A stretch of 64,000 nucleotides of DNA from contig NZ_JAIUZY010000008.1 of NCBI RefSeq assembly GCF_020171625.1, forward strand, positions 124,001 to 188,000, given 5' to 3'. Position numbers and translations under genes: made by a program. Shown here piece after piece: positions 1 through 64,000 of this stretch; position 1 is the first letter of the stretch, and every line of letters starts with the position of its first letter. The notes below the pieces were generated by a model. The model was not told the DNA's origin. It did no database searches and worked only from the letters and a program-made list of their open reading frames with translations. The stretch comes from Salipiger bermudensis. Lineage in GTDB: Bacteria; Pseudomonadota; Alphaproteobacteria; Rhodobacterales; Rhodobacteraceae.

Positions 1-396
1 CACCGAGGCAGCAAGGCCGCCCTTCATGTCACACGCGCCGCGCCCGAAGATGCGGTCGCCGTCGAGCTCCGCGCCGAACGGGTCGCGGGTCCAGCCGTGG
101 CCGACCTCGACCACGTCGTGATGCGAGTTGAAATGCACGCAGTCGCCGGGGCGGGTGCCCTCGTGGCGGGCGACGAGGTTCCAGCGCGGGAAGCGCGCGC
201 TGTCGCCGGGCGCGCCCTCGGCTCGGACCAGCTCGCAGGCTAAGCCGCGGGCGGCGAGCCGGGTCTTCAGGGCATCGCAAATCGCGCGGTAGTTCTCGCC
301 GGGCGGGTTCAGGGTCGGGATGCGGATCAGCGCCTGCGTCAGCGCGATCAGCTCGTCGCGCTTGGCCTCGATCCGCCGGGAAAGGCTGTCACTCAT
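1..396 (-). CDS. M20 family metallo-deacylase (ArgE/DapE-like), 3' end outside window
   Basis: First 132 codons of a zinc amidohydrolase; the gene runs off the left edge, so the C-terminal part is unseen. From the ATG at 396 the protein reads MSDSLSRRIEAK, then RIPTLNPPGENYRAICDAL (about residues 26-44), typical of the mixed ArgE/DapE branch that removes acyl groups from amino-acid amines. The first metal motif SHHDV (H92, D94) and the second GRGACDMKGG (D123) are intact. The substrate cannot be told from this fragment: succinyl-diaminopimelate, N-acetylornithine or another N-acyl amino acid are all possible. No strong ribosome site precedes the ATG. Two palindromic repeats and a DUF2125 gene lie upstream on the same strand. 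Family call firm, substrate open. Confidence 0.85.
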   Translation of the reverse strand, partial: MSDSLSRRIEAKRDELIALTQALIRIPTLNPPGENYRAICDALKTRLAARGLACELVRAEGAPGDSARFPRWNLVARHEGTRPGDCVHFNSHHDVVEVGHGWTRDPFGAELDGDRIFGRGACDMKGGLAASV

Positions 397-456
397 GGCG
401 CCACTGTTCCCGGGATTGGCGCCCGGCGCAAGGGTGATGCCGGTCGCACGGGTGCA

Positions 457-479
457 AGGAATTTTCGGCGAAAATTCCT
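457..479. repeat. AATTTTC/GAAAATT palindromic intergenic element, copy 1
   Basis: Perfect inverted repeat with 10-base arms: AGGAATTTTC at 457-466 and GAAAATTCCT at 470-479, around a GGC loop. It pairs with a second element 18 bases further on, and the same core recurs at 5273-5302 and 39162-39229. No T-run follows on either strand, so a simple intrinsic terminator is not the obvious reading. It looks like a REP-type dispersed palindrome. Confidence 0.75.
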
Positions 480-497
480 CTTCGCGGCGGGCGGGAG

Positions 498-521
498 AAG
501 AAAATTCGGACGAATTTTCTT
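498..521. repeat. AATTTTC/GAAAATT palindromic intergenic element, copy 2
   Basis: Perfect inverted repeat with 11-base arms: AAGAAAATTCG at 498-508 and CGAATTTTCTT at 511-521, around a GA loop. Here the AAAATT half comes first, the reverse order of copy 1, so the two copies form a head-to-head pair. It ends 11 bases from the stop codon of the DUF2125 gene, which reads leftwards, so the pair is in that gene's 3' region. Confidence 0.75.
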
Positions 522-532
522 GGGTGCCGAGC

Positions 533-1483
533 TCAGTGCATTTGCGGGGCGGCGCCGAGCGGCAGGATGCCGAGCCAGGTCCGGCGGTCGCGGAACTCGA
601 AGGTGACGTCGATCGTGTCGCGCCGCCCGGACAGCCCGGCGAGCAGTTGGGTACCGCCCTCGATCAGCGCCAGTAGCTCCTCGGGCACGCGCCCGGCGCG
701 GCGCTCGGTCTCGATGGCCTCGGCCACGTTCTCCACCCGCAGGGAGAGCTCGCCCTCGGGATAGCCGTCCTCGTCCACATCCATCTCGCCGGCGGCGGCG
801 ATGCGCAGCGCGTCCTTGCCGATCTCGGCGCGGGCGATCTCGATCCGCGTCGGCCGGGGCTCGCCGGCGGCGCCGAGCGACAGAGGCTCGGCCAGCGTCA
901 CCTGTGCCTCGAGCTCCAGACCGTCCTCGCTGCCGCCGGGCAGGGCGGCACCGCCGGTGGCGATGCCCTCGGCATTGACGGCAATGCGGTAGCGGCGGTC
1001 GCTGTCCTCGGTGCGGCCGATCGCGGCGGTCAGGTCGCGCAGCGCCAGCGGCGCCTCGCCCGAGATGTTGAGCAGCGCGGCCTCGGCATTGGCGCGCACC
1101 AGCAGCTCGCCGTCGCGCACGAGGCTGGCGCGCAAGCCCTCGGAGGTGACCTCGTGCCGCGCGCCGTCGCGTGTCAGGACCTGTGTCTCGGGAAAGGCCA
1201 CGATGATGTGGTTGGGGTTGTAGACCACCTGAAGCACCTGCAGGACAGGCGCCTCCCAGACGGTTTCGGTCTCGGGGTCGGCCAGCAGTAGCCCGGTGAA
1301 CGTGGTGTCGAGCCGGTTGGGAAAGCCGCGCACCGCCAGATCCTCGTAGGAGGCCGCCCAGCCGTCCGCGCGCTGCGCGTCGAACCACGCCTCTATGGCG
1401 CTGCGCTGCATCCAGGCCGACCAGCCCCAGAAGGCCGACCAGGCCAGCGCCGCCGCGATCACCACCAGTGTCAGACGTTTCAC
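533..1483 (-). CDS. DUF2125 domain-containing protein
   Basis: A 316-residue protein of the DUF2125 family, common in alphaproteobacteria and without an established function. I chose the GTG at 1483 because GGGGGAG lies at good spacing before it and the protein then opens directly with KRLTLVVIAAALAWSAFWGW, a signal anchor or signal peptide. A GTG at 1507 would add eight residues. The rest is a soluble, presumably periplasmic domain with repeated beta-type segments and motifs such as VRGFPNRLDTTF (near residue 50), typical of the family. No catalytic motif is visible. It is divergent from the ChaC gene with a 67-base gap. Family assignment is from recalled family features; the role is unknown. 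Confidence 0.8.
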   Translation of the reverse strand: MKRLTLVVIAAALAWSAFWGWSAWMQRSAIEAWFDAQRADGWAASYEDLAVRGFPNRLDTTFTGLLLADPETETVWEAPVLQVLQVVYNPNHIIVAFPETQVLTRDGARHEVTSEGLRASLVRDGELLVRANAEAALLNISGEAPLALRDLTAAIGRTEDSDRRYRIAVNAEGIATGGAALPGGSEDGLELEAQVTLAEPLSLGAAGEPRPTRIEIARAEIGKDALRIAAAGEMDVDEDGYPEGELSLRVENVAEAIETERRAGRVPEELLALIEGGTQLLAGLSGRRDTIDVTFEFRDRRTWLGILPLGAAPQMH

Positions 1484-1550
1484 CGCAGCTCCCCCTTTTC
1501 CGGACACGCCCGATGGTGTTTACAGCCCGCCAAAGGAAAGGACCAGAACC

Positions 1551-2093
1551 ATGGCGCTATGGGTCTTCGGCTACGGCTCGCTCTTGTGGAACCCCGGCTT
1601 CGAGGTGGCGGAGGCGGCGCAGGCCAGCCTGCCCGACTATCACCGCAGCTTCTGCATGCGCTCGATCCACCATCGCGGCAGCGAGGCCGAGCCCGGCCTC
1701 GTTCTGGCGCTCGACGAACAGCCCGGCGCGCTCTGCGAGGGGCTGGCCCTGCGGGCCGCCGAGGGCACCGAGGAGGCGACCCTCGCCTACCTGCGCGAGC
1801 GCGAGCTGATCTCGTCGGCCTATCTCGAGAAGCGGCTCGACGTCGATCTGCAGGACGGCCGCCGGGTCGAGGCGGTGACCTACGTGATCGATGCCGCCCA
1901 CGTGCAATATTGCGGCGGCCTGCCGCTCGAGGAGCAGGCGGGCATCATCGCGCGCGCCGTGGGCGGACGCGGTCCGAACACCGAATACCTCTACAACACC
2001 GCCGCGCATCTCGACGAACTGGGCATACCCGATGCGGAACTGCACTGGTTGCGGGACCGTGTGCGGCAGCTTGTGGATAACGGCTTGGCTTGA
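1551..2093 (+). CDS. chaC: ChaC-type glutathione-specific gamma-glutamylcyclotransferase
   Basis: A 180-residue cytosolic enzyme expected to cleave glutathione to 5-oxoproline and Cys-Gly. It opens with the family signature VFGYGSLLWNPGF (residues 4-16), whose glycine-rich YGSL loop binds the glutamyl group. The segment YLRERELIS (about 78-86) carries the conserved catalytic-type glutamate, and the C-terminal NTEYLYNTAAHL block is also typical. Length matches bacterial ChaC. The ATG at 1551 follows AAAGGAAAGGA at about 1531-1541. It is transcribed away from the DUF2125 gene, and an independent two-gene stator-like unit starts 54 bases downstream. The family call is solid; specificity for glutathione is inferred. 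Confidence 0.88.
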   Translation: MALWVFGYGSLLWNPGFEVAEAAQASLPDYHRSFCMRSIHHRGSEAEPGLVLALDEQPGALCEGLALRAAEGTEEATLAYLRERELISSAYLEKRLDVDLQDGRRVEAVTYVIDAAHVQYCGGLPLEEQAGIIARAVGGRGPNTEYLYNTAAHLDELGIPDAELHWLRDRVRQLVDNGLA

Positions 2094-2147
2094 TGCGGCC
2101 CCCGCAATAGGGTCGGGCCAACGCGAATTACTCCGTCAGGGACTTAG

Positions 2148-3380
2148 ATGCACAAGGCCGATTTCGAGGCAGAACCGCATTTCAGCCAGCCGTTCCGCCA
2201 GATCGCCATGATGCTGGCGGTGCTCGGGCTGTGCGGGGCCGGCGGCTTCGTGGCGCTGCCACGGGTGCTGCCGGTGATCGAGGCCAACCCTTGGCTCAAC
2301 GGCTTCATCATCTTCGTGTTCTTCCTCGGGGTGATCGCCTGTTTCCTGCAGGTGGCGCAGCTGATCCAGTCGGTGCGCTGGATCGAGCAGTTCGTCACCG
2401 ACCGCGATGCCGGCAACCAGCCGCCGCGCCTGCTGGCGCCGCTCGCCGCCCTGCTGCGCCGCCGCGACCGCCGGCTGCAGATCACCACCAGCTCGACCCG
2501 CTCGATCCTCGACTCGGTCGCCACGCGGATCGACGAGGCGCGCGAGATCACCCGCTATCTGGTCTCGCTCCTGATCTTCCTTGGCCTGCTCGGCACCTTC
2601 TACGGCCTCGCCACCACGGTGCCGGCGCTGGTCGACACGATCCGCAGCCTCGCGCCCAGCGAGGGCGAGACCAATATGGAGGTCTTCACCCGCCTGATGT
2701 CGGGGCTGGAAAGCCAGCTTGGCGGCATGGGCGTGGCCTTCGCCTCCTCGCTGCTGGGCCTTGCCGGCTCGCTGATCGTGGGGCTGCTCGAGCTGTTCGC
2801 CGGGCATGGCCAGAACCGGTTCTACCGTGAGCTCGAGGAATGGCTCAGCACGATCACCAAGCTCAGCTTCTCGAGCGACGGCGAACAGGCCGGCGACACA
2901 GGCATCGTCGAGCAGGTGCTTGACCAGATGACCGACCAGATGGAGCGGCTCACGCTGATGTTCTCTCGCGCGCAGGAGGGCCAGAACGAGGTCGACGCGC
3001 GGCTCGGGCAGCTGGCGGATTCCGTCGAGCGGATGACCGAGCGGCTCGAGGCCACGGCGCCGTCTGCGAACTCGCTGGCCCGCATCGCCGAGGGGCAGGA
3101 GCGGCTGGCCGAGGTGCTGGCCGAGCGCGAGACCTCCGAGGGGCTGGATGCCGAAAGCCGGATGCGCCTGCGCTCGATCGACGTGCAGATGCTGCGCCTG
3201 CTCGAGGAGGTCGCCGCCGGCCGGCAGGAGAGCATGGCCGAGCTGCGCACCGATCTCGCGGCGCTGAACCGGACCCTGACCAAGCTGTCGCACGCGCCTC
3301 AGGGGCAGCCGCAATCGGTGACCTTCCGCCCGTCGCGCCCCGGCGGCTCGGGTGGCGCCGGCGGCACGAGCGGGGCCTGA
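2148..3380 (+). CDS. MotA/TolQ/ExbB proton-channel family membrane protein
   Basis: A 410-residue inner-membrane protein with four predicted membrane segments: about 19-38, 51-73, 137-157 and 192-215. The last two contain the small-residue packing stretches LLIFLGLLGTFYGLA and GGMGVAFASSLLGLAGSLI that define the MotA/ExbB/TolQ fold. Such proteins form the pentameric part of proton-driven stators. After the last helix comes a long cytoplasmic tail (about 225-410), rich in Glu, Arg and Leu and probably coiled coil, ending in a Gly/Ser-rich segment. The partner gene with the MotB-like Asp helix starts 3 bases after the stop, so the two are one transcription unit. It differs from flagellar MotA by this tail and context. 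Family call firm; the driven process is unknown. Confidence 0.85.
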   Translation: MHKADFEAEPHFSQPFRQIAMMLAVLGLCGAGGFVALPRVLPVIEANPWLNGFIIFVFFLGVIACFLQVAQLIQSVRWIEQFVTDRDAGNQPPRLLAPLAALLRRRDRRLQITTSSTRSILDSVATRIDEAREITRYLVSLLIFLGLLGTFYGLATTVPALVDTIRSLAPSEGETNMEVFTRLMSGLESQLGGMGVAFASSLLGLAGSLIVGLLELFAGHGQNRFYRELEEWLSTITKLSFSSDGEQAGDTGIVEQVLDQMTDQMERLTLMFSRAQEGQNEVDARLGQLADSVERMTERLEATAPSANSLARIAEGQERLAEVLAERETSEGLDAESRMRLRSIDVQMLRLLEEVAAGRQESMAELRTDLAALNRTLTKLSHAPQGQPQSVTFRPSRPGGSGGAGGTSGA

Positions 3381-3383
3381 GCC

Positions 3384-5267
3384 ATGTCGCTGTCGCGACG
3401 CACCGGGGCCCGCTTCCAGGCCAATATCTGGCCCGGCTTCGTCGATGCGATGACCGGCCTTTTGCTGGTGCTGATGTTCGTGCTCACCATCTTCATGGTG
3501 ATCCAGTCGGTGCTGCGCGACACCATCAGTGGGCAGGAGGGCGAGCTTGACCGCCTTTCCTCGGAAATCGCCGAGCTGTCGCGCAGCCTCGGGCTGCAGG
3601 AGCGACGCAACACCTCGTTGACCTCCCGCATCGGCGAGCTCGAGACCACCATCGATGATGCCGAGACCCGGTTGAGCGAGCAGCAGAGCCTCATCGCCTC
3701 GCTCACCGCCACCCGCGACCGGCAGGCCGAGGACCTCACCGCCGCCGCGAGCCGGATTTCCAGCTTCGAGGAGCAGGTCGCCGCGTTGCTGGCCGACCGC
3801 GACGCCGCCGAAAGCGAGGTCGCGGCGCTCACCGCCTCGCAGGACGAGCTCGAAGCGGCCCGGGACGCGCTGACGTCCGAGCGCGACGCACTGGATCTGG
3901 CGCTGGTTCAGGCGCGCAGCGAGGTCGATGCGCAGGCCGAGGCGGCCCGGCTGGCCGCCGCCCGCCGCGAGGCGCTGCAGGCGCTGGTCGAGGACCTGCG
4001 GGCCGACGCCGCGGATCGCGAGGCGCAGGTCGATGCGCTGCAGGCCGAGCTCAGCGACGAGGAGGCGCAGCGGCTGGCCGAGGCCGAAGCCGCCGCCGCT
4101 CTGCGCGCGCGGCTCGAGAGCGCCGACAGCGAGCTCACCGCGATGACCATGGCGCTGGAAGAGCAGCGCCGCCGCGCCGAGGAGACTCTGACGCTTCTGG
4201 CCGCAGCGCGCGAGGCGGAGGAGGATCTCGACGCCCGCCTCGCCGCCGCGCTCCTGCAGCAGGACGAGACCGAGGCGGCGCTTCAGCGCGCGCGGAACGC
4301 GGCCGGCAATGCCGAGACCCTGCAGGACGATCTTGCCCAGGCGCAGGCCACCGCCGAGGACCTGCGCAGCCGTCTCGCGGCGCTGCTCGAAAAGCAGGGC
4401 GCGGCCGAGATCACCGAGGAAGAGCTGCGCGATCGCCTGACCGCGGCGCTGGCGGCGCAGAAGGCCGCCGAGGCCGAGGCCGGCGCGCGGATGAGCGAGG
4501 CCGAACAGCGCGCGGCGCTGCTCTCGGAGGCGCGCAGCGAGCTGAGCCAGACCGAGGCCCGCGCCAGCGAGGCCGAGCGCCAGCGCGAGCTGCTCAATCA
4601 GCAGGTCGCGGCGCTGCGCTCGCAGCTGTCGCAGCTTCAGGGCCTGCTCGACGAGGCGCGCGAGAGCGACGCCGAGGCGCAGGTCCAGCTTCAGAACCTC
4701 GGCTCCGAACTCAACGCCGCGCTGGCGCGGGTCGCCGCCGAGGAACGCCGCCGCCGTCAGCTCGAGGAGGCAGAACGCCGCCGGCTCGAGGCCGAGGCCA
4801 AGGATCTCGAACGCTACCGATCGGAATTCTTCGGGCGCCTGCGCGAGGTGATCGGCGATCAGGACGGCATCCGCATCGAGGGCGACCGCTTCGTGTTCTC
4901 CTCCGAGGTGCTGTTTGCCCCCGGCGAGGCGAGCCTGTCGAGGCCGGGCGAGGGCGAGATCGCCAATATCGCCGATATCCTGCAGCGGGTGATGTCCGAC
5001 ATCCCGCCGGGCATCGACTGGATCCTCCGCGTCGACGGCCACACCGACGACACGCCGCTGCGCCCCGGTGCGCGGTTCGCCGACAACTGGGAACTCAGCC
5101 AGGCCCGGGCGCTCTCGGTCGTGCGGTTCCTCGTCGAAGAGATGGGCATCCCGCCGCAGCGCCTTTCGGCCAACGGCTTCGGCGAATACCAGCCCGTGGA
5201 CCCCGCCGACACGCCCGAGGCGCGCGCGCAGAACCGGCGCATCGAGCTCAAGCTCACCGAACGCTGA
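3384..5267 (+). CDS. MotB/OmpA-like peptidoglycan-binding protein with very long coiled coil
   Basis: A 627-residue partner of the preceding channel protein. A short cytoplasmic N-terminus leads into one membrane helix (about 20-43, WPGFVDAMTGLLLVLMF), which carries an Asp at the position of the proton-binding Asp of MotB, TolR and ExbD. Residues about 50-480 are an almost uninterrupted Ala/Glu/Arg/Leu coiled coil (QRRRAEETL, EERRRRQLEEAERRRLEAEA). Residues about 500-625 form an OmpA-like domain with VLFAPGEASL, VDGHTDDTP, NWELSQARA and NRRIELKL, which should bind peptidoglycan. The linker is far longer than in MotB. The pair recalls ZorA/ZorB of the Zorya defence system in architecture, but no ZorC, ZorD or ZorE-like gene is nearby. 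Function unknown. Confidence 0.85.
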   Translation: MSLSRRTGARFQANIWPGFVDAMTGLLLVLMFVLTIFMVIQSVLRDTISGQEGELDRLSSEIAELSRSLGLQERRNTSLTSRIGELETTIDDAETRLSEQQSLIASLTATRDRQAEDLTAAASRISSFEEQVAALLADRDAAESEVAALTASQDELEAARDALTSERDALDLALVQARSEVDAQAEAARLAAARREALQALVEDLRADAADREAQVDALQAELSDEEAQRLAEAEAAAALRARLESADSELTAMTMALEEQRRRAEETLTLLAAAREAEEDLDARLAAALLQQDETEAALQRARNAAGNAETLQDDLAQAQATAEDLRSRLAALLEKQGAAEITEEELRDRLTAALAAQKAAEAEAGARMSEAEQRAALLSEARSELSQTEARASEAERQRELLNQQVAALRSQLSQLQGLLDEARESDAEAQVQLQNLGSELNAALARVAAEERRRRQLEEAERRRLEAEAKDLERYRSEFFGRLREVIGDQDGIRIEGDRFVFSSEVLFAPGEASLSRPGEGEIANIADILQRVMSDIPPGIDWILRVDGHTDDTPLRPGARFADNWELSQARALSVVRFLVEEMGIPPQRLSANGFGEYQPVDPADTPEARAQNRRIELKLTER

Positions 5268-5272
5268 TCAGA

Positions 5273-5302
5273 GGCCAAGAATTTTAGCTAAAATTCTTGG
5301 CC
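5273..5302. repeat. Perfect 30-base AATTTTAGCTAAAATT palindrome
   Basis: Two perfectly complementary 15-base arms: GGCCAAGAATTTTAG at 5273-5287 and its reverse complement at 5288-5302. It starts 5 bases after the OmpA-like gene stop. It shares the AAGAATTTT/AAAATTCTT core of the palindromes at 457-521 and 39162-39229. A hairpin here could stop or protect the upstream transcript, but there is no U-tract after it. I treat it as one member of a dispersed palindrome family. Confidence 0.75.
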
Positions 5303-5381
5303 GCGCTCCGCCCGTCGGCAGGTCTGGCAAAATGGGCCGGCCCATGCCAGAAGCGCCGGCAACGCTCAGGAGGCCGCGCCC

Positions 5382-6251
5382 ATGTTCATTCTATCGCTCA
5401 TCGCCCGTCCCGGCACGCTCGAGACCGCTCTGGTGTCGTCGCTGCGCAACGCCACCGGCGGCGGCGCGGCTGTCTGGCTGTCGCAGGGCGAGGCGGCGGA
5501 ATTCCCGCTCGATCATGCGCCGTCCAATCTCGAGGAGCTGCGCGCGGCGGTGGCCGATCAGGCCGACCTGAACCTCCTGCCCGCGCTCGGACGCCGTAAG
5601 ACGATGCTGCTGGCCGACATGGATTCGACGATGATCGAGCAGGAGTGCATCGACGAGCTCGCCGAGGAGGCGGGCGTGGGTGCGCATGTGAAGGAGATCA
5701 CCGCGCGGGCGATGAACGGCGAGCTCGATTTCGAGGGCGCGTTGACCGAGCGGGTGGCGCTGCTGAAGGGGCTGCCCGAGACGGTGATCGACCGGGTGCT
5801 CGAGACCCGCATCTCCTTCATGCCGGGCGGGCGCGAGCTGGTGGCCACGATGAAGGCCAATGGCGGTCACGCGGCGCTGGTCTCCGGCGGCTTCACTGCC
5901 TTCACCGCCAAGGTGGCGGGGCTGGTGGGGTTCGACGAGAACCGGGCCAACACGCTGCTTGTGGAGACCGGCACGCTCACCGGCGAGGTGGCGCGTCCGA
6001 TCCTCGGGCGCGAGGCCAAGGTGCAGGCGCTCGAGGAAATCTCGGCGCGGCTGGGCATCTCCGAGTCGGATGTGCTGGCGGTGGGCGACGGCGCCAACGA
6101 TCTCGGCATGTTGGGCCGCGCCGGCATGGGCGTGGCGCTGCACGCCAAGCCCTCGGTGCAGGCGCAATGCGATCTGCGGGTGAACCACGGCGACCTGACC
6201 GCGCTGCTCTACCTGCAGGGCTACAGCCGCGACGAGTTTGCCAAGGTCTGA
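5382..6251 (+). CDS. serB: Phosphoserine phosphatase
   Basis: A 289-residue cytosolic HAD-superfamily enzyme that hydrolyses O-phosphoserine to serine, the last step of the phosphorylated serine pathway. Residues 1-70 form an ACT-like N-terminal extension (MFILSLIARPGTLETALV), as in long SerB proteins. The HAD nucleophile motif LADMDSTMIEQE starts near residue 77, SGGFTAF is motif II, the Lys of motif III is in the GREAKVQALEEI stretch, and VGDGANDLGML is motif IV. All catalytic residues are present. The ATG at 5382 follows AGGAGGC. It faces the asparaginase gene across a short gap holding a GC-rich hairpin. Confidence 0.93.
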   Translation: MFILSLIARPGTLETALVSSLRNATGGGAAVWLSQGEAAEFPLDHAPSNLEELRAAVADQADLNLLPALGRRKTMLLADMDSTMIEQECIDELAEEAGVGAHVKEITARAMNGELDFEGALTERVALLKGLPETVIDRVLETRISFMPGGRELVATMKANGGHAALVSGGFTAFTAKVAGLVGFDENRANTLLVETGTLTGEVARPILGREAKVQALEEISARLGISESDVLAVGDGANDLGMLGRAGMGVALHAKPSVQAQCDLRVNHGDLTALLYLQGYSRDEFAKV

Positions 6252-6259
6252 GCCGGGAT

Positions 6260-6282
6260 GCGCGGGGCACGCGGCCCCGCGC
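6260..6282. terminator. GC-rich hairpin between convergent serB and asparaginase genes
   Basis: Perfect 9-base arms GCGCGGGGC (6260-6268) and GCCCCGCGC (6274-6282) around ACGCG. It lies in the 41-base gap between two genes that end toward each other, so it could act for both. No T-run follows, so classical intrinsic termination is uncertain. Confidence 0.4.
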
Positions 6283-6292
6283 CCCCGATGTT

Positions 6293-7291
6293 TCACGGGA
6301 AGCTGGGCGCCGTCGCGATGCGGCCGACCTCGATGCCGGCGCGGTTGTGGATCGGCGGGCAGAGAAAGCGCTGCACCTCCGGATCGGCCGCGTCGAGCAC
6401 CCCGAGCTGCACCAGCAGCGCCGCCACGGCGCAGTCGGAGGCGCGGGTGGCGCCGTCGGTGATCTTCAGCGCCAGCCCCAGTCCGCGCTGCGGCAGGATG
6501 GCCACGAAATAGCCCTCGGCCCCGGTCTTGATCGCCACCGGCTCCTTGGCCGCGCGCATCAGGTGGGTGCAGGCGCGGCCCTCGCCCGCGACATGCTCGG
6601 GGAAGGCAATCATCGCCTCGACGAGCTGCGCCGCGGCCTGGCTCAGCGCGTCGGGGCGCTTGTGGGCGCTGGCGTACCACGCCATGGCGCGGGCCATGCC
6701 CTCCATCGTGCTGGCGAAGTTCGGCGCCGAGCAGCCGTCGATGCCGAAGCCCGGGCTTTCCATGCCGGTCACGGTCTCGAAAAGCGCGCGCACCTCGCGC
6801 TGCACCGGGTGGCCGGGATCGCAATATTCTGCGTCCCCGCCGAGGTGCTTGTTGTAGGTCAGGAAGCCGGCGTGCTTGCCCGAGCAGTTGTTGTGCGCCT
6901 GGCAGGGACACTTGCCTTCGCGGATCATCTCGAGCTTCAGGGCCTTGTCGCGCGACGCCTCGGGGCCGCAGCGCAGGTCGTCATCGCCGAGGCCAAGCTC
7001 GGCCAGCCACGCTGTGACCGCCTCGACATGCAGGAGCGCGCCCTGATGCGAGGCGCAGGCCAGTGCCAGCTGCGCGGGCGTCAGGCCGAACGCCTTTGCC
7101 GCGCCCGAAGCGACCAACGGCAGCGCCTGGATCATCTTGGCCGAGCTGCGCGGCAGGATCACCTTGCCGGGGTCACCCCAGGCCTGCACGATCTGGCCGC
7201 TGTCGTCGCAGATCACCGCGTGACCGGAATGGGCGCTTTCGGCCAGAGGCCCGCGGTGGATTTCGACCATCAGTTCGGGCGCGTTCGACAT
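6293..7291 (-). CDS. L-asparaginase II family protein
   Basis: A 332-residue protein of the L-asparaginase II family (PF06089), distinct from classical AnsA/AnsB, expected to hydrolyse asparagine or a related amide to the acid plus ammonia. The motif NCSGKHAGFLTYNKH and the downstream segment DGCSAPNFASTM are characteristic, and the C-terminal LCPPIHNRAGIEVG block ends the fold. I chose the ATG at 7291 because GAAGGA lies at good spacing before it; the frame extends upstream to 7327 without added support. It is divergent from the IalB-like gene and convergent with serB. Family call is good; the physiological substrate is not shown by sequence. Confidence 0.85.
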   Translation of the reverse strand: MSNAPELMVEIHRGPLAESAHSGHAVICDDSGQIVQAWGDPGKVILPRSSAKMIQALPLVASGAAKAFGLTPAQLALACASHQGALLHVEAVTAWLAELGLGDDDLRCGPEASRDKALKLEMIREGKCPCQAHNNCSGKHAGFLTYNKHLGGDAEYCDPGHPVQREVRALFETVTGMESPGFGIDGCSAPNFASTMEGMARAMAWYASAHKRPDALSQAAAQLVEAMIAFPEHVAGEGRACTHLMRAAKEPVAIKTGAEGYFVAILPQRGLGLALKITDGATRASDCAVAALLVQLGVLDAADPEVQRFLCPPIHNRAGIEVGRIATAPSFP

Positions 7292-7465
7292 GCTCGGATC
7301 CTTCACAACTAAGCGATATCTTGCCAACAGGGGGTTTATGGCGGCAGGTTTTTCAGTCTATCTTCCCGACGTCGAGTAGAAAATCGGAAGCGCGCGCGAT
7401 TGGGCCGAAACCGGCCGGGCGCCGACCGCGTGATTGAGGCACAAGACAGCTGGAGGCTGCACGGT

Positions 7466-7996
7466 ATGAAATCAATTCTCGGTGGAGTTCTTGGCGGAGC
7501 CCTGCTGGCGCTGACAACCACGGCAGCGCTCGCTCAGGAAGAGAGCCAGAACCGGGTCAACGCGATCACCGACTGGTCTGTGTTCGAGGGCAGTGACCCG
7601 CGCGAATGCTGGGCCGTCACCACCTACAAGGAAAGCGTGAACTCCAAGGATGGCCGCGTCGTCTCGGTGCGCCGCGGCGACATCCTTCTGATGGTGTTCT
7701 ACCGTCCCGAGGGCGGGGTGAACGGTCAGGTGGCCTTCACCGGCGGCTATCCCTTCGCGCCCGGCTCGACGGTCGGCGTGAACATCGGCGGCTCGGAGTT
7801 CGAGCTTTACTCCGATGGCGAATGGGCCTGGCCGGCCACCTCGGGTGACGATGCCAAGATCATCGCCGCGATGAAGCGTGGCTCAGACGCGGTGCTGACC
7901 GCGCGCTCGGCCCGTGGCACCCAGACCAAGGACACCTTCTCGCTGCTGGGCTTCACCGCCGCGGTGGAAGACGCCCAGAAGCGCTGCGCCGGCTGA
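7466..7996 (+). CDS. Invasion-associated locus B (IalB) family secreted protein
   Basis: A 176-residue protein with a clear Sec signal peptide: MKSILGGVLGGALLAL, then cleavage after about residue 23 (ALA|QEES). The mature part has the IalB-family layout, with the early Cys in RECWAV and the C-terminal Cys (KRCAG) able to form a disulfide, a beta-rich core, and the helical DDAKIIAAMKRGSDA segment. IalB-like proteins are widespread in free-living alphaproteobacteria, so the name does not imply virulence here; the function is unproved. The start at 7466 follows TGGAGG. A strong intrinsic terminator lies 26 bases after the stop, so this is likely a single-gene transcript. Confidence 0.82.
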   Translation: MKSILGGVLGGALLALTTTAALAQEESQNRVNAITDWSVFEGSDPRECWAVTTYKESVNSKDGRVVSVRRGDILLMVFYRPEGGVNGQVAFTGGYPFAPGSTVGVNIGGSEFELYSDGEWAWPATSGDDAKIIAAMKRGSDAVLTARSARGTQTKDTFSLLGFTAAVEDAQKRCAG

Positions 7997-8021
7997 GCCG
8001 CGCGCCAGCCTGACAGAGATC

Positions 8022-8056
8022 AAAGCCCCTCGCAGGATGCTGCGGGGGGCTTTTTC
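8022..8056 (+). terminator. Rho-independent terminator after the IalB-like gene
   Basis: Hairpin arms AGCCCCTCGCAG and CTGCGGGGGGCT around GATG, followed by TTTTT. Stem strength and T-run are those of a classical intrinsic terminator. It also insulates the IalB-like gene from the oppositely directed LuxR-type gene that ends at 8077. Confidence 0.85.
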
Positions 8057-8076
8057 GTGCCTGCTCGTGGGGGTGT

Positions 8077-8880
8077 TCAGAACTCCAGCGAGGACAGCAT
8101 CGGCATCATCAGCGAGAACAGCTCCGCCTGCGAGGAGATCTCGCACTTGCGGTAGAGCTGCTTGCGGAACACCTTCACGGTCTGCGGGCTGATCTCGAGC
8201 CGCATGGCGATCGAGGCCGAGCTGTGCCCCTTGAGAATCAGCAGCGCGATCTCGGCCTGTCGCCCGGTGAGCGCCACGCCATGCTCCTGCACCATGCGCT
8301 TCTGCAGCGCCTCGGTGACGGCGGAATCTCGGAAATCGCCGGTCGAGCGCAGGTTCGACCAGTGCCGCGCCACCAGCGCACAGGCGATCGGCGCGATCTG
8401 CTCGGCGCGCTCCATGTCGCGCGAGGAGAACACCCGCCCCGAGCTGGCATCGCGCCCGAGGCAGATGTGCACCGACACGCCTTCGGACGGGTAGGCGACA
8501 TAGGCGACCTCGTCGATCAGCGTGGTGCGCCGGTAATAGGCCGAGAAATATTCGTTGCGGGTGAACTGGTCGGGCGCGATGTCGCGCATCCGGTAAAGCC
8601 CCTCGGGTGCCCGCTCGATGTGCAGGGCATGGAACGGATCGAGCAGATAGGCCCCGGTGAGGTAGTCGTCCTCGAGCTTTTCGTGGACACGCTTTTCCCG
8701 CGCATGGGAAAACAGAAGCTCGGGCGGGCGGTTCTGGAAATAGGCCAGCATGGTGGTGTTGTCGATTTCGTAGCAGCGCATCAGCCACTGGAAGAACAGG
8801 CCGGCAAACGCCTCGGTTTCGAGCGCCGAGATGGCACGCCCAAGGAAATTCTCCGTCAGGTTCGGCAGTTTCCGCATCAT
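8077..8880 (-). CDS. LuxR-family transcriptional regulator of the adjoining transport/catabolic island
   Basis: A 267-residue regulator. Residues about 195-255 form a LuxR/GerE helix-turn-helix (LTGRQAEIALLILKGHSSAS, then QTVKVFRKQLYRKC). The N-terminal 190 residues look like an effector-binding domain but match no domain I can name: there is no phospho-acceptor receiver and no evident autoinducer signature. Two adjacent ATGs at 8880 and 8877 follow AGAGAGGT; either could be used. The gene is divergent from the polyamine-type ABC operon starting at 8992. The 111-base gap between them holds a perfect GGTATATACC-type palindrome and further half-sites, so this protein is the likely controller of that operon and of itself. 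Regulation of the island is inferred from position. Confidence 0.85.
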   Translation of the reverse strand: MMRKLPNLTENFLGRAISALETEAFAGLFFQWLMRCYEIDNTTMLAYFQNRPPELLFSHAREKRVHEKLEDDYLTGAYLLDPFHALHIERAPEGLYRMRDIAPDQFTRNEYFSAYYRRTTLIDEVAYVAYPSEGVSVHICLGRDASSGRVFSSRDMERAEQIAPIACALVARHWSNLRSTGDFRDSAVTEALQKRMVQEHGVALTGRQAEIALLILKGHSSASIAMRLEISPQTVKVFRKQLYRKCEISSQAELFSLMMPMLSSLEF

Positions 8881-8888
8881 ACCTCTCT

Positions 8889-8949
8889 GGGGGTATATAC
8901 CCCCTGAATGACCTCTGCCTAGGTTATACCCAATAGAACGGGTGGTATA
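8889..8949. promoter_or_regulatory. Operator array (TATACC/GGTATA palindromes) between luxR-type gene and ABC operon
   Basis: A perfect 16-base palindrome GGGGGTATATACCCCC at 8889-8904 is followed by TATACCC at 8925-8931 and GGGTGGTATA at 8940-8949, an imperfect inverted pair of the same half-site. Two dyads of one motif in a divergent intergenic region next to a regulator gene are a typical operator layout. The first dyad sits just upstream of the regulator's own ribosome site and may mediate autoregulation. The binding protein is inferred. Confidence 0.55.
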
Positions 8950-8991
8950 GCTCGAAACAGGGACAATAGCTGCAGGGGGTGGTTCGGCATC

Positions 8992-10058
<1,067 letters not shown>

Positions 10059-10059
<1 letters not shown>

Positions 10060-10979
10060 TGGCGGCGATGGCGCCGGGCGGCGCATCTTCGTCGGAGATC
10101 TACAAGGGCCACGCCAAGCGGCTGCTGTTGCCGACATGGCTGGTCATCGGGGTCTTCCTGCTGGTCCCGGTGGCGCTGATGGCGACCTATTCGGTCCTCA
10201 CCAAGGAATTCCGCGGCGGCGTGATCTGGGAGTTCTCGCTCGCCGCCTATGACCAGTTCTTCCTCGACCGCGGCCTGTTCGGAGACGAGCCGCCGCGCAT
10301 CGAATGGACCTATCTCACCATCTTCTGGCGCTCGATCTGGCAGGCCGGGCTGGCAACGCTCCTCTGCCTGCTGATCGGCTTTCCGACCGCGTGGTTCATC
10401 GCCACTCGCGACGCCCGGATGCGCACGGTCTGGCTGCTCATCGTCACCGTGCCCTATTGGGTCAACCTGCTGATCCGCACAGTGTCGATGAAGTTCCTGA
10501 TCCGCGACGAGGGCCCGCTCAACGCGGTGCTGCTCTGGAGCGGGCTGATCGACCAGCCGTTGGGGCTGATCAACACCAACCTCGCGGTGCAGCTGGGGCT
10601 GTTCTACTCCTACCTGCCGTTCATGGTGCTGCCGATCTACGCCGCGGTCGAGCGCTACGACTTCGCGCTCTCCGAGGCGGCGGCGGATCTCTATGCCGGG
10701 CGCTGGACGACGCTGCGGCTGGTGATCCTGCCGGTGGTCAGGCCGGGGCTCATCGCGGGCTGCATCCTCGTCTTCGTGCCCTCGCTCGGCGCCTTTCTCG
10801 CGCCCGATCTGCTGGGCGGCGCCAAGAGCTTCATGATCGGCTCGCTGATCGAAGAGCAGTTCAAGGGCGCCGCCGGCAACTGGCCCTTCGGGGCCGCGGC
10901 GGCGATGATCCTGATGAGCATCGTGATGGTGGTGCTGCTGGTCTATGCCCGCGCGCAGACCCGGGAGGCCACGGCATGA
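10059..10979 (+). CDS. potB: Polyamine-type ABC transporter permease (PotB-like)
   Basis: A 306-residue inner-membrane permease with about six membrane helices; the first, [20 protein letters not shown], follows a short cytoplasmic N-terminus. The EAA loop [20 protein letters not shown], which docks on the ATPase, is present near residue 205-225 and is followed by LPVVRPGL. The ATG at 10059 overlaps the PotA stop and the last codons overlap the next permease start by 4 bases (ATGA). It pairs with the downstream PotC-like permease to make the heterodimeric channel. Confidence 0.88.
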
Positions 10980-11788
10980 AGCAGCTCGACCTGCGCCGCT
11001 TCCCCGGCTTCTTCGCGATCACGCTGCTCTGCGTGGTGGTGCTTTACGCACCGCTGCTGGTGGTTTCGGTCTACAGCTTCAACGCCTCGACTTCGATCAC
11101 CAGCTGGGGCGGCGCCTCGCTCGCGTGGTATGTCGACGTGTTCACCGGGCCGGAGTCGCCGAAATTCCAGCGCGCGGCGATGAACTCGCTGATCATCGCG
11201 GTGCTGGCCGGGATCTGCGCCACTCTGATCGCCACCTCGGCGGCGGTGGCGATGCACCGGGCCGGGCGCTTCCGGGGCAAGACCGCCACCTTCGCGCTGA
11301 TCAACCTGCCGCTCATGGTGCCCGAGGTGGTGACCGCCGTCGCCAGCCTGATCTTCTTCACCGCCATCGGATTCTCGGGCGGGATCGGGACGATCCTGCT
11401 GGCCCATATCACCTTCTGCATCCCCTTCGCCTACCTGCCGATCGCGGCGCGGATGCAGAGCGTGCCCGACAGCTACGAGCAGGCGGCGATGGATCTCTAC
11501 GCCACCCCGTGGGAGGCGTTCCGGCTGATCCTGCTGCCGCTGATGATGCCCGGCATCTTCTCGGGCTTCCTGCTCGCCTTCATCATCTCGCTCGACGACT
11601 TCCTGATCACCAACTTCGTGAAGGGCGCCGGGGTCGAGACCTTGCCGACCGCCATCTTCGGCGCGGTGAAACAGGGCATCAAGCCCAACATCATGGCGAT
11701 CTCCACCCTGATGCTCGCCGTCTCGGTGGTGTTCGTCACCCTCTCCTGGCTGATCGGACGCAGCGGCCAGGCAAAGAAAACAGAATGA
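10976..11788 (+). CDS. potC: Polyamine-type ABC transporter permease (PotC-like)
   Basis: A 270-residue inner-membrane permease, second half of the importer channel. It starts [12 protein letters not shown] and has about six membrane helices. The EAA motif [20 protein letters not shown], then PLMMPGI, is clear near residues 165-190. The start at 10976 overlaps the PotB stop by 4 bases. The short gap to the binding-protein gene holds a GGAGA ribosome site. Confidence 0.88.
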
Positions 11789-11808
11789 CCCAACAGCGGA
11801 GACACCCC

Positions 11809-12834
11809 ATGAAGAAGATCCTTGTTCCCTCCCTGATCGCGCTGGCCGCCGCCTCGGCGGCGCAGGCCGAGGGCGAGCTGAAGCTCTACAACTGGTTCGA
11901 GTACATGCCGCAGGAGCTGCTCGACAAGTTCACCGAAGAAACCGGCATCACGGTCACGATGGACACCTATGACAGCAACGAGGCGCTGCTGGCCTCGCTC
12001 AAGGCCGGACGGCTCGGGGCCTACGATCTCGCGGTGCCGGGCGACTACATGGTCAAGATCCTCGCCGATGAGGGGATGCTCGACACCTTCACCCCCGAGG
12101 AGCTGACGAACTACGGCAACATCGAGGAGCAGTGGATCGATGTGCCCTTCGACGAGGGCCGCAAGAGTTCGGTGCCCTACCAGTGGGGCTCGACCTCGTT
12201 CGCGGTGAACCGCGAGGTGTTCGACGGCGACATCCAGACCACCGGCATCATCTTCGAGCCGCCCGAAGCGCTGAAGGGCAAGATCAACGTGCTCGACACC
12301 GCGGGCGAAACCCTGACGCTGGCCTCGCTGCATCTGGGCATCCCGCAATGCAGCTCGGACCGCGAACAGCTCAAGGCGCTGAACGCGCTGGTGACCGAGG
12401 CCAAGGCCGACTGGGCGTCCTTCGGATCGGACGTGGCCAAGGACGTGCTGGTCTCGGGCGATGCGGCTGCGGGCATGATCTGGTCGGGCTTCGCCGCCAA
12501 GGCCCGCGGCGAGGGCGCGCCGATCGAGTATGCCTTCCCGAAAGAGGGCGTCATCGTCTGGATGGACAACATCGCGCTGCTGAAGGACGCGCCGAACCGC
12601 GACAACGCACTGGCGTTCATGGACTTCATGCTCGAGCCCGAGAACGCCGCCGCGCTGACCAACTTCGCGCAGTATTCCGCAGGCGTCGGGGGCGTGACCG
12701 AGTTCCTCGATCCCGAGGTCGCCAATTCGCCCGAGTCGAACCCGCCGGAAGGCACCGACACCGTCTTCGTCGAGGCCTGCCCGGAAGAGGTTCAGGTGCT
12801 CTACGACGCGATCTGGACCAACCTCAAGAAGTAA
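11809..12834 (+). CDS. potD: Polyamine-type ABC transporter periplasmic binding protein (PotD-like)
   Basis: A 341-residue periplasmic binding protein. It starts MKKILVPSLIALAAASAAQA, a Sec signal peptide cut near residue 20, and continues LKLYNWFEYMP, the hallmark beginning of mature PotD/PotF proteins. I chose the ATG at 11809 because of the signal peptide and GGAGA upstream; an ATG at 11785 overlaps the PotC stop but would put eight residues before the signal. PotD-like proteins bind putrescine, spermidine or related amines. The binding-site residues differ enough within the family that the ligand cannot be read here. The catabolic genes follow at once, so the ligand is probably their substrate. 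Confidence 0.88.
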   Translation: MKKILVPSLIALAAASAAQAEGELKLYNWFEYMPQELLDKFTEETGITVTMDTYDSNEALLASLKAGRLGAYDLAVPGDYMVKILADEGMLDTFTPEELTNYGNIEEQWIDVPFDEGRKSSVPYQWGSTSFAVNREVFDGDIQTTGIIFEPPEALKGKINVLDTAGETLTLASLHLGIPQCSSDREQLKALNALVTEAKADWASFGSDVAKDVLVSGDAAAGMIWSGFAAKARGEGAPIEYAFPKEGVIVWMDNIALLKDAPNRDNALAFMDFMLEPENAAALTNFAQYSAGVGGVTEFLDPEVANSPESNPPEGTDTVFVEACPEEVQVLYDAIWTNLKK

Positions 12835-12843
12835 GCCCAACGC

Positions 12844-13611
12844 ATGAAACTCGCGCTTTATCAGGGCCCCGCGATCAGCGGGGCCACAGAGGAGACGTTT
12901 GCCTGCGTCTCCACCCAGCTCACCGCCGCCGCCGCCGCGGGGGCCACCATGCTGGTCATGCCCGAGCTGTTCCTGCCGGGCTACAACCAGCCTGCCCTGC
13001 ATGACCGGCTGTCGCAGCCGCGCGGCGGCGCATGGGAGAGCCGGCTGGCTGGCATGGCCCGCGAAGCGGGCTGCGGTCTGACCATCGGCTGGGCCGAGCG
13101 CGAGGGCGATACGGTCTACAACGCCGCCACCGCCTTCGGGGCGGATGGCGGCGTGCTCGGGCATTATCGCAAGATCCAGCTCTTCGGGCCGATGGAGCAG
13201 GCGTCCTTCGCGCCCGGAGACGCCTACTGCACCTTCGAGCTGGGCGGCCTGAAGGCGGCCCTGCTGATCTGCTACGACGTGGAGTTTGCACCGCATGTGC
13301 GGGCGCTGGCCGAGCAGGGCGTCAGCCTCATCCTCGTGCCGACCGCCAACGCGGTGGGATTCGACCACGTGCAGCGCGCCACGGTGCCGGGCCGCGCCGC
13401 CGAGCTCGGCCTCACCATCGTCTACGCCAATTACTGCGGCCTCGAGGACGGGCTGGCTTTCGGAGGCCTGTCGCTGATCGCAGACCCGCTGGGCCAGCCG
13501 ATGGTCTCTGCCGGGCGCGGCGAGGCGCTGCTCGTCGCCGATCTGGGCGTGAACGACGACCTGCCCAAGCCCTCTCTCTCCACCCAACTCGCTGATTTCC
13601 GGGAGCTCTGA
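12844..13611 (+). CDS. Carbon-nitrogen hydrolase (nitrilase-superfamily amidohydrolase)
   Basis: A 255-residue cytosolic amidohydrolase with the complete Glu-Lys-Cys triad of the nitrilase fold: Glu in MPELFLPGYN (near residue 41), Lys in GHYRKIQLFGP (near 114), and Cys in LICYDVEFAPH (near 144). The architecture fits the omega-amidase/N-carbamoylputrescine-amidase group more than true nitrilases, so it likely releases ammonia or an acyl group from an amide. It starts 9 bases after the PotD stop and ends 2 bases before the aminotransferase start, clearly within the same operon. A role in hydrolysing an amide intermediate of the imported compound is inferred. Confidence 0.87.
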   Translation: MKLALYQGPAISGATEETFACVSTQLTAAAAAGATMLVMPELFLPGYNQPALHDRLSQPRGGAWESRLAGMAREAGCGLTIGWAEREGDTVYNAATAFGADGGVLGHYRKIQLFGPMEQASFAPGDAYCTFELGGLKAALLICYDVEFAPHVRALAEQGVSLILVPTANAVGFDHVQRATVPGRAAELGLTIVYANYCGLEDGLAFGGLSLIADPLGQPMVSAGRGEALLVADLGVNDDLPKPSLSTQLADFREL

Positions 13612-13613
13612 CC

Positions 13614-14978
13614 ATGACCTTCGATCTGCCCAAGACCACCGACGACATCCTCACCGAGGACGTGCACCTCGTGCAGTCCTTCGCCGATCTCAACGCGCTC
13701 AAGCAGGACGGCGCGCGCACCGCCATCGTCGGCGCCGAGGGCAGCATGGTCACCGACAGCGAGGGCAACGAGCTGATCGATGGGATCGGCGGGCTGTGGT
13801 GCGTCAACGTCGGCCACAAGCGCCGCGAGATCATCGATGCGATCCACCAACAGCTCGAGACGCTGGATTTCTACTCGACCTTCTACAGCTTCACCCACCC
13901 GACCGCGGCGGCGCTCGCCGCCAAGCTGGCCGAGCTGGCGCCGGGATCGCTCAACAAGGTGCATTTCGGCAATTCAGGCTCGGTCGCCAATGACAGCGCG
14001 GTGCGCATCCTGCACCACTATTACCAGCGCCTCGGCCAGCCCCAGAAGCGCAAGGTGCTGAGCCGCCACGGCGCCTATCATGGCTCCACCCACCTCGCCA
14101 TCGCCATGACCACGCCGGAATATTCCGAGGGCTGGCACAAGGCCGAGGGCATCGTGCACCACCTTCGCAAGCCGCATTACTGGCGCGAGGGAGATGGCAT
14201 GACCGAGGCCGAGTTCACCGACGCGCTGCTCGACGACATGAAGACCGAGATCGAGAGCCTCGGCGCCGAGAACATCGCCTGCTTCATCGGTGAGCCGATC
14301 ATGGGCGCGGGCGGGGTGATCGTGCCGCCTGAGGGCTATCACGCCCGCGTCGCGGATCTCTGCCGCGACTACGAGATCAAGGTGATCTCGGACGAGGTGG
14401 TGACGGCGTTCGGGCGGCTCGGGCATTTCTTCGCCTCGAAGGACGTGTTCGGGTTCCAGCCCGACATCATCACCACGGCCAAGGGGCTGACCTCCGGATA
14501 TCAGCCGCTCTCGGCGACGATCCTGTCGGACGAGATCCACGAGGTGATCTCGGGGCCCGGCGGCATGTTCCTGCACGGCATGACCTATTCCGGCCATCCC
14601 GCCGCCTCGGCCGCGGGGCTCGCCAACATCGCGCTGATGGAGCGGGACCAGATTCCGCAGACCGCGCGCAGCACGGGCAAGCTCTTCGAGACCACGCTCA
14701 AGGGCCTCGGGGATCTCGATATCGTAGGCGAGGTGCGCGGCAGCCACTTCATGATCGGCATCGAGTTCGTCAGGGACAAGGCCAGCAAGGAGATCTTCGA
14801 CCCGAGCCTCAACATCGGCCTCAGGGTGGCGCAGAAGTGCCAGGAGAAGGGGCTGATCGCCCGTCCGCTGGGACATATCCTGATCTTGTCGCCGACGCTG
14901 ATCCTCACGCCCGAGCAGATCGCCACGATCGGGGCCATCCTGCGCGAGAGCATCACCGAGGTGATGGCGGAGTTGTGA
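13614..14978 (+). CDS. Class III pyridoxal-phosphate aminotransferase
   Basis: A 454-residue fold-type I aminotransferase of the omega-amino-acid:pyruvate or polyamine:pyruvate kind. HFGNSGSVANDSAVRI gives the phosphate-binding region, ISDEVVTAFGRLG carries the cofactor Asp, and TTAKGLTSGYQP contains the Schiff-base Lys near residue 289. Length and motifs match SpuC-like and beta-alanine aminotransferases. Most likely it moves a terminal amino group from the imported amine to pyruvate or another oxo acid. It lies 2 bases after the amidohydrolase gene. A 300-base gap separates it from the Rieske oxygenase gene. The exact amino donor is unknown. Confidence 0.88.
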   Translation: MTFDLPKTTDDILTEDVHLVQSFADLNALKQDGARTAIVGAEGSMVTDSEGNELIDGIGGLWCVNVGHKRREIIDAIHQQLETLDFYSTFYSFTHPTAAALAAKLAELAPGSLNKVHFGNSGSVANDSAVRILHHYYQRLGQPQKRKVLSRHGAYHGSTHLAIAMTTPEYSEGWHKAEGIVHHLRKPHYWREGDGMTEAEFTDALLDDMKTEIESLGAENIACFIGEPIMGAGGVIVPPEGYHARVADLCRDYEIKVISDEVVTAFGRLGHFFASKDVFGFQPDIITTAKGLTSGYQPLSATILSDEIHEVISGPGGMFLHGMTYSGHPAASAAGLANIALMERDQIPQTARSTGKLFETTLKGLGDLDIVGEVRGSHFMIGIEFVRDKASKEIFDPSLNIGLRVAQKCQEKGLIARPLGHILILSPTLILTPEQIATIGAILRESITEVMAEL

Positions 14979-15278
14979 CCTCGGTGGGCTTGGGCTTTGC
15001 CCGGTTCCGGGTATTCCACCGACAGGCGTCTGAGCCTTAGGCTTTTCCTAATTGCAGCGTCGGAAGGCTGTTCTTTTCCCGAAGCAATGGCTCTGCCACT
15101 CTCGACGCTGATCGCCGCTCCGGCTCGACCCCGGGGCGGCGATGTCTGGTCCGGCGCCCGCCCACCGCATCGATCTGTGCGAGAGGCTTGACCGGCGGCG
15201 ATCCAGGTTCGACGAAAGAGGTCTCGACCCGGCGGCGGGCACGTCCGTCTCCGGCGCGAGTGGCAGGGAAGCACGACG
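14979..15278. other. Intergenic gap between aminotransferase and Rieske oxygenase genes
   Basis: 300 bases with no convincing gene on either strand. A short dyad AGCCTTAGGCT at about 15033-15043 is followed by TTTT and might weakly terminate the upstream transcript. The second half should carry the promoter and leader of the Rieske-to-ArgE unit. I see no clear -35/-10 pair and no copy of the TATACC operator. Confidence 0.5.
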
Positions 15279-16403
15279 ATGAACATTCACGACCCCGCAG
15301 CAGAACTCCGCGCCAACGTGGCCACCCCCTTCGAAGCCGCACAGGCGATGCCGGTCTCGGTCTACACCAGCGAGGATTTCCTCGCGCTGGAGCAGGAGCA
15401 TGTGTTTGCCAAGAGCTGGCTCTGCGCCGGCCGCGCCGATGCGCTCAAGGCCCCGGGCGACTACCTGACCATGGAGATTGCCGGCGAGCCGGTGATCGTG
15501 CTGCGCGACCGCGAGGGCACACTGCGCGCCATGTCCAACGTCTGCCGCCACCGGATGTCGATCCTGCTGGAAGGGCGCGGCAACGTGCGCGCCATCACCT
15601 GCCCCTACCACGCCTGGACCTACAATCTCGACGGCAGCCTGCGCGGGGCGCCCGCGATGGAGATGAACCGGAGTTTCTGCAAGGCCGAGACCAGCCTGCC
15701 GGAGGTGCGCTGCGTCGACTGGAAGGGCTGGATCATGCTGACGCTCGATCCCGACCTGCCCGAGCCGCACGAGACGCTTCGCGAGATCGACGACCTCGTC
15801 GGCTACCTGCCGATGCAGGACTATGTCGAGGTGTTCCGCGAGGAGCATCACTGGAACACCAATTGGAAGATCCTCGCCGAGAATTTCATGGAAAGCTACC
15901 ACCTGCCGATGTGCCATGGCGGCACCATCGGCGGGGCGGTGGATCTGAAGAAGATGACCTGCCCCGAGGGCTATCCCGGCTTCAACTTCCACCACATCCT
16001 CAAGGATGACAGCATCGCGCTGTCGATCGCCCACAAGGGCAACACCGCGCTCAAGGGCGAGGACCGCTACCGCACCTGGCTGATCTCGGTCTACCCGTCG
16101 CTGATGATCACGCTGACGCCGGGCTATTTCTGGTACCTCAGCCTGACGCCGGACGGCCCCGGCCACGTCAAGATCATCTATGGCGGCGGGCTGCATCCCG
16201 ATTTCGCCGCCGATGCCGAGGTGGATCAGCATTTCGAGACCCTCAAGGGCCTGCTTGACCACGTCAACGACGAGGACAAGGGCTGCACAGAGCGGGTCTG
16301 GCGGGGAATGCAGTCGCGCCACGCGTTGCCGGGTGCGTTGTCGCATCTCGAGCGCCCGAACTATGAGTTCGCCACGTGGATCGCCGGCAAGATCCCGACC
16401 TGA
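15279..16403 (+). CDS. Rieske non-heme iron oxygenase, alpha subunit (quaternary-ammonium type)
   Basis: A 374-residue oxygenase component. The N-terminal Rieske [2Fe-2S] motif is complete: C89, H91, C108 and H111 (CRHRM and CPYHAW). The catalytic iron site shows H208 and H213 (YHLPMCH), with an acidic NDEDKG cluster near 331-334 able to supply the third ligand. Residue 205, where most Rieske oxygenases have a bridging Asp, is Glu. That is reported for carnitine (CntA) and glycine-betaine-type oxygenases, which cleave C-N bonds or N-demethylate. Length also matches that group. No ferredoxin reductase gene lies in the island, so electrons must come from elsewhere. The substrate class is inferred, not proved. 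Confidence 0.87.
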   Translation: MNIHDPAAELRANVATPFEAAQAMPVSVYTSEDFLALEQEHVFAKSWLCAGRADALKAPGDYLTMEIAGEPVIVLRDREGTLRAMSNVCRHRMSILLEGRGNVRAITCPYHAWTYNLDGSLRGAPAMEMNRSFCKAETSLPEVRCVDWKGWIMLTLDPDLPEPHETLREIDDLVGYLPMQDYVEVFREEHHWNTNWKILAENFMESYHLPMCHGGTIGGAVDLKKMTCPEGYPGFNFHHILKDDSIALSIAHKGNTALKGEDRYRTWLISVYPSLMITLTPGYFWYLSLTPDGPGHVKIIYGGGLHPDFAADAEVDQHFETLKGLLDHVNDEDKGCTERVWRGMQSRHALPGALSHLERPNYEFATWIAGKIPT

Positions 16404-16469
16404 GGCGCCGTGCCCGACCGGCTCGCGCGGCCCCGCAGGGCGCGAAAGACTGACCAACAAGAGGACCAC

Positions 16470-16886
16470 ATGGCCCATACCCGCATCCGCCCGTTCAACA
16501 CCAAGGACACCTACCCGGAGCAGAAGCTCGACAACGATCTTGCGCAGGCCGTGGTCACCCGGGGCGGTCGCACCGTCTGGCTGCGTGGCCAGTGCCCGCA
16601 GAACCTCGACGATGCCAGGAACATCGATAGTCACGATCCGGTCGAGCAGACCCACAAGGTGATGCAGAACATCCGCCAGCTGATCGAGGAGGCCGGCGGC
16701 TCGATGGAGCATCTGGTCAAGGTGGTGGTCTACATCACCGACGTGCGCCACCGCGAGGCGGTCTACCGCACGATGGGAGAGTATATCAAAGGCGTGCACC
16801 CGGTCTCGACCGGGCTGGTGGTGCAGGCGCTGGCGCGACCCGAATGGCTGGTCGAGATCGACGGCACGGCGGTGATCCCCGACTGA
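16470..16886 (+). CDS. RidA family protein (enamine/imine deaminase)
   Basis: A 138-residue RidA/YjgF-family protein. Such trimers hydrolyse reactive enamines and imines to oxo compounds and ammonia. The conserved C-terminal segment ALARPEWLVEIDGTAVIPD has the active-site Arg and Glu, and GHV-type central features (VVVYITDVRHREAVYRTM) fit. I chose the ATG at 16470 because AGAGGA precedes it and the family N-terminus (THIRPFNT-like) starts there. It sits between the Rieske oxygenase and DUF1028 genes. In this setting it would clear imines made by oxidative dealkylation or transamination. Confidence 0.87.
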   Translation: MAHTRIRPFNTKDTYPEQKLDNDLAQAVVTRGGRTVWLRGQCPQNLDDARNIDSHDPVEQTHKVMQNIRQLIEEAGGSMEHLVKVVVYITDVRHREAVYRTMGEYIKGVHPVSTGLVVQALARPEWLVEIDGTAVIPD

Positions 16887-16923
16887 GCCCGCGCCGGACG
16901 AACGACAGACCCAAGGAGACCAC

Positions 16924-17601
16924 ATGACGTTTTCCCTCGTGGCGCGCTGCGCCAAGACCGGCCAGTTCGGCGTGGCGATCTCGTCCTCGTCTCCGGCGGT
17001 GGCGGCGCGCTGCGCCTATGCCCGCGCCGGGGTGGGGGCGGTGGCCTCGCAGAACGTCACCGACCCGCGGCTCGGGCCGTGGGCGATTGATCTGATGGCG
17101 GAGGGCGCCAGCGCCGAGGCAGCGATCAGGACGCTGCAGGACAGCGCCGATCACATGGCCTACCGGCAGGTGCTGGCAGTGGACGGGCAGGGCGGCACGG
17201 CGATCCATTCCGGGCCGAACTCGCTGGGCATCTGGACACAGGCGCAGGGGCGCGACGTGGCGGCGGGCGGCAACCTGCTGGCCAATGACCGCGTGCCGCA
17301 GGCCATCGTCGACGGCTTCGAGGCGGCCACCGGCGCGCTGGGCGACCGGCTCATCGCGGCGATGCGCGCCGGGCTCGCGGCGGGCGGCGAGGCGGGGCCG
17401 GTGCATTCCGCCGGGCTGCTGATCGTCGACCGCGAGTGCTGGCCCTATGCCGAGCTGCGCTGCGACTGGATCGACGACGGCTGCCCGATCGAGGCCATCG
17501 CGCGCGCGTGGGAGGTCTACCAGCCGCAGGCGGTGGATTATGTCACCCGCGCACTCGATCCGTCTGCCGCGCCCTCCTACGGCGTGCCGGGGGACGCGTG
17601 A
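16924..17601 (+). CDS. DUF1028 family protein (putative Ntn-type hydrolase)
   Basis: A 225-residue protein of the DUF1028 family, which has been likened to Ntn hydrolases but has no settled activity. The N-terminus MTFSLVARCAKTGQFGVAIS, the SSSPAVAARCAYAR block and the SQNVTDPRLG segment are characteristic. It starts after AAGGAG (about 16913-16918). Its stop codon shares a base with the ATG of the ArgE-like deacylase, so the two are translationally coupled and probably act in sequence. DUF1028 genes are often found next to amidohydrolases and RidA proteins. A hydrolytic step on an amide or cyclic intermediate is plausible but unproved. Confidence 0.83.
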   Translation: MTFSLVARCAKTGQFGVAISSSSPAVAARCAYARAGVGAVASQNVTDPRLGPWAIDLMAEGASAEAAIRTLQDSADHMAYRQVLAVDGQGGTAIHSGPNSLGIWTQAQGRDVAAGGNLLANDRVPQAIVDGFEAATGALGDRLIAAMRAGLAAGGEAGPVHSAGLLIVDRECWPYAELRCDWIDDGCPIEAIARAWEVYQPQAVDYVTRALDPSAAPSYGVPGDA

Positions 17602-18683
17602 TGCGGGTGCTCGAGCTGCTCGACCGGCTCATCGCCTTCCCGACGGTGTCATCCGAGAGCAACCTCGCGCTGATCGATTGGGCGCAGGCCCATCTCGAGG
17701 CTTGCGGCTTTGCCGTCACCCGCGTGCCCTCGCCCTGCGGCGAGAAGGCGGGGCTGATCGCCAATCGTGGCGGGGCGGGCGGCGTGGTGCTCTCGGGTCA
17801 CACCGACGTGGTGCCGGCCGAAGGTCAGTCATGGACCCGCGACCCCTTCAAGCTGACGCGCGACGGCGCGCGGCTCTATGGGCGCGGCACCGCCGACATG
17901 AAGGGTTTCGTGGCCTGCGCGCTGGCACTGGCCGAGCAGCCCGCCGCGGCGCAGGGGCCGGTGTCGATCGTGCTGTCTTGGGACGAGGAGGTGGGCTGCC
18001 GGGGCATCCCGGAGATGATCCCCCACCTAGCGGCAGCGCTAGGACCACAATCACTGTGCGTGGTGGGCGAGCCGACCTCGCTGGTGATGGCGACGGGCCA
18101 CAAGGGCAAAGCGGCCTATCGCGCCACCTGCCACGGCGAGGCCGGGCACTCGGCGATGGCGCCGCAGTTCCGCAACGCGCTGCACGGGGCCTGCGATCTG
18201 GTGGCAAACATCCGGGCCGAGCAGGCGCGGCTGATGCGCCACGGCGCGCAGGACGCGGGCTACGACGTGCCCTGCTCGACCCTGCACGTGGGCAAGATGC
18301 AGGGCGGCACGGCGCTCAACATCGTGCCCGACCGCGCCACCGTCGACTGGGAGATCCGGCATCTCGCCGCCGAAACGCCGGACGAGATCGTGCCGCGGGT
18401 CATGGCAGGCCTCGCGCATGTCGAGCTGGAACAGGTGTTCGCCTATCCCGGCCTCGACACCGATCCCGACCAGCCGGCGTTGGCGCGGCTGCGCGGGCTG
18501 GCGCGCGGGGTGTGCAAGGTGTCCTACGGCACCGAGGCGGGGGTGTTCGCACCGACCGGCATTCCCACCGTGGTCTGCGGGCCGGGCGACATGGCGCAGG
18601 GCCATCAGCCGGACGAGTTCATCGAACTCGACCAGCTTACCGGCTGCATGGAGATGCTCGAGGCGCTGGTGGCGCGGGGCTGA
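17601..18683 (+). CDS. argE: Acetylornithine-deacetylase-like M20 metallohydrolase
   Basis: A 360-residue zinc amidohydrolase of the ArgE subfamily. Metal and catalytic motifs are in order: SGHTDVVPAEGQSW (near residue 60-73), GRGTADMKGFVA (near 94-105), SWDEEVGCRGIPE with the catalytic Glu (near 126), and GEPTSLVMATGHKG. The dimerisation domain and the C-terminal GPGDMAQGHQPDEF with the last ligand His follow. Translation starts at ATG 17601, overlapping the DUF1028 stop. Although annotated as ArgE by similarity, its place at the end of the catabolic island suggests a substrate-specific N-deacylase instead of an arginine-synthesis enzyme. It ends 2 bases from the convergent glycosyltransferase gene. 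Confidence 0.85.
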   Translation: MRVLELLDRLIAFPTVSSESNLALIDWAQAHLEACGFAVTRVPSPCGEKAGLIANRGGAGGVVLSGHTDVVPAEGQSWTRDPFKLTRDGARLYGRGTADMKGFVACALALAEQPAAAQGPVSIVLSWDEEVGCRGIPEMIPHLAAALGPQSLCVVGEPTSLVMATGHKGKAAYRATCHGEAGHSAMAPQFRNALHGACDLVANIRAEQARLMRHGAQDAGYDVPCSTLHVGKMQGGTALNIVPDRATVDWEIRHLAAETPDEIVPRVMAGLAHVELEQVFAYPGLDTDPDQPALARLRGLARGVCKVSYGTEAGVFAPTGIPTVVCGPGDMAQGHQPDEFIELDQLTGCMEMLEALVARG

Positions 18684-18685
18684 GC

Positions 18686-19387
18686 TCAGACCCGTCGGCT
18701 GCGCAGCGCCACCACCTGCCGCATGGTCTCGGTCGGCGGCACGGTGCGGAAGATGTCGCCCAACATGGCGATGTCGGCGCGCAGACCGTCGATCCAGCCA
18801 CCGCGCTTGGCGTGTTTGTAGGGGCTTTCGACCTCAGGCCAGCGCACGATGGCGATGTGCAGCCCCTCGGCCAGCCACAGCCGGTTTATGAACACCTCGA
18901 GCCCGAAGCGCGGCAGGTTGAGCAGCGCCTCGGTCTGGTTCGCCAGCAAACGGCGCGGCATGACGCGCTCGCCCGAGATGTAGTCGATGCCGATCATCCG
19001 CCAGATCAGCGGCGCGTTGCGGCGCAGGCTGATCGTGGCCTCGGCGCGGTGCTCCAACACCGGCAGGATCAGGGCGCTGAGATGCTCGGGCCCGAGGCCG
19101 AGCAGGTCGCTGTCGAGCAGCAGGACATGGCTGCCGCGCGCCTCGGTGATGCCGCGGGTCACGGCGCGGGTCTTGCCGCCGTTGCGCGGCTGGCGCACCA
19201 CCCGAAGCGCCGGGGCTTCCTGCCCCCGCGCCTCGGCGGCCTCTGCGGTGCCGTCGGAGGAGCCGTCATCGACCACGATGACCTCGTCGATCAGCGCGTG
19301 GCCGAGCACCGCATCCAGCACCGCGCCGATGCGCGGGGCCTCGTTATAGGCCGGGATGATGCAGGAGATGGACAGCGCGCCGGTCAT
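18686..19387 (-). CDS. Family 2 glycosyltransferase
   Basis: A 233-residue GT-A fold transferase. It opens with LSISCIIPAYNEAPRIGAVL, has the nucleotide-sugar motif VVDDGSSDGTAEAA and the DxD-type LLLDSDLLGL near residue 95. There is no obvious membrane anchor. The ATG at 19387 overlaps the stop of the DedA gene by 4 bases, so it is translationally coupled and last in the four-gene operon starting at 21914. Donor and acceptor are unknown. Because the operon also holds a ceramide-glucosyltransferase-like enzyme and an LpxH-like phosphoesterase, a lipid acceptor is a fair guess. Confidence 0.85.
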   Translation of the reverse strand: MTGALSISCIIPAYNEAPRIGAVLDAVLGHALIDEVIVVDDGSSDGTAEAAEARGQEAPALRVVRQPRNGGKTRAVTRGITEARGSHVLLLDSDLLGLGPEHLSALILPVLEHRAEATISLRRNAPLIWRMIGIDYISGERVMPRRLLANQTEALLNLPRFGLEVFINRLWLAEGLHIAIVRWPEVESPYKHAKRGGWIDGLRADIAMLGDIFRTVPPTETMRQVVALRSRRV

Positions 19388-19956
19388 TTCTGTGTCGTCC
19401 TCTTGAGAATCCAGGCGATGCCGCCCAACACCAGAACGCCCAGCAGCAGCAATGAGATCCGCGCGATCCAGTCGTCGATCCGGGAATAGGCGGCGCCGAA
19501 GGCGTAGCCGATGACCACGAAGAACAGGCTCTTGGGGATGGTGGCGAGCAGGTTGACCCAGAAAAAGCGCAAGAGCGGCATCCTGGCGAGCCCGGCCGCC
19601 ACCAGCACCGCCGCTCCGGCGGAATGGGTGATCTTGCCCAGCACCAGCGTGCGCGCGCCGTGACTTTCGAAATGCCCCGAGACCTGCGCCAGCCGCGCCC
19701 GGCTCAGCCCCATGCGGTAGCGCCAGCGCAGCGGCAGGCGGTGCAGGCCCCAGCGCCCGAGCGCGTAGAACAGCAGGTCTCCGAACAGATCGGCAAGGAT
19801 CACCACCACGCTGACGCTCCAGACGTCGAGCAGACCACGGCTTGCCAGCCACGCCGCGATCACCGTGACGATCGGTCCCTCGAGCACCGCGATCGGTGCG
19901 AGGATGGCCAGCCCGTTCTTGGCGAGCAGGGCGGTGACGGTTTCCAGTCCGAACAA
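19384..19956 (-). CDS. DedA family membrane protein
   Basis: A 190-residue DedA/VTT-type inner-membrane protein with about five hydrophobic segments. The family block from LVLGKITHSAGAAVLVAAGL through WVNLLATIPKSLFFVVIGYA is clear. DedA proteins act as lipid flippases or scramblases in several bacteria. The polar residues typical of them (Glu in LEGPIVTVIAAWLASRG, Lys in GKITH) are visible. It begins 3 bases after the GT21-like gene and overlaps the GT2 gene. Moving a lipid intermediate of the flanking glycosyltransferases across the membrane is a reasonable inference. Confidence 0.82.
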   Translation of the reverse strand: MFGLETVTALLAKNGLAILAPIAVLEGPIVTVIAAWLASRGLLDVWSVSVVVILADLFGDLLFYALGRWGLHRLPLRWRYRMGLSRARLAQVSGHFESHGARTLVLGKITHSAGAAVLVAAGLARMPLLRFFWVNLLATIPKSLFFVVIGYAFGAAYSRIDDWIARISLLLLGVLVLGGIAWILKRTTQK

Positions 19957-19959
19957 GGC

Positions 19960-21096
19960 TTACTCCGCGGCGCCTGCGGCCTCGGCGGGCGCCATGTCGG
20001 TGCCGCGCCATGTAAAGCCACGCCCCGTCCATGTGGCGACCCAGAGCGCCGGAAGCAAGGCGTCCCGCATCCCCATGGCCGCCAGATCACGCAGCCCGGC
20101 AGGCCAGCCGGCACGGCGGGCCAGCGCCATCTCGGCTCCGTACCACAGCGCCACGAGCGCCGGCAGCGCGCCGAGCGGCGCGGCGCCCGTTGCGACCAGA
20201 CCGAGCGTTGCGGCCAGCGGCAGCAGCGGCCCCTGGGCGATCTCGGCGCAGAAGATCAGCGCAAAGCCGTCGCGGCGCACCTTGCTCCAGCGCAGCTGCC
20301 GCTCCCAGACCGCGCGCGCATGGCGCGTCCCGATGGGCTGGGCGAAGAGCCGCGGGGTCAGGCGCACCCGCTTGCCCTGCGCCCGCACCAGCTTGGTCGC
20401 GGCCACGTCCTCGGCAAGGTTGCGTCCGAGCGCCGGAAGGCCGCCGCCCGCCTCGAGGATGTCGCGGCGCCAGAACAGCGTCTTGCCCTGTGCAAAACCC
20501 AGCCCGAGGCTGTCGGCGGCGAGCTGCCACCGGCCCTGCGAGCTGTTAAGGAAGGCGCATTCCACCGCGCCCCAGAAATTCCCGGGGCGCGTCCCGGCGG
20601 GCGGCGAGGTGACCAGCCCGGTGTCGCTGCGCCACGTGGCAATGAGCGTGCGCAGGTAGTCGGACGGCAGCAACAGGTTGCTGTCGGTCATCGCCAGCCA
20701 CTCGCCGCGCGCCTCGCGATAGCCCTTGTGCAGGTTGTTGAGCTTGGGATTGCCGCTGATCGGGGTCTCGCCGAAGAGCAGCGTCGCCTCGACCTGCGGG
20801 TTCTCGGCGATCAGCGCGCGCACCAGCGGCACCGAGGGGTCGGTCTCGGACGGCGCACAGAAGACCACCTCGTAGCGCGGGTAGCCCTGTCGGAACGACG
20901 AGCCGAGTGTCTCGCGGTCGAACGAGTCGAGGCCGCAGACCGGGCGCACCAGCGAGATATAGGGCAGCGTGGTCTCATCCTTCGGCGCCGCGGGGCGCCT
21001 TCGATACCGCCATGCCGCCAACAGGGCGCTGAGCAGATGCGCGGCGAGGGTGACACCGAGGATCGCGGCGAGCGCGGAGATCAGCAGGTCGGTCAT
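19960..21096 (-). CDS. Ceramide-glucosyltransferase-like (GT21/HpnI-type) glycosyltransferase
   Basis: A 378-residue membrane glycosyltransferase. An N-terminal membrane helix (MTDLLISALAAILGVTLAAH) precedes a GT-A domain with ISLVRPVCGLDSFDRETL, then MTDSNLLLPSDYLR for the Asp motifs, and RQLRWSKVRR, which fits the (Q/R)XXRW signature of processive and ceramide transferases. C-terminal hydrophobic segments follow. These features fit GT21 enzymes and hopanoid HpnI. The start at 21096 overlaps the upstream phosphoesterase stop by 4 bases. The probable acceptor is a sphingoid or other membrane lipid, but no sphingolipid synthesis gene lies in this window. Confidence 0.83.
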   Translation of the reverse strand: MTDLLISALAAILGVTLAAHLLSALLAAWRYRRRPAAPKDETTLPYISLVRPVCGLDSFDRETLGSSFRQGYPRYEVVFCAPSETDPSVPLVRALIAENPQVEATLLFGETPISGNPKLNNLHKGYREARGEWLAMTDSNLLLPSDYLRTLIATWRSDTGLVTSPPAGTRPGNFWGAVECAFLNSSQGRWQLAADSLGLGFAQGKTLFWRRDILEAGGGLPALGRNLAEDVAATKLVRAQGKRVRLTPRLFAQPIGTRHARAVWERQLRWSKVRRDGFALIFCAEIAQGPLLPLAATLGLVATGAAPLGALPALVALWYGAEMALARRAGWPAGLRDLAAMGMRDALLPALWVATWTGRGFTWRGTDMAPAEAAGAAE

Positions 21097-21914
21097 GCGA
21101 TGCCTTCCGCCAATGCGCCAGTGCCCGCGGCGGGTGTCACGGCGGCCGGGGACGGCGCCGCGGCGGCGGTGAATTCGACGAGGCTCAGGGTGCCATGCGC
21201 GTCCTCTGTCATCGCGGTGAGGCTGTCGATCCAGTCGCCGCAATTGGCATAGACCATCTCGCCATGGCGGCGCAGGCCGGGCTTGTGCGAATGGCCGCAG
21301 ATCACGCCGCCGGTGCCGGCGGCACGGGCCAGCTTGATCAGGCGACGTTCAAAGCGATCGCCCATCGCCAGAAGCTGGTTGGCCCGCGCGATGACCCGCT
21401 GGGCGGGACTTTGTGTCCCCGCGGGGACATCTCCGCGCCGGCGCTGCCAGTCGTCGACCTGCCGCAGCACCGCGTCGAGCCGGCTGCCGAGGCGGGTCAT
21501 GGCGTGCCAGCGCAGGATGCGCGGGTCGCACTGGTCGCCGTGGAGCACGAGATAGCGCCGGCCATCGGCGGCGTGATGGATCACCGCTTCGCGCAACTCC
21601 CAGCCCTCGACCGCCGCGTCGGGGGCGCGCATCGCCGCGTCGTGGTTGCCGGGAAGATAGACGATCCGCGTGCCGTTGCGGCGCCGCATCCGGAACTCGG
21701 CCATCAGGGTTTCGTGGGCGCCGGTCCAGTGCAGGCGCCCCCCGTGCCAGAGGTCGAAGATGTCGCCGACGAGATAGATCGTTTCGGCTTCGATGTTTCG
21801 GAGAAAGGCGAGAACCTGCGACGGGCGGCTGGCGCGGGCCCCGAGATGCAGGTCCGACAGGAACAGGCTGCGTATCGTGCGGCGGGCGTCATTGCCGGCG
21901 GGAGAAGACGGCAT
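21093..21914 (-). CDS. LpxH-like metallophosphoesterase
   Basis: A 273-residue calcineurin-fold phosphoesterase resembling UDP-2,3-diacylglucosamine diphosphatase. The metal motifs appear in order: LFLSDLHLG (residues 17-25), VGDIFDLWHGG, LPGNHDAAMR, VLHGDQCDPR and CGHSHKPGLRRHG. It is longer than typical LpxH, with a 60-residue insert of Arg-rich helices and an Ala-rich tail. Lipid A synthesis genes are not adjacent; instead it leads an operon with two glycosyltransferases and DedA, so another nucleotide-lipid or phospholipid substrate is possible. It is the operon's first gene, and the promoter should lie in 21915-22063, where I see no clear -35/-10 pair. Confidence 0.82.
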   Translation of the reverse strand: MPSSPAGNDARRTIRSLFLSDLHLGARASRPSQVLAFLRNIEAETIYLVGDIFDLWHGGRLHWTGAHETLMAEFRMRRRNGTRIVYLPGNHDAAMRAPDAAVEGWELREAVIHHAADGRRYLVLHGDQCDPRILRWHAMTRLGSRLDAVLRQVDDWQRRRGDVPAGTQSPAQRVIARANQLLAMGDRFERRLIKLARAAGTGGVICGHSHKPGLRRHGEMVYANCGDWIDSLTAMTEDAHGTLSLVEFTAAAAPSPAAVTPAAGTGALAEGIA

Positions 21915-22063
21915 CGGAAGGTCTTTCTTGTTCGCTCGCCCGCCTTATGGCGGCAGCGTGTATCGGGAGTGTGACGGATCACGACCCGTGCCCGAACGCC
22001 GTTGGCGGTGATCGGGTTCCTTCGAGATCTATGGAAAATGCTGCAGTGCAGAAAGCGCGGCGA

Positions 22064-23164
22064 TCAGCCGGGGCGCGGGCCGCCCGCGATGGCGCCCTTG
22101 GCCACGGAAACCGCTTTTAGAACGGCGAAAACCTCCTGCCCGTCGCAGAGCCCCAAGGCCGAGACCGAGCGCTGCGTGACCCGCGCGAGCAGCAGGTTGC
22201 CGCAGGCGTCGAGCTGGACCAGCGCGCCGGGGCCGTTGCCCATGCGCAACGCCCGGATGCGGCAGGGAAGGATGTTGAGGGCCGAGATCCGCTCGGGCCG
22301 CGTGGTGGCGAGCATCACGTCCTGCGCCTCGATATGAACCCGCAGCGGCGTGCCGGGCGCGCGGGGAACCGAGGGGATGAGCAGGCGCAGCCCGCCCGCC
22401 GCCTCGAGCTCGGTCAGCCCGTCCTCGTGGTGGCGCAGGATGCTGGCCTCGATCACCGCGCCGGCGGCGCCCGCCCCCAGCGGTGTCACCTCCGGGTCGC
22501 CAAGCACGTCGGTGGCGCTGCCGTGGCGTGTCACCCGGCCATCCTGCAGCGCCACAACCGAGGTGGCGAGCCGCGCGACTTCGGCTGGGGCGTGGCTGAC
22601 ATAGAGGATCGGCACCTCGGTCTCGTCCCGGAGGCGCTCGAAATAGGGCAGGATCTCTGACTTTCGCGCCTCGTCCAGCGCCGCGAGCGGCTCGTCGGCG
22701 AGGATCAGGCGGGGCCGGGCCAGCAGGGCACGCCCGATCGCCACGCGCTGGCGCTCGCCACCGGAAAGCGCGCCGGGGCGGCGGGAGAGCAGCGGCGCGA
22801 TGCCAAGCATGTCGATGACGCGGTCGATCTCGTCGGGGGGGCTGTCGCGGGGAGCGAACCAGCGCCCGTAAAGCAGGTTCTGCCGCACGGTGAGATGCGG
22901 GAAGAGCCGCGCGTCCTGAAAGATGTAGCCGAGGCGGCGGCGATGCGGCGGCTGCCAGATGCGGCGCGCGCTGTCGAACAGCACCTGATCGCCAAGCGCG
23001 ATGCGGCCCGCATCCGGGCGCAACAGCCCGGCCACCGCGTTGACGATGGTGGTCTTGCCCGAGCCGGAGCGCCCGAACAGCACGGTCAGGCCCGGCGGGG
23101 CCTCGAAGCCGAGGTCGAGCTGGAAGCCGCCGAAACAGTGGCGGATCGAAACCCGAAGGCTCAT
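22064..23164 (-). CDS. modC: Molybdate ABC transporter ATP-binding protein
   Basis: A 366-residue ATPase of the high-affinity molybdate importer. Walker A FGRSGSGKTTIV is near residue 32, signature LSGGERQRVAIGRALL near 135, and Walker B LILADEPLAALDE follows. The C-terminal TOBE/Mop-like domain (about 290-360; MGNGPGALVQL, VTQRSVSALGL) can bind molybdate, a regulatory feature of ModC. The start at 23164 overlaps the modB stop by 4 bases. It is the last gene of modABC, whose operator lies upstream of modA. Confidence 0.93.
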   Translation of the reverse strand: MSLRVSIRHCFGGFQLDLGFEAPPGLTVLFGRSGSGKTTIVNAVAGLLRPDAGRIALGDQVLFDSARRIWQPPHRRRLGYIFQDARLFPHLTVRQNLLYGRWFAPRDSPPDEIDRVIDMLGIAPLLSRRPGALSGGERQRVAIGRALLARPRLILADEPLAALDEARKSEILPYFERLRDETEVPILYVSHAPAEVARLATSVVALQDGRVTRHGSATDVLGDPEVTPLGAGAAGAVIEASILRHHEDGLTELEAAGGLRLLIPSVPRAPGTPLRVHIEAQDVMLATTRPERISALNILPCRIRALRMGNGPGALVQLDACGNLLLARVTQRSVSALGLCDGQEVFAVLKAVSVAKGAIAGGPRPG

Positions 23165-23853
23165 GCGCCCGCCACCCGTTTCGCGATGCGGCGCGAGAGC
23201 ACTTCCGACAGGATCAGCGCCGCCATGGCGATGGCCACCGAAACCGCCACCAGCCGCAGCGCCGAGGCCTCGCCCCCCGGCACCTGCAGGAAGGCGTAGA
23301 TCGCCGAGGGCAGGGTCTGGGTCTGGCCGGGGATGTTGGAGACGAAGGTGATGGTGGCGCCGAACTCGCCCATCGCCTTGGCGAAGGCGAGGATGGCGCC
23401 GGCGAGGATGCCGGGCAGGGTGAGCGGCAGCGTGACGGTGGCGAACACCCAGAGGCGCGAGGCCCCGAGCGTCGCCCCGGCCTGCTCGAGCTTGGGGTCC
23501 ACCGCCTCGATCGACAGGCGGATGGCGCGCACGAGCAGCGGGAAGGCCATGATCCCGGCGGCCAGCGCCGCGCCGGTCCAGTGGAAGGCGAAGACGATGC
23601 CGATCTCCTTCAGGGCGGCGCCGATGGGGCCGCGGGTGCCGAAGGTCAGCAGCAGCAGGTAACCGGTGACCACCGGCGGCAGGATCAGCGGCAGGTGCAC
23701 CAGCCCGTTCAGCACCTGCTTGCCGGGAAACTCCCAGCGCGCCAGCGCATAGGCCACGAGGATCCCCGGCGGCAGGCCGGCCAGCGTCGCCCAGAGCGCC
23801 ACGCGCAGCGACAGCGCGACGGCTTGCCATTCGTCGGGGCCGAGCAGGGACAT
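23161..23853 (-). CDS. modB: Molybdate ABC transporter permease
   Basis: A 230-residue inner-membrane permease with about five to six helices, forming the channel of ModABC. The N-terminus LGPDEWQAVALSLRVALWAT is a family hallmark. The ATPase-docking loop LEQAGATLGASRLWVFATVTLPLTLPGI fits the EAA motif near residue 115-145 (quoted here in two halves: LEQAGATLGA and SRLWVFATVT). It starts 8 bases after modA and overlaps modC. Confidence 0.93.
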   Translation of the reverse strand: MSLLGPDEWQAVALSLRVALWATLAGLPPGILVAYALARWEFPGKQVLNGLVHLPLILPPVVTGYLLLLTFGTRGPIGAALKEIGIVFAFHWTGAALAAGIMAFPLLVRAIRLSIEAVDPKLEQAGATLGASRLWVFATVTLPLTLPGILAGAILAFAKAMGEFGATITFVSNIPGQTQTLPSAIYAFLQVPGGEASALRLVAVSVAIAMAALILSEVLSRRIAKRVAGA

Positions 23854-23861
23854 GGGGGCGA

Positions 23862-24632
23862 CTACTCCGTCAGGACGGTGAAACCCTGCCGCTCGAAGGC
23901 GGCGCGCGCAACCGGGCCCTGCAGATAGGCGAGGAATGCGTCGGCAACCGCGCTGTCGCTGTCACGGATGCGCGCCACGGGGTAGGTGATCGGAGCGTGG
24001 CTGTCTTCGGGGAAGCTCCCCAGCACGGTGACCGACGGTTCGGCATGGGCGTCTGTGGCGTATACGATGCCCAAGGGCGCCTCGCCGGTGGCGACAAGCG
24101 CCAGTGCTGCGCGCACGTTGTCGGCCTGCGCCACCTTGGGGGCGCCGGCGTTCCAGAGGCCGAGGGCCTCCAGAGCCGCCTTGCCGTAGATCCCCGCGGG
24201 GACCGCCTCGACCAGCGCCATGGCGAGGTGGTCCTCCCCCAGCATATCGGCAAGCGGCAGATCGGAGGTGATCTCGACCGCGCCTGCCTCGGGATCGTGG
24301 GCGATCAGCACGAGGCTGTTGCCAAGCAGGTCGGTGCGTGTGGCGTCATCGATCAGTCCGTCGGCCTCCAGTGTGTCCATCCAGCCGGGATTGGCGGAAA
24401 TGAACAGATCCGCCGGTGCGCCCGCCTGGATCTGCCGCGCCAGAGCCGAGGAGCCGGCGAAGGAGACCCGCGCGGTTTCGCCGGTCTCTTCGGTGAAGCG
24501 GGCGGTGATCTCGTCCATCGCGGTCTTCACGCTGGCGGCGGCGAACACCGTCACCTGCTCGGCGCACGCGCCGGAAGCCGCGACAGCAACCAGGGCGAGG
24601 GCGGCGAGCGAGGGCGGGGTGAAGAGGGGCAT
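23862..24632 (-). CDS. modA: Molybdate ABC transporter periplasmic binding protein
   Basis: A 256-residue periplasmic protein. A signal peptide (MPLFTPPSLAALALVAVAAS) is cut near ACA|EQV, and the mature part starts VTVFAAASVKTAMDEI, the typical ModA opening that supplies a molybdate-binding Ser. FAGSSALARQIQAGAPADLF and VYATDAHAEP are further ligand-site segments. I chose the ATG at 24632, which has GGAG 5 bases upstream; the frame extends 57 bases further but that would cross the palindromic operator. ModA binds molybdate and tungstate with high affinity. Confidence 0.93.
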   Translation of the reverse strand: MPLFTPPSLAALALVAVAASGACAEQVTVFAAASVKTAMDEITARFTEETGETARVSFAGSSALARQIQAGAPADLFISANPGWMDTLEADGLIDDATRTDLLGNSLVLIAHDPEAGAVEITSDLPLADMLGEDHLAMALVEAVPAGIYGKAALEALGLWNAGAPKVAQADNVRAALALVATGEAPLGIVYATDAHAEPSVTVLGSFPEDSHAPITYPVARIRDSDSAVADAFLAYLQGPVARAAFERQGFTVLTE

Positions 24633-24648
24633 GGCGGCTCCGGACGCA

Positions 24649-24668
24649 ATATGTTTCCAGAAACATAT
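24649..24668 (-). promoter_or_regulatory. Palindromic ModE-type operator upstream of modA
   Basis: Perfect 8-base arms ATATGTTT (24649-24656) and AAACATAT (24661-24668) around CCAG. It sits between the modE stop and the modA start, 17 bases before the modA ATG, where a repressor would block transcription when molybdate is plentiful. The adjoining modE gene makes ModE the likely ligand. Its exact sequence differs from the E. coli consensus, so this is inferred. Confidence 0.65.
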
Positions 24669-24692
24669 CGGGCGGCCCCCGTGTGACAAGCG

Positions 24693-25088
24693 CTATTTCT
24701 CCTGCGACATATCGCTGAGCAGCGACTTCAGCGCGGCGATGTCCTCGGCGCCGGCGGCGGCGGCGGCGCGTTCGACGCGGCGGTAATGCGACAGCACCCG
24801 CACGCCGGTCTCGGTCAGCCGCGCGCCACCGCCGCGGGTGCCGCCCCGGTTGCGTTCGACCAAGGGCGCGCGGAAGGCGTGGTTCATCTCTTCGACGAGG
24901 CTCCATGCGCGTTTGTAGCTCATCGCCATGGCCCGCCCGGCGGCGGCGATGGAGCCGGTCTCGGCGATTCGGTCGAGCAGCTCGGCCTTGCCGGGGCCAA
25001 GCATGGCGCTGTCGCCGAACAGGATGCGCAGGCGCAGGCGGGGATCGGGGGCGTCGTCGCGGTCCGGGGGCGGGGGAAGCTCTGTCAT
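24693..25088 (-). CDS. modE: ModE-type winged helix regulator, DNA-binding domain only
   Basis: A 131-residue protein consisting of a LysR-like winged helix (LRLRILFGDSAMLGPGKAEL, then AETGSIAAAGRAMAMSYKRA and RNRGGTRGGGARLTETG), the N-terminal half of ModE. The C-terminal pair of molybdate-binding Mop domains found in E. coli ModE (about 260 residues) is absent. Short forms like this are common in alphaproteobacteria, and how they sense molybdate is not evident from sequence. It lies upstream of modABC on the same strand, with the palindromic operator in the gap. It is divergent from the CDP-alcohol phosphatidyltransferase gene. Confidence 0.85.
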   Translation of the reverse strand: MTELPPPPDRDDAPDPRLRLRILFGDSAMLGPGKAELLDRIAETGSIAAAGRAMAMSYKRAWSLVEEMNHAFRAPLVERNRGGTRGGGARLTETGVRVLSHYRRVERAAAAAGAEDIAALKSLLSDMSQEK

Positions 25089-25164
25089 GGCTCAACTTTC
25101 CGGGATCGCGGTTGCGCTTGCAAGCGCGGCGCGAAACAGTCGCGCAGGACCACCGGGAGGCCCC

Positions 25165-25773
25165 ATGTTCGACGCCAAGCTCCTGCCGCTGCAGCGGCGC
25201 CTGATTCACCCTCTGGCGGGGCGCCTGCACGCGGGCGGCGTGAAGGCCGACACGATCACGCTGGCGGGGTTCGCGCTGGGGCTGCTGGGGGTGCTGGCGG
25301 CGGCGGGCGGGCTGTTTTGGCTGGCGCTCGTCGGGCTCGTGGCGAACCGGCTGGCGGACGGTCTCGACGGGGAGGTGGCGCGGCTGGCGGGGCCGACGGA
25401 TCGCGGCGCCTTCCTCGACATCGCGCTCGACTTTCTGTTCTACGCGCTGTTCCCGCTGGGCTTCGCCATGGCCGATCCGGGGGCGAACGCGCTGCCCGCG
25501 GCGGTTCTGGTGGCGAGCTTCGTGGGCACCGGCTCGTCCTTCCTCGCGTTTTCGATCATCGCCGAGCGGCGTGGGCTCACCTCGGAGGACTACCCCTCGA
25601 AGGGCATCTTCTATCTCGGCGGGCTGACCGAAGGCGCCGAGACAATCGGTCTTTTCGTGCTGATCTGCCTGCTGCCGGGGTGGTTCCCGGTGCTGGCGCT
25701 GGCGTTTGCCGCCGCCTGCTTCGTCACCACGCTGACGCGCTGGCTTGCCGGTTGGCGGCTGTTCGGCGGTTGA
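25165..25773 (+). CDS. CDP-alcohol phosphatidyltransferase family protein
   Basis: A 202-residue membrane enzyme with the full CDP-alcohol signature: DGLDGEVARLAG, then DRGAFLDIALD (near residues 66-90), giving DGx2DGx2ARx8Gx3Dx3D. It has about five to six membrane helices. Such enzymes transfer a phosphatidyl group from CDP-diacylglycerol (or a CDP-alcohol) to an alcohol. The acceptor is not readable; it is not obviously PgsA or PssA. The start at 25165 follows GGGAGG. It stands alone, divergent from modE and convergent with cspA. Confidence 0.87.
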   Translation: MFDAKLLPLQRRLIHPLAGRLHAGGVKADTITLAGFALGLLGVLAAAGGLFWLALVGLVANRLADGLDGEVARLAGPTDRGAFLDIALDFLFYALFPLGFAMADPGANALPAAVLVASFVGTGSSFLAFSIIAERRGLTSEDYPSKGIFYLGGLTEGAETIGLFVLICLLPGWFPVLALAFAAACFVTTLTRWLAGWRLFGG

Positions 25774-25797
25774 GGGGGCTGGACGCGAGGCCGCAAA

Positions 25798-25828
25798 CGA
25801 AAAAGGCGCGCCCTGGGGCGCGCCTTCC
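25798..25828 (-). terminator. Intrinsic terminator of cspA (minus strand)
   Basis: Perfect stem GGCGCGCC / GGCGCGCC around CTGG. Read on the minus strand it is followed by a T-run (CCTTTTTCG). It stands 20 bases after the cspA stop, so it ends that transcript. On the plus strand only TTCC follows, so it serves the phosphatidyltransferase gene less well. Confidence 0.8.
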
Positions 25829-25848
25829 GGCTGGCCTGATCGGATCGA

Positions 25849-26055
25849 TCAGAGCAGCTCGAGATTCACGGCGCTCTCGCGGCCATCACGGCCGGATTGC
25901 AGCTCGTAGGACACTTTCTGGTTGTCCTTGAGCTCGGACAGGCCGGAACGCTCGAGTGCGGAGATGTGCACGAACACGTCCTGGGAGCCGCCCTCGGGAG
26001 CGATGAAGCCGTAGCCTTTGGTGGTGTTGAACCACTTCACGGTACCAGTTGGCAT
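25849..26055 (-). CDS. cspA: Cold shock protein
   Basis: A 68-residue OB-fold RNA-binding protein. RNP1 (KGYGFIAPEGG, residues 13-23) and RNP2 (DVFVHISAL, residues 26-34) are both intact, and the start TGTVKWFNTTKG is standard. It would bind single-stranded RNA and melt structure, acting as a chaperone or antiterminator. More than 200 bases of untranslated sequence precede it on the minus strand, shared with a divergent small basic-protein gene. cspA genes often have long regulatory leaders, and I could not identify a certain promoter. Whether it is cold-induced or constitutive is unknown. A strong terminator follows. Confidence 0.95.
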   Translation of the reverse strand: MPTGTVKWFNTTKGYGFIAPEGGSQDVFVHISALERSGLSELKDNQKVSYELQSGRDGRESAVNLELL

Positions 26056-26273
26056 GGGATGAACCCTTTCCTTGTCTTGCCGCACGCGTAGATGCTGCGG
26101 CCCGGCGTCGTCGTCTAGTCTCGACAGCGGCCGTGAAAGGAACGGGTCGGATAGAGAGTAGCAGTCTGAGATATGACATGACGGTTTGAGTCGCACAAGC
26201 TTTGACGCGAGGTGCGGAACGGCTTTCCCGCTCAGGGCGTTTCTAGCGCAGAACCAACGCTTAGGAGAGAACG

Positions 26274-26456
26274 ATGTCGATTCAGCGTCTCGCAAAGAAG
26301 GCCCTGTCGGCCTATGCCCGCAGCAAGCGTGGGGGCCATCACGCCGGCACCCCGGTCCGGAACCGCCCGGTGCGTCATCACAAGGTGAAGCGCGGCCGCA
26401 GCGTCGAGAGCCAGATCGCCTCGAAGGCGGTGCGGGCGATCCGCAGGGCGCTGTGA
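26274..26456 (+). CDS. Small highly basic protein, unknown function
   Basis: A 60-residue protein very rich in Arg, Lys and His (HHAGTPVRNRPVRHHKVKRG in the centre), preceded by an amphipathic start MSIQRLAKKALSAYARSKRG. A clear ribosome site AGGAGAG stands 5 bases before the ATG, and a hairpin follows, which supports a real gene. Composition suggests nucleic-acid binding; there is no known domain. It is divergent from cspA. It could be a conserved lineage-specific nucleoid or ribosome-associated protein, but I do not recognise a family. Confidence 0.6.
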   Translation: MSIQRLAKKALSAYARSKRGGHHAGTPVRNRPVRHHKVKRGRSVESQIASKAVRAIRRAL

Positions 26457-26511
26457 GGTACAGTGGTCGTACGTTCCGCGGGCGCGGGACAAGGCCGTAG
26501 GCCGCCGCGCC

Positions 26512-26542
26512 ATCGCCGGCCCGCCCCCCGGGCTGGCGATTT
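26512..26542 (+). terminator. Hairpin downstream of the small basic-protein gene
   Basis: Arms ATCGCCGGCCCG (26512-26523) and CGGGCTGGCGAT (26529-26540) pair with a single mismatch around a C-rich loop. Only TT follows, so termination is likely but not strong. The rest of the 26457-26764 gap, up to the terminator at 26705, shows no gene or RNA that I can support. Confidence 0.45.
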
Positions 26543-26704
26543 GGTGACATCCGAGCCGCGTTTCGAGGTCCTTCGGACTTGGCTGCGATAAAACAAGAGG
26601 CTCCTCGGGTGGATCGCCATCCCGCGAGCCGGCAATGGCGCGGCGGCGTCTGACACCTCCAAAGGGTCACTTTCGACCGAGAGTTTTGCAGCGCGCTCTA
26701 CGAA

Positions 26705-26730
26705 AAAAGGCGGGGAGATCCCCGCCTTTT
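26705..26730. terminator. Bidirectional intrinsic terminator for ettA and the gap
   Basis: Arms AAAAGGCGGGGA and TCCCCGCCTTTT are perfectly complementary and give a T-run on each strand, so it can stop transcription in both directions. It lies 35 bases beyond the ettA stop (minus strand). Confidence 0.82.
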
Positions 26731-26764
26731 CCGTCTTCATATCTCACCGATCCAAGCGTTTTGC

Positions 26765-28420
<1,656 letters not shown>

Positions 28421-28650
28421 GCTGTCCTCCGGTGACTGGTTGGGCGCCTGTATCGCACCGGGACGGGGGAATGCAAAGCCCCCGACCGCTCGGGGCGCAA
28501 AGGGTCTTTGCGACGGCCTTGGCAGGGGCCGTGCAGGCGTGGCGCCGCCGTCAGGGTGCCGGGCCGAGGCTGCCTGCGGTCGGGTTTTCTGTTGTCATTC
28601 GCGCGTGTTCCGGTGTCTTTTGCCGCCACTTCGGAAACGGAAGGGCCGGG

Positions 28651-29265
28651 ATGGCTTGGAATGCGCATGAGGCGGGGCTGCATCTGACCCCGGGGATGAC
28701 CGTGGGCCTGCTGGGGGGATCGTTCGATCCGCCGCACGCCGGGCACGTGCACATCACCCGCGAGGCGCTGCGCCGCTTCGGGCTCGACCGGGTGGTCTGG
28801 CTGGTCAGCCCGGGCAATCCGCTCAAGGCGCACGGGCCGGCGCCGCTGGCCGAGCGCATCGACGCGGCGCGGCGGATCATGGATCATCCCCGGGTTATCG
28901 TGAGCGATGTCGAGCGGCTGCTCGGCACCCGCCACACCGCGCGCACGCTGGCGCATCTGCAGGCGCGGTTTCCGGGGGTGAACTTCGTCTGGCTGATGGG
29001 CGCCGACAACCTCGCGCAGCTGCATCGCTGGGAGGACTGGCGCGAGATCATGGAGCGCGTGCCGGTGGGCGTGCTGGCCCGGCCCGGCTCCCGGATGGCG
29101 GCGCGCGGCTCGGTGGCGGCGGATGTCTACCGCCACGCGCGGCTGCCGGATCGTGCCGCCGGACAGCTGGCGCGCGCGGTGCCCCCGGCCTGGTGCTTCG
29201 TCAACGTACCGTTGGTGAATCTGAGCTCGACCGAGCTGCGCGGCGCCGCGGGCAGCAAAATGTGA
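28651..29265 (+). CDS. nadD: Nicotinate-nucleotide adenylyltransferase
   Basis: A 204-residue cytosolic nucleotidyltransferase making deamido-NAD from nicotinate mononucleotide and ATP. The N-terminal [20 protein letters not shown] holds the (H/T)xGH phosphate site, and [22 protein letters not shown] and LSSTELR (ISxTxxR-like) are family segments. ATG at 28651 follows GGAAGGG. It is divergent from ettA with a 230-base gap, and dacB follows 58 bases later. In many relatives nadD neighbours obg, proA and rsfS; here it does not. Confidence 0.9.
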
Positions 29266-29323
29266 TCATTTGCTGCGACTCCCCCGCTTGTCGGCGGACA
29301 ATCGCTGCGGTTACATCGGCGCC

Positions 29324-30823
29324 ATGACTCAAGGCTTCTCCAGGCGTGCATTCCTGACCTCACTCGCGGCCGCCGGCGCTGGCGCCGCGCTCCCGGCCTG
29401 GGCGGATGCGCCCACCGCTTCGCTGCGTCCCGTCGCCCGCGGCGAAGACGTGCGCCTGCGCACGCTCAAATCCGCCGAAGAACTGATCGAGGCGGCGCGG
29501 CTCGACGGGATCGTCGGCTTCGCGGCGATCAACCTCGCCAACGGCGCGGTGATCGAGCAGCACGACGGCACGACCGGTATGCCGCCTGCGAGCGTGGCCA
29601 AGGCGCTCACGGCGTCCTACGCGCTCGACGTGCTCGGGCCGGACTATCGCTTCCCGACCGAGATCCTCGCCACCGGCCCGGTAAAAGACGGCGTGGTCGA
29701 GGGCGATCTGGTTCTGCTTGGCGGCGGTGACCCGACGCTCGACACCGACGGTCTCGGCGAGCTTGCGGTGCAGCTCAAGGAGAAGGGCATCACCGGCGTG
29801 ACGGGCAAGTTCCTCGTCTGCGGCTCGGCCCTGCCGTTCACCCGCACCATCGACCCCGGCCAGCCGCCGCATCTGGGCTACAGCCCGGCGGTGTCGGGGC
29901 TGAACCTGAACTACAATCGCGTGCATTTCGAATGGGCGAAGGCCGGCGACGGCTATGATATCACGATGGATGCGCCCTCGAACACGCTGCGCCCTGCCGT
30001 CCGCATGGCGCGCATGGGCATCGTGTCGCGGCAGGGGCCGGTCTACACCTACGCCGATGGCGGCGTGAGCGACGAATGGACCGTGGCCCGCGGGGCGCTT
30101 GGCGATGGCGGGTCGCGCTGGCTGCCGGTGCGCAAGCCCGAGCTTTACGCTGGGGAGGTCTTTCAGGCCCTCGCCGAGTTCCGCGGTGTGAAATTGCCGG
30201 CGCCGGAGATCGTGCTGGAGCGTCCGGAGGGCGACACGCTGGCGCGCCGCGAGAGCGGGAAGCTGGTCCAGATCCTGCATGACATGCTGAAATACTCGAC
30301 CAACCTCACCGCCGAGATCGTCGGGCAGACGGCCACGCGGGTGCGCACCGGCATGGTGACCTCGCTCGAGACCTCGGCGGCGGCGATGAACGCCTGGGCC
30401 CGGGAGGAACTGGGGCTCGTGAACGTCGCTCTGGTCGATCACTCGGGGCTGAGCGGCCTGAGCCGGATCGCGGCGGTCGACATGGCGACGGCGATGAAGG
30501 AGGCGCGCACGCGGCTCGAGCTGAAGCCTCTGCTCAAGAGCTTCCGGATGCGCGGCGAACTGAACGCCGGCGGGGAGGAACATCCGGTCAAGGTGTTGGC
30601 CAAGACCGGCACGCTGAACTTCGTCAGCGGACTGTCGGGCTTTGCCGAGCTGCCGGACGGATCGGAACTGGCCTTCGCGATCTTCTGCGGTGACATTCCG
30701 CGCCGCGAGGCGCTCAGCATGGAACAGCGCGAGCGCCCGGACGGGGCGCGGGCCTGGAATTCCCGCGCCAAGGTTCTGCAATCGCGGCTGATCGAGCGCT
30801 GGTCCGTTCTGGTGAGCGCCTGA
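29324..30823 (+). CDS. dacB: D-alanyl-D-alanine carboxypeptidase/endopeptidase (PBP4, DacB)
   Basis: A 499-residue periplasmic penicillin-binding protein acting on peptidoglycan stem peptides. Active-site motifs: SxxK in PASVAKAL (near residue 88), SxN in YSTNLTAE (near 325), and KTG in LAKTGTLNFVSG (near 425). The N-terminus SRRAFLTSLAAAGAG is a twin-arginine-type signal (RR followed by hydrophobic segment), suggesting export in folded state; most PBP4s use Sec. Length matches family. ATG at 29324. The gap downstream holds a small membrane peptide gene on the other strand. Confidence 0.9.
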   Translation: MTQGFSRRAFLTSLAAAGAGAALPAWADAPTASLRPVARGEDVRLRTLKSAEELIEAARLDGIVGFAAINLANGAVIEQHDGTTGMPPASVAKALTASYALDVLGPDYRFPTEILATGPVKDGVVEGDLVLLGGGDPTLDTDGLGELAVQLKEKGITGVTGKFLVCGSALPFTRTIDPGQPPHLGYSPAVSGLNLNYNRVHFEWAKAGDGYDITMDAPSNTLRPAVRMARMGIVSRQGPVYTYADGGVSDEWTVARGALGDGGSRWLPVRKPELYAGEVFQALAEFRGVKLPAPEIVLERPEGDTLARRESGKLVQILHDMLKYSTNLTAEIVGQTATRVRTGMVTSLETSAAAMNAWAREELGLVNVALVDHSGLSGLSRIAAVDMATAMKEARTRLELKPLLKSFRMRGELNAGGEEHPVKVLAKTGTLNFVSGLSGFAELPDGSELAFAIFCGDIPRREALSMEQRERPDGARAWNSRAKVLQSRLIERWSVLVSA

Positions 30824-30889
30824 GGTCTTGCTGGCCGTCCGAGGGCGGCGGGCTAGACGGTCAGAGGTGGTTTACCCTCGTGGCGGGCC

Positions 30890-30991
30890 TCAGAACCCGG
30901 CCACGAACCATGCCGAAATCCCGGAGGCCCCGAGGATCGGTAGCAGGCAGAGAATGGCGGCCCCCAGCAGGGTAAGGCGAATGCGGGTCAT
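30890..30991 (-). CDS. 33-residue membrane peptide
   Basis: A short reading frame in the gap after dacB: MTRIRLTLLGAAILCLLPIL, then a second half GASGISAWFVAGF. It has a basic start and two hydrophobic stretches, as small membrane proteins do. A ribosome site GGGAG is 7 bases before the ATG. The sense is toward dacB. I do not recognise a family. The rest of the 30824-31155 gap shows no other gene, apart from the hairpin at 31109. Confidence 0.5.
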   Translation of the reverse strand: MTRIRLTLLGAAILCLLPILGASGISAWFVAGF

Positions 30992-31108
30992 GGAATGCTC
31001 CCGGTTCAAAAAGGCGTGTGAAACAAACGAACGGCGATAATTGCCACGTTTCAGACTGCCCGATGCGGGAGATTATGTAGAGTTTTTCAAGCCGAGAGCG
31101 CGTGCGGT

Positions 31109-31144
31109 CGGCGCATCTCTGCCCCGGTGTGGGGGGATGCGCCG
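31109..31144 (-). terminator. Hairpin downstream of the TerB-like gene
   Basis: Perfect 9-base arms CGGCGCATC (31109-31117) and GATGCGCCG (31136-31144), with an inner CCCC/GGGG pair. It lies 12 bases past the TerB-like stop on the minus strand. No T-run follows directly, so termination is probable but not strong. Confidence 0.42.
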
Positions 31145-31155
31145 AAGCTTCGCCG

Positions 31156-31581
31156 TCAGGCGGGGAGGTGCCGGGCGCGGGCGCCGCGCTCGATCGCTGC
31201 GGCGTGCAGGCGATCTATATCGAGCTCGTAGCGGATTTCTTCCAGCAAGCGCAGCTCTTCCTCGCGCAAGGTGCCATCGGCGGCGGCCACGTCGCAGGCC
31301 AGCGCATAGGCGGTCTCGAACAGGCGCTCGGGCAGGTTGTCGCGGATCAGGCCGAACAGCGCATCGAGCCCGTCTTCCTGATCGAAGAGCTGGAACACGA
31401 GGTCGGACATGTTGCGGATGCGGTCGATATCGTACTCTGCGAAGATCGGCAGCAGGTTGACCGAGGACTCGATCTTCACGAGTTCCGCGGTGCGGATGTT
31501 CTGGTCCGATGCCGAGACGGCGATCATCACGGCGACGAGACAGTCCTGGGACGTCAGCGGGTGCGGGGTGGCTTCGTTCAC
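31156..31581 (-). CDS. TerB-like (tellurite-resistance type) protein
   Basis: A 141-residue, acidic, all-helical cytosolic protein of the TerB-like fold. It contains VAVMIAVSASDQNIRTAELV and LACDVAAADGTLREEELRLL, the two repeated helix-acidic-loop motifs (SASDxxI and AADGTLREEE) that bind metal in TerB relatives. The start is GTG at 31581. No other ter gene is near, and single TerB-domain proteins have unclear roles in alphaproteobacteria, so tellurite resistance should not be assumed. It is divergent from lysS. Confidence 0.8.
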   Translation of the reverse strand: MNEATPHPLTSQDCLVAVMIAVSASDQNIRTAELVKIESSVNLLPIFAEYDIDRIRNMSDLVFQLFDQEDGLDALFGLIRDNLPERLFETAYALACDVAAADGTLREEELRLLEEIRYELDIDRLHAAAIERGARARHLPA

Positions 31582-31732
31582 GGCTGCTCTTTCTTCGGTT
31601 GACCCTTTGGCGTCAATTTATTGACCGCGCCCCCTGTCTGCAATAGGAGGCGGGCGCAACCGCCACGGACTCACCGTGGGCGGTCCTTCCCCCGTGTTGC
31701 CAAATCACACGCGATCCAATGGAGTGTTTCAG

Positions 31733-33310
31733 ATGTCCGATCTGCGCGAAGCCGCGATGAGTTCGAAGGCCTGGCCCTTTGAAGAGGCGCGCCGCGTCCT
31801 GAAACGCTACGAGAAAAAGCCGCCCGAGAAGGGCTTCGTGCTGTTCGAAACCGGCTACGGCCCCTCGGGCCTGCCGCATATCGGCACCTTCGGCGAGGTC
31901 GCGCGCACCACGATGATCCGCCGCGCCTTCGAGCTGATCTCGGACATCCCGACCCGGCTGATCTGCTTCTCCGACGACATGGACGGGATGCGCAAGGTGC
32001 CCGAGAACGTGCCGAACCAAGAGCTGCTGCAGGCCAACCTGCAGCGCCCGCTGACCGCGGTGCCGGACCCGTTCGAGGAATACGAGAGCTTCGGCCACCA
32101 CAACAACGCCATGCTGCGGCGTTTCCTCGACACGTTCGGGTTCGAGTACGAGTTCTACTCGGCCACCGATTTCTACAAGAGCGGCAAGTTCGACGAGATC
32201 CTGCTGCGCTGCGTCGAGAATTATGACGACCTGATGGCGATCATGCTGAAATCGCTCCGCGACGAGCGCCAGCAGACCTATTCGATCTTCCTGCCGATCC
32301 ACCCCGAGACCGGCCGGGTGCTCTATGTGCCGGTGAAGCATGTCGACCCCAAGGACGGCACCATCACCTTCGACGACGATGACGGCAAGGAATGGACCCT
32401 GCCGGTCACCGGCGGCAACGTGAAGCTGCAGTGGAAGCCGGATTTCGGCGCCCGCTGGGCCGCCCTCGGTGTCGATTTCGAGATGTACGGCAAGGACCAC
32501 TCGACCAACACGCCGATCTATGACGGCATCTGCCGGACCCTCGGCGTGCGCGCGCCCGAGCACTTCACCTACGAGCTGTTCCTCGACGATCAGGGCCAGA
32601 AGATCTCGAAGTCGAAGGGCAACGGCCTGTCGATCGACGAGTGGCTGACCTACGCCTCGACCGAGTCGCTGTCGTATTTCATGTACCAGAAGCCCAAGAC
32701 CGCGAAGCGGCTGTGGTGGGACGTGATCCCCAAGGCGGTGGACGAGTATCACCAGCAGCTTCGGGCCTTCCCGGGGCAGGATGCCAAGGCGCAGCTCAAC
32801 AACCCGGTGTGGCACATCCACGGCGGCAACGTGCCCGAGTCGAAGATGGTGGTGCCGTTCTCGATGCTGCTCAACCTCGCCTCGGCCGCCGGTGCCGAGG
32901 ACAAGGAGACCATGTGGGGCTTCATCCGCCGCTACGCTCCCGAGGCGACCCCGCAGAGCCACCCCGATCTCGATCAGGCAGCCGGGTTCGCGGTGCGCTA
33001 CTACGACGATTTCGTGAAGCCCACCAAGCAGTTCCGCGCCCCCGACGAGAAGGAGCGGGCGGCGATGGAGGACCTTGCGGGCCGTCTGCGCGGCTATGAT
33101 GGCGAGGTCTCGGACGAGGCGCTGCAGACGCTGGTCTTCGCGGTCGGCAAGGAGCACGGCTTCGAGAACCTGCGCGACTGGTTCAAGGCGCTGTACGAGG
33201 TGCTGCTGGGCCAGAGCCAAGGGCCGCGCTTCGGCGGCTTCGTCGCGCTCTACGGCGTCGACGAGACCGTGGCGCTGATCGAGAAGGGCCTCGCGGGCGA
33301 GCTCGGCTGA
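31733..33310 (+). CDS. lysS: Class I lysyl-tRNA synthetase
   Basis: A 525-residue class I (archaeal-type) LysRS that charges tRNA-Lys. The HIGH-like motif is in [11 protein letters not shown] (near residue 49), and the KMSKS-like motif is KISKSKGNG (near 290). C-terminal helical domain follows. Class I LysRS is the normal form in Alphaproteobacteria, so this is lineage-typical. I placed the start at ATG 31733; the frame extends upstream to 31676 without a supported start. It lies between TerB-like and DUF4864 genes. Confidence 0.95.
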
Positions 33311-33368
33311 GGCCGGTTTTGACCGCCTGACCGCTTGCGCTACCTCTTTGTCAGGAGGAGGTGGCGTG

Positions 33369-33773
33369 ATGCGGACATGGGTAATGAACCTGATCGTGGG
33401 GCTGGCGCTCGCCGGGCCCGCGATCGCACAGGACAACGCCGAGATAGAAGGCGTCATCCGCCAGCAGCTCGACGCCTTCGACGCTGGAGACGTCGAGACG
33501 GCGTGGGGTTTTGCCAGCCCCGAGATCCAGCGCCTGTTCGGCAATCCCGAGAATTTCGGCCGCATGGTCGAGCGCGGCTATCCCATGGTCTGGGCGCCCG
33601 GCGAGGTGCGCTTCGGGGCGCTGTCGGAAAGCGATGGCGGGCTGTGGCAGACGGTGATCGTGCAGGATGCCGAGGGCGCGCTGCACGCGCTGCAATACCA
33701 GGTGGAGCAGATCGACGGAGACTGGCGCATCGCCGGTGTGCGGTTCGCGCCAGTGCCTGAGGTCTCGGCCTAG
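33369..33773 (+). CDS. DUF4864 domain-containing secreted protein
   Basis: A 134-residue exported protein: signal peptide MRTWVMNLIVGLALAGPAIA, cleaved before QDNAE. The mature part is a small beta-alpha fold of the cystatin/NTF2-like type with DVETAWGFASPEIQRLF and GDWRIAGVRFAP, as in DUF4864. Function is unknown. AGGAGG precedes the ATG at 33369. It follows lysS by 58 bases and may share its transcript. The 33774-33964 gap shows nothing I can support. Confidence 0.78.
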   Translation: MRTWVMNLIVGLALAGPAIAQDNAEIEGVIRQQLDAFDAGDVETAWGFASPEIQRLFGNPENFGRMVERGYPMVWAPGEVRFGALSESDGGLWQTVIVQDAEGALHALQYQVEQIDGDWRIAGVRFAPVPEVSA

Positions 33774-33964
33774 ATTTGCCCCCTTGATCGGCCTCCTGAC
33801 CGCGGCCTGCGGGCCGGGTGTTGCCGTTGCGCCGCGGCCGAGTTGCGGCGCGGTGGCCGGAGATCCTCTTAACGCCTCGAGATTATCTGCAGTTTGCGCG
33901 GGATGTTACGCCGCCCGCGCGGCGGCGATCCCCTGCACCCTGCGGGCAACAGAGGATCGAACGG

Positions 33965-36246
33965 ATGAACAAGGCGGTAACCGATGGCGTGGTCTTCATG
34001 CCGACACCCTTCTCGGACGGGCTGGATATGTGGTCGCGCGGCGACGGGACGCCGGGCTCGGACACTTATGACGGCGTCGCCTCGGCCGCCTTCGTGCCGG
34101 CGGACGCGGATTTCTCCGGCTGTCTCGAGATCCTCAAGACCGACGCCACGCAGCGCCTGCGCTACATGGGCGACACAGCGATCCTGCCGGGCTGCTACCT
34201 GCGCGTGACGGCACGGGTCAAGGCGATCTCCGGCGCGATGCCGGCGGTGCGCATCGCCGCTTGGGCCGGGCGCGATAACGGCGCGGAGGTGACGGGCCTG
34301 ACCGTCACCGGCCCGATGGTGCAGCTCACCAGCTATGGCGCGGTGGTCGAGGTCTCGGCGATCGTGGGCGTGGGCAATCGCGCCGGTGTCGACATGGTCT
34401 GGGGCGCCGAGCCGGACCTTGGCCATTTCGGGCTCGACCTCACCGGGCCGAACGGTGGCGTGGTGCGGATCGATGACATCGTGATCGAGGATGTCACCGC
34501 GGTCTTCCTGCGCAGTCTGATGAACCGGGTCGACGTGCGCGACTATGGCGCCATCGGCGATGGCAGCACCGATGACAGCGCCGCCTTCGAGGCCGCCGAC
34601 GCGGCGGCGAACGGGCGCCGGGTGCTGGTCTCGGCGGGCACCTACCGGCTGGCGAGCTCGGTGACCTTCGAGAACCACGTGGAATTCGAGGGTCGCGTGA
34701 CGATGCCCGACGCGGCGATCCTGTCGCTGACCAAGGATTTCGAGCTCTCCAGTTACGTCGATGCCTTCGGCGGGGACGAGGAGACGGCGCTGAAGAAGGG
34801 GCTTCAGTCGCTGCTCAACAACGCCGATCACGAGAGCTTCGATCTTTCGGGGCGCCGGGTGTCGCTCTCGGCCCGATCGATGTGCGTGCCGCGGTCAACA
34901 CCCGCGACAGCTATGCCCAGCGGCGGGTGCTGCGCAACGGCCAGCTCCGCGCCGAGACCGGCACCGGTTGGGACAGCAGTACCGTCACCAGCCAGGCCAC
35001 CTACTCGGCGGCGAACCAGTGGCAGCTAACCGGCGTGAGCAACATCGCCAATATCGAGATCGGCAGTCTGGTCGAGGCCGCGGGCGTGGGCCGCGAGATC
35101 TACGTCACGGAGGTCAATGTCGGGGCCCAGACCCTGACCCTGTCGCAGCCGCTTTCGGACGCGGTGGGCACCCAGACCTACACCTTCACGCGCTTTCGCT
35201 ACCTGCTCGATTTCAGCGGCTTCAGCCGGCTCGACAAGTTCGAGATCGAGGACGTGGAGTTCCAGTGCAACGAGATCTGCAGCGGCGTGATGCTGCCGCC
35301 CACCGGGGTGGTCAACGTGATCCGCAACTGCGTCTTCAACCGCCCCCGGGATCGCGGCATCACCTCGATCGGCGAAGGCTGTCAGGGGATGCTGATCGAC
35401 TACAACCAGTTCAACAGCGCCGAGGGCGGGCTGACCACGCAGAACCGCCGCTCGGTGGCGATCAACACCAACGCCAATGACGTCAAGATCCGCAACAACC
35501 GCGCCTCGCAATTCCGGCATTTCGCGGTGGTCTCGGGCGGCAACGGGGTGATCGCCAACAACCACTTCTTTCAGGGCGACACAAGCGGCATCCGCAGCGC
35601 GGGCATCGTGCTGTGTTTGAAGAACACCAACACCACCGTGTCGGGCAACTATGTCGACAACTGCTTCATCGAGTGGACCAACGAGCGCGATCCCGAGCCG
35701 GATTTCGTTTCCGGCTTTGGCTTCTCGGGCCTGTCGGTGACCAACAACGTGTTCCTGTGCTCGGACATGTCGGCGCAGTTCTCGTTCCTCATCGTGAAGC
35801 CCTACGGCCAGAACCACCGGGTCAACGGCATGAACGTCTCGGGCAACCTGTTCCGGTCCTCGGGCGGCACCATCGACCGGGTCGACCGGGTGGACACGTC
35901 GTTTGCCGGGCTGAACCTTGGGGCGATGCGCAACATCCATTTCACCAACAACACCTATCTCAACGTCAGCAACGGGGTCGAGAACCCGCTGCTCCTGAGA
36001 CATGCGCAGAACACCCACGCACAGACATGGGTGATCGACACCGACAACCGGCTGCCGTTCGGGGGCTACACGCTGCAGGTCGAGAGCCTCGTGCTCAGCT
36101 CGCGTCCGCGCGTCACCAGCAATGTCAGCCTGTTCGCCACGCCCTACACCTCGGTGCGCGAGGGCGGGGGGCAGGATCAGGTGCATGCAATCTGGCCCGA
36201 GCCGGTGCGCGGCGATGTCACGCTGCGGGTGCGCATGGACAGCTGA
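33965..36246 (+). pseudogene. Pectate-lyase/GH28-like beta-helix protein, split by a -1 base frameshift near 34870
   Basis: The first frame (ATG 33965) reads an N-terminal beta-sandwich-type domain, then the beta-helix entry MNRVDVRDYGAIGDGSTDDS (near residue 180), and runs to DLSGRRVSLS before breaking into low-quality sequence ending at 35029. The second frame continues with RAAVNTRDSYAQRRVLRNGQ from about 34884 and holds many beta-helix repeats to 36246. Adding one G in the GG at 34870-34871 restores a continuous 760-codon frame reading SLSGPIDVRAAVNTR, which fits family length as I recall it. It is therefore either a damaged gene or a one-base sequence error. Such proteins are carbohydrate-binding or lyase-like surface proteins; no signal peptide is visible. 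Confidence 0.75.
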
Positions 36247-36267
36247 GCGGCGCGCGGCTCTGCAAGG

Positions 36268-36298
36268 CGGCCGGTGACCATGGGGGTGCCGGCCGTTT
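36268..36298. terminator. Hairpin between convergent beta-helix and HugZ-like genes
   Basis: Seven-base arms CGGCCGG (36268-36274) and CCGGCCG (36289-36295), followed by TTT on the plus strand. It lies between two genes that end toward each other. Moderate evidence. Confidence 0.4.
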
Positions 36299-36303
36299 GC
36301 GTG

Positions 36304-36762
36304 TCAGCCTGCGAGATCTTCAGGGGTGAGCACGAAGGCCTTGCCGAAGCCGCCGTTGAGCAGGCCGCGGCGGATCTCGAAGCGCAGCAGCGAGAAATCC
36401 GCGAAGCCGATATAGAGCTTCGCCTTGGGCTGGAGGGTCAGGTAATGCGCCGCTAGGTCCGCGTGCCCGGCCTCGCCGTGGCGGATGAACCGCGCGCTGG
36501 CCTGAAGGCTCAGGCGCGGATGGGTGAGCGGGTCGCCCTTGGGGCCGGGCTCGCCCAACAGCAGCGCACAGGCCGGGTCGGCCTTGAGCGCAGTGGCGTG
36601 AAAGGCAAGGTCGGAGACGAGGCTCAGCGGCAGCCCATCGGGGCCGGGCACTACCGATACCCGGCTGATCATCGGTGTGCGGGTCTCGGGATCTGTCACG
36701 CCGAGCGCCGCGAAGCGGGCGGTTGCGATCAACTCGCGGGCAAGGGCGGCGGGCCTCGTCAT
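36304..36762 (-). CDS. HugZ-like pyridoxamine-phosphate-oxidase-fold protein, 5' end probably frameshifted
   Basis: A 152-residue split-barrel protein of the HugZ / pyridoxamine 5'-phosphate oxidase family, which includes heme-degrading or heme-binding members. It has ARFAALGVTDPETRTPMISR, then LSLVSDLAFHATALKADP, LLLGEPGPKGDPLTHPRLSL and LNGGFGKAF, typical blocks. The annotated ATG at 36762 has no ribosome site. An ATG at 36787 in another frame gives MTDPIRPTDDEAR, the family N-terminus I recall. Removing one base near 36740 joins it to ALARELIATARF. So the true start is probably 36787 with a one-base insertion. Heme ligands cannot be judged from sequence. Confidence 0.75.
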   Translation of the reverse strand: MTRPAALARELIATARFAALGVTDPETRTPMISRVSVVPGPDGLPLSLVSDLAFHATALKADPACALLLGEPGPKGDPLTHPRLSLQASARFIRHGEAGHADLAAHYLTLQPKAKLYIGFADFSLLRFEIRRGLLNGGFGKAFVLTPEDLAG

Positions 36763-36828
36763 CGGTGGGGCGGATCGGGTCTGTCATGGCGGGGAGACTA
36801 GCGCGGGGCCGCGGCGGGCGGAAGTGGC

Positions 36829-37500
36829 TCAGAACTCTGCCCAAAGGCCGAAGGTGAGCCCCATGGAGGTATCGCCGAGCAGCCCGTAGCTGCCGCCTAC
36901 TTGGGTTTTCAGCCGCTTGGTGAGCGGCTGCACGAGGGTCGGCTCGATGCGGATGAAGGCCGGGTCGCCGAACTGCTGCCCGGTCTGGAACTGGACGATG
37001 AGCTTGCGCTCTTCCCAGAGCGTCAGGCCCCATGTGAGGTCGAGCTTGTAATCCGTCTCACCGCTGCCGAGCGAGATCTCCGCCAGCCCGTCGGCGGAGA
37101 GCCAGCCGTGTCCCAGCCCGAGGCCCAGCGAGAGCCCCGGGCGCAGCACCGCGTTGCCCTCGATCTGGCCCAGCCCCAGTTCGGCGGCGAGCTTCAGGCG
37201 GCGCTCGGCCCGCCCGAGCGGCATCCGGGCGAAGGCCACGTCCTTGCCCCCGCCCGAGATCGCCCGGCCCAGATCGAGCCCGACGGTCAGCCGCTCGGTC
37301 AGTCCGTACTCGACATAGAGCGTGTAGTATTCCCCGGTCGGCTCGTACGAGGTCCAGGTGGTGGTGTCCTGCGGCCAGGACAGCCGGGCGAGGCTGCTGA
37401 GAAACAGGCTGCCTTCCTCGCGCGGCCAGGCGCCGGCAGAGGCGGTTCCGGCCAGCCCTGCCAGCGCCACGGCCAGTCGCAGCCCCCTGATCATCGCCAT
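36829..37500 (-). CDS. Exported beta-rich protein, probably outer membrane
   Basis: A 223-residue protein with a signal peptide (MAMIRGLRLAVALAGLAGTA, cut near ASA|GAW). The mature part shows alternating hydrophobic beta strands and ends in the aromatic GLWAEF, the C-terminal Phe that guides outer-membrane assembly. LTVGLDLGRAISGGGK, ISLGSGETDYKLDLTWGL and RIEPTLVQPLTKR look like strands of a small barrel. I do not recognise a named family; a barrel-forming protein of unknown role is the best description. It is in the minus-strand pair upstream of the HugZ-like gene and divergent from the ParA gene. Confidence 0.7.
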   Translation of the reverse strand: MAMIRGLRLAVALAGLAGTASAGAWPREEGSLFLSSLARLSWPQDTTTWTSYEPTGEYYTLYVEYGLTERLTVGLDLGRAISGGGKDVAFARMPLGRAERRLKLAAELGLGQIEGNAVLRPGLSLGLGLGHGWLSADGLAEISLGSGETDYKLDLTWGLTLWEERKLIVQFQTGQQFGDPAFIRIEPTLVQPLTKRLKTQVGGSYGLLGDTSMGLTFGLWAEF

Positions 37501-37621
37501 CGCGCTTTTCCCTTGCCACCGGAAAACCTTGCGTCCAGCGTGGTTAACGCGCCGTTAAGCGGCGCTTTACCGGTGGCGGCATTCGCCTATGCTGCAGGTG
37601 CAGAACCGCGAGGGGGATGGA

Positions 37622-38263
37622 ATGGCAGGATCGGTGATCACGGTGGCCCAGCAGAAGGGTGGGTCGGGCAAGACCACGCTCTCGGCCAATCTGGCGATCG
37701 GGCTGCGCCTTGCAGGGCATTCGGTGGCGCTGATCGACACCGATCCGCAGGGCAGCCTCGGGCGCTGGTTCATGACCCGGCTCGAACACAATCCCGAGGC
37801 CGTCGAGGGGATGGAGTTCGCCACTTCCTCCGCCTGGGGCATCACCTACGAGTGCCGCAAGCTGGCCGAGCGTTTCGACGTGGTAATCGTCGACACCCCG
37901 CCAAAGGCCGACAGCGACCTGCGCCCGGCGCTGCGCGCCGCCGATCTCGTGCTGGTGCCGGTCTCGATGAGCCATCTCGACCTCTGGGCCACCGAAAGCG
38001 TGCTCGACCTCGCCCGGCGCGAGAACCGCGAGGTGATGATGGTGATGAACCGCACCCGGCCCGGCACGCGCCTTTCGGGCGAGATCACCGCCGCCGCCAC
38101 CAAGATGGCCGCGCGCATCGCCGAGGCGACGCTGGGCAACCGGGTGGGCTATGCCGAGGCCTTCGGCCACGGGCTCAGCGCCGCGGAGGGCCGTAAGACC
38201 CCAGCCCGCGACGAGGTCGCGGCGCTGTCGGCAGAGGTGGCGCAGGTGCTGGCGAACGGGTAA
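37622..38263 (+). CDS. Orphan ParA/MinD-type ATPase
   Basis: A 213-residue ATPase with the deviant Walker A KGGSGKTTLSANLA (near residues 11-24), the switch motif VDTPPKADSDLR (near 92) and MVMNRTRPGTRLSGE. It lacks an N-terminal DNA-binding domain and no parB gene is adjacent, so it is one of the stand-alone ParA-family ATPases that position protein cargos on the nucleoid or membrane. Conserved in this lineage next to other genes; partner unknown. ATG at 37622 follows GGGGGATGGA. It is divergent from the barrel-like gene. Confidence 0.85.
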   Translation: MAGSVITVAQQKGGSGKTTLSANLAIGLRLAGHSVALIDTDPQGSLGRWFMTRLEHNPEAVEGMEFATSSAWGITYECRKLAERFDVVIVDTPPKADSDLRPALRAADLVLVPVSMSHLDLWATESVLDLARRENREVMMVMNRTRPGTRLSGEITAAATKMAARIAEATLGNRVGYAEAFGHGLSAAEGRKTPARDEVAALSAEVAQVLANG

Positions 38264-38316
38264 AGGGGGCGTCAGGCGCGGGATGTCCGCGCCAGAGGAG
38301 TGCCGGAGGCTTGCCC

Positions 38317-39159
38317 ATGATCGATCACGCCGCCCTTGCCGAGACCATCCGCCGCCACGAGGCCGCGCAGGGCCAGCCGATCTCGCGGCTGGGCTATTTC
38401 TGCGCCCCGTTCCGGCCCGCGGAAGGGCCGTTCTCGGATCATGTGATCAAGGTCTATCGCGGCCTGCCGGATGCCGGCGCGCTCGACCGGCTGGCCGCCG
38501 CGCATGACGATTACGTCGCGGCGCTGCGCGAGACCGGCGTGCCGCTGCCCGACACCACCTTCCTGCTGCTCGAGAGCGAGGGCGCACGGGTGCCGGTGAT
38601 CGTGCAGGAGGCGCTTCCCGAGGCGTCGCTGATGCGGCCGCGGATGCAGACCGAGGGACTCGAGGCGACGCTGGAGATGATGGAGGCTGCGGGCCAAGTC
38701 ATCGCGCGGTTCTGGAACGCGGCGGACCGCTTCGACGCGCGCATCGGCTTTCATCCCTCGATCCGCAACTTCGCCGTCGTCGACGGCACCGCGGTGTTCT
38801 ACGACACCTTCCCGCCGCTGATCCATTACAGCCGCGAGGAGATGGGGCGGATGCTGCTGCTGTTCTCGGAGAAGCGGCTGATGCGACTGGTGGGCCCGCT
38901 GATGCGCAAGCGGGTGACCGGCATCCAGGACGAATGGTACTCGGCCCCCGAGACGCTGGTGGGTCTCGTCGGCTCGGCCTGCCGCCTGCGCCCCGAGCAT
39001 GGCGAGCATTATCTGGCCTGGGGGCGGGCGTTCGCCGCGCGCGAGATGCCGCGCTGGCAGGACGAGGCGATCGCGGAGATGCAGGAGATGCCGCGCCTGC
39101 CGGGCTACTGGACGGGCTTTCGCAAGCTGCTGGGGCTTCAGGGCGAGCCCAACGTCTGA
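38317..39159 (+). CDS. DUF6206 family protein
   Basis: A 280-residue cytosolic protein, which I place in DUF6206. It shows a kinase-like layout: an N-terminal beta part (ISRLGYFCAPFRPA, HVIKVYRGLPD with a Lys), a central QEALPEASLMRPRMQTEG, and FHPSIRNFAVVDGTAVFYDT, which looks like a catalytic-loop and DFG-like arrangement (IRNFAV, YDTFPPL). A protein-kinase-like or phosphotransferase fold is possible but speculative. I chose ATG 38317, which has CGGAGG 6 bases upstream. It follows the ParA gene by 53 bases and likely shares its transcript. A pair of palindromic repeats follows. Confidence 0.65.
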   Translation: MIDHAALAETIRRHEAAQGQPISRLGYFCAPFRPAEGPFSDHVIKVYRGLPDAGALDRLAAAHDDYVAALRETGVPLPDTTFLLLESEGARVPVIVQEALPEASLMRPRMQTEGLEATLEMMEAAGQVIARFWNAADRFDARIGFHPSIRNFAVVDGTAVFYDTFPPLIHYSREEMGRMLLLFSEKRLMRLVGPLMRKRVTGIQDEWYSAPETLVGLVGSACRLRPEHGEHYLAWGRAFAAREMPRWQDEAIAEMQEMPRLPGYWTGFRKLLGLQGEPNV

Positions 39160-39161
39160 GG

Positions 39162-39184
39162 AAGAATTTTCTTCGAAAATTCTT
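39162..39184. repeat. AATTTTC/GAAAATT palindrome, copy 4
   Basis: Perfect 10-base arms AAGAATTTTC (39162-39171) and GAAAATTCTT (39175-39184) around TTC, starting 2 bases after the DUF6206 stop codon. Same core as the elements at 457-521 and 5273-5302. It is one of two in tandem between genes that end toward each other. Confidence 0.75.
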
Positions 39185-39203
39185 GGCTGCGGCGTGGGGT
39201 GAG

Positions 39204-39229
39204 GAAGATTTTTCGGAGGAAAAATCTTC
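39204..39229. repeat. GATTTTTC/GAAAAATC palindrome, copy 5
   Basis: Perfect 11-base arms GAAGATTTTTC (39204-39214) and GAAAAATCTTC (39219-39229) around GGAG. It pairs with copy 4 at 19 bases distance, repeating the two-element arrangement of 457-521. Confidence 0.75.
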
Positions 39230-39242
39230 GCGCGGGGCCGCG

Positions 39243-39584
39243 CTATCCGGGGGGATCGATCGATCCCATCACTGTGAGGAAAACATGCTCGGGCAGGGCC
39301 GCTGCGAGGCAGTCGCGCAGGATTGGCCACTCGTCCTCGTCATCCTCGGCGATCTCGCGCAGGTCCATGATGACATCGTGCACGCCGTAAGTCAGCACCC
39401 CCAGCCGGTCGCCGGTGGACAGCGCCGTGTCGAGGTACTCGTCGAAGGCGTCGCCGAACACGTCCGGCGGCACCCCGTGCATTTCAAGCTGATACGATTG
39501 CCACGCGAGGATCACCGCCCGCTTGTCCAGCAGGCTCAACACAGCCTCCGCCTGTCGGACAGAGGGCGGGATCCGTCGCGGCAT
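39243..39584 (-). CDS. Hypothetical acidic protein
   Basis: A 113-residue, acidic, mostly helical protein of unknown function: PPSVRQAEAVLSLLDKRAVI, MHGVPPDVFGDAFDEYLDTA, DLREIAEDDEDEWPILRDCL. No signal peptide or motif is visible. It begins 2 bases after the fructose-6-phosphate aldolase stop on the same strand, so it is the second gene of that operon. Start chosen at ATG 39584, the first in frame after the stop of the upstream gene. I recognise no family. Confidence 0.6.
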   Translation of the reverse strand: MPRRIPPSVRQAEAVLSLLDKRAVILAWQSYQLEMHGVPPDVFGDAFDEYLDTALSTGDRLGVLTYGVHDVIMDLREIAEDDEDEWPILRDCLAAALPEHVFLTVMGSIDPPG

Positions 39585-39586
39585 GA

Positions 39587-40240
39587 TCAGACGATCTTGA
39601 TGCCGGCCGTCTGGGCGTCCGACAGGAACGCCGCGAGGCCTTTGTCGGTCAGCACGTGGTTGGCCATCGCCTTGATCACGGCCGGCGGGGCGGTCGCCAC
39701 GTCGGCACCGATCTTGGCGCAATCCGACATGTGGTTGGCGCTGCGGATCGAGGCGGCGAGGATCTGCGTCTCGTAGCCGTAATTGTCGTAGATCTGGCGA
39801 ATGTCCGCGATCAGTTCGAGACCGTCGATATTGATATCGTCGAGACGGCCGACGAAGGGCGAGATGAAGGTCGCGCCGGCCTTGGCCGCCAGCAGGGCCT
39901 GGTTGGCCGAGAAGCACAGGGTCACGTTGACCATCTGGCCTTCCGAGGTGAAGGTCTTGCATGCGCGCAGGCCGTCGAGGGTCAGCGGCACCTTGATGGC
40001 GATGTTCGGCGCGATCTCGGCCAGCTTGCGGCCTTCCTCGATCATCGCCTCGTACTCGGTGGCGACCACCTCGGCCGAGACCGGCCCGTCGACCATGTCG
40101 CAGATTTCCTTGGTGACTTCGAGAATGTCACGGCCGGATTTGGCGATCAGCGACGGGTTCGTGGTCACGCCGTCCACGAGGTTCAGGTCGTTGAGCTCGC
40201 GGATCGCGTCCACGTCGGCGGTGTCTACGAAAAATTTCAT
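39587..40240 (-). CDS. fsa: Fructose-6-phosphate aldolase / transaldolase-like protein
   Basis: A 217-residue TIM-barrel of the transaldolase subfamily (TalC/Fsa). Schiff-base Lys is in [15 protein letters not shown] (near residue 84); [35 protein letters not shown] and [10 protein letters not shown] are family hallmarks. It interconverts fructose 6-phosphate with dihydroxyacetone and glyceraldehyde 3-phosphate, or acts as a small transaldolase. In this clade it may serve the pentose phosphate pathway. It is upstream of an acidic hypothetical gene and divergent from priA. ATG at 40240 follows GGGAGG. Confidence 0.92.
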
Positions 40241-40347
40241 CGGCGTCAGCCCTCCCGGCTTTGCTTGGCATTCTGTCGCGCGTGTCATACCCCATGCAGG
40301 GGTTCTCAGGAAGCCCCTGCAGTTTTGCGCTAACGGAAACCCTGCTG

Positions 40348-42537
40348 ATGGATGCGTTCTACGACGAGGGCACGCTGGTCGCGGTGCTCACTACGCAGCC
40401 GCTGGACCGGCTGCTCGACTACAAGGCGCCGGAGGGCGGCTGCTGGGAGGGCGCCTTCGTCGAGGTGCCGCTCGGACCGCGCAAGGTGCTGGGCGTGGTC
40501 TGGGGGCCGGGCAGGGGGGATTTCGACTATGCCAAGGTGCGGCCGGTCACGCGGGTGCTCGACGTGGTGCCGATGCGCGCGGAACTGCGCAGTTTCCTCG
40601 AGCGCGCCGGAGAGTACACCCTGACGCCGCTGACCGCGATGCTGCGGCTGGCCACCCGCGCGCCGGGGCTGGGCGAGGCGCCGTCGATGCGCAAGATCTA
40701 CCGGCTGGGCGATGTCGAGCGCGAGCGCATGACCGACGCGCGCCGCCGGGTGCTCGAGGTGCTGTCCGAGATGGGCGGGCTGTCGCTGACACAGGGCGAA
40801 CTGGCCGATGCGGCGGGGGTGACGCCTTCGGTGATCAAGGGGCTCGCCAAGATGGGCGCGGTGCGCGAGGAGGAGGCGCCGCGCGACACCGCCTTCCCGC
40901 GGCTCGATCCCGATTATGGTGGCAAGGCGCTGGCCGAGGATCAGGCGGCGGCGGCGCAGAGCCTGCGCGAGGGCGTGGCTTCCGGGCACTACGGCACGGT
41001 GCTGCTCAAGGGGGTCACCGGCTCGGGCAAGACCGAGGTCTATCTCGAGGCGGTGGCCGAGTGCCTCGCGCAGGGGCGGCAGGCGCTGGTGCTGCTGCCC
41101 GAGATCGCGCTGACCTCGGAGTTCCTCACCCGCGTCGAGGCGCGCTTCGGTGCGAAGCCGGCCGAGTGGCACTCGGGCGTGACGGTGACCGAGCGGCGGC
41201 GGGTCTGGAAGCAGGTGGCGCAGGGCGGTGCGCAACTGGTGGTGGGCGCGCGCTCGGCGCTGTTCCTGCCGTTCCGGGATCTCGGCCTCGCGGTCGTCGA
41301 CGAGGAGCACGACACCTCCTACAAGCAGGACGAGGGCGTGCTCTACAACGCCCGCGACATGGCGGTGTTGCGGGCCTCGATCTGTTCGGGCCGGGTGGTG
41401 CTGGCCTCGGCCACGCCGTCGCTCGAAAGCTGGGCCAATGCCGATGCCGGCAAGTACCAGCGGCTCGATCTGGTGTCGCGCTTCGGCGCCTCGGTGATGC
41501 CCGAGATGCGCTCGCTCGACATGCGGGCCGAGACGCTGCCCTCGAACCGCTGGGTCTCGCCCTCGCTGCAATCCGAGGTGCTGGCGCGGATCGAGCGCGA
41601 CGAGCAGGCGATGCTGTTTCTCAACCGCCGCGGCTATGCGCCGGTGACCATCTGCCGGGCCTGCGGCCACCAGATCGGCTGCCCGCATTGTGACGCCCGC
41701 ATGGTCGAGCACCGCTTCCTGCAGCGCCTCGTCTGCCACCAGTGCGGCGAGACCGTGCCCAAGCCGGAGGTCTGCCCGTCCTGCGAGGCCGAGGACAAGC
41801 TCGCCGCCGTGGGACCGGGGGTCGAGCGGTTGGCGGAAGAGGCCGCCGAGCTTTTCCCGCAGGCGCGGCTGGCGGTGCTGTCCTCGGATCTCTTCGGCTC
41901 GGCGCGGGCGCTGAAGGAGGAGATCGAGAAAATCGCCTCCGGCGGTGCCGACATCGTCATCGGCACCCAGCTGGTGGCCAAGGGGCACAACTTCCCGCTG
42001 CTCACGCTGGTGGGTGTGATCGATGCCGATCTCGGCCTTCAGGGCTCGGACCTGCGCGCCGCCGAGCGCACGTTTCAGCTGATGCGGCAGGTGGCGGGGC
42101 GCGCGGGCCGGGCCGAGAAGCCGGGCGTGGCGCTGCTGCAGACCTACCAGCCCGAGCACCCGGTGATCCGGGCGATCCTCTCGGGTGACGAGGAAGGGTT
42201 CTGGCAGGCCGAGGCCGAGGAACGCCGCGCTGCAGGGATGCCGCCCTATGGCCGCCTCGCGGGGGTGATCCTGTCCTCGACCGAGGCGCAGGAGGTGTTC
42301 GATCTCGGCAACGCCATGGCGCGGCAGGACGCGCCGCTGCGCCGCATCGGGGCGCAGGTCTACGGGCCGGCGCCGGCGCCGATCGCCAAGGTGCGCGGGC
42401 GGCACCGGGTGCGCCTGCTGGTCAAGGCACCCAAGGGCGCGGCGCTGCAGCCGGCCTTGGCCGACTGGGCCGGACAGTTCCGCTTGCGGGGCGAGCTGCG
42501 CATGGCGATCGACATCGACCCTCAGTCCTTCTTCTGA
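40348..42537 (+). CDS. priA: Primosomal protein N' (replication restart helicase)
   Basis: A 729-residue 3'-5' helicase that restarts stalled replication forks. Walker [15 protein letters not shown] near residue 225, DEEH box [13 protein letters not shown] near 317, and [10 protein letters not shown]. Zinc-binding cysteines lie in [18 protein letters not shown] and [20 protein letters not shown]. The C-terminal helicase motifs [15 protein letters not shown] and [13 protein letters not shown] follow. All are intact. Start ATG 40348 is the first reasonable start; the frame is open further upstream. It is divergent from fsa. The large gap after it holds mosaic repeats. Confidence 0.95.
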
Positions 42538-42925
42538 GGCGTCCGGCCCTAGCCTTTAAGGCGGGAGGGAGGGGGCGCTGCCCCCCCGTCGCACCGAAGG
42601 CGCGCATTACGGAGAGAAGAAGGGGCTCTGTCTCCTGTCGCACAGGAGGTGCGCCTTTCATAAAGATAGAGAAGGGGCTCCGCCCCCTCTTGGCCTGCGG
42701 CCAATTCACCCCCGGGATATTGTCGGCCAGAAGAAGACCTGGGCGCTGCGCCCCTGGCTTCTCTTCGTCAAAAATACTCCCGCCGGAGGCAGGCCGACGA
42801 TCGCGGACTGGAGCGGCGCTTGGGATGGGCGCGGCGGTGGCGCGTAACGGGTCTCGGGCGCGGGGCGTTGGGTTCTTTCGGGCGTTGCCTTGTTTGTCCC
42901 GCATCTGCCCTCTACATCTCCACGC
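42538..42925. repeat. Mosaic repeat region after priA
   Basis: 388 bases without a gene. It contains a GGGGGC-GCT-GCCCCC hairpin (about 42571-42586), a CTCCTGT/ACAGGAG hairpin (42632-42648), another GGGGCTCCGCCCC dyad, and an element at 42751-42790 that recurs at 54152-54190 and, inverted, at 49376-49406. The stretch GGGATATTGTCGGCCAGAAG near 42715-42735 is roughly the inverse complement of the element's far end, so the region can fold as a large imperfect stem. It looks like a nested intergenic repeat. Confidence 0.65.
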
Positions 42926-43723
42926 ATGAAGACTTGGTTTCCGTTCCTGAAGAAGAGGCCCACGGTCGCGGTCGTGCGCCTGCAAGGGGCTATTGGCACC
43001 GGCGGGCGCATGGCGCTTTCCGACCAGAGCCTGCAGCCGCTGCTCGAGCGGGCGTTCCGCAAGGGCAAGCCGGTGGCCGTCGCGCTCGAGATCAACTCGC
43101 CGGGTGGATCGCCGGTGCAGAGCTCGCTGATCGGGGCGCGCATCCGGCGGCTGTCGCAGGAGTGCGATGTGCCGGTCTTTGCCTTCACCGAGGATGTGGC
43201 GGCCTCGGGCGGCTACTGGATCGCCAGCGCGGCGGACGAGATCCACGCCGACCCGAGCTCGATCCTCGGGTCCATCGGGGTGATCTCGGCCGGGTTCGGC
43301 GCGCATGTCTTCCTTCAGCGGCAGGGCATCGAGCGCCGGGTGCACACGGCCGGGCGCTCGAAGAGTATGCTCGACCCGTTCCGCCCCGAAAACGAAGAGG
43401 ACGTGGCGCGGCTCAACCGCCTGCTGGGCCAGCTGCACGAGACCTTCATTGCCCAGATCAAGGATCGGCGCGGCGCCAAGCTGGCCGACGACCCGGACCT
43501 GTTCACCGGCGAGGTGTGGATCGGCAAGGCGGCCTGCGACGTCGGGCTCGCCGACGGCATCGGCCATCTGGTGCCGGTGATGAAGGACAGGTTCGGCGAC
43601 AAGGTCCGCTTCCGCCGCTACGAGCAGAAGCGCCGCCTGCTGCCGCGGCTCGGCGCCACGCTGGCGCAGGACGCGCTCGCGACGATCGACGAGCGCGCCG
43701 CCTTCGCAAGGTTCGGTCTCTGA
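42926..43723 (+). CDS. sppA: Signal-peptide-peptidase-type S49 serine protease (SppA-like)
   Basis: A 265-residue S49 protease, the short single-domain type. Nucleophile Ser is in DVAASGGYWIAS (near residue 93), general-base Lys in AGRSKSMLDPF (near 142); both catalytic residues are present. The N-terminus MKTWFPFLKKRPTVAVVRL is basic with little hydrophobic anchor, so it may be cytosolic or peripheral, with a loose leader. Short S49 proteases degrade signal peptides or membrane protein fragments. The zinc-ribbon microprotein follows 1 base after the stop, and a Ca/Na exchanger after that, as one unit. ATG at 42926. Confidence 0.88.
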   Translation: MKTWFPFLKKRPTVAVVRLQGAIGTGGRMALSDQSLQPLLERAFRKGKPVAVALEINSPGGSPVQSSLIGARIRRLSQECDVPVFAFTEDVAASGGYWIASAADEIHADPSSILGSIGVISAGFGAHVFLQRQGIERRVHTAGRSKSMLDPFRPENEEDVARLNRLLGQLHETFIAQIKDRRGAKLADDPDLFTGEVWIGKAACDVGLADGIGHLVPVMKDRFGDKVRFRRYEQKRRLLPRLGATLAQDALATIDERAAFARFGL

Positions 43724-43724
43724 C

Positions 43725-43892
43725 GTGCTGGCAAAGATCGTTGCGATATTCCTTGTGGTGATTGCCCTGCTCGGCATGTTCGGAAAGCTCCGGATGCCGG
43801 GCGCGGCGCGCCTCTCACAGATGAAATGCCCGCGCTGCGGCCGTTACCGGATCGGTAAGGGCCCCTGCGACTGCGGCAAGAAGAAGGGCTGA
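43725..43892 (+). CDS. 55-residue membrane-anchored zinc-ribbon microprotein
   Basis: Short gene starting with GTG at 43725, 1 base after the sppA stop, ending 2 bases before the CaCA gene. It reads LAKIVAIFLVVIALLGMFGK, one membrane helix, followed by LRMPGAARLSQMKCPRCGRY and then RIGKGPCDCGKKKG. The Cys pattern CPRCG...CDCG can bind one zinc. Tight spacing on both sides supports a real, co-transcribed gene. Its function is unknown; a small adaptor for the protease or exchanger is conceivable. Confidence 0.7.
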   Translation: MLAKIVAIFLVVIALLGMFGKLRMPGAARLSQMKCPRCGRYRIGKGPCDCGKKKG

Positions 43893-43894
43893 TC

Positions 43895-44857
43895 ATGGTC
43901 TTTGTCTACGCGGCCCTCGGCCTCGTGATCCTGCTACTCGCCGGTGACGCGCTGGTGAAGGGCGCGGTGAACCTGTCGCTCCGCGTCGGCATCCCGGCGC
44001 TGATCGTCAGCCTCACCATCGTCGCCTTCGGCACCTCGGCGCCTGAGCTTCTGATCTCGATCCAGGCGGCGCGGGCCGAGGTGCCGGGCATCGCGCTGGG
44101 CAACGTGGTGGGCTCCAACACCGCCAACGTGCTGCTGGTGCTGGGCATCCCTGCGCTGATCGCGGTGATGCACACCTCGGCGCATGACACCCGCAAGAGC
44201 TATGTGGTGATGCTGGGCGCCTCGGTGCTGTTCATCGCGCTGGCCTTCCGCGGCGTGTTCGACTGGTACGCAGGCATCCTGATGCTGCTGGTTCTGGCGG
44301 TGATCCTCGCTGACCAGACGCGCGAGGCTTTGCGCCACCGCCGCAACGGCAAGGCCGAGGCCGCGGCGGAGGATCTGGAAGATCCCGAAGGCGCCGACCC
44401 GGACATGCCGTGGTGGAAGATCGTGCTGTTCCTGGTGCTGGGCCTGATCGGCCTGCCGCTGGGCGCCGATCTGCTGATCGACGCGTCGACCGAGATCGCG
44501 CTGATGTTCGGCGTGTCGGACACGGTGATCGGCCTGACGCTGGTGGCGCTGGGCACCTCGCTGCCCGAGCTCGCCACCACGGTCATGGCGGCGCTGCGCC
44601 GGCAGGCGGACGTGGCGCTTGGCAACGTCATCGGCTCGAACCTGTTCAACCTGCTGGCCATCATCGGCATCGCCTCGCTGCTCAAACCGATCCCGGTCGA
44701 TCTCGAGATGCTGTATTTCGACTTCTGGGTGATGCTGGGCGCCTCGCTGCTGCTGATCCCCTTCGTGTTCCTGAAGCAGGATCTGGGCAAGGTCTGGGGC
44801 GTGGTCTTGTCGGCGCTCTACGTGGGCTATGTCTCCATCGTGCTGATGGGTGGATGA
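43895..44857 (+). CDS. Calcium/sodium antiporter (CaCA family)
   Basis: A 320-residue inner-membrane exchanger with about ten helices in two inverted halves. The two alpha repeats are clear: FGTSAPELLISIQAARAEVPG, given here as FGTSAPELLISIQ followed by LGNVVGSNTANVLL (near residues 46-85), and LGTSLPELATTVMAALRRQA with LGNVIGSNLFNLLA (near 226-262). The acidic GxSxPE ion-binding residues are present in each half. An acidic cytosolic loop AAAEDLEDPEGADPDMP separates them. It should extrude Ca2+ for Na+ or H+. It starts 2 bases after the microprotein gene. The SDR gene follows at 13 bases. Confidence 0.9.
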   Translation: MVFVYAALGLVILLLAGDALVKGAVNLSLRVGIPALIVSLTIVAFGTSAPELLISIQAARAEVPGIALGNVVGSNTANVLLVLGIPALIAVMHTSAHDTRKSYVVMLGASVLFIALAFRGVFDWYAGILMLLVLAVILADQTREALRHRRNGKAEAAAEDLEDPEGADPDMPWWKIVLFLVLGLIGLPLGADLLIDASTEIALMFGVSDTVIGLTLVALGTSLPELATTVMAALRRQADVALGNVIGSNLFNLLAIIGIASLLKPIPVDLEMLYFDFWVMLGASLLLIPFVFLKQDLGKVWGVVLSALYVGYVSIVLMGG

Positions 44858-44870
44858 GGGAGAGCAAGGC

Positions 44871-45662
44871 ATGACATTGCAGGTGAAGCGCGCACTGGTC
44901 ACCGGCGCGGGCAAGCGGCTGGGCCGGGCGATGGCGCTGGATCTGGCCGAGCGCGGCTTCGACGTGGCGGTGCATTACGCGGGCTCCGAGGAGGCCGCGC
45001 AGGAGGTCGCCGGTATGATCCGCGCCAAGGGCCTGAGGGCCGAGGCGCTGCAGGCGGACCTTCTCGAGGAGGACGCGACACAGGCGCTGCTGCCGCGCGC
45101 CGCCGAGGCGCTTGGCGGCCCGCTGAGCGTGCTGGTCAACAATGCCTCGATCTTCGAGTACGACAATATCGAGAGCACCACGCGCGAGAGCTGGGACCGG
45201 CATTTCGAGTCGAACCTGCGCGCGCCCTTCGTGCTGACGCAGGCGCTCGCGGCGCAGGTGGGCGAACCGCTTCGCGACGACATGGACGAGCCGGTGGCGC
45301 AGGGCGTAGTGGTCAACATGATCGACCAGCGCGTGCGCAAGCTGACGCCCGAGTTCATGAGCTACACGCTGGCCAAGTCGGCGCTCTGGACGCTGACCCG
45401 GACCGCCGCCATGGCGCTGGCACCGAAGGTGCGGGTCAATGCCATCGGCCCCGGGCCGACGTTGCAGGGGGCGCGGCAGAGCGACGATCACTTCGCCCGG
45501 CAGCGCGCGGCCACGGTGCTCGAGCGCGGGGCCAACCCCTCCGACATCACCGCGGCGCTGGGGTATATTCTGGCGTCGCCGGGGTTCACCGGGCAGCTTT
45601 TGTGCGTCGACGGGGGCCAGCATCTGGCATGGCAGACGCCGGACGTGCTGGGCGTTGAGTGA
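44871..45662 (+). CDS. Short-chain dehydrogenase/reductase (FolM/pteridine-reductase-like)
   Basis: A 263-residue Rossmann-fold oxidoreductase. The NADP-binding motif is VTGAGKRLGRAMALDL (near residue 10-25), and VNNASIFEYD (near 88) with YTLAKSALWTLTR as YxxxK (near 160-164). The C-terminal GPGPTLQGARQSDDHFARQR, with RL-type residues, resembles FolM and pteridine reductases. In alphaproteobacteria this SDR usually precedes uvrC, as here. Likely reduces dihydromonapterin or dihydrofolate; specificity is inferred. ATG at 44871. Confidence 0.85.
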   Translation: MTLQVKRALVTGAGKRLGRAMALDLAERGFDVAVHYAGSEEAAQEVAGMIRAKGLRAEALQADLLEEDATQALLPRAAEALGGPLSVLVNNASIFEYDNIESTTRESWDRHFESNLRAPFVLTQALAAQVGEPLRDDMDEPVAQGVVVNMIDQRVRKLTPEFMSYTLAKSALWTLTRTAAMALAPKVRVNAIGPGPTLQGARQSDDHFARQRAATVLERGANPSDITAALGYILASPGFTGQLLCVDGGQHLAWQTPDVLGVE

Positions 45663-45866
45663 CTACCCCTGCGTCAGGTTGTGCACCGGGTCACAGAGCT
45701 GTTTCGAAAGCGTTACAAAAGCGACGTGTCTTCAAGGGTTTGGCGGGTTTCCAGAAAAGTTTCCCCCTAAATCAAGAACTTACAAAACCGCCTAAAAATT
45801 CATCTTTTGACGGAAAGCGCCATCTAACAAGGGAAAATCGCGGTTCCCCAGAATTTGCCCAAAGGC

Positions 45867-45889
45867 TTATCCACAAGATCCGTGGATTA
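45867..45889. promoter_or_regulatory. Pair of inverted DnaA-box-like 9-mers in an AT-rich gap
   Basis: TTATCCACA at 45867-45875 is a perfect DnaA box. CGTGGATTA at 45881-45889 reads TAATCCACG on the other strand, a one- to two-base variant. They share perfect ATCCAC/GTGGAT arms. They lie in the 45663-45970 gap before uvrC, which is clearly richer in A and T than its surroundings and otherwise shows no gene. DnaA may act here as a transcription factor; a replication origin is unlikely. Confidence 0.4.
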
Positions 45890-45970
45890 CATACAGGTTG
45901 ATCTCGGGGGTCGGGCATTGCAGCAGAGGTCGGGAATCACGAGATTGAAAGCATTCGGGCACAAACGATC

Positions 45971-47851
45971 ATGACCGAGGAGCACGACACCCACGAAACG
46001 CCCGACCTGCGCGGCTACGAGCTCATCCACTCCTATCTCAGGACGCTGGATTCGAGCCCGGGCGTCTACCGTATGCTCGATGACCAGAGCCGCGTGCTCT
46101 ATGTCGGCAAGGCCCGGAACCTGAGGGCGCGGGTGTCGAACTACTCGCGGCCCTCGGCGCAGCATTCGCGGCGCATCTCGCGGATGATCGCGGACACCGC
46201 GTCGATGATGTTCCTGACCACGCGCACCGAAACCGAGGCGCTGCTGCTCGAACAGAACCTGATCAAGCAGCTCAAGCCCAAGTTCAACGTGCTGCTGCGC
46301 GACGACAAGTCGTTTCCGAACATCCAGGTCACCACCGAGCACGCCTTTCCGCAGATCCGCAAGCATCGCGGCGCCAAGACCGAGAAGGGCGCCTATTACG
46401 GCCCCTTCGCCAGCGCCGGGGCGGTGAACCGGACGCTGAACCAGCTGCAGAAGGCGTTCCTCTTGCGCAACTGCTCGGACTCGATGTTCGAGGGGCGCAC
46501 CCGGCCCTGCCTGCTCTACCAGATCAAGCGCTGTTCGGCGCCCTGCGTGGGCTACATCTCGGAGGCGGATTACGCCGCCAGCGTGCGCGACGCCGAGCGC
46601 TTCCTGTCGGGCAAGTCGACCCGGGTGCAGGAAACGCTGGCGGCGCAGATGGCCGAGGCGTCGGAGGCGATGGAGTTCGAGCGCGCCGCGGCGCTGCGCG
46701 ACCGCATCCGCGCCCTGACGCAGGTGCAGACGGTGCAGGGCATCAACCCGCAGACCGTGGCCGAGGCCGACGTGATCGCGCTCCACATGGAGGGCGGGCA
46801 GGCCTGCGTTCAGGTGTTCTTCATCCGCGCCAACCAGAACTGGGGCAACAAGGATTATTACCCCCGCGTCGGCGAGGACGTGGAGCCGCAGGAGGTGCTC
46901 GAGGCCTTCCTCGGGCAGTTCTACGACACCAAGGAGCCGCCGCGCCTGCTGCTGCTGAACCACGAGATCGAGAACCCCGACCTGATGTGCCAGGCGCTGA
47001 GCGACAAGCTCGGCCGCAAGGTCGAGATCGCGGTGCCGCTCCGGGGCGAGAAGGCCGAGCTGGTCGAGGGCGCGGCCCGCAACGCCCGCGAGAGCCTCGC
47101 CCGGCGCATGGCCGAGACCGCGACGCAGGCCAAGCTGCTGCGCGGGCTGGCCGAGGCGTTCGGGCTCGACGGTCCACCGCAGCGCATCGAGGTCTACGAC
47201 AACTCGCACATCATGGGCACCAACGCGGTGGGCGGGATGATCGTGGCGGGGCCGGACGGGTTCATGAAGAACCAGTACCGCAAGTACAACATCAAGGGCG
47301 AAGAGCTCGTCCCGGGCGACGATTTCGGCATGATGAAGGAGGTGCTGAGGCGCCGCTTCACACGCTTGCTGAAGGACGACCCGGACCGCGAGAAGGGGCT
47401 GTGGCCGGATCTTCTGCTGATCGACGGCGGCGCCGGGCAGGTCTCGGCGGTGGCCGAGATCATGCGCGAGTTCGGGGTCGAGGATGTGCCCATGGTGGGC
47501 GTCGCCAAGGGCATCGACCGCGACGCCGGCAAGGAAGAGTTCCACCGCGTCGGCCAGCGCCCCTTCGCGCTGCGCCACAACGACCCGGTGCTCTACTTCG
47601 TGCAGCGCCTGCGCGACGAGGCCCACCGCTTTGCCATCGGCACCCACCGCGCCAAGCGCGCCAAGAGCCAGATGGCGAACCCGCTCGACGAGGTGCCGGG
47701 CGTGGGCGCATCGCGCAAGCGGGCGCTGCTGTCGCATTTCGGCTCCGCCAAGGCGGTGAGCCGCGCCAACCTTGCCGATCTCAAGGCGGTGGACGGGGTC
47801 AGCGCCGCGCTGGCCGAGCGGATCTACGCCTTCTTCCACGAGAAGGGCTGA
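45971..47851 (+). CDS. uvrC: Excinuclease ABC subunit C
   Basis: A 626-residue nuclease making both incisions in nucleotide excision repair. The GIY-YIG domain starts at [20 protein letters not shown] (near residue 30-49), the UvrB-interacting UVR motif [18 protein letters not shown] is near 228-245, and the C-terminal endonuclease (RNase H-like) begins around [20 protein letters not shown] (near 405), with [14 protein letters not shown]. The tail carries two helix-hairpin-helix motifs ([20 protein letters not shown]). All parts are intact. The gap before it is AT-rich. It follows the SDR gene. Confidence 0.95.
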
Positions 47852-47947
47852 GCGCCGCCCGCGCGCACGCCGATTTGCGGCGCTGTGCACTGGACCTCGC
47901 CCGCGCCCGGCCCTAGGTTGGCGGCGCAATTCGAAGAGGGCGCACAC

Positions 47948-48811
47948 ATGGCAGTCGGCAAGAACATCCGCACCTATTTCCAGGGCACCTGGCACGACGG
48001 TGATATCTCGGTGATGCGCGCCGCCGATCACGGCGCGTGGCTCGGCAGCACGGTGTTCGACGGGGCGCGCTTCGTGAACGCGCTGGCGCCGGACCTCTGG
48101 GCGCATTGCGCGCGGGTGAACCGCTCGGCCAAGGCGCTGATGCTGCGCCCGACGGTCAGCACCGAGGAGATGGTGGAGATCGTCTGGGAAGGCCTCCGCG
48201 CCTATGGCGAGGGCGCGGCGGTCTATATCCGCCCGATGTACTGGGGCATCGGCGGCGACCAGACCGCGATCGTGCCCTCGGAAGAGCAGACCGGCTTCGC
48301 CATCTGCCTCGAAGAAATCCCCATGGCCCCCGAAAGCGCCACCACCACGCTCGCCCGGACGCGGTTCCGCCGCCCGGTGATGGAGGATTCGGTGGTCAAC
48401 GCCAAGGCGGGCTGCCTCTATCCAAACAACGCCCGGATGCTGGCCGAGGTGAACGCGCGCGGTTTCGGCAACGCGCTGGTGGCCGATGCCATGGGCAACG
48501 TCGCCGAAAGCGCCACCGCCAACGTCTTCATGGTCAAGGACGGCGTCGCCTTCACCCCCATCGCCAACGGCACCTTCCTGTCGGGCATCACCCGCGCCCG
48601 CCACATCTCGAACATGCGGGCCGACGGCATGGAGGTGCACGAAGCGGTGCTGAGCTTCGCCGATTTCGAGGCCGCCGACGAGGTCTTCCTGTCGGGCAAC
48701 ATGAACAAGGTCACCCCGGTGACGGCGTTCGAGGAGGTCTCCTATCAGGTTGGGCCGGTCACCCGCCGGGTGCGCGAGCTGTATTGGGACTGGGCCAAGA
48801 CCACCGGCTGA
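47948..48811 (+). CDS. ilvE: Branched-chain amino acid aminotransferase (fold type IV PLP enzyme)
   Basis: A 287-residue fold-type IV transaminase. Schiff-base Lys lies in VVNAKAGCLYPN (near residue 153); VAESATANVFMVKDG has the cofactor-binding Glu, and GTFLSGITRARHI binds phosphate. It starts TYFQGTWHDGD, matching class IV aminotransferases of the IlvE group in Rhodobacterales. The likely reaction is reversible transamination of Leu, Ile and Val. D-amino-acid transaminase or aminodeoxychorismate lyase relatives share the fold, so the name is by best fit. ATG at 47948. It is after uvrC and before usp. Confidence 0.85.
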   Translation: MAVGKNIRTYFQGTWHDGDISVMRAADHGAWLGSTVFDGARFVNALAPDLWAHCARVNRSAKALMLRPTVSTEEMVEIVWEGLRAYGEGAAVYIRPMYWGIGGDQTAIVPSEEQTGFAICLEEIPMAPESATTTLARTRFRRPVMEDSVVNAKAGCLYPNNARMLAEVNARGFGNALVADAMGNVAESATANVFMVKDGVAFTPIANGTFLSGITRARHISNMRADGMEVHEAVLSFADFEAADEVFLSGNMNKVTPVTAFEEVSYQVGPVTRRVRELYWDWAKTTG

Positions 48812-48887
48812 TCTGCCGCAGGGACCGGTTGCGAAGCCCCGTTGCCAAGGGCTTTGCCCTGCACCATGATCCCGACAAGGGAGAGCC

Positions 48888-49346
48888 ATGATGCGCAAGT
48901 TTCTCGTCATTCTCGATGACAGCCGTGAATGCCTCAACGCCATGCGCTTCGCCGCCATGCGCGCGGAGAAGACCAAGGGCGGGGTGACCATCCTGTCGGT
49001 GATCCCGCCGGACGAGTTCAACCACTGGATCGGCGTCGGCGACCTGATGCGCGAGGAGGCGCGGGAGCGCATCCACGCCCATTACGAGGTCTTCGCCAAG
49101 TGGATGCGCGACCGCCACAACGTCAATCCCGAGCTGGTGATCCGCGAGGGCGACGTGGTGACCGAGATCCTCGACCAGGTGAAGGCCGACGAGGCGATCG
49201 GCGTGCTGGTGCTGGGCGCCGCCTCGGACAAGAAGGGGCCGGGGCCACTGGTCAGCCAGCTCAGCCGCGGCTCGGGCAGCCTGCCGATCCCGGTGACCAT
49301 CGTGCCGGGCGATCTCTCGAAGGAGCGGCTCGAGGACATCACCTGA
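48888..49346 (+). CDS. Universal stress protein family protein
   Basis: A 152-residue UspA-fold protein. FLVILDDSRECLNAMRFAA starts the nucleotide-binding alpha/beta fold, with GVLVLGAASDKKGPGPLVSQ and LPIPVTIVPGDLS at the C-terminus. The usual ATP-binding G2xG9GS pattern is partly changed (GAASDKKGPGPL), so it may not bind ATP. No redox or receptor domain. GGGAGAG precedes the ATG at 48888. A repeat element and the nfu promoter follow. Confidence 0.85.
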   Translation: MMRKFLVILDDSRECLNAMRFAAMRAEKTKGGVTILSVIPPDEFNHWIGVGDLMREEARERIHAHYEVFAKWMRDRHNVNPELVIREGDVVTEILDQVKADEAIGVLVLGAASDKKGPGPLVSQLSRGSGSLPIPVTIVPGDLSKERLEDIT

Positions 49347-49375
49347 GCGCTGCGCCGCGTGGCAGGCGTCGGGAT

Positions 49376-49406
49376 GTGAGTATTTAGGGACGTAGAGAAG
49401 CAGGGG
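49376..49406 (-). repeat. Mosaic repeat element, inverted copy
   Basis: About 30 bases whose reverse complement, starting CCCCTGCTTCTCTACGTCC, matches the elements at 54152 and, less closely, at 42751. It lies 30 bases after the usp stop. This copy lacks the CCCGCCGGAGGC end that both others have. Confidence 0.6.
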
Positions 49407-49513
49407 GCGTGGGCTGTGGGCGGGCAGGGCGCGGCCATGTGCGAGCGCGGGTGGTCCTCCGTAGGGCCGGGCGGCTGCGTTAAATCTCGGGGGTGCCTGG
49501 CGTCAGGCTCGTC

Positions 49514-49529
49514 TTAGAATGGTTCTAAA
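49514..49529 (+). promoter_or_regulatory. Irr-type iron-control box upstream of nfu
   Basis: Inverted repeat TTAGAA (49514-49519) and TTCTAA (49523-49528) around TGG, with a further A completing TTCTAAA. This is the arrangement known for the Irr box (ICE motif) in alphaproteobacteria. It ends 3 bases before the -35 box of the nfu promoter, centred about 46 bases before the likely start site. Irr binding is inferred from motif and target. Confidence 0.55.
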
Positions 49530-49531
49530 CC

Positions 49532-49560
49532 TTGACGCTCCGCCGGGAGAGGCGCATATA
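49532..49560 (+). promoter_or_regulatory. Sigma-70-type promoter of nfu
   Basis: TTGACG at 49532-49537 and CATATA at 49555-49560 are separated by 17 bases, the best -35/-10 pair I can see in the window. Transcription would start near 49567, about 23 bases before the nfu ATG, leaving GGAGAAAGG as ribosome site. Confidence 0.65.
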
Positions 49561-49589
49561 GGAGGGGCCCGGAGAAAGGTACCCAAGCG

Positions 49590-50150
49590 ATGTTCATTCA
49601 GACCGAATCCACCCCGAACCCAGCGACGCTGAAGTTCCTGCCCGGCCAGACGGTGCTAGGTGCAGGCACCGCCGACTTCCCGAGCGCCGAGGGCACCGAT
49701 GCCTCGCCGCTGGCCAAGCGCCTGTTCGCCGTGACCGGTGTGAGCGGCGTCTTCCTCGGTTCGGACTTCGTCACCGTGACCAAGGCCGACGGGGCCGACT
49801 GGGATCACGTGAAGCCCGCCGTGCTGGGCGCGATCATGGAGCACTTCCAGTCCGGCGAGCCGGTGATGGCCGGTGAGGGCGGGGCCTCGGGCCATGCCGC
49901 CTTCGAAGGTGAGGACGAGGAAATCGTCGGCCAGATCAAGGAGCTGCTCGACAGCCGCGTGCGCCCGGCCGTGGCGCAGGACGGTGGCGACATCACCTTC
50001 CACGGCTTCGAGCGTGGCGTGGTCTACCTCCACATGCAGGGCGCCTGCGCCGGTTGCCCGTCCTCGACCCTGACGCTGAAGATGGGCATCGAGAACCTGC
50101 TGCGCCACTACATCCCCGAAGTGACCGAGGTGCGCCCGGTCGCCGTCTGA
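49590..50150 (+). CDS. NifU-family iron-sulfur cluster carrier (Nfu type)
   Basis: A 186-residue Nfu-type scaffold. Residues 1-90 form the N-terminal Nfu domain (MFIQTESTPNPATLKFLPGQ), and residues about 110-186 the NifU C-terminal domain with the cluster-binding motif GACAGCPSSTLTLKMGIENL, a CxxC that holds a [4Fe-4S] cluster in a dimer. It matures downstream iron-sulfur proteins. An Irr-type box and strong promoter precede it. tsaB and rimI follow, as in many Rhodobacterales. Confidence 0.9.
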   Translation: MFIQTESTPNPATLKFLPGQTVLGAGTADFPSAEGTDASPLAKRLFAVTGVSGVFLGSDFVTVTKADGADWDHVKPAVLGAIMEHFQSGEPVMAGEGGASGHAAFEGEDEEIVGQIKELLDSRVRPAVAQDGGDITFHGFERGVVYLHMQGACAGCPSSTLTLKMGIENLLRHYIPEVTEVRPVAV

Positions 50151-50177
50151 CGGCGTCCCGCGACACCGGTCCCGAGA

Positions 50178-50197
50178 CCCGGGCGGATCCGCCCGGG
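50178..50197. repeat. 20-base perfect palindrome between nfu and tsaB
   Basis: CCCGGGCGGATCCGCCCGGG is a perfect palindrome lying just before the tsaB start at 50209. It could fold to a hairpin in the leader or stop nfu transcripts; no T-run follows. It is not a copy of the AATTTTC family. Confidence 0.5.
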
Positions 50198-50208
50198 CGC
50201 AGGGTTGC

Positions 50209-50832
50209 ATGACCGACACCGTTCTTGCCTTCGACACCTCCTCTGCCTGCGTCGCGGCCTGCCTGCTGCGCGGGACTGAGGTGCTGTGCCTGCGGCAGGA
50301 GGAGATGGCGCGCGGTCAGGCCGAGCGGCTGGTGCCGATGCTCGAGGAGATGCTGGCGGAGGCGGCGCTCGACTGGGGTGATCTCGACGCGCTCGGGGTC
50401 TGCACCGGGCCGGGCAATTTCACCGGCATTCGCATCTCGGTGGCGACGGCGCGCGGGCTGGCCCTGTCGCTGGGCATCCCGGCGGTGGGCGTGACGGCGC
50501 CGGAAGCGACGGTCTGGGGCGCGGCACGCCCGGTCGCCGCGGCGGTGTTCGGCTCGAAGCGGATGTCCTATGCGCAGCGTTTCGGCGCGGACGGCGCCGG
50601 GCCGGTGCTGTCTCTGGAAGATGACGCGGCGATCGCGGCAGAGCTGGGCGAGACGCCGGTCCTCAGCCATTCGCTGCCCTTCGCGCGCCCGGCGCAGAGC
50701 CTTGTCGAGGGCGTCGCGCGGGTGGCGGGTGAGCGCTTCCGCGCCCCGGATCTGCCGCGTCCCAGCCCGGTCTATGTGCGCCCCGCCGACGCTGCCCCCT
50801 CGCGCGAGGCGCCGCCGGCGATCCTGACGTGA
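50209..50832 (+). CDS. tsaB: tRNA threonylcarbamoyladenosine biosynthesis protein TsaB
   Basis: A 207-residue ASKHA-fold protein, partner of TsaD in making the t6A37 modification of tRNAs that read ANN codons. VLAFDTSSACVAACLL starts it, VCTGPGNFTGIRISVATARG is the signature segment (near residues 64-83), and GVTAPEATVWGAA follows. It lacks the TsaD iron site, as expected. Its stop overlaps rimI (GTGA). Confidence 0.9.
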   Translation: MTDTVLAFDTSSACVAACLLRGTEVLCLRQEEMARGQAERLVPMLEEMLAEAALDWGDLDALGVCTGPGNFTGIRISVATARGLALSLGIPAVGVTAPEATVWGAARPVAAAVFGSKRMSYAQRFGADGAGPVLSLEDDAAIAAELGETPVLSHSLPFARPAQSLVEGVARVAGERFRAPDLPRPSPVYVRPADAAPSREAPPAILT

Positions 50833-51248
50833 GCCCGGCCGAGCTGGCCGCTCTGGCGGCGCGCGCCTACCGTCACGCACAGCCGTGGTCGGAGGCCGAG
50901 TTCGCCGCCACGCTTTCCCATCCCACCGCCTTGCTGACCTGCGCCGAGGGCGCCTTCGTGCTCGGGCGGGTGATCGTCGACGAGGCCGAGATCCTTGCGC
51001 TGGCCAGCGATCCCGACGGCCAACGGCAGGGCCGGGCGCGCAAGGTGCTCGCGTCCTTCGAGCATGATGCGCGGGCGCGAGGGGCGGTCTCGGCTTTCCT
51101 CGAGGTGGCGGCGGAAAACGCTCCGGCGCGGGGGCTTTACGCCGCCTGCGGCTACGGCGAGACCGGTCGGCGCAAGGGCTATTACCGGCTGGCCGACGGC
51201 TCCCGCGACGATGCGCTGCTCATGACCAAGGCGCTGACCCTGCGTTAG
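50829..51248 (+). CDS. rimI: GNAT acetyltransferase, RimI-like
   Basis: A 139-residue N-acetyltransferase that may acetylate ribosomal protein S18 or other N-termini. VDEAEILALASDPDGQRQGR and ARKVLASFEHDARARGAV hold the acetyl-CoA loop (QRQGRA, the Q/RxxGxG/A-type motif), and LEVAAENAPARGLYAACGYG is the conserved end. Start is GTG at 50829 overlapping tsaB. As in many bacteria, rimI is coupled to tsaB. RimI specificity is assumed from this context. Confidence 0.87.
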   Translation: MSPAELAALAARAYRHAQPWSEAEFAATLSHPTALLTCAEGAFVLGRVIVDEAEILALASDPDGQRQGRARKVLASFEHDARARGAVSAFLEVAAENAPARGLYAACGYGETGRRKGYYRLADGSRDDALLMTKALTLR

Positions 51249-51293
51249 CAGTCACGGTGCGGAAATCGCCGCGTCACGGGGTGCAGAATCCGG

Positions 51294-51323
51294 TTGACCC
51301 TGTTGCTTCCCAAGGCCTTAAAT
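51294..51323 (+). promoter_or_regulatory. Candidate promoter of the BMP-type ABC operon
   Basis: TTGACC at 51294-51299 and TTAAAT at 51318-51323, 18 bases apart. The start of transcription would be about 70 bases before the binding-protein ATG. No operator is evident. Confidence 0.45.
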
Positions 51324-51398
51324 CGAGGATGATCTGCACGGATCAGGCATAAGAGCTGCGCGCGAGCCCGCGCCGCCACCACCACCTGGGAGCAACCA

Positions 51399-52403
51399 AT
51401 GACCCTGATGACCAAATTCCTCGGCGCGAGCGCCGCGCTGGCGCTGACCGCAGGTGCCGCGCTGGCCGATCCGGCGCTGGTCTACGACCTTGGCGGAAAA
51501 TTCGACAAGAGCTTCAACGAGGCCGCCTATAACGGCGCCGAAGCCTATGTCGCCGCGACCGGCGGCAGCTATCGCGATATCGAGCTGCAGTCCGAAGCGC
51601 AGCGCGAGCAGGCCCTGCGCCGCTTCGCCGAGGCCGGCTTCAACCCGGTGGTCACCACCGGCTTCTCCATGTCGACCCCGATCGCCTCGGTGGCGGCGGA
51701 TTACCCGGACACCAAGTTCGTCACCATCGACGGCTTCGTGAACCCCGAAGAGCACCCCAACGTGCTCTCCATCCTCTTCTCCGAGCACGAAGGCTCGTAT
51801 CTCGTCGGCATGATGGCGGCGATGGCCTCTGAAAGCGGCACCGTGGGCTTCGTGGGGGGCATGGACGTGCCGCTGATCCGCAAGTTCGCCTGCGGCTATG
51901 CGCAGGGCGTGATGGCCGCCAACCCCGACGCCACGGTGATCGCCAACATGACCGGCACCACCCCGGCAGCCTGGAACGATCCGGTGAAGGGCTCGGAGCT
52001 TGCCAAGGCGCAGATCAGCCAGGGCGCCGACGTGATCTATGCCGCCGCCGGTGGCACCGGCCTCGGCGTGCTGCAGACCGCCGCCGACGAGGACATCCTG
52101 TCGGTCGGCGTGGACAGCAACCAGAACCACCTGCACCCGGGCAAGGTGCTGACCTCGATGCTCAAGCGAGTCGACGTGGCGGTGCAGGAAGCTATGACCG
52201 CGGGCGACGAACTCGAGACCGGCGTGATGGTGCTGGGTCTGGCCGAGAACGGCGTCGGCTACGCGCTCGACGACAACAACGAGGCGCTGATCACCGAAGA
52301 GATGAAGACCGCGGTCGACGAGGCGCGCGAGCAGATCATCGCAGGCGAGGTCGCGGTGCACGACTACTCGTCCGACGACAGTTGCCCCGTGCTGAACTTC
52401 TGA
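51399..52403 (+). CDS. BMP-family (PnrA/Med-like) ABC transporter periplasmic binding protein
   Basis: A 334-residue binding protein. It has a signal peptide (MTKFLGASAALALTAGAALA, cut near LA|DPAL), with no lipobox Cys, so it is soluble. The mature part starts VYDLGGKFDKSFNEAAYNGA, typical of the BMP family that binds nucleosides or purines. GFVGGMDVPLIRKFACGY and AAGGTGLGVLQTAADEDILS are conserved. A GGGAGC site precedes the ATG at 51399. The ligand may be a purine nucleoside. The three transporter components follow directly, so 51399-56292 is one importer. Confidence 0.88.
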   Translation: MTLMTKFLGASAALALTAGAALADPALVYDLGGKFDKSFNEAAYNGAEAYVAATGGSYRDIELQSEAQREQALRRFAEAGFNPVVTTGFSMSTPIASVAADYPDTKFVTIDGFVNPEEHPNVLSILFSEHEGSYLVGMMAAMASESGTVGFVGGMDVPLIRKFACGYAQGVMAANPDATVIANMTGTTPAAWNDPVKGSELAKAQISQGADVIYAAAGGTGLGVLQTAADEDILSVGVDSNQNHLHPGKVLTSMLKRVDVAVQEAMTAGDELETGVMVLGLAENGVGYALDDNNEALITEEMKTAVDEAREQIIAGEVAVHDYSSDDSCPVLNF

Positions 52404-52532
52404 GTACATGCGGGCCGGTGATCCCGGCCCGTTCCTAGAATGGGCCGGCTCCTCCGCCCTTGCGGGCATCCTCGCGATGACGCCCGCTCGGGCCGGGGAG
52501 CCGCGCTACCAGACACGACCCGGGAACCTGCC

Positions 52533-54131
52533 ATGACCGCCCCCGCCATCGAGCTGCAAGGCATCTCCAAGGCCTTCGGCCCCGTCCAGGCCAACAAGGA
52601 CATCTCGATCCGCGTCATGCCGGGCACGATCCACGGCATCATCGGCGAGAACGGCGCCGGGAAGTCGACGCTGATGTCGATCCTGTACGGTTTCTACAAG
52701 GCCGATTCAGGCGACATCTTCATCAACGGCAAGCGCACCGAGATCAACGACAGCCAGGCGGCGATCACCGCCGGCATCGGCATGGTGTTCCAGCATTTTA
52801 AGCTGGTGCAGAACTTCACCGTGCTCGAGAACGTCATCCTCGGGGCCGAGGACGGCCCGATGCTCAACACCTCCCTGGCCCGCGCCCGCGGCGTGCTGCG
52901 CCAGCTGTCCGAGGAATACGAGCTCTCGGTCGATCCCGACCAGCTGATCGAGAATCTCAGCGTCGGCCACCAGCAGCGGGTCGAGATCCTCAAGGCGCTC
53001 TACCGGCAGGCCGACATCCTGATCCTCGACGAGCCGACCGGCGTGCTCACCCCCGCCGAGGCCGACCACCTGTTTCGCATCCTCGACAACCTCCGGGCCG
53101 AGGGCAAGACGATCATCCTGATCACCCACAAGCTGCGCGAGATCATGGAGATCACCGACACCGTCTCGGTGATGCGCCGCGGCCAGATGACCGCCACCGT
53201 CAAGACCCGCGAGACCTCGCCCGAGGAGCTGGCCGAGCTGATGGTCGGCCGCAAGGTGCTGCTCAGGGTCGACAAGGCGCCGGCCCAGATCGGCGCGCCG
53301 GTGCTGCAGGTCGAGGGCCTGCGCCATGTCGACAGCCACGGGGTCGAGCGGCTCAAGGGCGTCTCGCTCGAGGTCCGCGCCGGCGAGATCCTCGGCATCG
53401 CCGGCGTCGCCGGCAACGGCCAGTCTGAGCTGCTCGAGGTGCTGGGCGGCTATGCCGACGCCACCGGCCGGGTGCTGGTCAACGGCTCCGAGATCGACCT
53501 GACCGGCGCCAAGTCCGACGGCCAGTCGCGCCGCGCCCGCGGCATTGCCCACGTCCCCGAGGACCGGCAGACCGAGGGCCTGATCATGTCCTACACCGCG
53601 TGGGAGAACATCGTCTTCGGCTATCACCGCGACCCGCGCTACCAGTCCGGCCTGCTGATGAACAACGCGCTGATCCGCGAGGAGGCGCAGGACAAGATGA
53701 CCCGCTACGACGTGCGTCCGCCGGACCCGCAGCTCGCGGCGCGGAACTTCTCCGGCGGCAACCAGCAAAAGATCGTGCTGGCGCGCGAGATCGAGCGCGA
53801 CCCGGATATCCTGCTGATCGGCCAGCCGACCCGCGGCGTCGATATCGGCGCCATCGAGTTCATCCACCAGGAAATCGTGCGCCTGCGCGACAAGGGCAAG
53901 GCGATCCTGCTGGTCTCGGTCGAGCTTGACGAGATCCTGTCGCTGTCCGACCGCATCGCGGTGATGTTCGACGGCCAGATCATGGGCGAGCGTCTGCCCT
54001 CCGAGACCGACCAGACCGAGCTTGGCCTGCTGATGGCGGGCGTCACCGAGCGGCCCGACAAGCCGCTGATCGAGGCGGTCGATGCGGCACTGCACGAGAA
54101 GGAAGCCCGGGAGGCACGGCAGCATGACTGA
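52533..54131 (+). CDS. Nucleoside-type ABC transporter ATP-binding protein, double domain
   Basis: A 532-residue fused ATPase with two ABC domains, as in sugar and nucleoside importers of the RbsA/YufO class. Domain 1 Walker A IGENGAGKSTLMSILYG (near residue 38) and signature LSVGHQQRVEILKALYR. Domain 2 LGIAGVAGNGQSELLEVLGG and FSGGNQQKIVLAREIERDPD. The second Walker A lacks the usual Lys-Ser/Thr (GNGQSEL), a degenerate nucleotide site typical of this class. ATG at 52533. A mosaic repeat sits between it and the first permease gene. Confidence 0.9.
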   Translation: MTAPAIELQGISKAFGPVQANKDISIRVMPGTIHGIIGENGAGKSTLMSILYGFYKADSGDIFINGKRTEINDSQAAITAGIGMVFQHFKLVQNFTVLENVILGAEDGPMLNTSLARARGVLRQLSEEYELSVDPDQLIENLSVGHQQRVEILKALYRQADILILDEPTGVLTPAEADHLFRILDNLRAEGKTIILITHKLREIMEITDTVSVMRRGQMTATVKTRETSPEELAELMVGRKVLLRVDKAPAQIGAPVLQVEGLRHVDSHGVERLKGVSLEVRAGEILGIAGVAGNGQSELLEVLGGYADATGRVLVNGSEIDLTGAKSDGQSRRARGIAHVPEDRQTEGLIMSYTAWENIVFGYHRDPRYQSGLLMNNALIREEAQDKMTRYDVRPPDPQLAARNFSGGNQQKIVLAREIERDPDILLIGQPTRGVDIGAIEFIHQEIVRLRDKGKAILLVSVELDEILSLSDRIAVMFDGQIMGERLPSETDQTELGLLMAGVTERPDKPLIEAVDAALHEKEAREARQHD

Positions 54132-54151
54132 GCCCGCCCGCACCAACGCGT

Positions 54152-54190
54152 CCCCTGCTTCTTTACGTCCCAAATACTCCCGCCGGAGGC
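54152..54190 (+). repeat. Mosaic repeat element, direct copy
   Basis: Element starting CCCCTGCTTCTTTACGTCC and ending ATACTCCCGCCGGAGGC, inside the gap between the ATPase and permease genes. It matches 42751-42790 over most of its length and 49376-49406 inverted. It lies inside an operon, which shows the element need not be at a transcript end. Confidence 0.65.
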
Positions 54191-54232
54191 ACCCGCGCCC
54201 GCAGGGCGCGCCAATGAACCAAGAGGCCCCGA

Positions 54233-55327
54233 ATGGATAAGATGCCCGCCTGGGCCGACGCGGTGCTCGTGCCCCTGATCTCGATCCTGCTTGCCGCCGC
54301 GCTCTCGGCGCTGGTGATCCTCGCCATCGGCGAGAACCCGGTCGATGCCTTCAAGCTGATGGTCGAGGGCGCGCTGATGCGCAGCGCCGGCTGGGGCTAC
54401 ACGCTCTACTACGCCACCAACTTCATCTTCACCGGGCTCTGCGTCGCGGTGGCCTTCCACGCCAAGATGTTCAACATCGGCGGCGAGGGGCAGGCGATGA
54501 TCGGCGGGCTCGGGGTGGCGCTGGTCTGCCTGTTCATCCCGTTCCCGCACTGGAGCATCGCGCTTCTGGTGGCGATGCTGGCCGCCGGCCTTTTCGGTGC
54601 GCTCTGGGCGCTGATCCCGGCCTATCTTCAGGCCAAGCGCGGCAGCCACATCGTCATCACCACGATCATGTTCAACTTCATCGCCGCGGCGGTGCTGAAC
54701 TACGTGCTCGTCAACGTGCTGCGCCCCACCGGCGCCATGGACCCGGCCACCGCCGAGTTCCCCGCGGCAACCCATCTGCCCACCTTTCAGGACATGTTCG
54801 CCACCGCCGACAACCCGCTGTTCCGCGGCTCGCCGGCCAACGTGACCTTCTTCCTCGCGGTGCTGGCCTGCCTCGCCTTCTGGTTCCTGATGTGGCGCAC
54901 CAAGCTTGGCTACGAGATCCGCGCCTTCGGCTTCTCCGAGAGCGGCGCGCGATATGCCGGCATCTCGCCGGTGCGGATCACCATCGTGGCGATGCTGATC
55001 TCGGGCGGTCTGGCCGGCATGATGGCGCTCAACACCACGATGGGCGAGGCCGAGCGGCTGGTGATGAACGCCACCGAAGGGGCGGGGTTCATCGGCATCG
55101 CGGTGGCGCTGATGGGGCGCTCGCACCCGGTGGGGATCTTCCTCGCGGCGCTGCTCTTCGGCTTTCTCTACCAGGGCGGGGCGGAGCTGGCGCTCTGGAC
55201 CAATATCCCGCGCGAGCTGATCACCGTGATCCAGGCGCTGGTGATCCTGTTCACCGGGGCGCTCGACAACATGGTGCGGATGCCGCTTGAACGCATCTTC
55301 ATGGCGACCCGGCGGAGGAACGGCTGA
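54233..55327 (+). CDS. Nucleoside-type ABC transporter permease 1
   Basis: A 364-residue inner-membrane permease of the BPD-transp-2 class (YufP-like) with about eight to ten helices. DAVLVPLISILLAAALSALV is the first, and NIGGEGQAMIGGLGVALVCL, plus the conserved RTKLGYEIRAFGFSESGARY docking loop (near residue 225), identify it. It pairs with the next permease. ATG at 54233 follows AAGAGG. Its stop overlaps the next start by one base. Confidence 0.88.
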   Translation: MDKMPAWADAVLVPLISILLAAALSALVILAIGENPVDAFKLMVEGALMRSAGWGYTLYYATNFIFTGLCVAVAFHAKMFNIGGEGQAMIGGLGVALVCLFIPFPHWSIALLVAMLAAGLFGALWALIPAYLQAKRGSHIVITTIMFNFIAAAVLNYVLVNVLRPTGAMDPATAEFPAATHLPTFQDMFATADNPLFRGSPANVTFFLAVLACLAFWFLMWRTKLGYEIRAFGFSESGARYAGISPVRITIVAMLISGGLAGMMALNTTMGEAERLVMNATEGAGFIGIAVALMGRSHPVGIFLAALLFGFLYQGGAELALWTNIPRELITVIQALVILFTGALDNMVRMPLERIFMATRRRNG

Positions 55328-56292
55328 TGGATTTCGCAACCCTGCTGCAGGTGCTCGATTCCACCGTGCGCCTTGCCACGCCGCTGCTTTTCGCCTGCCT
55401 CGCCGGGCTGTTCTCCGAGCGCTCGGGCGTCGTGGATATCGGCCTCGAGGGCAAGATGCTCGCCGCCGCCTTCGCCTCCGCCGCCATCGCGGCGGTGACC
55501 GGCTCGGTCTGGCTCGGCCTGCTGGCCGGGATCGTCTCGGCCACGCTGATGAGCGCCATTCACGGGCTCGCCTCGATCACCTTCCGTGGCAACCAGCTGA
55601 TCTCCGGGGTGGCGATCAACTTCCTTGCCTCGGGCCTGACGGTGCTGATCGCGCAGAGCTGGTTCGGGCAGGGCGGGCGCACGCCCTCGCTGATCGGGGC
55701 CGGGCGCTTCACCGGCATCACGCTGCCCTTCGCCGAGGCGCTCTCGGACGTGCCGGTGATCGGGCCGATCTATGCCGAGCTGATCTCGGGCCACTCGATC
55801 CTCGTCTATGTCGCCTTCCTGATGGTGCCGCTGACGTGGTTCATCCTGTATCGCACCCGCTTTGGCCTGCGCCTGCGCGCGGTGGGCGAGGCCCCCGAGG
55901 CGGTGGATACCGCCGGGGTCTCGGTGATCGGGCTGCGCTATGCCGCCATCGCCATCTGCGGCCTGCTCTGCGGTCTCGCGGGCGCCTATCTCGCCACCGG
56001 CCTGCAGGCGGGCTTCGTGCGCGAGATGACCGCCGGGCGCGGCTACATTGCGCTGGCGGCGCTGATCTTCGCCAAGTGGCGGCCGTGGTACGCGCTCTGG
56101 GCCTGCCTGCTCTTCGGCCTGCTGCAGGCGGTGGCGCTGCGCTACCAGAACATTGATCTCGGCGCCTTCGTGGTGCCGGTGCAGGTGATGGACGCGCTGC
56201 CCTATATCCTGACGGTGATTATCCTCGCGGGCTTCGTCGGCAAGGCGATCCCGCCGCGCGCCAGCGGCGAGCCCTACCTCAAGGAGCGCTGA
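55327..56292 (+). CDS. Nucleoside-type ABC transporter permease 2
   Basis: A 321-residue inner-membrane permease, YufQ-like, partner of the preceding one. [20 protein letters not shown], then [16 protein letters not shown], is the conserved entry (near residue 15-50), and [20 protein letters not shown] the docking loop. It has about nine helices. It ends the operon, and fmt follows after 65 bases. The start at 55327 overlaps the previous stop. Confidence 0.88.
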
Positions 56293-56357
56293 GCACTGGC
56301 CTCCGCCCCTCCGAGCGACTATCTCGGACGGGAATGAGCGCAGCAAGGAGCAGGCCA

Positions 56358-57272
56358 ATGCGGGTGATCTTCATGGGAACGCCGGACTTCTCGGTGCCGG
56401 TGCTCGACGCGCTGGTCGAGGCCGGGCACGAGATCGCCGCGGTCTACTGCCAGCCGCCGCGCCCCGCCGGACGTGGCAAGAAGGACCGGCCGACGCCGGT
56501 CCATGCCCGCGCCGAGGCGCTGGGGCTCGAGGTGCGCCACCCGGTGAGCCTGAAGCCCGCCGAGGAGCAGGCCCGCTTCGCCGAGCTGAAGGCCGACATC
56601 GCGGTGGTGGTGGCCTACGGGCTGATCCTGCCGCAGGCCATCCTCGACGCGCCCGCGAAGGGCTGCCTCAACATCCACGCATCGCTGCTGCCGCGCTGGC
56701 GCGGGGCCGCGCCGATCCATCGCGCGATCCTGTCGGGCGATGCGCAGACCGGCATCTGCATCATGCAGATGGAGGCCGGGCTCGACACCGGCCCGGTGCT
56801 ATTGCGCGAGGCGACGGAGATCGGCGCGGAGGAAACCACCGGCGAACTGCACGACCGCCTCAGCGCCATGGGCGCGGATCTGATCGTGCAGGCGCTGTCG
56901 CAGCTGGACGGGCTCACCCCCGAGGTGCAGCCCGAAGAGGGCGTCACCTACGCGCAGAAGATCGACAAGGTTGAGGCGGCGGTGGACTGGTCGCGCCCGG
57001 CGGAGGAGATCTCGCGCCAGATCCGCGGGCTGGCCCCGTTCCCCGGCGCGTGGACCACGCTGGGCGAGCACCGCATCAAGCTCCTGGGCGCCCGCGTGTT
57101 CGACGGGCAGGGGGCGCCGGGCACCGCGCTCGACGATGGCTTCACCATCGCCTGTGGCGCGGGGGCGGTGCAGGTGACCCGGGCGCAGCGCGCCGGCAAG
57201 GGGGCGCAGGACGCCGAGACCTTCCTGCGCGGCATGGCGATCCCGCAGGGTGTAACGCTCGGGGCAGGCTGA
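56358..57272 (+). CDS. fmt: Methionyl-tRNA formyltransferase
   Basis: A 304-residue enzyme that formylates initiator Met-tRNA using 10-formyltetrahydrofolate. Catalytic Asn-His-Asp: [20 protein letters not shown] (near residues 105-124) holds Asn and His, and [15 protein letters not shown] the Asp. The C-terminal tRNA-binding OB domain (about 205-304) is present. I chose the ATG at 56358 after AAGGAGCA; the frame starts 24 bases upstream. The usual def partner is not adjacent here. Confidence 0.94.
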
Positions 57273-57529
57273 TAGTCTCCACGATGATCGGCGCGGTCAG
57301 GGAACACCGGGCATGGCGGCGCGGCAATGGCCCTGTGGCCGATCGGGCGCGCGGGTGTCATGGCGCCGTGGAGTGGCGCGCCGTCCGTCAAAAACCCCGC
57401 CTTCGACACCGCCCGCGCGCCGGTTCCGTGCTGCCCTGTGCGGACGCGCGAAGACCCTGCGCGCCGCGCCGCAATTGCCTGCAGGCGCCCAGAGCCTAAT
57501 TCTTCTCGCAACCAAAGAGGAGAGAGCCA

Positions 57530-58516
57530 ATGGGTTTGCTGGTTGACGGCGAATGGCAGGACCGCTGGGACTACAACGACGACAGCGGCAAATTTCAGCG
57601 CAGCGAGACATCGTTTCGCAACTGGGTCACCGCCGATGGCAGCGCCGGCCCCTCGGGCAAGGGCGGCTTCAGGGCCGAGCCGGATCGCTATCATCTCTAT
57701 GTCAGCTATGCCTGCCCGTGGGCGCACCGGGCGCTGGTGTTCCGCGCGCTCAAGGGGCTCGAGGAGCTGATCCCGGTGAGCGTGGTGCACCCCGACATGC
57801 TTTCGGACGGCTGGACCTTCAAGACCGATTTCCCCGGCGCCACCGGCGACCGGCTCTATGATCTGCCGTTCCTGCGCGATATCTATACCAAGGCAGAGCC
57901 CAAGATGTCGGGGCGCGTCACGGTGCCGGTGCTCTGGGACAAGCAGCGCGAGACCATCGTGTCGAACGAGAGCGCCGAGATCATCCGCATGTTCAACGAG
58001 GCCTTCGACGGGCTGACCGGCAACAGCGACGATTACTGGCCCGAAGAGCTGCGCGAGGCCATCGAGCCGGTCAACGCGCGGATCTACGACACCGTCAACA
58101 ACGGCGTCTACAAGGCCGGCTTCGCCACCTCGCAGGAGGCCTATGACGATGCGGTCGGGCCGCTCTTCGAGAGCCTCGACTGGATCGAGGAGCGTCTGTC
58201 CAAGGGCCGCTACCTGATGGGCGACCGGATCACCGAAGCCGACTGGCGCCTGTTCACAACGCTGATCCGTTTCGACGAGGTCTATTACGTGCACTTCAAG
58301 TGCAACAAGTCGAGGATCGTCGACTATCCCAACCTCTGGGCCTACACGCGCGAACTCTACCAGTGGCCGGGCGTCGCCGACACGGTGCATTTCGATCATT
58401 TCCGGCGGCACTACTATTACAGCCACGACATGATCAATCCCAACCGGATCATCCCGGCAGGGCCCGATCTCGACCTGATGGCCCCGCATGGGCGCGAGGC
58501 GCTCGGGGGCGCCTGA
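57530..58516 (+). CDS. Glutathionyl-hydroquinone reductase (ECM4/YqjG-type GST)
   Basis: A 328-residue Xi-class glutathione transferase. The thioredoxin-fold N-terminal part has the catalytic Cys in YACPWAHRALVFRAL (near residue 62), the GHR signature. KMSGRVTVPVLWDKQ and IVSNESAEIIRMFNEAF supply the glutathione site, and the C-terminal helical domain ends with HYYYSHDMINPNRIIPAGPD. It reduces glutathionyl-hydroquinones, freeing glutathione, and helps cope with quinones. AGGAGAG precedes the ATG at 57530. The 257-base gap before it shows nothing else. Confidence 0.9.
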   Translation: MGLLVDGEWQDRWDYNDDSGKFQRSETSFRNWVTADGSAGPSGKGGFRAEPDRYHLYVSYACPWAHRALVFRALKGLEELIPVSVVHPDMLSDGWTFKTDFPGATGDRLYDLPFLRDIYTKAEPKMSGRVTVPVLWDKQRETIVSNESAEIIRMFNEAFDGLTGNSDDYWPEELREAIEPVNARIYDTVNNGVYKAGFATSQEAYDDAVGPLFESLDWIEERLSKGRYLMGDRITEADWRLFTTLIRFDEVYYVHFKCNKSRIVDYPNLWAYTRELYQWPGVADTVHFDHFRRHYYYSHDMINPNRIIPAGPDLDLMAPHGREALGGA

Positions 58517-58522
58517 GCCGTC

Positions 58523-58891
58523 TTAGCGCGGCTCGTGCTGGCCGAAATGCTCGACCATCGCGGCAAGGTCTGACGGCGGCGTCGCGCTTGGCACGAAGGC
58601 GCAGGCGTTGCTGCAGAGCTGGAAGATCGAGCCGTCGGAAAAGAACGAGGTGTTGGTGACGAAGATCACCTTCGCCTCGGGCCAGCGGTAATTGGCGAAA
58701 TCGGCGACGGCGAGGGCGCTGCCCTCGGCGAGCACGAGATCAAGGACGATGATGTCGATCGGCGTGTCGTGTAGGTGCTCCGTCGCCGCCTCTTCGGTCT
58801 GCGCGACGGTGACCGTCGCACCAAGCCGCGCCAGATGGCGCGACCACAGGCCACCCAGTTCTTCCCGACTTTCGACGATAAGCACGTTCAT
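58523..58891 (-). CDS. Stand-alone receiver-domain protein with degenerate active site
   Basis: A 122-residue single receiver domain. The phospho-acceptor D51 is present in IIVLDLVLAEG and T79 in FVTNTSFF, but the acidic pair after strand 1 is reduced to one Glu (VLIVESREE, E7-S8), and the conserved Lys before Pro is Val (AFVPSATPP, V100). Such degenerate receivers often work without normal phosphorylation. No kinase is adjacent. It is convergent with the GHR gene (6 bases apart) and divergent from the lytic transglycosylase. Its role is unknown. Confidence 0.82.
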   Translation of the reverse strand: MNVLIVESREELGGLWSRHLARLGATVTVAQTEEAATEHLHDTPIDIIVLDLVLAEGSALAVADFANYRWPEAKVIFVTNTSFFSDGSIFQLCSNACAFVPSATPPSDLAAMVEHFGQHEPR

Positions 58892-58946
58892 GCGCGTCTC
58901 CGATGGCTCCGGGGCCCGGCGATGAGGCCTTTGTCCTCCTCAGTTC

Positions 58947-58960
58947 TAAACAAATGTTTA
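58947..58960. promoter_or_regulatory. TAAACA/TGTTTA dyad between receiver and transglycosylase genes
   Basis: Perfect 6-base arms TAAACA and TGTTTA around AA. On the minus strand it reads TTAAACATTTGTTTA, one mismatch from a CtrA box (TTAA, 7 bases, TTAA). The region around 58940-58975 is AT-rich and divergent, so a shared control site is plausible. Confidence 0.3.
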
Positions 58961-59067
58961 ACGCTATCATAACGAATGTGAACGAAACGCAAACATCGGC
59001 AGGATGCCGCTTCTTGCACCGCGTCGCGGGGCTGCTACTGTGCCGCCAAACGCGAAAAGAGGTTCAC

Positions 59068-60243
59068 ATGCGCGCGCTCTCCTGTCTCCTCGCCCTTGCG
59101 ATCTCCGGTGCCGCCGCCGCTCAGGAGGTGCCCTGCGGTGGCGACTTCCAGACCTTCAAGGCAGGGCTGCGGGACGAGGCGGTGGCGATGGGGCACGACC
59201 CGCAGGTGGCGCGGCGCTTCCTCTCGGGTGCACGGCAGGACCCCCGCGTGCTGCGCCGCGATCGGGCGCAGGGCATCTTCCAGACGCCGTTCATCGAGTT
59301 CTCGCGCAAACTGATCAGCCAGGACCGGCTCGACCGGGGGCGGGCGCTCTCGCAGCGCTGGGACGAGGTCTTCGACCGGATCGAGCGCGACTACGGCATC
59401 TCGCGGGGCGTGCTGCTGGCGTTCTGGGCCTTCGAGACCGATTACGGCGCCTTCCAGGGCGACTTCAACACGCTGAACGCGCTGGTCACGCTGGCGCATG
59501 ACTGCCGCCGCCCCGAGATTTTCCGGCCGCAGATCTTCGCCGCGATGGAGCTTTACGCGCGCGGCGATTTCGATCCCGCCACCACCACCGGTGCCTGGGC
59601 GGGCGAGATCGGGATGGTGCAGATGCTGCCCCGCGACATCCTCGAGAACGGCATGGACGGCGACGGCGACGGCCATGTGACGCTGAAGACCTCTGCGCCG
59701 GACGCGCTGCTCTCGGGCGCCAAGATGCTCTCGGAGTTGGGCTGGCGCCACGGCGAGCCGTGGCTGCAGGAGGTGGTCCTGCCCGCCGGGATGGACTGGT
59801 CGCTGACCGGGCTCGAGACCACGATGAGCGTCGCCGAATGGGAGCGCCTCGGCGTGCGTGCCCGCGAGGGGGCGCTGGACGACGGCCGGCTCGAAGCCTC
59901 GATCCTTCTGCCGCAGGGGCGCGGTGGGCCGAGCTTCATCGCCTACCCGAACTTCCGCGTCTATTTCGAGTGGAACCAGAGCTTCACCTACGTCATGACC
60001 GCCGCCTATTTCGCCGCCCGGCTTGAGGGGGCGTCGGTCTACGATCCGGGCAATCCCGATCCCGGCCTGTCGGGCGAGCAGATGCTGGCGCTGCAGCGCG
60101 CGCTCGACGCCAAGGGCTACGACGTCGGCGGCATCGACGGCATTCTCGGGGCGGGCACGCGCTCGGCGGTGCGTGACCTGCAGACCCGGCTGGGGCTCCC
60201 GGCGGATGGCTGGCCCACGACCGAGCTGCTGAACATGCTCTGA
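59068..60243 (+). CDS. Lytic murein transglycosylase (MltB-type) with peptidoglycan-binding domain
   Basis: A 391-residue periplasmic enzyme. Signal peptide MRALSCLLALAISGAAA, cut near AAA|QEV. The catalytic MltB fold spans about 30-320, with the catalytic Glu in WAFETDYGAF (near residue 124) and TGAWAGEIGMVQMLPRDILE. Residues about 330-390 form a peptidoglycan-binding domain (LSGEQMLALQRALDAKGYDV). It cleaves the glycan strand to make 1,6-anhydro ends. AAAAGAGG precedes the ATG at 59068. An AT-rich dyad lies upstream. Confidence 0.9.
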   Translation: MRALSCLLALAISGAAAAQEVPCGGDFQTFKAGLRDEAVAMGHDPQVARRFLSGARQDPRVLRRDRAQGIFQTPFIEFSRKLISQDRLDRGRALSQRWDEVFDRIERDYGISRGVLLAFWAFETDYGAFQGDFNTLNALVTLAHDCRRPEIFRPQIFAAMELYARGDFDPATTTGAWAGEIGMVQMLPRDILENGMDGDGDGHVTLKTSAPDALLSGAKMLSELGWRHGEPWLQEVVLPAGMDWSLTGLETTMSVAEWERLGVRAREGALDDGRLEASILLPQGRGGPSFIAYPNFRVYFEWNQSFTYVMTAAYFAARLEGASVYDPGNPDPGLSGEQMLALQRALDAKGYDVGGIDGILGAGTRSAVRDLQTRLGLPADGWPTTELLNML

Positions 60244-60307
60244 GCCCGGCCTGACCGGCATCTGAACAGCGCTGGAACCCGGTCCGGCGCCGTCTCGTTA
60301 TATCGCC

Positions 60308-60730
60308 ATGATACGGGATTTCGCATTGCCGTTCGCCCTGCTTTCGCTGTTGCAGGTCGGTTTCTGTGCGCCGGACCAGGCGTCGACCCCATCCGAGGTG
60401 GTGGAGCTCGAGGTGTTGCCCGACGAGATGCGGGGGCGCTGGGGGCTGAGCGATGCGGACTGCTCGCGGGGCGGGGCCGATGCCGAAGGCCTGATGGTCG
60501 TCACCGCCCGCCACTTCACCGTTTACGACTCGCGCGCCACACTGCGCGAGGTGGCGCAACTCGGCCCCGAGACGGTGAAGGCTGAGTTCGCCTTCACCGG
60601 CGCCGGCGCCACGTGGTCGCAGGACGTCTCGCTCACCCTCGCCGAAGACGGAGACACCCTGCGACGGCAGGAGACCGGGCCCGATGCCGATTCCGTGGAC
60701 CTGACTTACCGGCGCTGTGACCCCGGCTGA
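60308..60730 (+). CDS. Hypothetical exported protein
   Basis: A 140-residue protein with a signal peptide (MIRDFALPFALLSLLQVGFC). Whether it is cleaved by signal peptidase II at the Cys is unclear: the LQVGFC segment is only a weak lipobox. The mature part has two further Cys (DADCSRGGAD and YRRCDPG) that may bond, and beta strands such as RGRWGLSDADC and ARHFTVYDSRATLREVAQL. Unknown family. Its stop codon abuts that of adenine deaminase on the other strand. Confidence 0.68.
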   Translation: MIRDFALPFALLSLLQVGFCAPDQASTPSEVVELEVLPDEMRGRWGLSDADCSRGGADAEGLMVVTARHFTVYDSRATLREVAQLGPETVKAEFAFTGAGATWSQDVSLTLAEDGDTLRRQETGPDADSVDLTYRRCDPG

Positions 60731-60739
60731 TCAGCCGGG
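60722..60739. terminator. 18-base palindrome across two abutting stop codons
   Basis: CCCGGCTGATCAGCCGGG is perfectly symmetric, its centre lying between the TGA of the hypothetical gene and the TGA of adenine deaminase. Both proteins thus end in Pro-Gly. It can form a hairpin in either transcript, though no T-run follows. Confidence 0.45.
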
Positions 60740-62428
60740 TATGATCTCGAACTTCAGCACGTCGACCATGCCGCGGTCGGTGATCTTCAGCGACGGGATC
60801 ACCGGCAGCGCAAGGAAGGCGAGCTGCAGGAACGGCTCTTCCAGCGTCACGCCCAGCGTCCGTGCCGCGGCGCGCAGTTCGACCAGCCGGTCTCGCACGT
60901 CCTCGAAGGGCGCGAGGCTCATCAGCCCCGCCACCGGCAGCGCCAGCTCGGCGAGGATCTCTCCGTCCCGCGCCACCACGAAGCCGCCCTCGATCTCTGC
61001 GAGCCGGTTCGCCGCCAAGGCCATGTCGTCGTAGTCGACGCCGACGCAGGCGATATTGTGGTGATCGTGGCAGACCGTCGAGGCAATCGCGCCGTGCGTC
61101 AGGCCGAAGCCTTTCACGAAGCCGGTCGCCACGTTGCCGTTCTTTCCATGCCGCTCGGCGACCGCGATGCGCACGAGGTCGCGGCCCGCGTCGGGGCGCT
61201 TGTCGCCGTCCTCGATCGCAATCGTCTCGCGCAGGTGGTCGGTGAGGATCTGGCCCTCGCGGATGCCGATGACATCGGTCTCTTCGCGATTGCCGGTGGC
61301 GCGGAACTGCTCGGGCATAAGCTGCGGCGCCTTGACCGAGCCGCGCCCCACCGGCGCGACCGTTCCGCGCGCCGCGAAAGCGGCGTCGTCCGCCACCACG
61401 CCGCCCGCCAGAACCAGTTGCGCGTGGCAGCCCTCGAGCGAGTCGATGGCGACGATATCGGCGCGCTTGCCCGGCGCGATCATGCCGCGATCCTTGAGCC
61501 CGAACGCCTCCGCCGCCGACAGGGTGGCCGCGCGGTAGACCGCCAGCGGCGGGGTGCCGAGCGCGATCATGGTGCGGATCATGTAATCGAGGTGGCCATG
61601 CTCGGCGATGTCCAGCGGGTTGCGGTCGTCGGTGCACAGGCACATGTAGGGCGCGGTCCGCTCGCTCAGCAGCGGCTGCAGCGCGTGCATGTCCTTCGAG
61701 ACCGAGCCCTCGCGGATCAGCACCCGCATCCCCTTGCGCAGCTTCTCGAGCGCTTCCTCGGCGCTGGTCGCCTCGTGCTCGGTGCGGATGCCGGCCGCCA
61801 CGTAGGCGTTGAGATCCTTGCCCGAAAGCAGCGGGCAGTGGCCATCCACGTGGCCGCCCTCGAACAGCCGCAGCTTCTTCATCGCCTCGGGATCGCGGTG
61901 GATCACGCCCGGATAGTTCATGAACTCGGCCAGCCCGATGCCCGACGCATGCCCCATGAGCGCCGCCAGATCCTCGGCCAGAAGCTCCGCCCCGGCGGTC
62001 TCCATATGGGTCGACGGCACGCAGGAGGACAGCTGCACGCGGATGTCCATCAACGTGTGCGCGCTTGCCTCCTGGAAGTAGCGGATGCCCGCGGCGCCGA
62101 TCACGTTGGCGATCTCGTGCGGGTCGCAGATCGCGGTGGTGACCCCGCGCGGGGTCACGCAGCGGTCGAACTCGAACGGGGTGACGAGGCTGCTTTCGAT
62201 ATGCAGGTGGGTGTCGATGAAGCCGGGCACGAGGATCAGCCCGCTCACGTCGATCACCTCGCGCGCCTCGTAGGACTCGAGGATGCCGACGATGGTGCCG
62301 CCGCAGATCGCCACGTCGCCCTCGAGCAGGTCGCCGGTGACGAGATCGAGGATGCGGCCTCCGCGCAGGACGCGGTCTGCCGGGGCGTCGCCACGCCCCT
62401 GGGCGATGCGGGTTTCGAGATCTGCCAT
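60731..62428 (-). CDS. ade: Adenine deaminase
   Basis: A 565-residue amidohydrolase-fold enzyme converting adenine to hypoxanthine and ammonia. The metal site HxH is in [15 protein letters not shown] (near residues 78-92), with [34 protein letters not shown] further ligands. The C-terminal Ade domain with [20 protein letters not shown] is present. Length fits Ade. The start ATG at 62428 has GGAGG 6 bases upstream; the frame extends to 62461. It may serve purine salvage along with the BMP-type transporter upstream, though they are far apart. Confidence 0.93.
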
Positions 62429-62550
62429 GCCGGCCTCCGTTGTTTCGCCGGATTTTGGCACAGCCGTCCCCCGAGCGACAGGCCGCGATGGCCGGGGGGG
62501 CGGTGTTCAAGGGATCTTAACGTCTCATGGCGCACATGAGGAGGAGGATC

Positions 62551-62577
62551 GTGTTGAAACGGGATGCCCTGGAATGA
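62551..62577 (+). other. Possible 8-codon leader overlapping the chemoreceptor start
   Basis: A very strong ribosome site AGGAGGAGG (62539-62547) stands in front of GTG at 62551, which opens a frame of eight codons ending in TGA at 62575-62577. That stop overlaps the ATG of the chemoreceptor gene (ATGA), which itself has no ribosome site. Translation of the leader may set the receptor's translation. A one-base error joining the two frames would explain it equally. Confidence 0.3.
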
Positions 62578-64000
62578 GCCTGCGCCTGATGTTGCTGAGC
62601 GCCATCGCGCCCCTCCTGATGCTCGTGCTGTACCTCGCGAGCAACGGCCTGACGGCCTTGTCCGCGCTGTCCCAGCGCGAAGAGCTCGTGTCTCAGGTCG
62701 CCGCGGAATCGGAAACCGTGGCGGATCTCGTGCATGAGTTGCAGAAGGAGCGCGGCTATTCCGCGGGGTTCAGCGCCTCTCTCGGGCGTACGTTCCGCAC
62801 CGAGCTTGCCACCCAGCGCGAGGCGACGGATGAAGCGATCCGGGCGCATGTGGCGGATCGCGCGGTGCTGTCGGACATCGCGCCCGAGCAGGTCGCCGCG
62901 GTCGAGGCCGGCGTCGCCGACCTCGAGAGACGGCGCAAGCAGATCGATACATTGTCACTGAAGGTGCCCGATCTTGCCGCCTATTACACCGGAATCATCC
63001 AATCGCTTCTGGCGGCGTCGAACCGGGTGCGGCTTGGCGCCGGGGGCGACCCGGAGGCCACGCTGATGGAGGCGGCGGAGCTGATTGCGCTCGCCAAGGA
63101 AAGCGCGGGGCTCGAACGGGCGATGGGCGCCACCGGGCTTGGCGGGGGGCGGTTCACCGACACGGTGCACCGCCGCTTCACCGACCTCGGCGCCCAGCAG
63201 CGCGCGTTCCTGACCCGGGCCGGGGCGGTGCTCGGACGGTCGGATTTCGTGGCCGGGCTGACCGAGGCGCCGGCGGCGCAGGCGCTCGAGCCGATGCGCC
63301 AGACCATCCTTGCGCTGCCCTATGGCGGCGCGCGGGGCGGGCTGTCCTCCCCGGCATGGTTCGCGGCCTCGACCGCCTGGATCGACGATCTGCGCGCCGC
63401 CGAGGCGGCGCTTGTCGCGGAGCTCGAGGAGGCGACCGCCGCCGGCGCGATCGCAGCGCGGGAGGCCCTTCGGTTCGAGGTGCTGCTGACGGCGGCGGTG
63501 GTGCTGCTCAGTACCGCCTTCGCCCTGTTCCAGTCCGAGCTTGTCACGCGGCGGCTGCGCCGCCTAACGGCGGTGATGAACGACGTGATCGGCGGCGAGT
63601 TCGACATCGCGGTGCCGCATGTCAAGGCGCGCGGGGAAATCGGCGTGATGGCGCGGTCGATCTCCCGCTTCAAGGAGATCACGCAGGCGGCCATCGAACG
63701 GCGCGAGCAAGAAAAGGCGACATTGCACGACAAGCATCGCCAGGTGGTGGAGCTGGTCACCGAGGGCCTGCACGCGCTGGCCCATGCGCGGTTGACCTTG
63801 CGCTTCGACGCGCCGCTGGCGCCGGAATACGACTCGATCCGGACCGACTTCAACACCGCCACCGCGCGGCTGCGCGAGGTCATGCTGACCCTCGCGGGCA
63901 CGGTCTCGGAACTGCGCGATCAGGCGTCGGAGATGCAGGTCTCCGCCTCCGATCTTGCCGACCGGACGACCCGGCAGGCCGAGATGATCGCGCGCACCTC
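62574..64000 (+). CDS. Methyl-accepting chemotaxis protein with NIT-type sensing domain, 3' end outside window
   Basis: At least 475 residues; the gene is cut at the right edge, before the signalling domain. A first membrane helix (LMLLSAIAPLLMLVLYLASN) is followed by a periplasmic all-helical part (about 30-300) with LVHELQKERGYSAGFSASLG, the hallmark of NIT (nitrate/nitrite sensing) domains. A second helix (LLTAAVVLLSTAFALFQSEL) leads into a HAMP domain (LRRLTAVMNDVIGGEFDIAV, then GEIGVMARSISRFKEI), a second HAMP-like segment (LHALAHARLTLRFDAPLAPE) and the start of the coiled signalling arm. Ligand is not proved. Start ATG 62574 lacks its own ribosome site. Confidence 0.85.
   Translation, partial: MSLRLMLLSAIAPLLMLVLYLASNGLTALSALSQREELVSQVAAESETVADLVHELQKERGYSAGFSASLGRTFRTELATQREATDEAIRAHVADRAVLSDIAPEQVAAVEAGVADLERRRKQIDTLSLKVPDLAAYYTGIIQSLLAASNRVRLGAGGDPEATLMEAAELIALAKESAGLERAMGATGLGGGRFTDTVHRRFTDLGAQQRAFLTRAGAVLGRSDFVAGLTEAPAAQALEPMRQTILALPYGGARGGLSSPAWFAASTAWIDDLRAAEAALVAELEEATAAGAIAAREALRFEVLLTAAVVLLSTAFALFQSELVTRRLRRLTAVMNDVIGGEFDIAVPHVKARGEIGVMARSISRFKEITQAAIERREQEKATLHDKHRQVVELVTEGLHALAHARLTLRFDAPLAPEYDSIRTDFNTATARLREVMLTLAGTVSELRDQASEMQVSASDLADRTTRQAEMIART

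What the first reader, a model, noticed from the sequence alone, without database searches (positions are those of the whole stretch)
8077..18683. Undescribed catabolic island for a cationic or N-methylated nitrogen compound
Seen in sequence: a divergent LuxR regulator and operator, a four-gene polyamine-type ABC importer, then a nitrilase-fold amidohydrolase, class III aminotransferase, Rieske oxygenase, RidA, DUF1028 and an ArgE-type deacylase, all on one strand and mostly overlapping or nearly so. From family knowledge: these are uptake, oxidation, imine clearance, transamination and amide or acyl hydrolysis functions. Inference: together they take in and strip nitrogen from one substrate. 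The set does not match ectoine, carnitine, glycine betaine or putrescine clusters that I know, so the pathway and ligand are open. Marine methylated amines, pyridine betaines and acylated polyamines are candidates.
Basis: partly seen in the sequence, partly recalled or inferred. Interest (0 to 1): 0.75.

Follow-up and report, generated by a model that had tools for sequence, protein, structure and literature searches.

The report
Marine bacterial histamine-eating gene cluster
The gene island most likely lets a marine bacterium take up histamine and break it down to aspartate; its core is a known pathway, but it uses a different importer and first enzyme and carries an extra oxygenase, common among its relatives, whose target (perhaps methylated histamine-like compounds) is not known.

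Summary
The genes are as described, except for a 300-base gap between aminotransferase and Rieske gene. The island is not an unknown pathway. RidA–DUF1028–ArgE matches hinL–hinH–hinG of the histamine (hin) pathway, which turns imidazole-4-acetate into aspartate; a hinF homolog with a LysR gene beside it lies on another contig. Around relatives of the island's amidase, 13 of 24 loci hold histamine dehydrogenase, 3 this aminotransferase, 8 neither and 0 both, at the same position in several; so the aminotransferase most likely deaminates histamine and PotABCD imports it. Some relatives carry both halves in one stretch. The LuxR palindrome is conserved in 11 of 11 loci; PotD has lost one acidic polyamine-site residue in 19 of 19. 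Unexplained are the Rieske oxygenase and the nitrilase-fold amidase. The Rieske protein resembles quaternary-ammonium oxygenases (CntA, stachydrine demethylase), occurs in 49 of 68 hinF-bearing genomes of the family sample, and was not seen in the seven Pseudomonas- or Burkholderiales-type hin stretches read. Boldest open reading: it feeds N-methylated histamine or imidazole compounds into the pathway. New variant of a known kind. Nothing here was tested by experiment.

The parts
8077..8880 (-). LuxR-family regulator (GerE DNA-binding domain), divergent from the importer operon; start codon inferred
   Evidence: PF00196, 3.2e-12; homologs beside PotABCD in relatives
8889..8904 (.). palindromic operator GGGGGTATATACCCCC between LuxR and PotA
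   Evidence: conserved at 15 or 16 of 16 bases in 11 of 11 loci
8992..10059 (+). PotA-type ABC ATPase (GTG start)
10059..10979 (+). PotB-type permease
10976..11788 (+). PotC-type permease
11809..12834 (+). PotD-type binding protein, proposed histamine binder
   Evidence: E. coli PotD D168 is S/T and T35 is F in 19 of 19 members
12844..13611 (+). nitrilase-fold amidase (Nit); homologs beside HinK-type regulators in Pseudomonas-type loci and beside the HinF homolog in some relatives; substrate open
13614..14978 (+). class III aminotransferase, proposed histamine aminotransferase (in the place that histamine dehydrogenase has in several relatives)
14979..15278 (+). 300-base gap between the two halves; no hinF remnant found; one terminator-like site at 15054-15071 (4 sites found in the region scanned, 3.4 expected)
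15279..16403 (+). Rieske oxygenase of the quaternary-ammonium (CntA / stachydrine demethylase) type: bridging Glu205, ligands H208, H213, D333
16470..16886 (+). RidA-family protein, HinL homolog
16924..17601 (+). DUF1028 protein, HinH homolog
17601..18683 (+). ArgE/M20 deacylase, HinG homolog

Best explanation
The island is a histamine uptake and catabolism cluster, a variant of the Pseudomonas hin system. Inferred route: the LuxR regulator controls PotABCD through the palindrome at 8889-8904; PotABCD imports histamine; the class III aminotransferase converts histamine to imidazole acetaldehyde (the step done by histamine dehydrogenase in many relatives and by HinC in Pseudomonas); an aldehyde dehydrogenase encoded elsewhere gives imidazole-4-acetate; HinF (flavin monooxygenase, on contig C4 of this genome, beside a LysR gene) oxidises the ring; HinL (RidA), HinH (DUF1028) and HinG (ArgE type) hydrolyse the product through formylaspartate to aspartate. 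The Rieske oxygenase and the nitrilase-fold amidase are accessory entries into the same hub; their substrates are not known. Shown here: gene content, synteny, homology, co-occurrence, operator conservation. Inferred: every reaction and the regulation.
For: (1) Published passages: hin2 = hinFLHG turns imidazole-4-acetic acid into aspartate; HinF is a FAD-monooxygenase (EC 1.14.13.5), HinL an enamine deaminase, HinH an amidase, HinG an amidase (EC 3.5.1.8). (2) FMO-RidA-DUF1028-ArgE in exactly that order, next to a LysR 80% (L199), 82% (L203) or 87% (L200) identical to the P. aeruginosa chain of PDB 6m5f. (3) The window genome has the FMO (67%) with a LysR beside it on contig C4. (4) The core module occurs with histamine dehydrogenase (8 of 80 Rieske loci; L071 protein against PDB 6de6: 1274 bits). 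In the 198-genome family sample 36 of 37 histamine dehydrogenase genomes, 8 of 8 aminotransferase genomes and 49 of 54 Rieske genomes also have the FMO, which 68 of 198 genomes have. (5) Among 24 Nit-centred loci 13 have histamine dehydrogenase, 3 the aminotransferase, 0 both; histamine dehydrogenase follows Nit directly in 7 of the 13 (L217, L219, L221, L224, L225, L227, L229), where L208, L212 and L214 have the aminotransferase. (6) Seven of the 8 aminotransferase loci read, the window included, lie beside Pot genes or hin genes. (7) One-stretch versions: L224 FMO-Rieske-RidA-DUF1028-LysR-LuxR-PotABCD-Nit-histamine dehydrogenase; L233 aminotransferase-LuxR-FMO-Rieske-RidA-DUF1028-LysR-ArgE-PotD. 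(8) PotD has S/T for D168 in 19 of 19.
Against: The aminotransferase is not the ortholog of the Pseudomonas-type aminotransferase beside HinK: it is only the fourth best match in its own genome (36%; a gene on C5 has 52%). No clear HinD ortholog (best 45%). No histamine dehydrogenase in this genome (best 31%). hinF is not in the window. The ArgE-type protein passes NCBI's cut-off for acetylornithine deacetylase (331.7 against 297.7 bits), so sequence models alone would not call it HinG; annotated relatives in FMO-RidA-DUF1028 clusters carry the same argE name. Eight of 24 Nit loci have neither first-step enzyme, and 7 have none of histamine dehydrogenase, aminotransferase, FMO, RidA or DUF1028 in the stretch held. 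25 of 68 FMO genomes have neither first-step enzyme at the cut-offs used, and one genome (G009) has both. 17 of 49 well-flanked Rieske loci have none of FMO, RidA, DUF1028 or ArgE nearby. The hin proteins of P. putida U and PAO1 themselves were not fetched. No experiment.
Confidence: 0.82

Rival explanations
1. Homarine (N-methylpicolinate) catabolism: the Rieske-bearing module (FMO, Rieske, RidA, DUF1028, ArgE, LysR) is a homarine operon that ends in N-methylglutamate.
For: A 2026 paper reports a conserved homarine pathway in environmental bacteria, and Mgd is said to take part; I saw it only as a citation. I recall (from no call) an operon of five enzymes and a regulator, the same number as the six-gene core of L118. 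The Rieske protein is of the onium type.
Against: The same FMO family stands with histamine dehydrogenase and HinK-type regulators, also in Rieske-bearing clusters (L071, L215, L224). In the FMO tree the Rieske-linked proteins are not one clade: at least 5 changes are forced by well-supported branches. The gene content of the homarine operon could not be read, so this rival is not excluded.
Confidence: 0.08
2. Polyamine (putrescine or agmatine type) uptake and catabolism: PotABCD, putrescine-pyruvate type aminotransferase and a carbamoylputrescine-amidase-like enzyme.
For: Best named matches of PotA, PotB, PotD, the aminotransferase and, in part, the amidase include polyamine proteins.
Against: D168 of E. 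coli PotD is S/T in 19 of 19; the same Pot-Nit module goes with histamine dehydrogenase in relatives; the polyamine models for PotA, PotB, PotD and the amidase score below their curated cut-offs (PotC was not given to that call); RidA-DUF1028-ArgE have no place in a polyamine route known to me.
Confidence: 0.06
3. Two unrelated operons side by side: LuxR-PotABCD-Nit-aminotransferase for one amine, and Rieske-RidA-DUF1028-ArgE for another compound.
For: A 300-base gap separates the halves; in L034 the first half is next to the Rieske gene only; in most of the 80 named loci Pot-Nit-aminotransferase relatives at the cut-offs used are not near the Rieske gene.
Against: The halves are joined in L224, L226, L229, L231 and L233 and co-occur across genomes (22 of 24 Nit genomes have the FMO).
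Confidence: 0.1

Closest known systems
Histamine degradation (hin) genes of Pseudomonas putida U / P. aeruginosa (hinFLHG, hinACD, hinK)
   Same: hinL-hinH-hinG homologs in the same order; a hinF homolog with a LysR gene elsewhere in the genome; a class III aminotransferase for the first step; a Nit homolog also lies beside the HinK-type gene in three Pseudomonas-type stretches (L200, L202, L204)
   Different: hinF and the LysR gene are on another contig; an ABC importer of Pot type under a LuxR regulator instead of the HinA permease; a non-orthologous aminotransferase; an added Rieske oxygenase
Histamine dehydrogenase (PDB 6de6, 3k30)
   Same: in seven of the relatives read it occupies the aminotransferase's place directly after Nit
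   Different: absent from this genome (best match 31%)
Quaternary-ammonium Rieske monooxygenases: CntA (carnitine), Stc2 (stachydrine demethylase), GbcA (glycine betaine)
   Same: fold (TM about 0.8), bridging Glu, 2-His-1-carboxylate site; GbcA is the best NCBIfam match, far below its cut-off (140 against 670 bits)
   Different: 23-24% identity in the fold alignment to CntA and Stc2; no reductase gene in the island; genomic context is histamine, not betaine, catabolism
E. coli PotABCD spermidine importer
   Same: gene set and fold family; W34, E36, Y37, Y85, E171, S211, W255, D257, Y293 kept in the window PotD
   Different: D168 to T and T35 to F in the window protein; D168 to S/T and T35 to F in all 19

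Membership tests
hin histamine catabolic system | hinL-hinH-hinG (RidA, DUF1028, ArgE type) in order | tested here: met
   published order
hin histamine catabolic system | hinF FAD-monooxygenase in the genome | tested here: met
   G000:C4:336769-338004, 67% to the L118 protein, not in the window
hin histamine catabolic system | HinK-type LysR regulator | tested here: inconclusive
   LysR beside hinF on C4, 45% to the core LysR, whose best PDB matches are 6m5f/3fzv (170 bits, next 92); that these two entries are HinK is recalled; the island itself carries LuxR instead
hin histamine catabolic system | HinC aminotransferase ortholog | tested here: not met
   fourth best hit of the Pseudomonas-type aminotransferase in this genome; it may work like HinC (position)
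hin histamine catabolic system | HinD aldehyde dehydrogenase | tested here: inconclusive
   eight ALDH matches at E 1e-80 or better, best 45%
hin histamine catabolic system | HinA permease | not tested
   an ABC importer stands in the island; no genome-wide search for HinA was made
hin histamine catabolic system | growth on histamine; imidazole-4-acetate as intermediate | not testable with these tools
   needs culture and LC-MS
Quaternary-ammonium Rieske monooxygenase (CntA/Stc2 type) | Rieske CxH/CxxH motif and 2-His-1-carboxylate iron site | tested here: met
   C89, H91, C108, H111, H208, H213, D333 in 81 of 81 sequences
Quaternary-ammonium Rieske monooxygenase (CntA/Stc2 type) | Glu in place of the bridging Asp | tested here: met
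   E205 in 81 of 81, aligned with Glu of CntA and Stc2; that this is the bridging position is recalled
Quaternary-ammonium Rieske monooxygenase (CntA/Stc2 type) | cognate reductase gene nearby | tested here: not met
   none among the genes of the island
Quaternary-ammonium Rieske monooxygenase (CntA/Stc2 type) | acts on an N-methylated onium substrate | not testable with these tools
   needs enzyme assay
PotABCD polyamine importer | acidic residues that bind the polyamine amines | tested here: inconclusive
   D168 lost in 19 of 19, but E36, E171 and D257 kept in 19 of 19; the roles of these residues are recalled

The most novel reading that the evidence does not exclude
The Rieske oxygenase is a dedicated enzyme for N-methylated imidazole compounds: it removes N-methyl groups from, or cleaves the C-N bond of, a methylated histamine or imidazole acetate (for example tele-methylhistamine or methylimidazole acetate, trimethylhistamine, or the marine betaine zooanemonin, recalled to be 1,3-dimethylimidazolium-4-acetate), and so feeds methylated histamine-like nitrogen into the hin pathway. 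It would be a widespread undescribed entry route in Rhodobacterales and Burkholderiales, with a second Rieske gene in tandem in some loci for a second methyl group.
Probability: 0.38. Interest if true: 0.7.

Novelty: new variant of a known kind. Interest (0 to 1): 0.52.

Why it matters
It gives a concrete, testable function to a gene set that annotation calls 'polyamine transporter, Rieske, DUF1028, acetylornithine deacetylase'. It ties DUF1028, still described as a family of unknown function in the Pfam copy used, to the imidazole-acetate pathway. It suggests that histamine, and perhaps its methylated relatives, are nutrients for about a third of the family genomes sampled (68 of 198 carry the hinF homolog). 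The oxygenase that goes with it in 49 of these 68 has no known substrate.

Tried and rejected
Homarine was my first idea (recalled operon of five enzymes and a regulator); the defining paper is not held, the name homABCDER gave 0 papers, and the histamine dehydrogenase and HinK links then pointed elsewhere. Polyamine catabolism: rejected as main reading (rivals). DUF1028, Rieske and RidA together in the literature: nothing to the point among 20 listed of 29 papers with two of the terms, and 'DUF1028' alone is in 0 papers of the library. Papers that link Rieske enzymes with histamine: Rieske and zooanemonin occur 0 times in each of the 25 listed of 311 papers that hold two of the five terms; the rest were not seen. 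All paper searches made; no claim that the Rieske link is unpublished goes beyond these. A hinF remnant in the 300-base gap: none. Promoter and terminator scan: not above chance. Second look by VIA-align: library not on hand. Aminotransferase as HinC ortholog: rejected.

Cut-offs and rows dropped: the genome sets were copied by hand at FMO at least 59%, Rieske at least 54% (G036 at 41% dropped; partial matches G009 and G166 kept), histamine dehydrogenase at least 65% (weaker relatives of 42-56% dropped, among them G014 and G059 at 55-56%, G038 at 54% and G070 at 47%; G036 kept although partial with a stop), aminotransferase at least 65%, Nit at least 46%. Genomes of one family are related, so the Fisher p-values overstate. 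In the tree the label 'no Rieske' means only that none lies in the stretch held (often 1.5 kb). Of the 24 Nit-centred loci one (L211) showed no Nit at the 42% cut-off used there.
Full report
Observation. The window lies in a 4.74-Mb genome whose Rieske protein is 94% identical to that of the one other genome of its genus in the family sample and 90% to Salipiger thiooxidans. The genes run without large gaps except for 300 bases between aminotransferase and Rieske gene. The palindrome GGGGGTATATACCCCC at 8889-8904 is unique in the window and conserved (15 or 16 of 16 bases) in all 11 LuxR-PotA spacers examined; 8 of the 11 also have a half-site 51-52 bases on, two (L033, L208) have one at 31 bases, and the window has none by the pattern used.

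What recurs elsewhere. Among 80 named loci around the closest Rieske relatives, the recurrent neighbours were DUF1028 (32 loci), RidA (30), ArgE type (28) and a flavin monooxygenase, FMO (27), besides LysR and ABC genes. Of the 49 loci with at least 9 kb on both sides, 16 have all four of these and 17 none. Annotated plasmids show compact forms: FMO-Rieske-RidA-DUF1028-LysR-ArgE in Tropicibacter; the same genes in two divergent groups in Caballeronia and Paraburkholderia, in one of the four records without ArgE; and forms without Rieske: FMO-RidA-DUF1028-ArgE in a row in Klebsiella, Mycolicibacterium and Ideonella, with more genes between or another order in Acetobacter, Leisingera and Paracoccus. 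Three of the plasmid records looked at, with Rieske relatives of 38-59%, list no RidA, DUF1028 or ArgE near it. So the widest unit is FMO-RidA-DUF1028-ArgE; the Rieske gene is an addition.

Identification of the core. Two papers, seen in passages, describe the histamine pathway of Pseudomonas: hinFLHG converts imidazole-4-acetic acid to aspartate (PMC8231116); HinF is a FAD-monooxygenase EC 1.14.13.5, HinL an enamine deaminase, HinH and HinG amidases, HinG with EC 3.5.1.8, HinI an aspartate ammonia-lyase (PMC6467879). I recall that these EC numbers are imidazoleacetate 4-monooxygenase and formylaspartate deformylase. The order is that of FMO-RidA-DUF1028-ArgE. The LysR of the core matches the PDB chains 6m5f and 3fzv at 170 bits, the next chain at 92; that these are HinK (PA0218) is recalled. 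Used as a query, that chain found proteins of 80-89% in seven of 17 chosen genomes, 35-59% in the other ten. In L199, L200 and L203 it lies right beside FMO-RidA-DUF1028-ArgE. In L200 and L202 it also lies beside a homolog of the window's amidase (43 and 38%), an aldehyde dehydrogenase (my reading of the translations) and a class III aminotransferase; in L204 the amidase and aminotransferase homologs are present too, in L205 the aminotransferase only. Leisingera has the core next to an annotated aspartate ammonia-lyase gene, the next step of the published route. Against a simple reading by model: the window's ArgE-type protein passes the NCBIfam cut-off for acetylornithine deacetylase, and the ArgE-type genes of annotated hin-like clusters bear that name too.

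The missing pieces in this genome. HinF is on contig C4, with a LysR of 45% to the core LysR beside it. There is no histamine dehydrogenase (best 31%). Aldehyde dehydrogenases are many, none clearly HinD.

The first half of the island. One gene family of the Rieske loci, found in 8 of 80, is histamine dehydrogenase: the L071 protein scores 1274 bits against PDB 6de6 over its whole length. I then read 24 loci around Nit relatives in the family sample. Pot genes are present in 16, LuxR in 9, histamine dehydrogenase in 13, the aminotransferase in 3, both first-step enzymes in none, neither in 8. Histamine dehydrogenase follows Nit directly in seven (L217, L219, L221, L224, L225, L227, L229; L219 is cut before PotA and L221 shows no Pot genes), lies at the other end of the Pot genes in four (L206, L207, L218, L231) and within the hin core in two (L213, L215). 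In L208 (same genus) and L214 the aminotransferase follows Nit directly, in L212 after about 1 kb, as in the window. In L235 and L236 it follows PotABCD without Nit. Seven of 24 Nit loci showed none of the hin-type genes tested. In 198 family genomes 8 have the aminotransferase and all 8 have the FMO; 37 have histamine dehydrogenase and 36 of these have the FMO; one genome (G009) has both first-step enzymes; within the 68 FMO genomes they avoid each other (1 shared, p = 0.018) though over all 198 they do not (p = 0.54). The exchange at one position is the main argument that the aminotransferase acts on histamine and that PotABCD imports it. One-stretch forms exist: L224 (FMO-Rieske-RidA-DUF1028-LysR-LuxR-PotABCD-Nit-histamine dehydrogenase) and L233 (aminotransferase-LuxR-FMO-Rieske-RidA-DUF1028-LysR-ArgE-PotD). 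One of the 8 aminotransferase loci (L234) has no such neighbours in the stretch held. Against orthology with HinC: the aminotransferase of L202 has a better match (52%) elsewhere in this genome than the window gene (36%).

PotD. Against E. coli PotD, the PotD proteins of these loci keep W34, E36, Y37, E171, S211, W255, D257 and Y293 in 19 of 19, but D168 is Ser or Thr and T35 is Phe in 19 of 19. That these E. coli residues line the polyamine site is recalled. A pocket with one acid fewer and one aromatic more suits a monoamine with an aromatic ring better than a polyamine; this is inference.

The Rieske oxygenase. The model (mean pLDDT 93.6) is nearest to CntA and stachydrine demethylase (Foldseek ranks 1-17, TM about 0.8, 23-24% identity), as is the sequence. 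Glu205 aligns with the Glu of CntA and Stc2 at the position of the usual bridging Asp (recalled) and is kept in 81 of 81 relatives. No Rieske match was found in the seven Pseudomonas- or Burkholderiales-type stretches of 15-18 kb read. It is present in 49 of 68 FMO genomes (18.5 expected), and within these it is independent of histamine dehydrogenase (24 of 36, p = 0.42), so it does not look like a substitute for the first step; nor for HinF, since 49 of 54 Rieske genomes keep HinF (5 do not). In the FMO tree the Rieske-linked proteins need 7 changes (at least 5 on well-supported branches) and mix with histamine dehydrogenase-linked ones, which speaks for one FMO function throughout. Ten of 80 loci have a second Rieske gene. 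The simplest role is an oxidative demethylase or C-N cleaving oxygenase that makes histamine, imidazole acetaldehyde or imidazole acetate from an N-methylated precursor. This is a guess about the substrate.

The amidase is the second open part. It recurs beside HinK-type regulators, beside HinF (L213, L215) and after PotD. Candidates are imidazole acetamide or N-acylhistamines. Nothing here decides.

Verdict. Core already known, arrangement and accessory genes a new variant, one common enzyme without a substrate.

Noticed in passing
L152 (Klebsiella pneumoniae plasmid pSJ25_1) 4837-13513; L153 (Acetobacter pomorum plasmid) 9171-18591: Plasmid-borne hinFLHG-like modules with a cytosine-permease family gene, a GMC oxidoreductase and an aldehyde dehydrogenase; 234 of 72,556 plasmid records hold an FMO match at E 1e-90 or better, 105 of them Klebsiella. 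An alcohol such as histaminol could be the entry compound (guess).
   Followed up: no
L121 (G000:C4:327500-347000), 1469-8181: Next to hinF in this genome: genes that read like HyuA/HyuB hydantoinase, an isochorismatase-family hydrolase, a PEP-mutase/isocitrate-lyase type and a FAD oxidoreductase (my reading of the translations; no family search).
   Followed up: no
L200 6396-7196; L202 7100-8026: In Pseudomonas-type genomes a nitrilase-fold amidase gene sits between the hinK-type gene and the aldehyde dehydrogenase / aminotransferase genes; the hin gene lists that I read do not include it.
   Followed up: partly
L064, L065, L068, L077, L078, L079, L081, L093, L110, L111: A second Rieske oxygenase (31-34% identical to the first) shortly after the Rieske or DUF1028 gene; the family was counted in 10 of 80 loci.
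   Followed up: partly
L149 (Parasedimentitalea marina plasmid) 11983-21073: Rieske relative (59%) beside a second SRPBCC/Rieske-type gene, two FAD oxidoreductases and an aminomethyltransferase-family gene, a context that suggests N-methyl groups.
   Followed up: no
window 6293-7327: Asparaginase-II-like gene upstream of the island (read from the translation; not tested).
   Followed up: no
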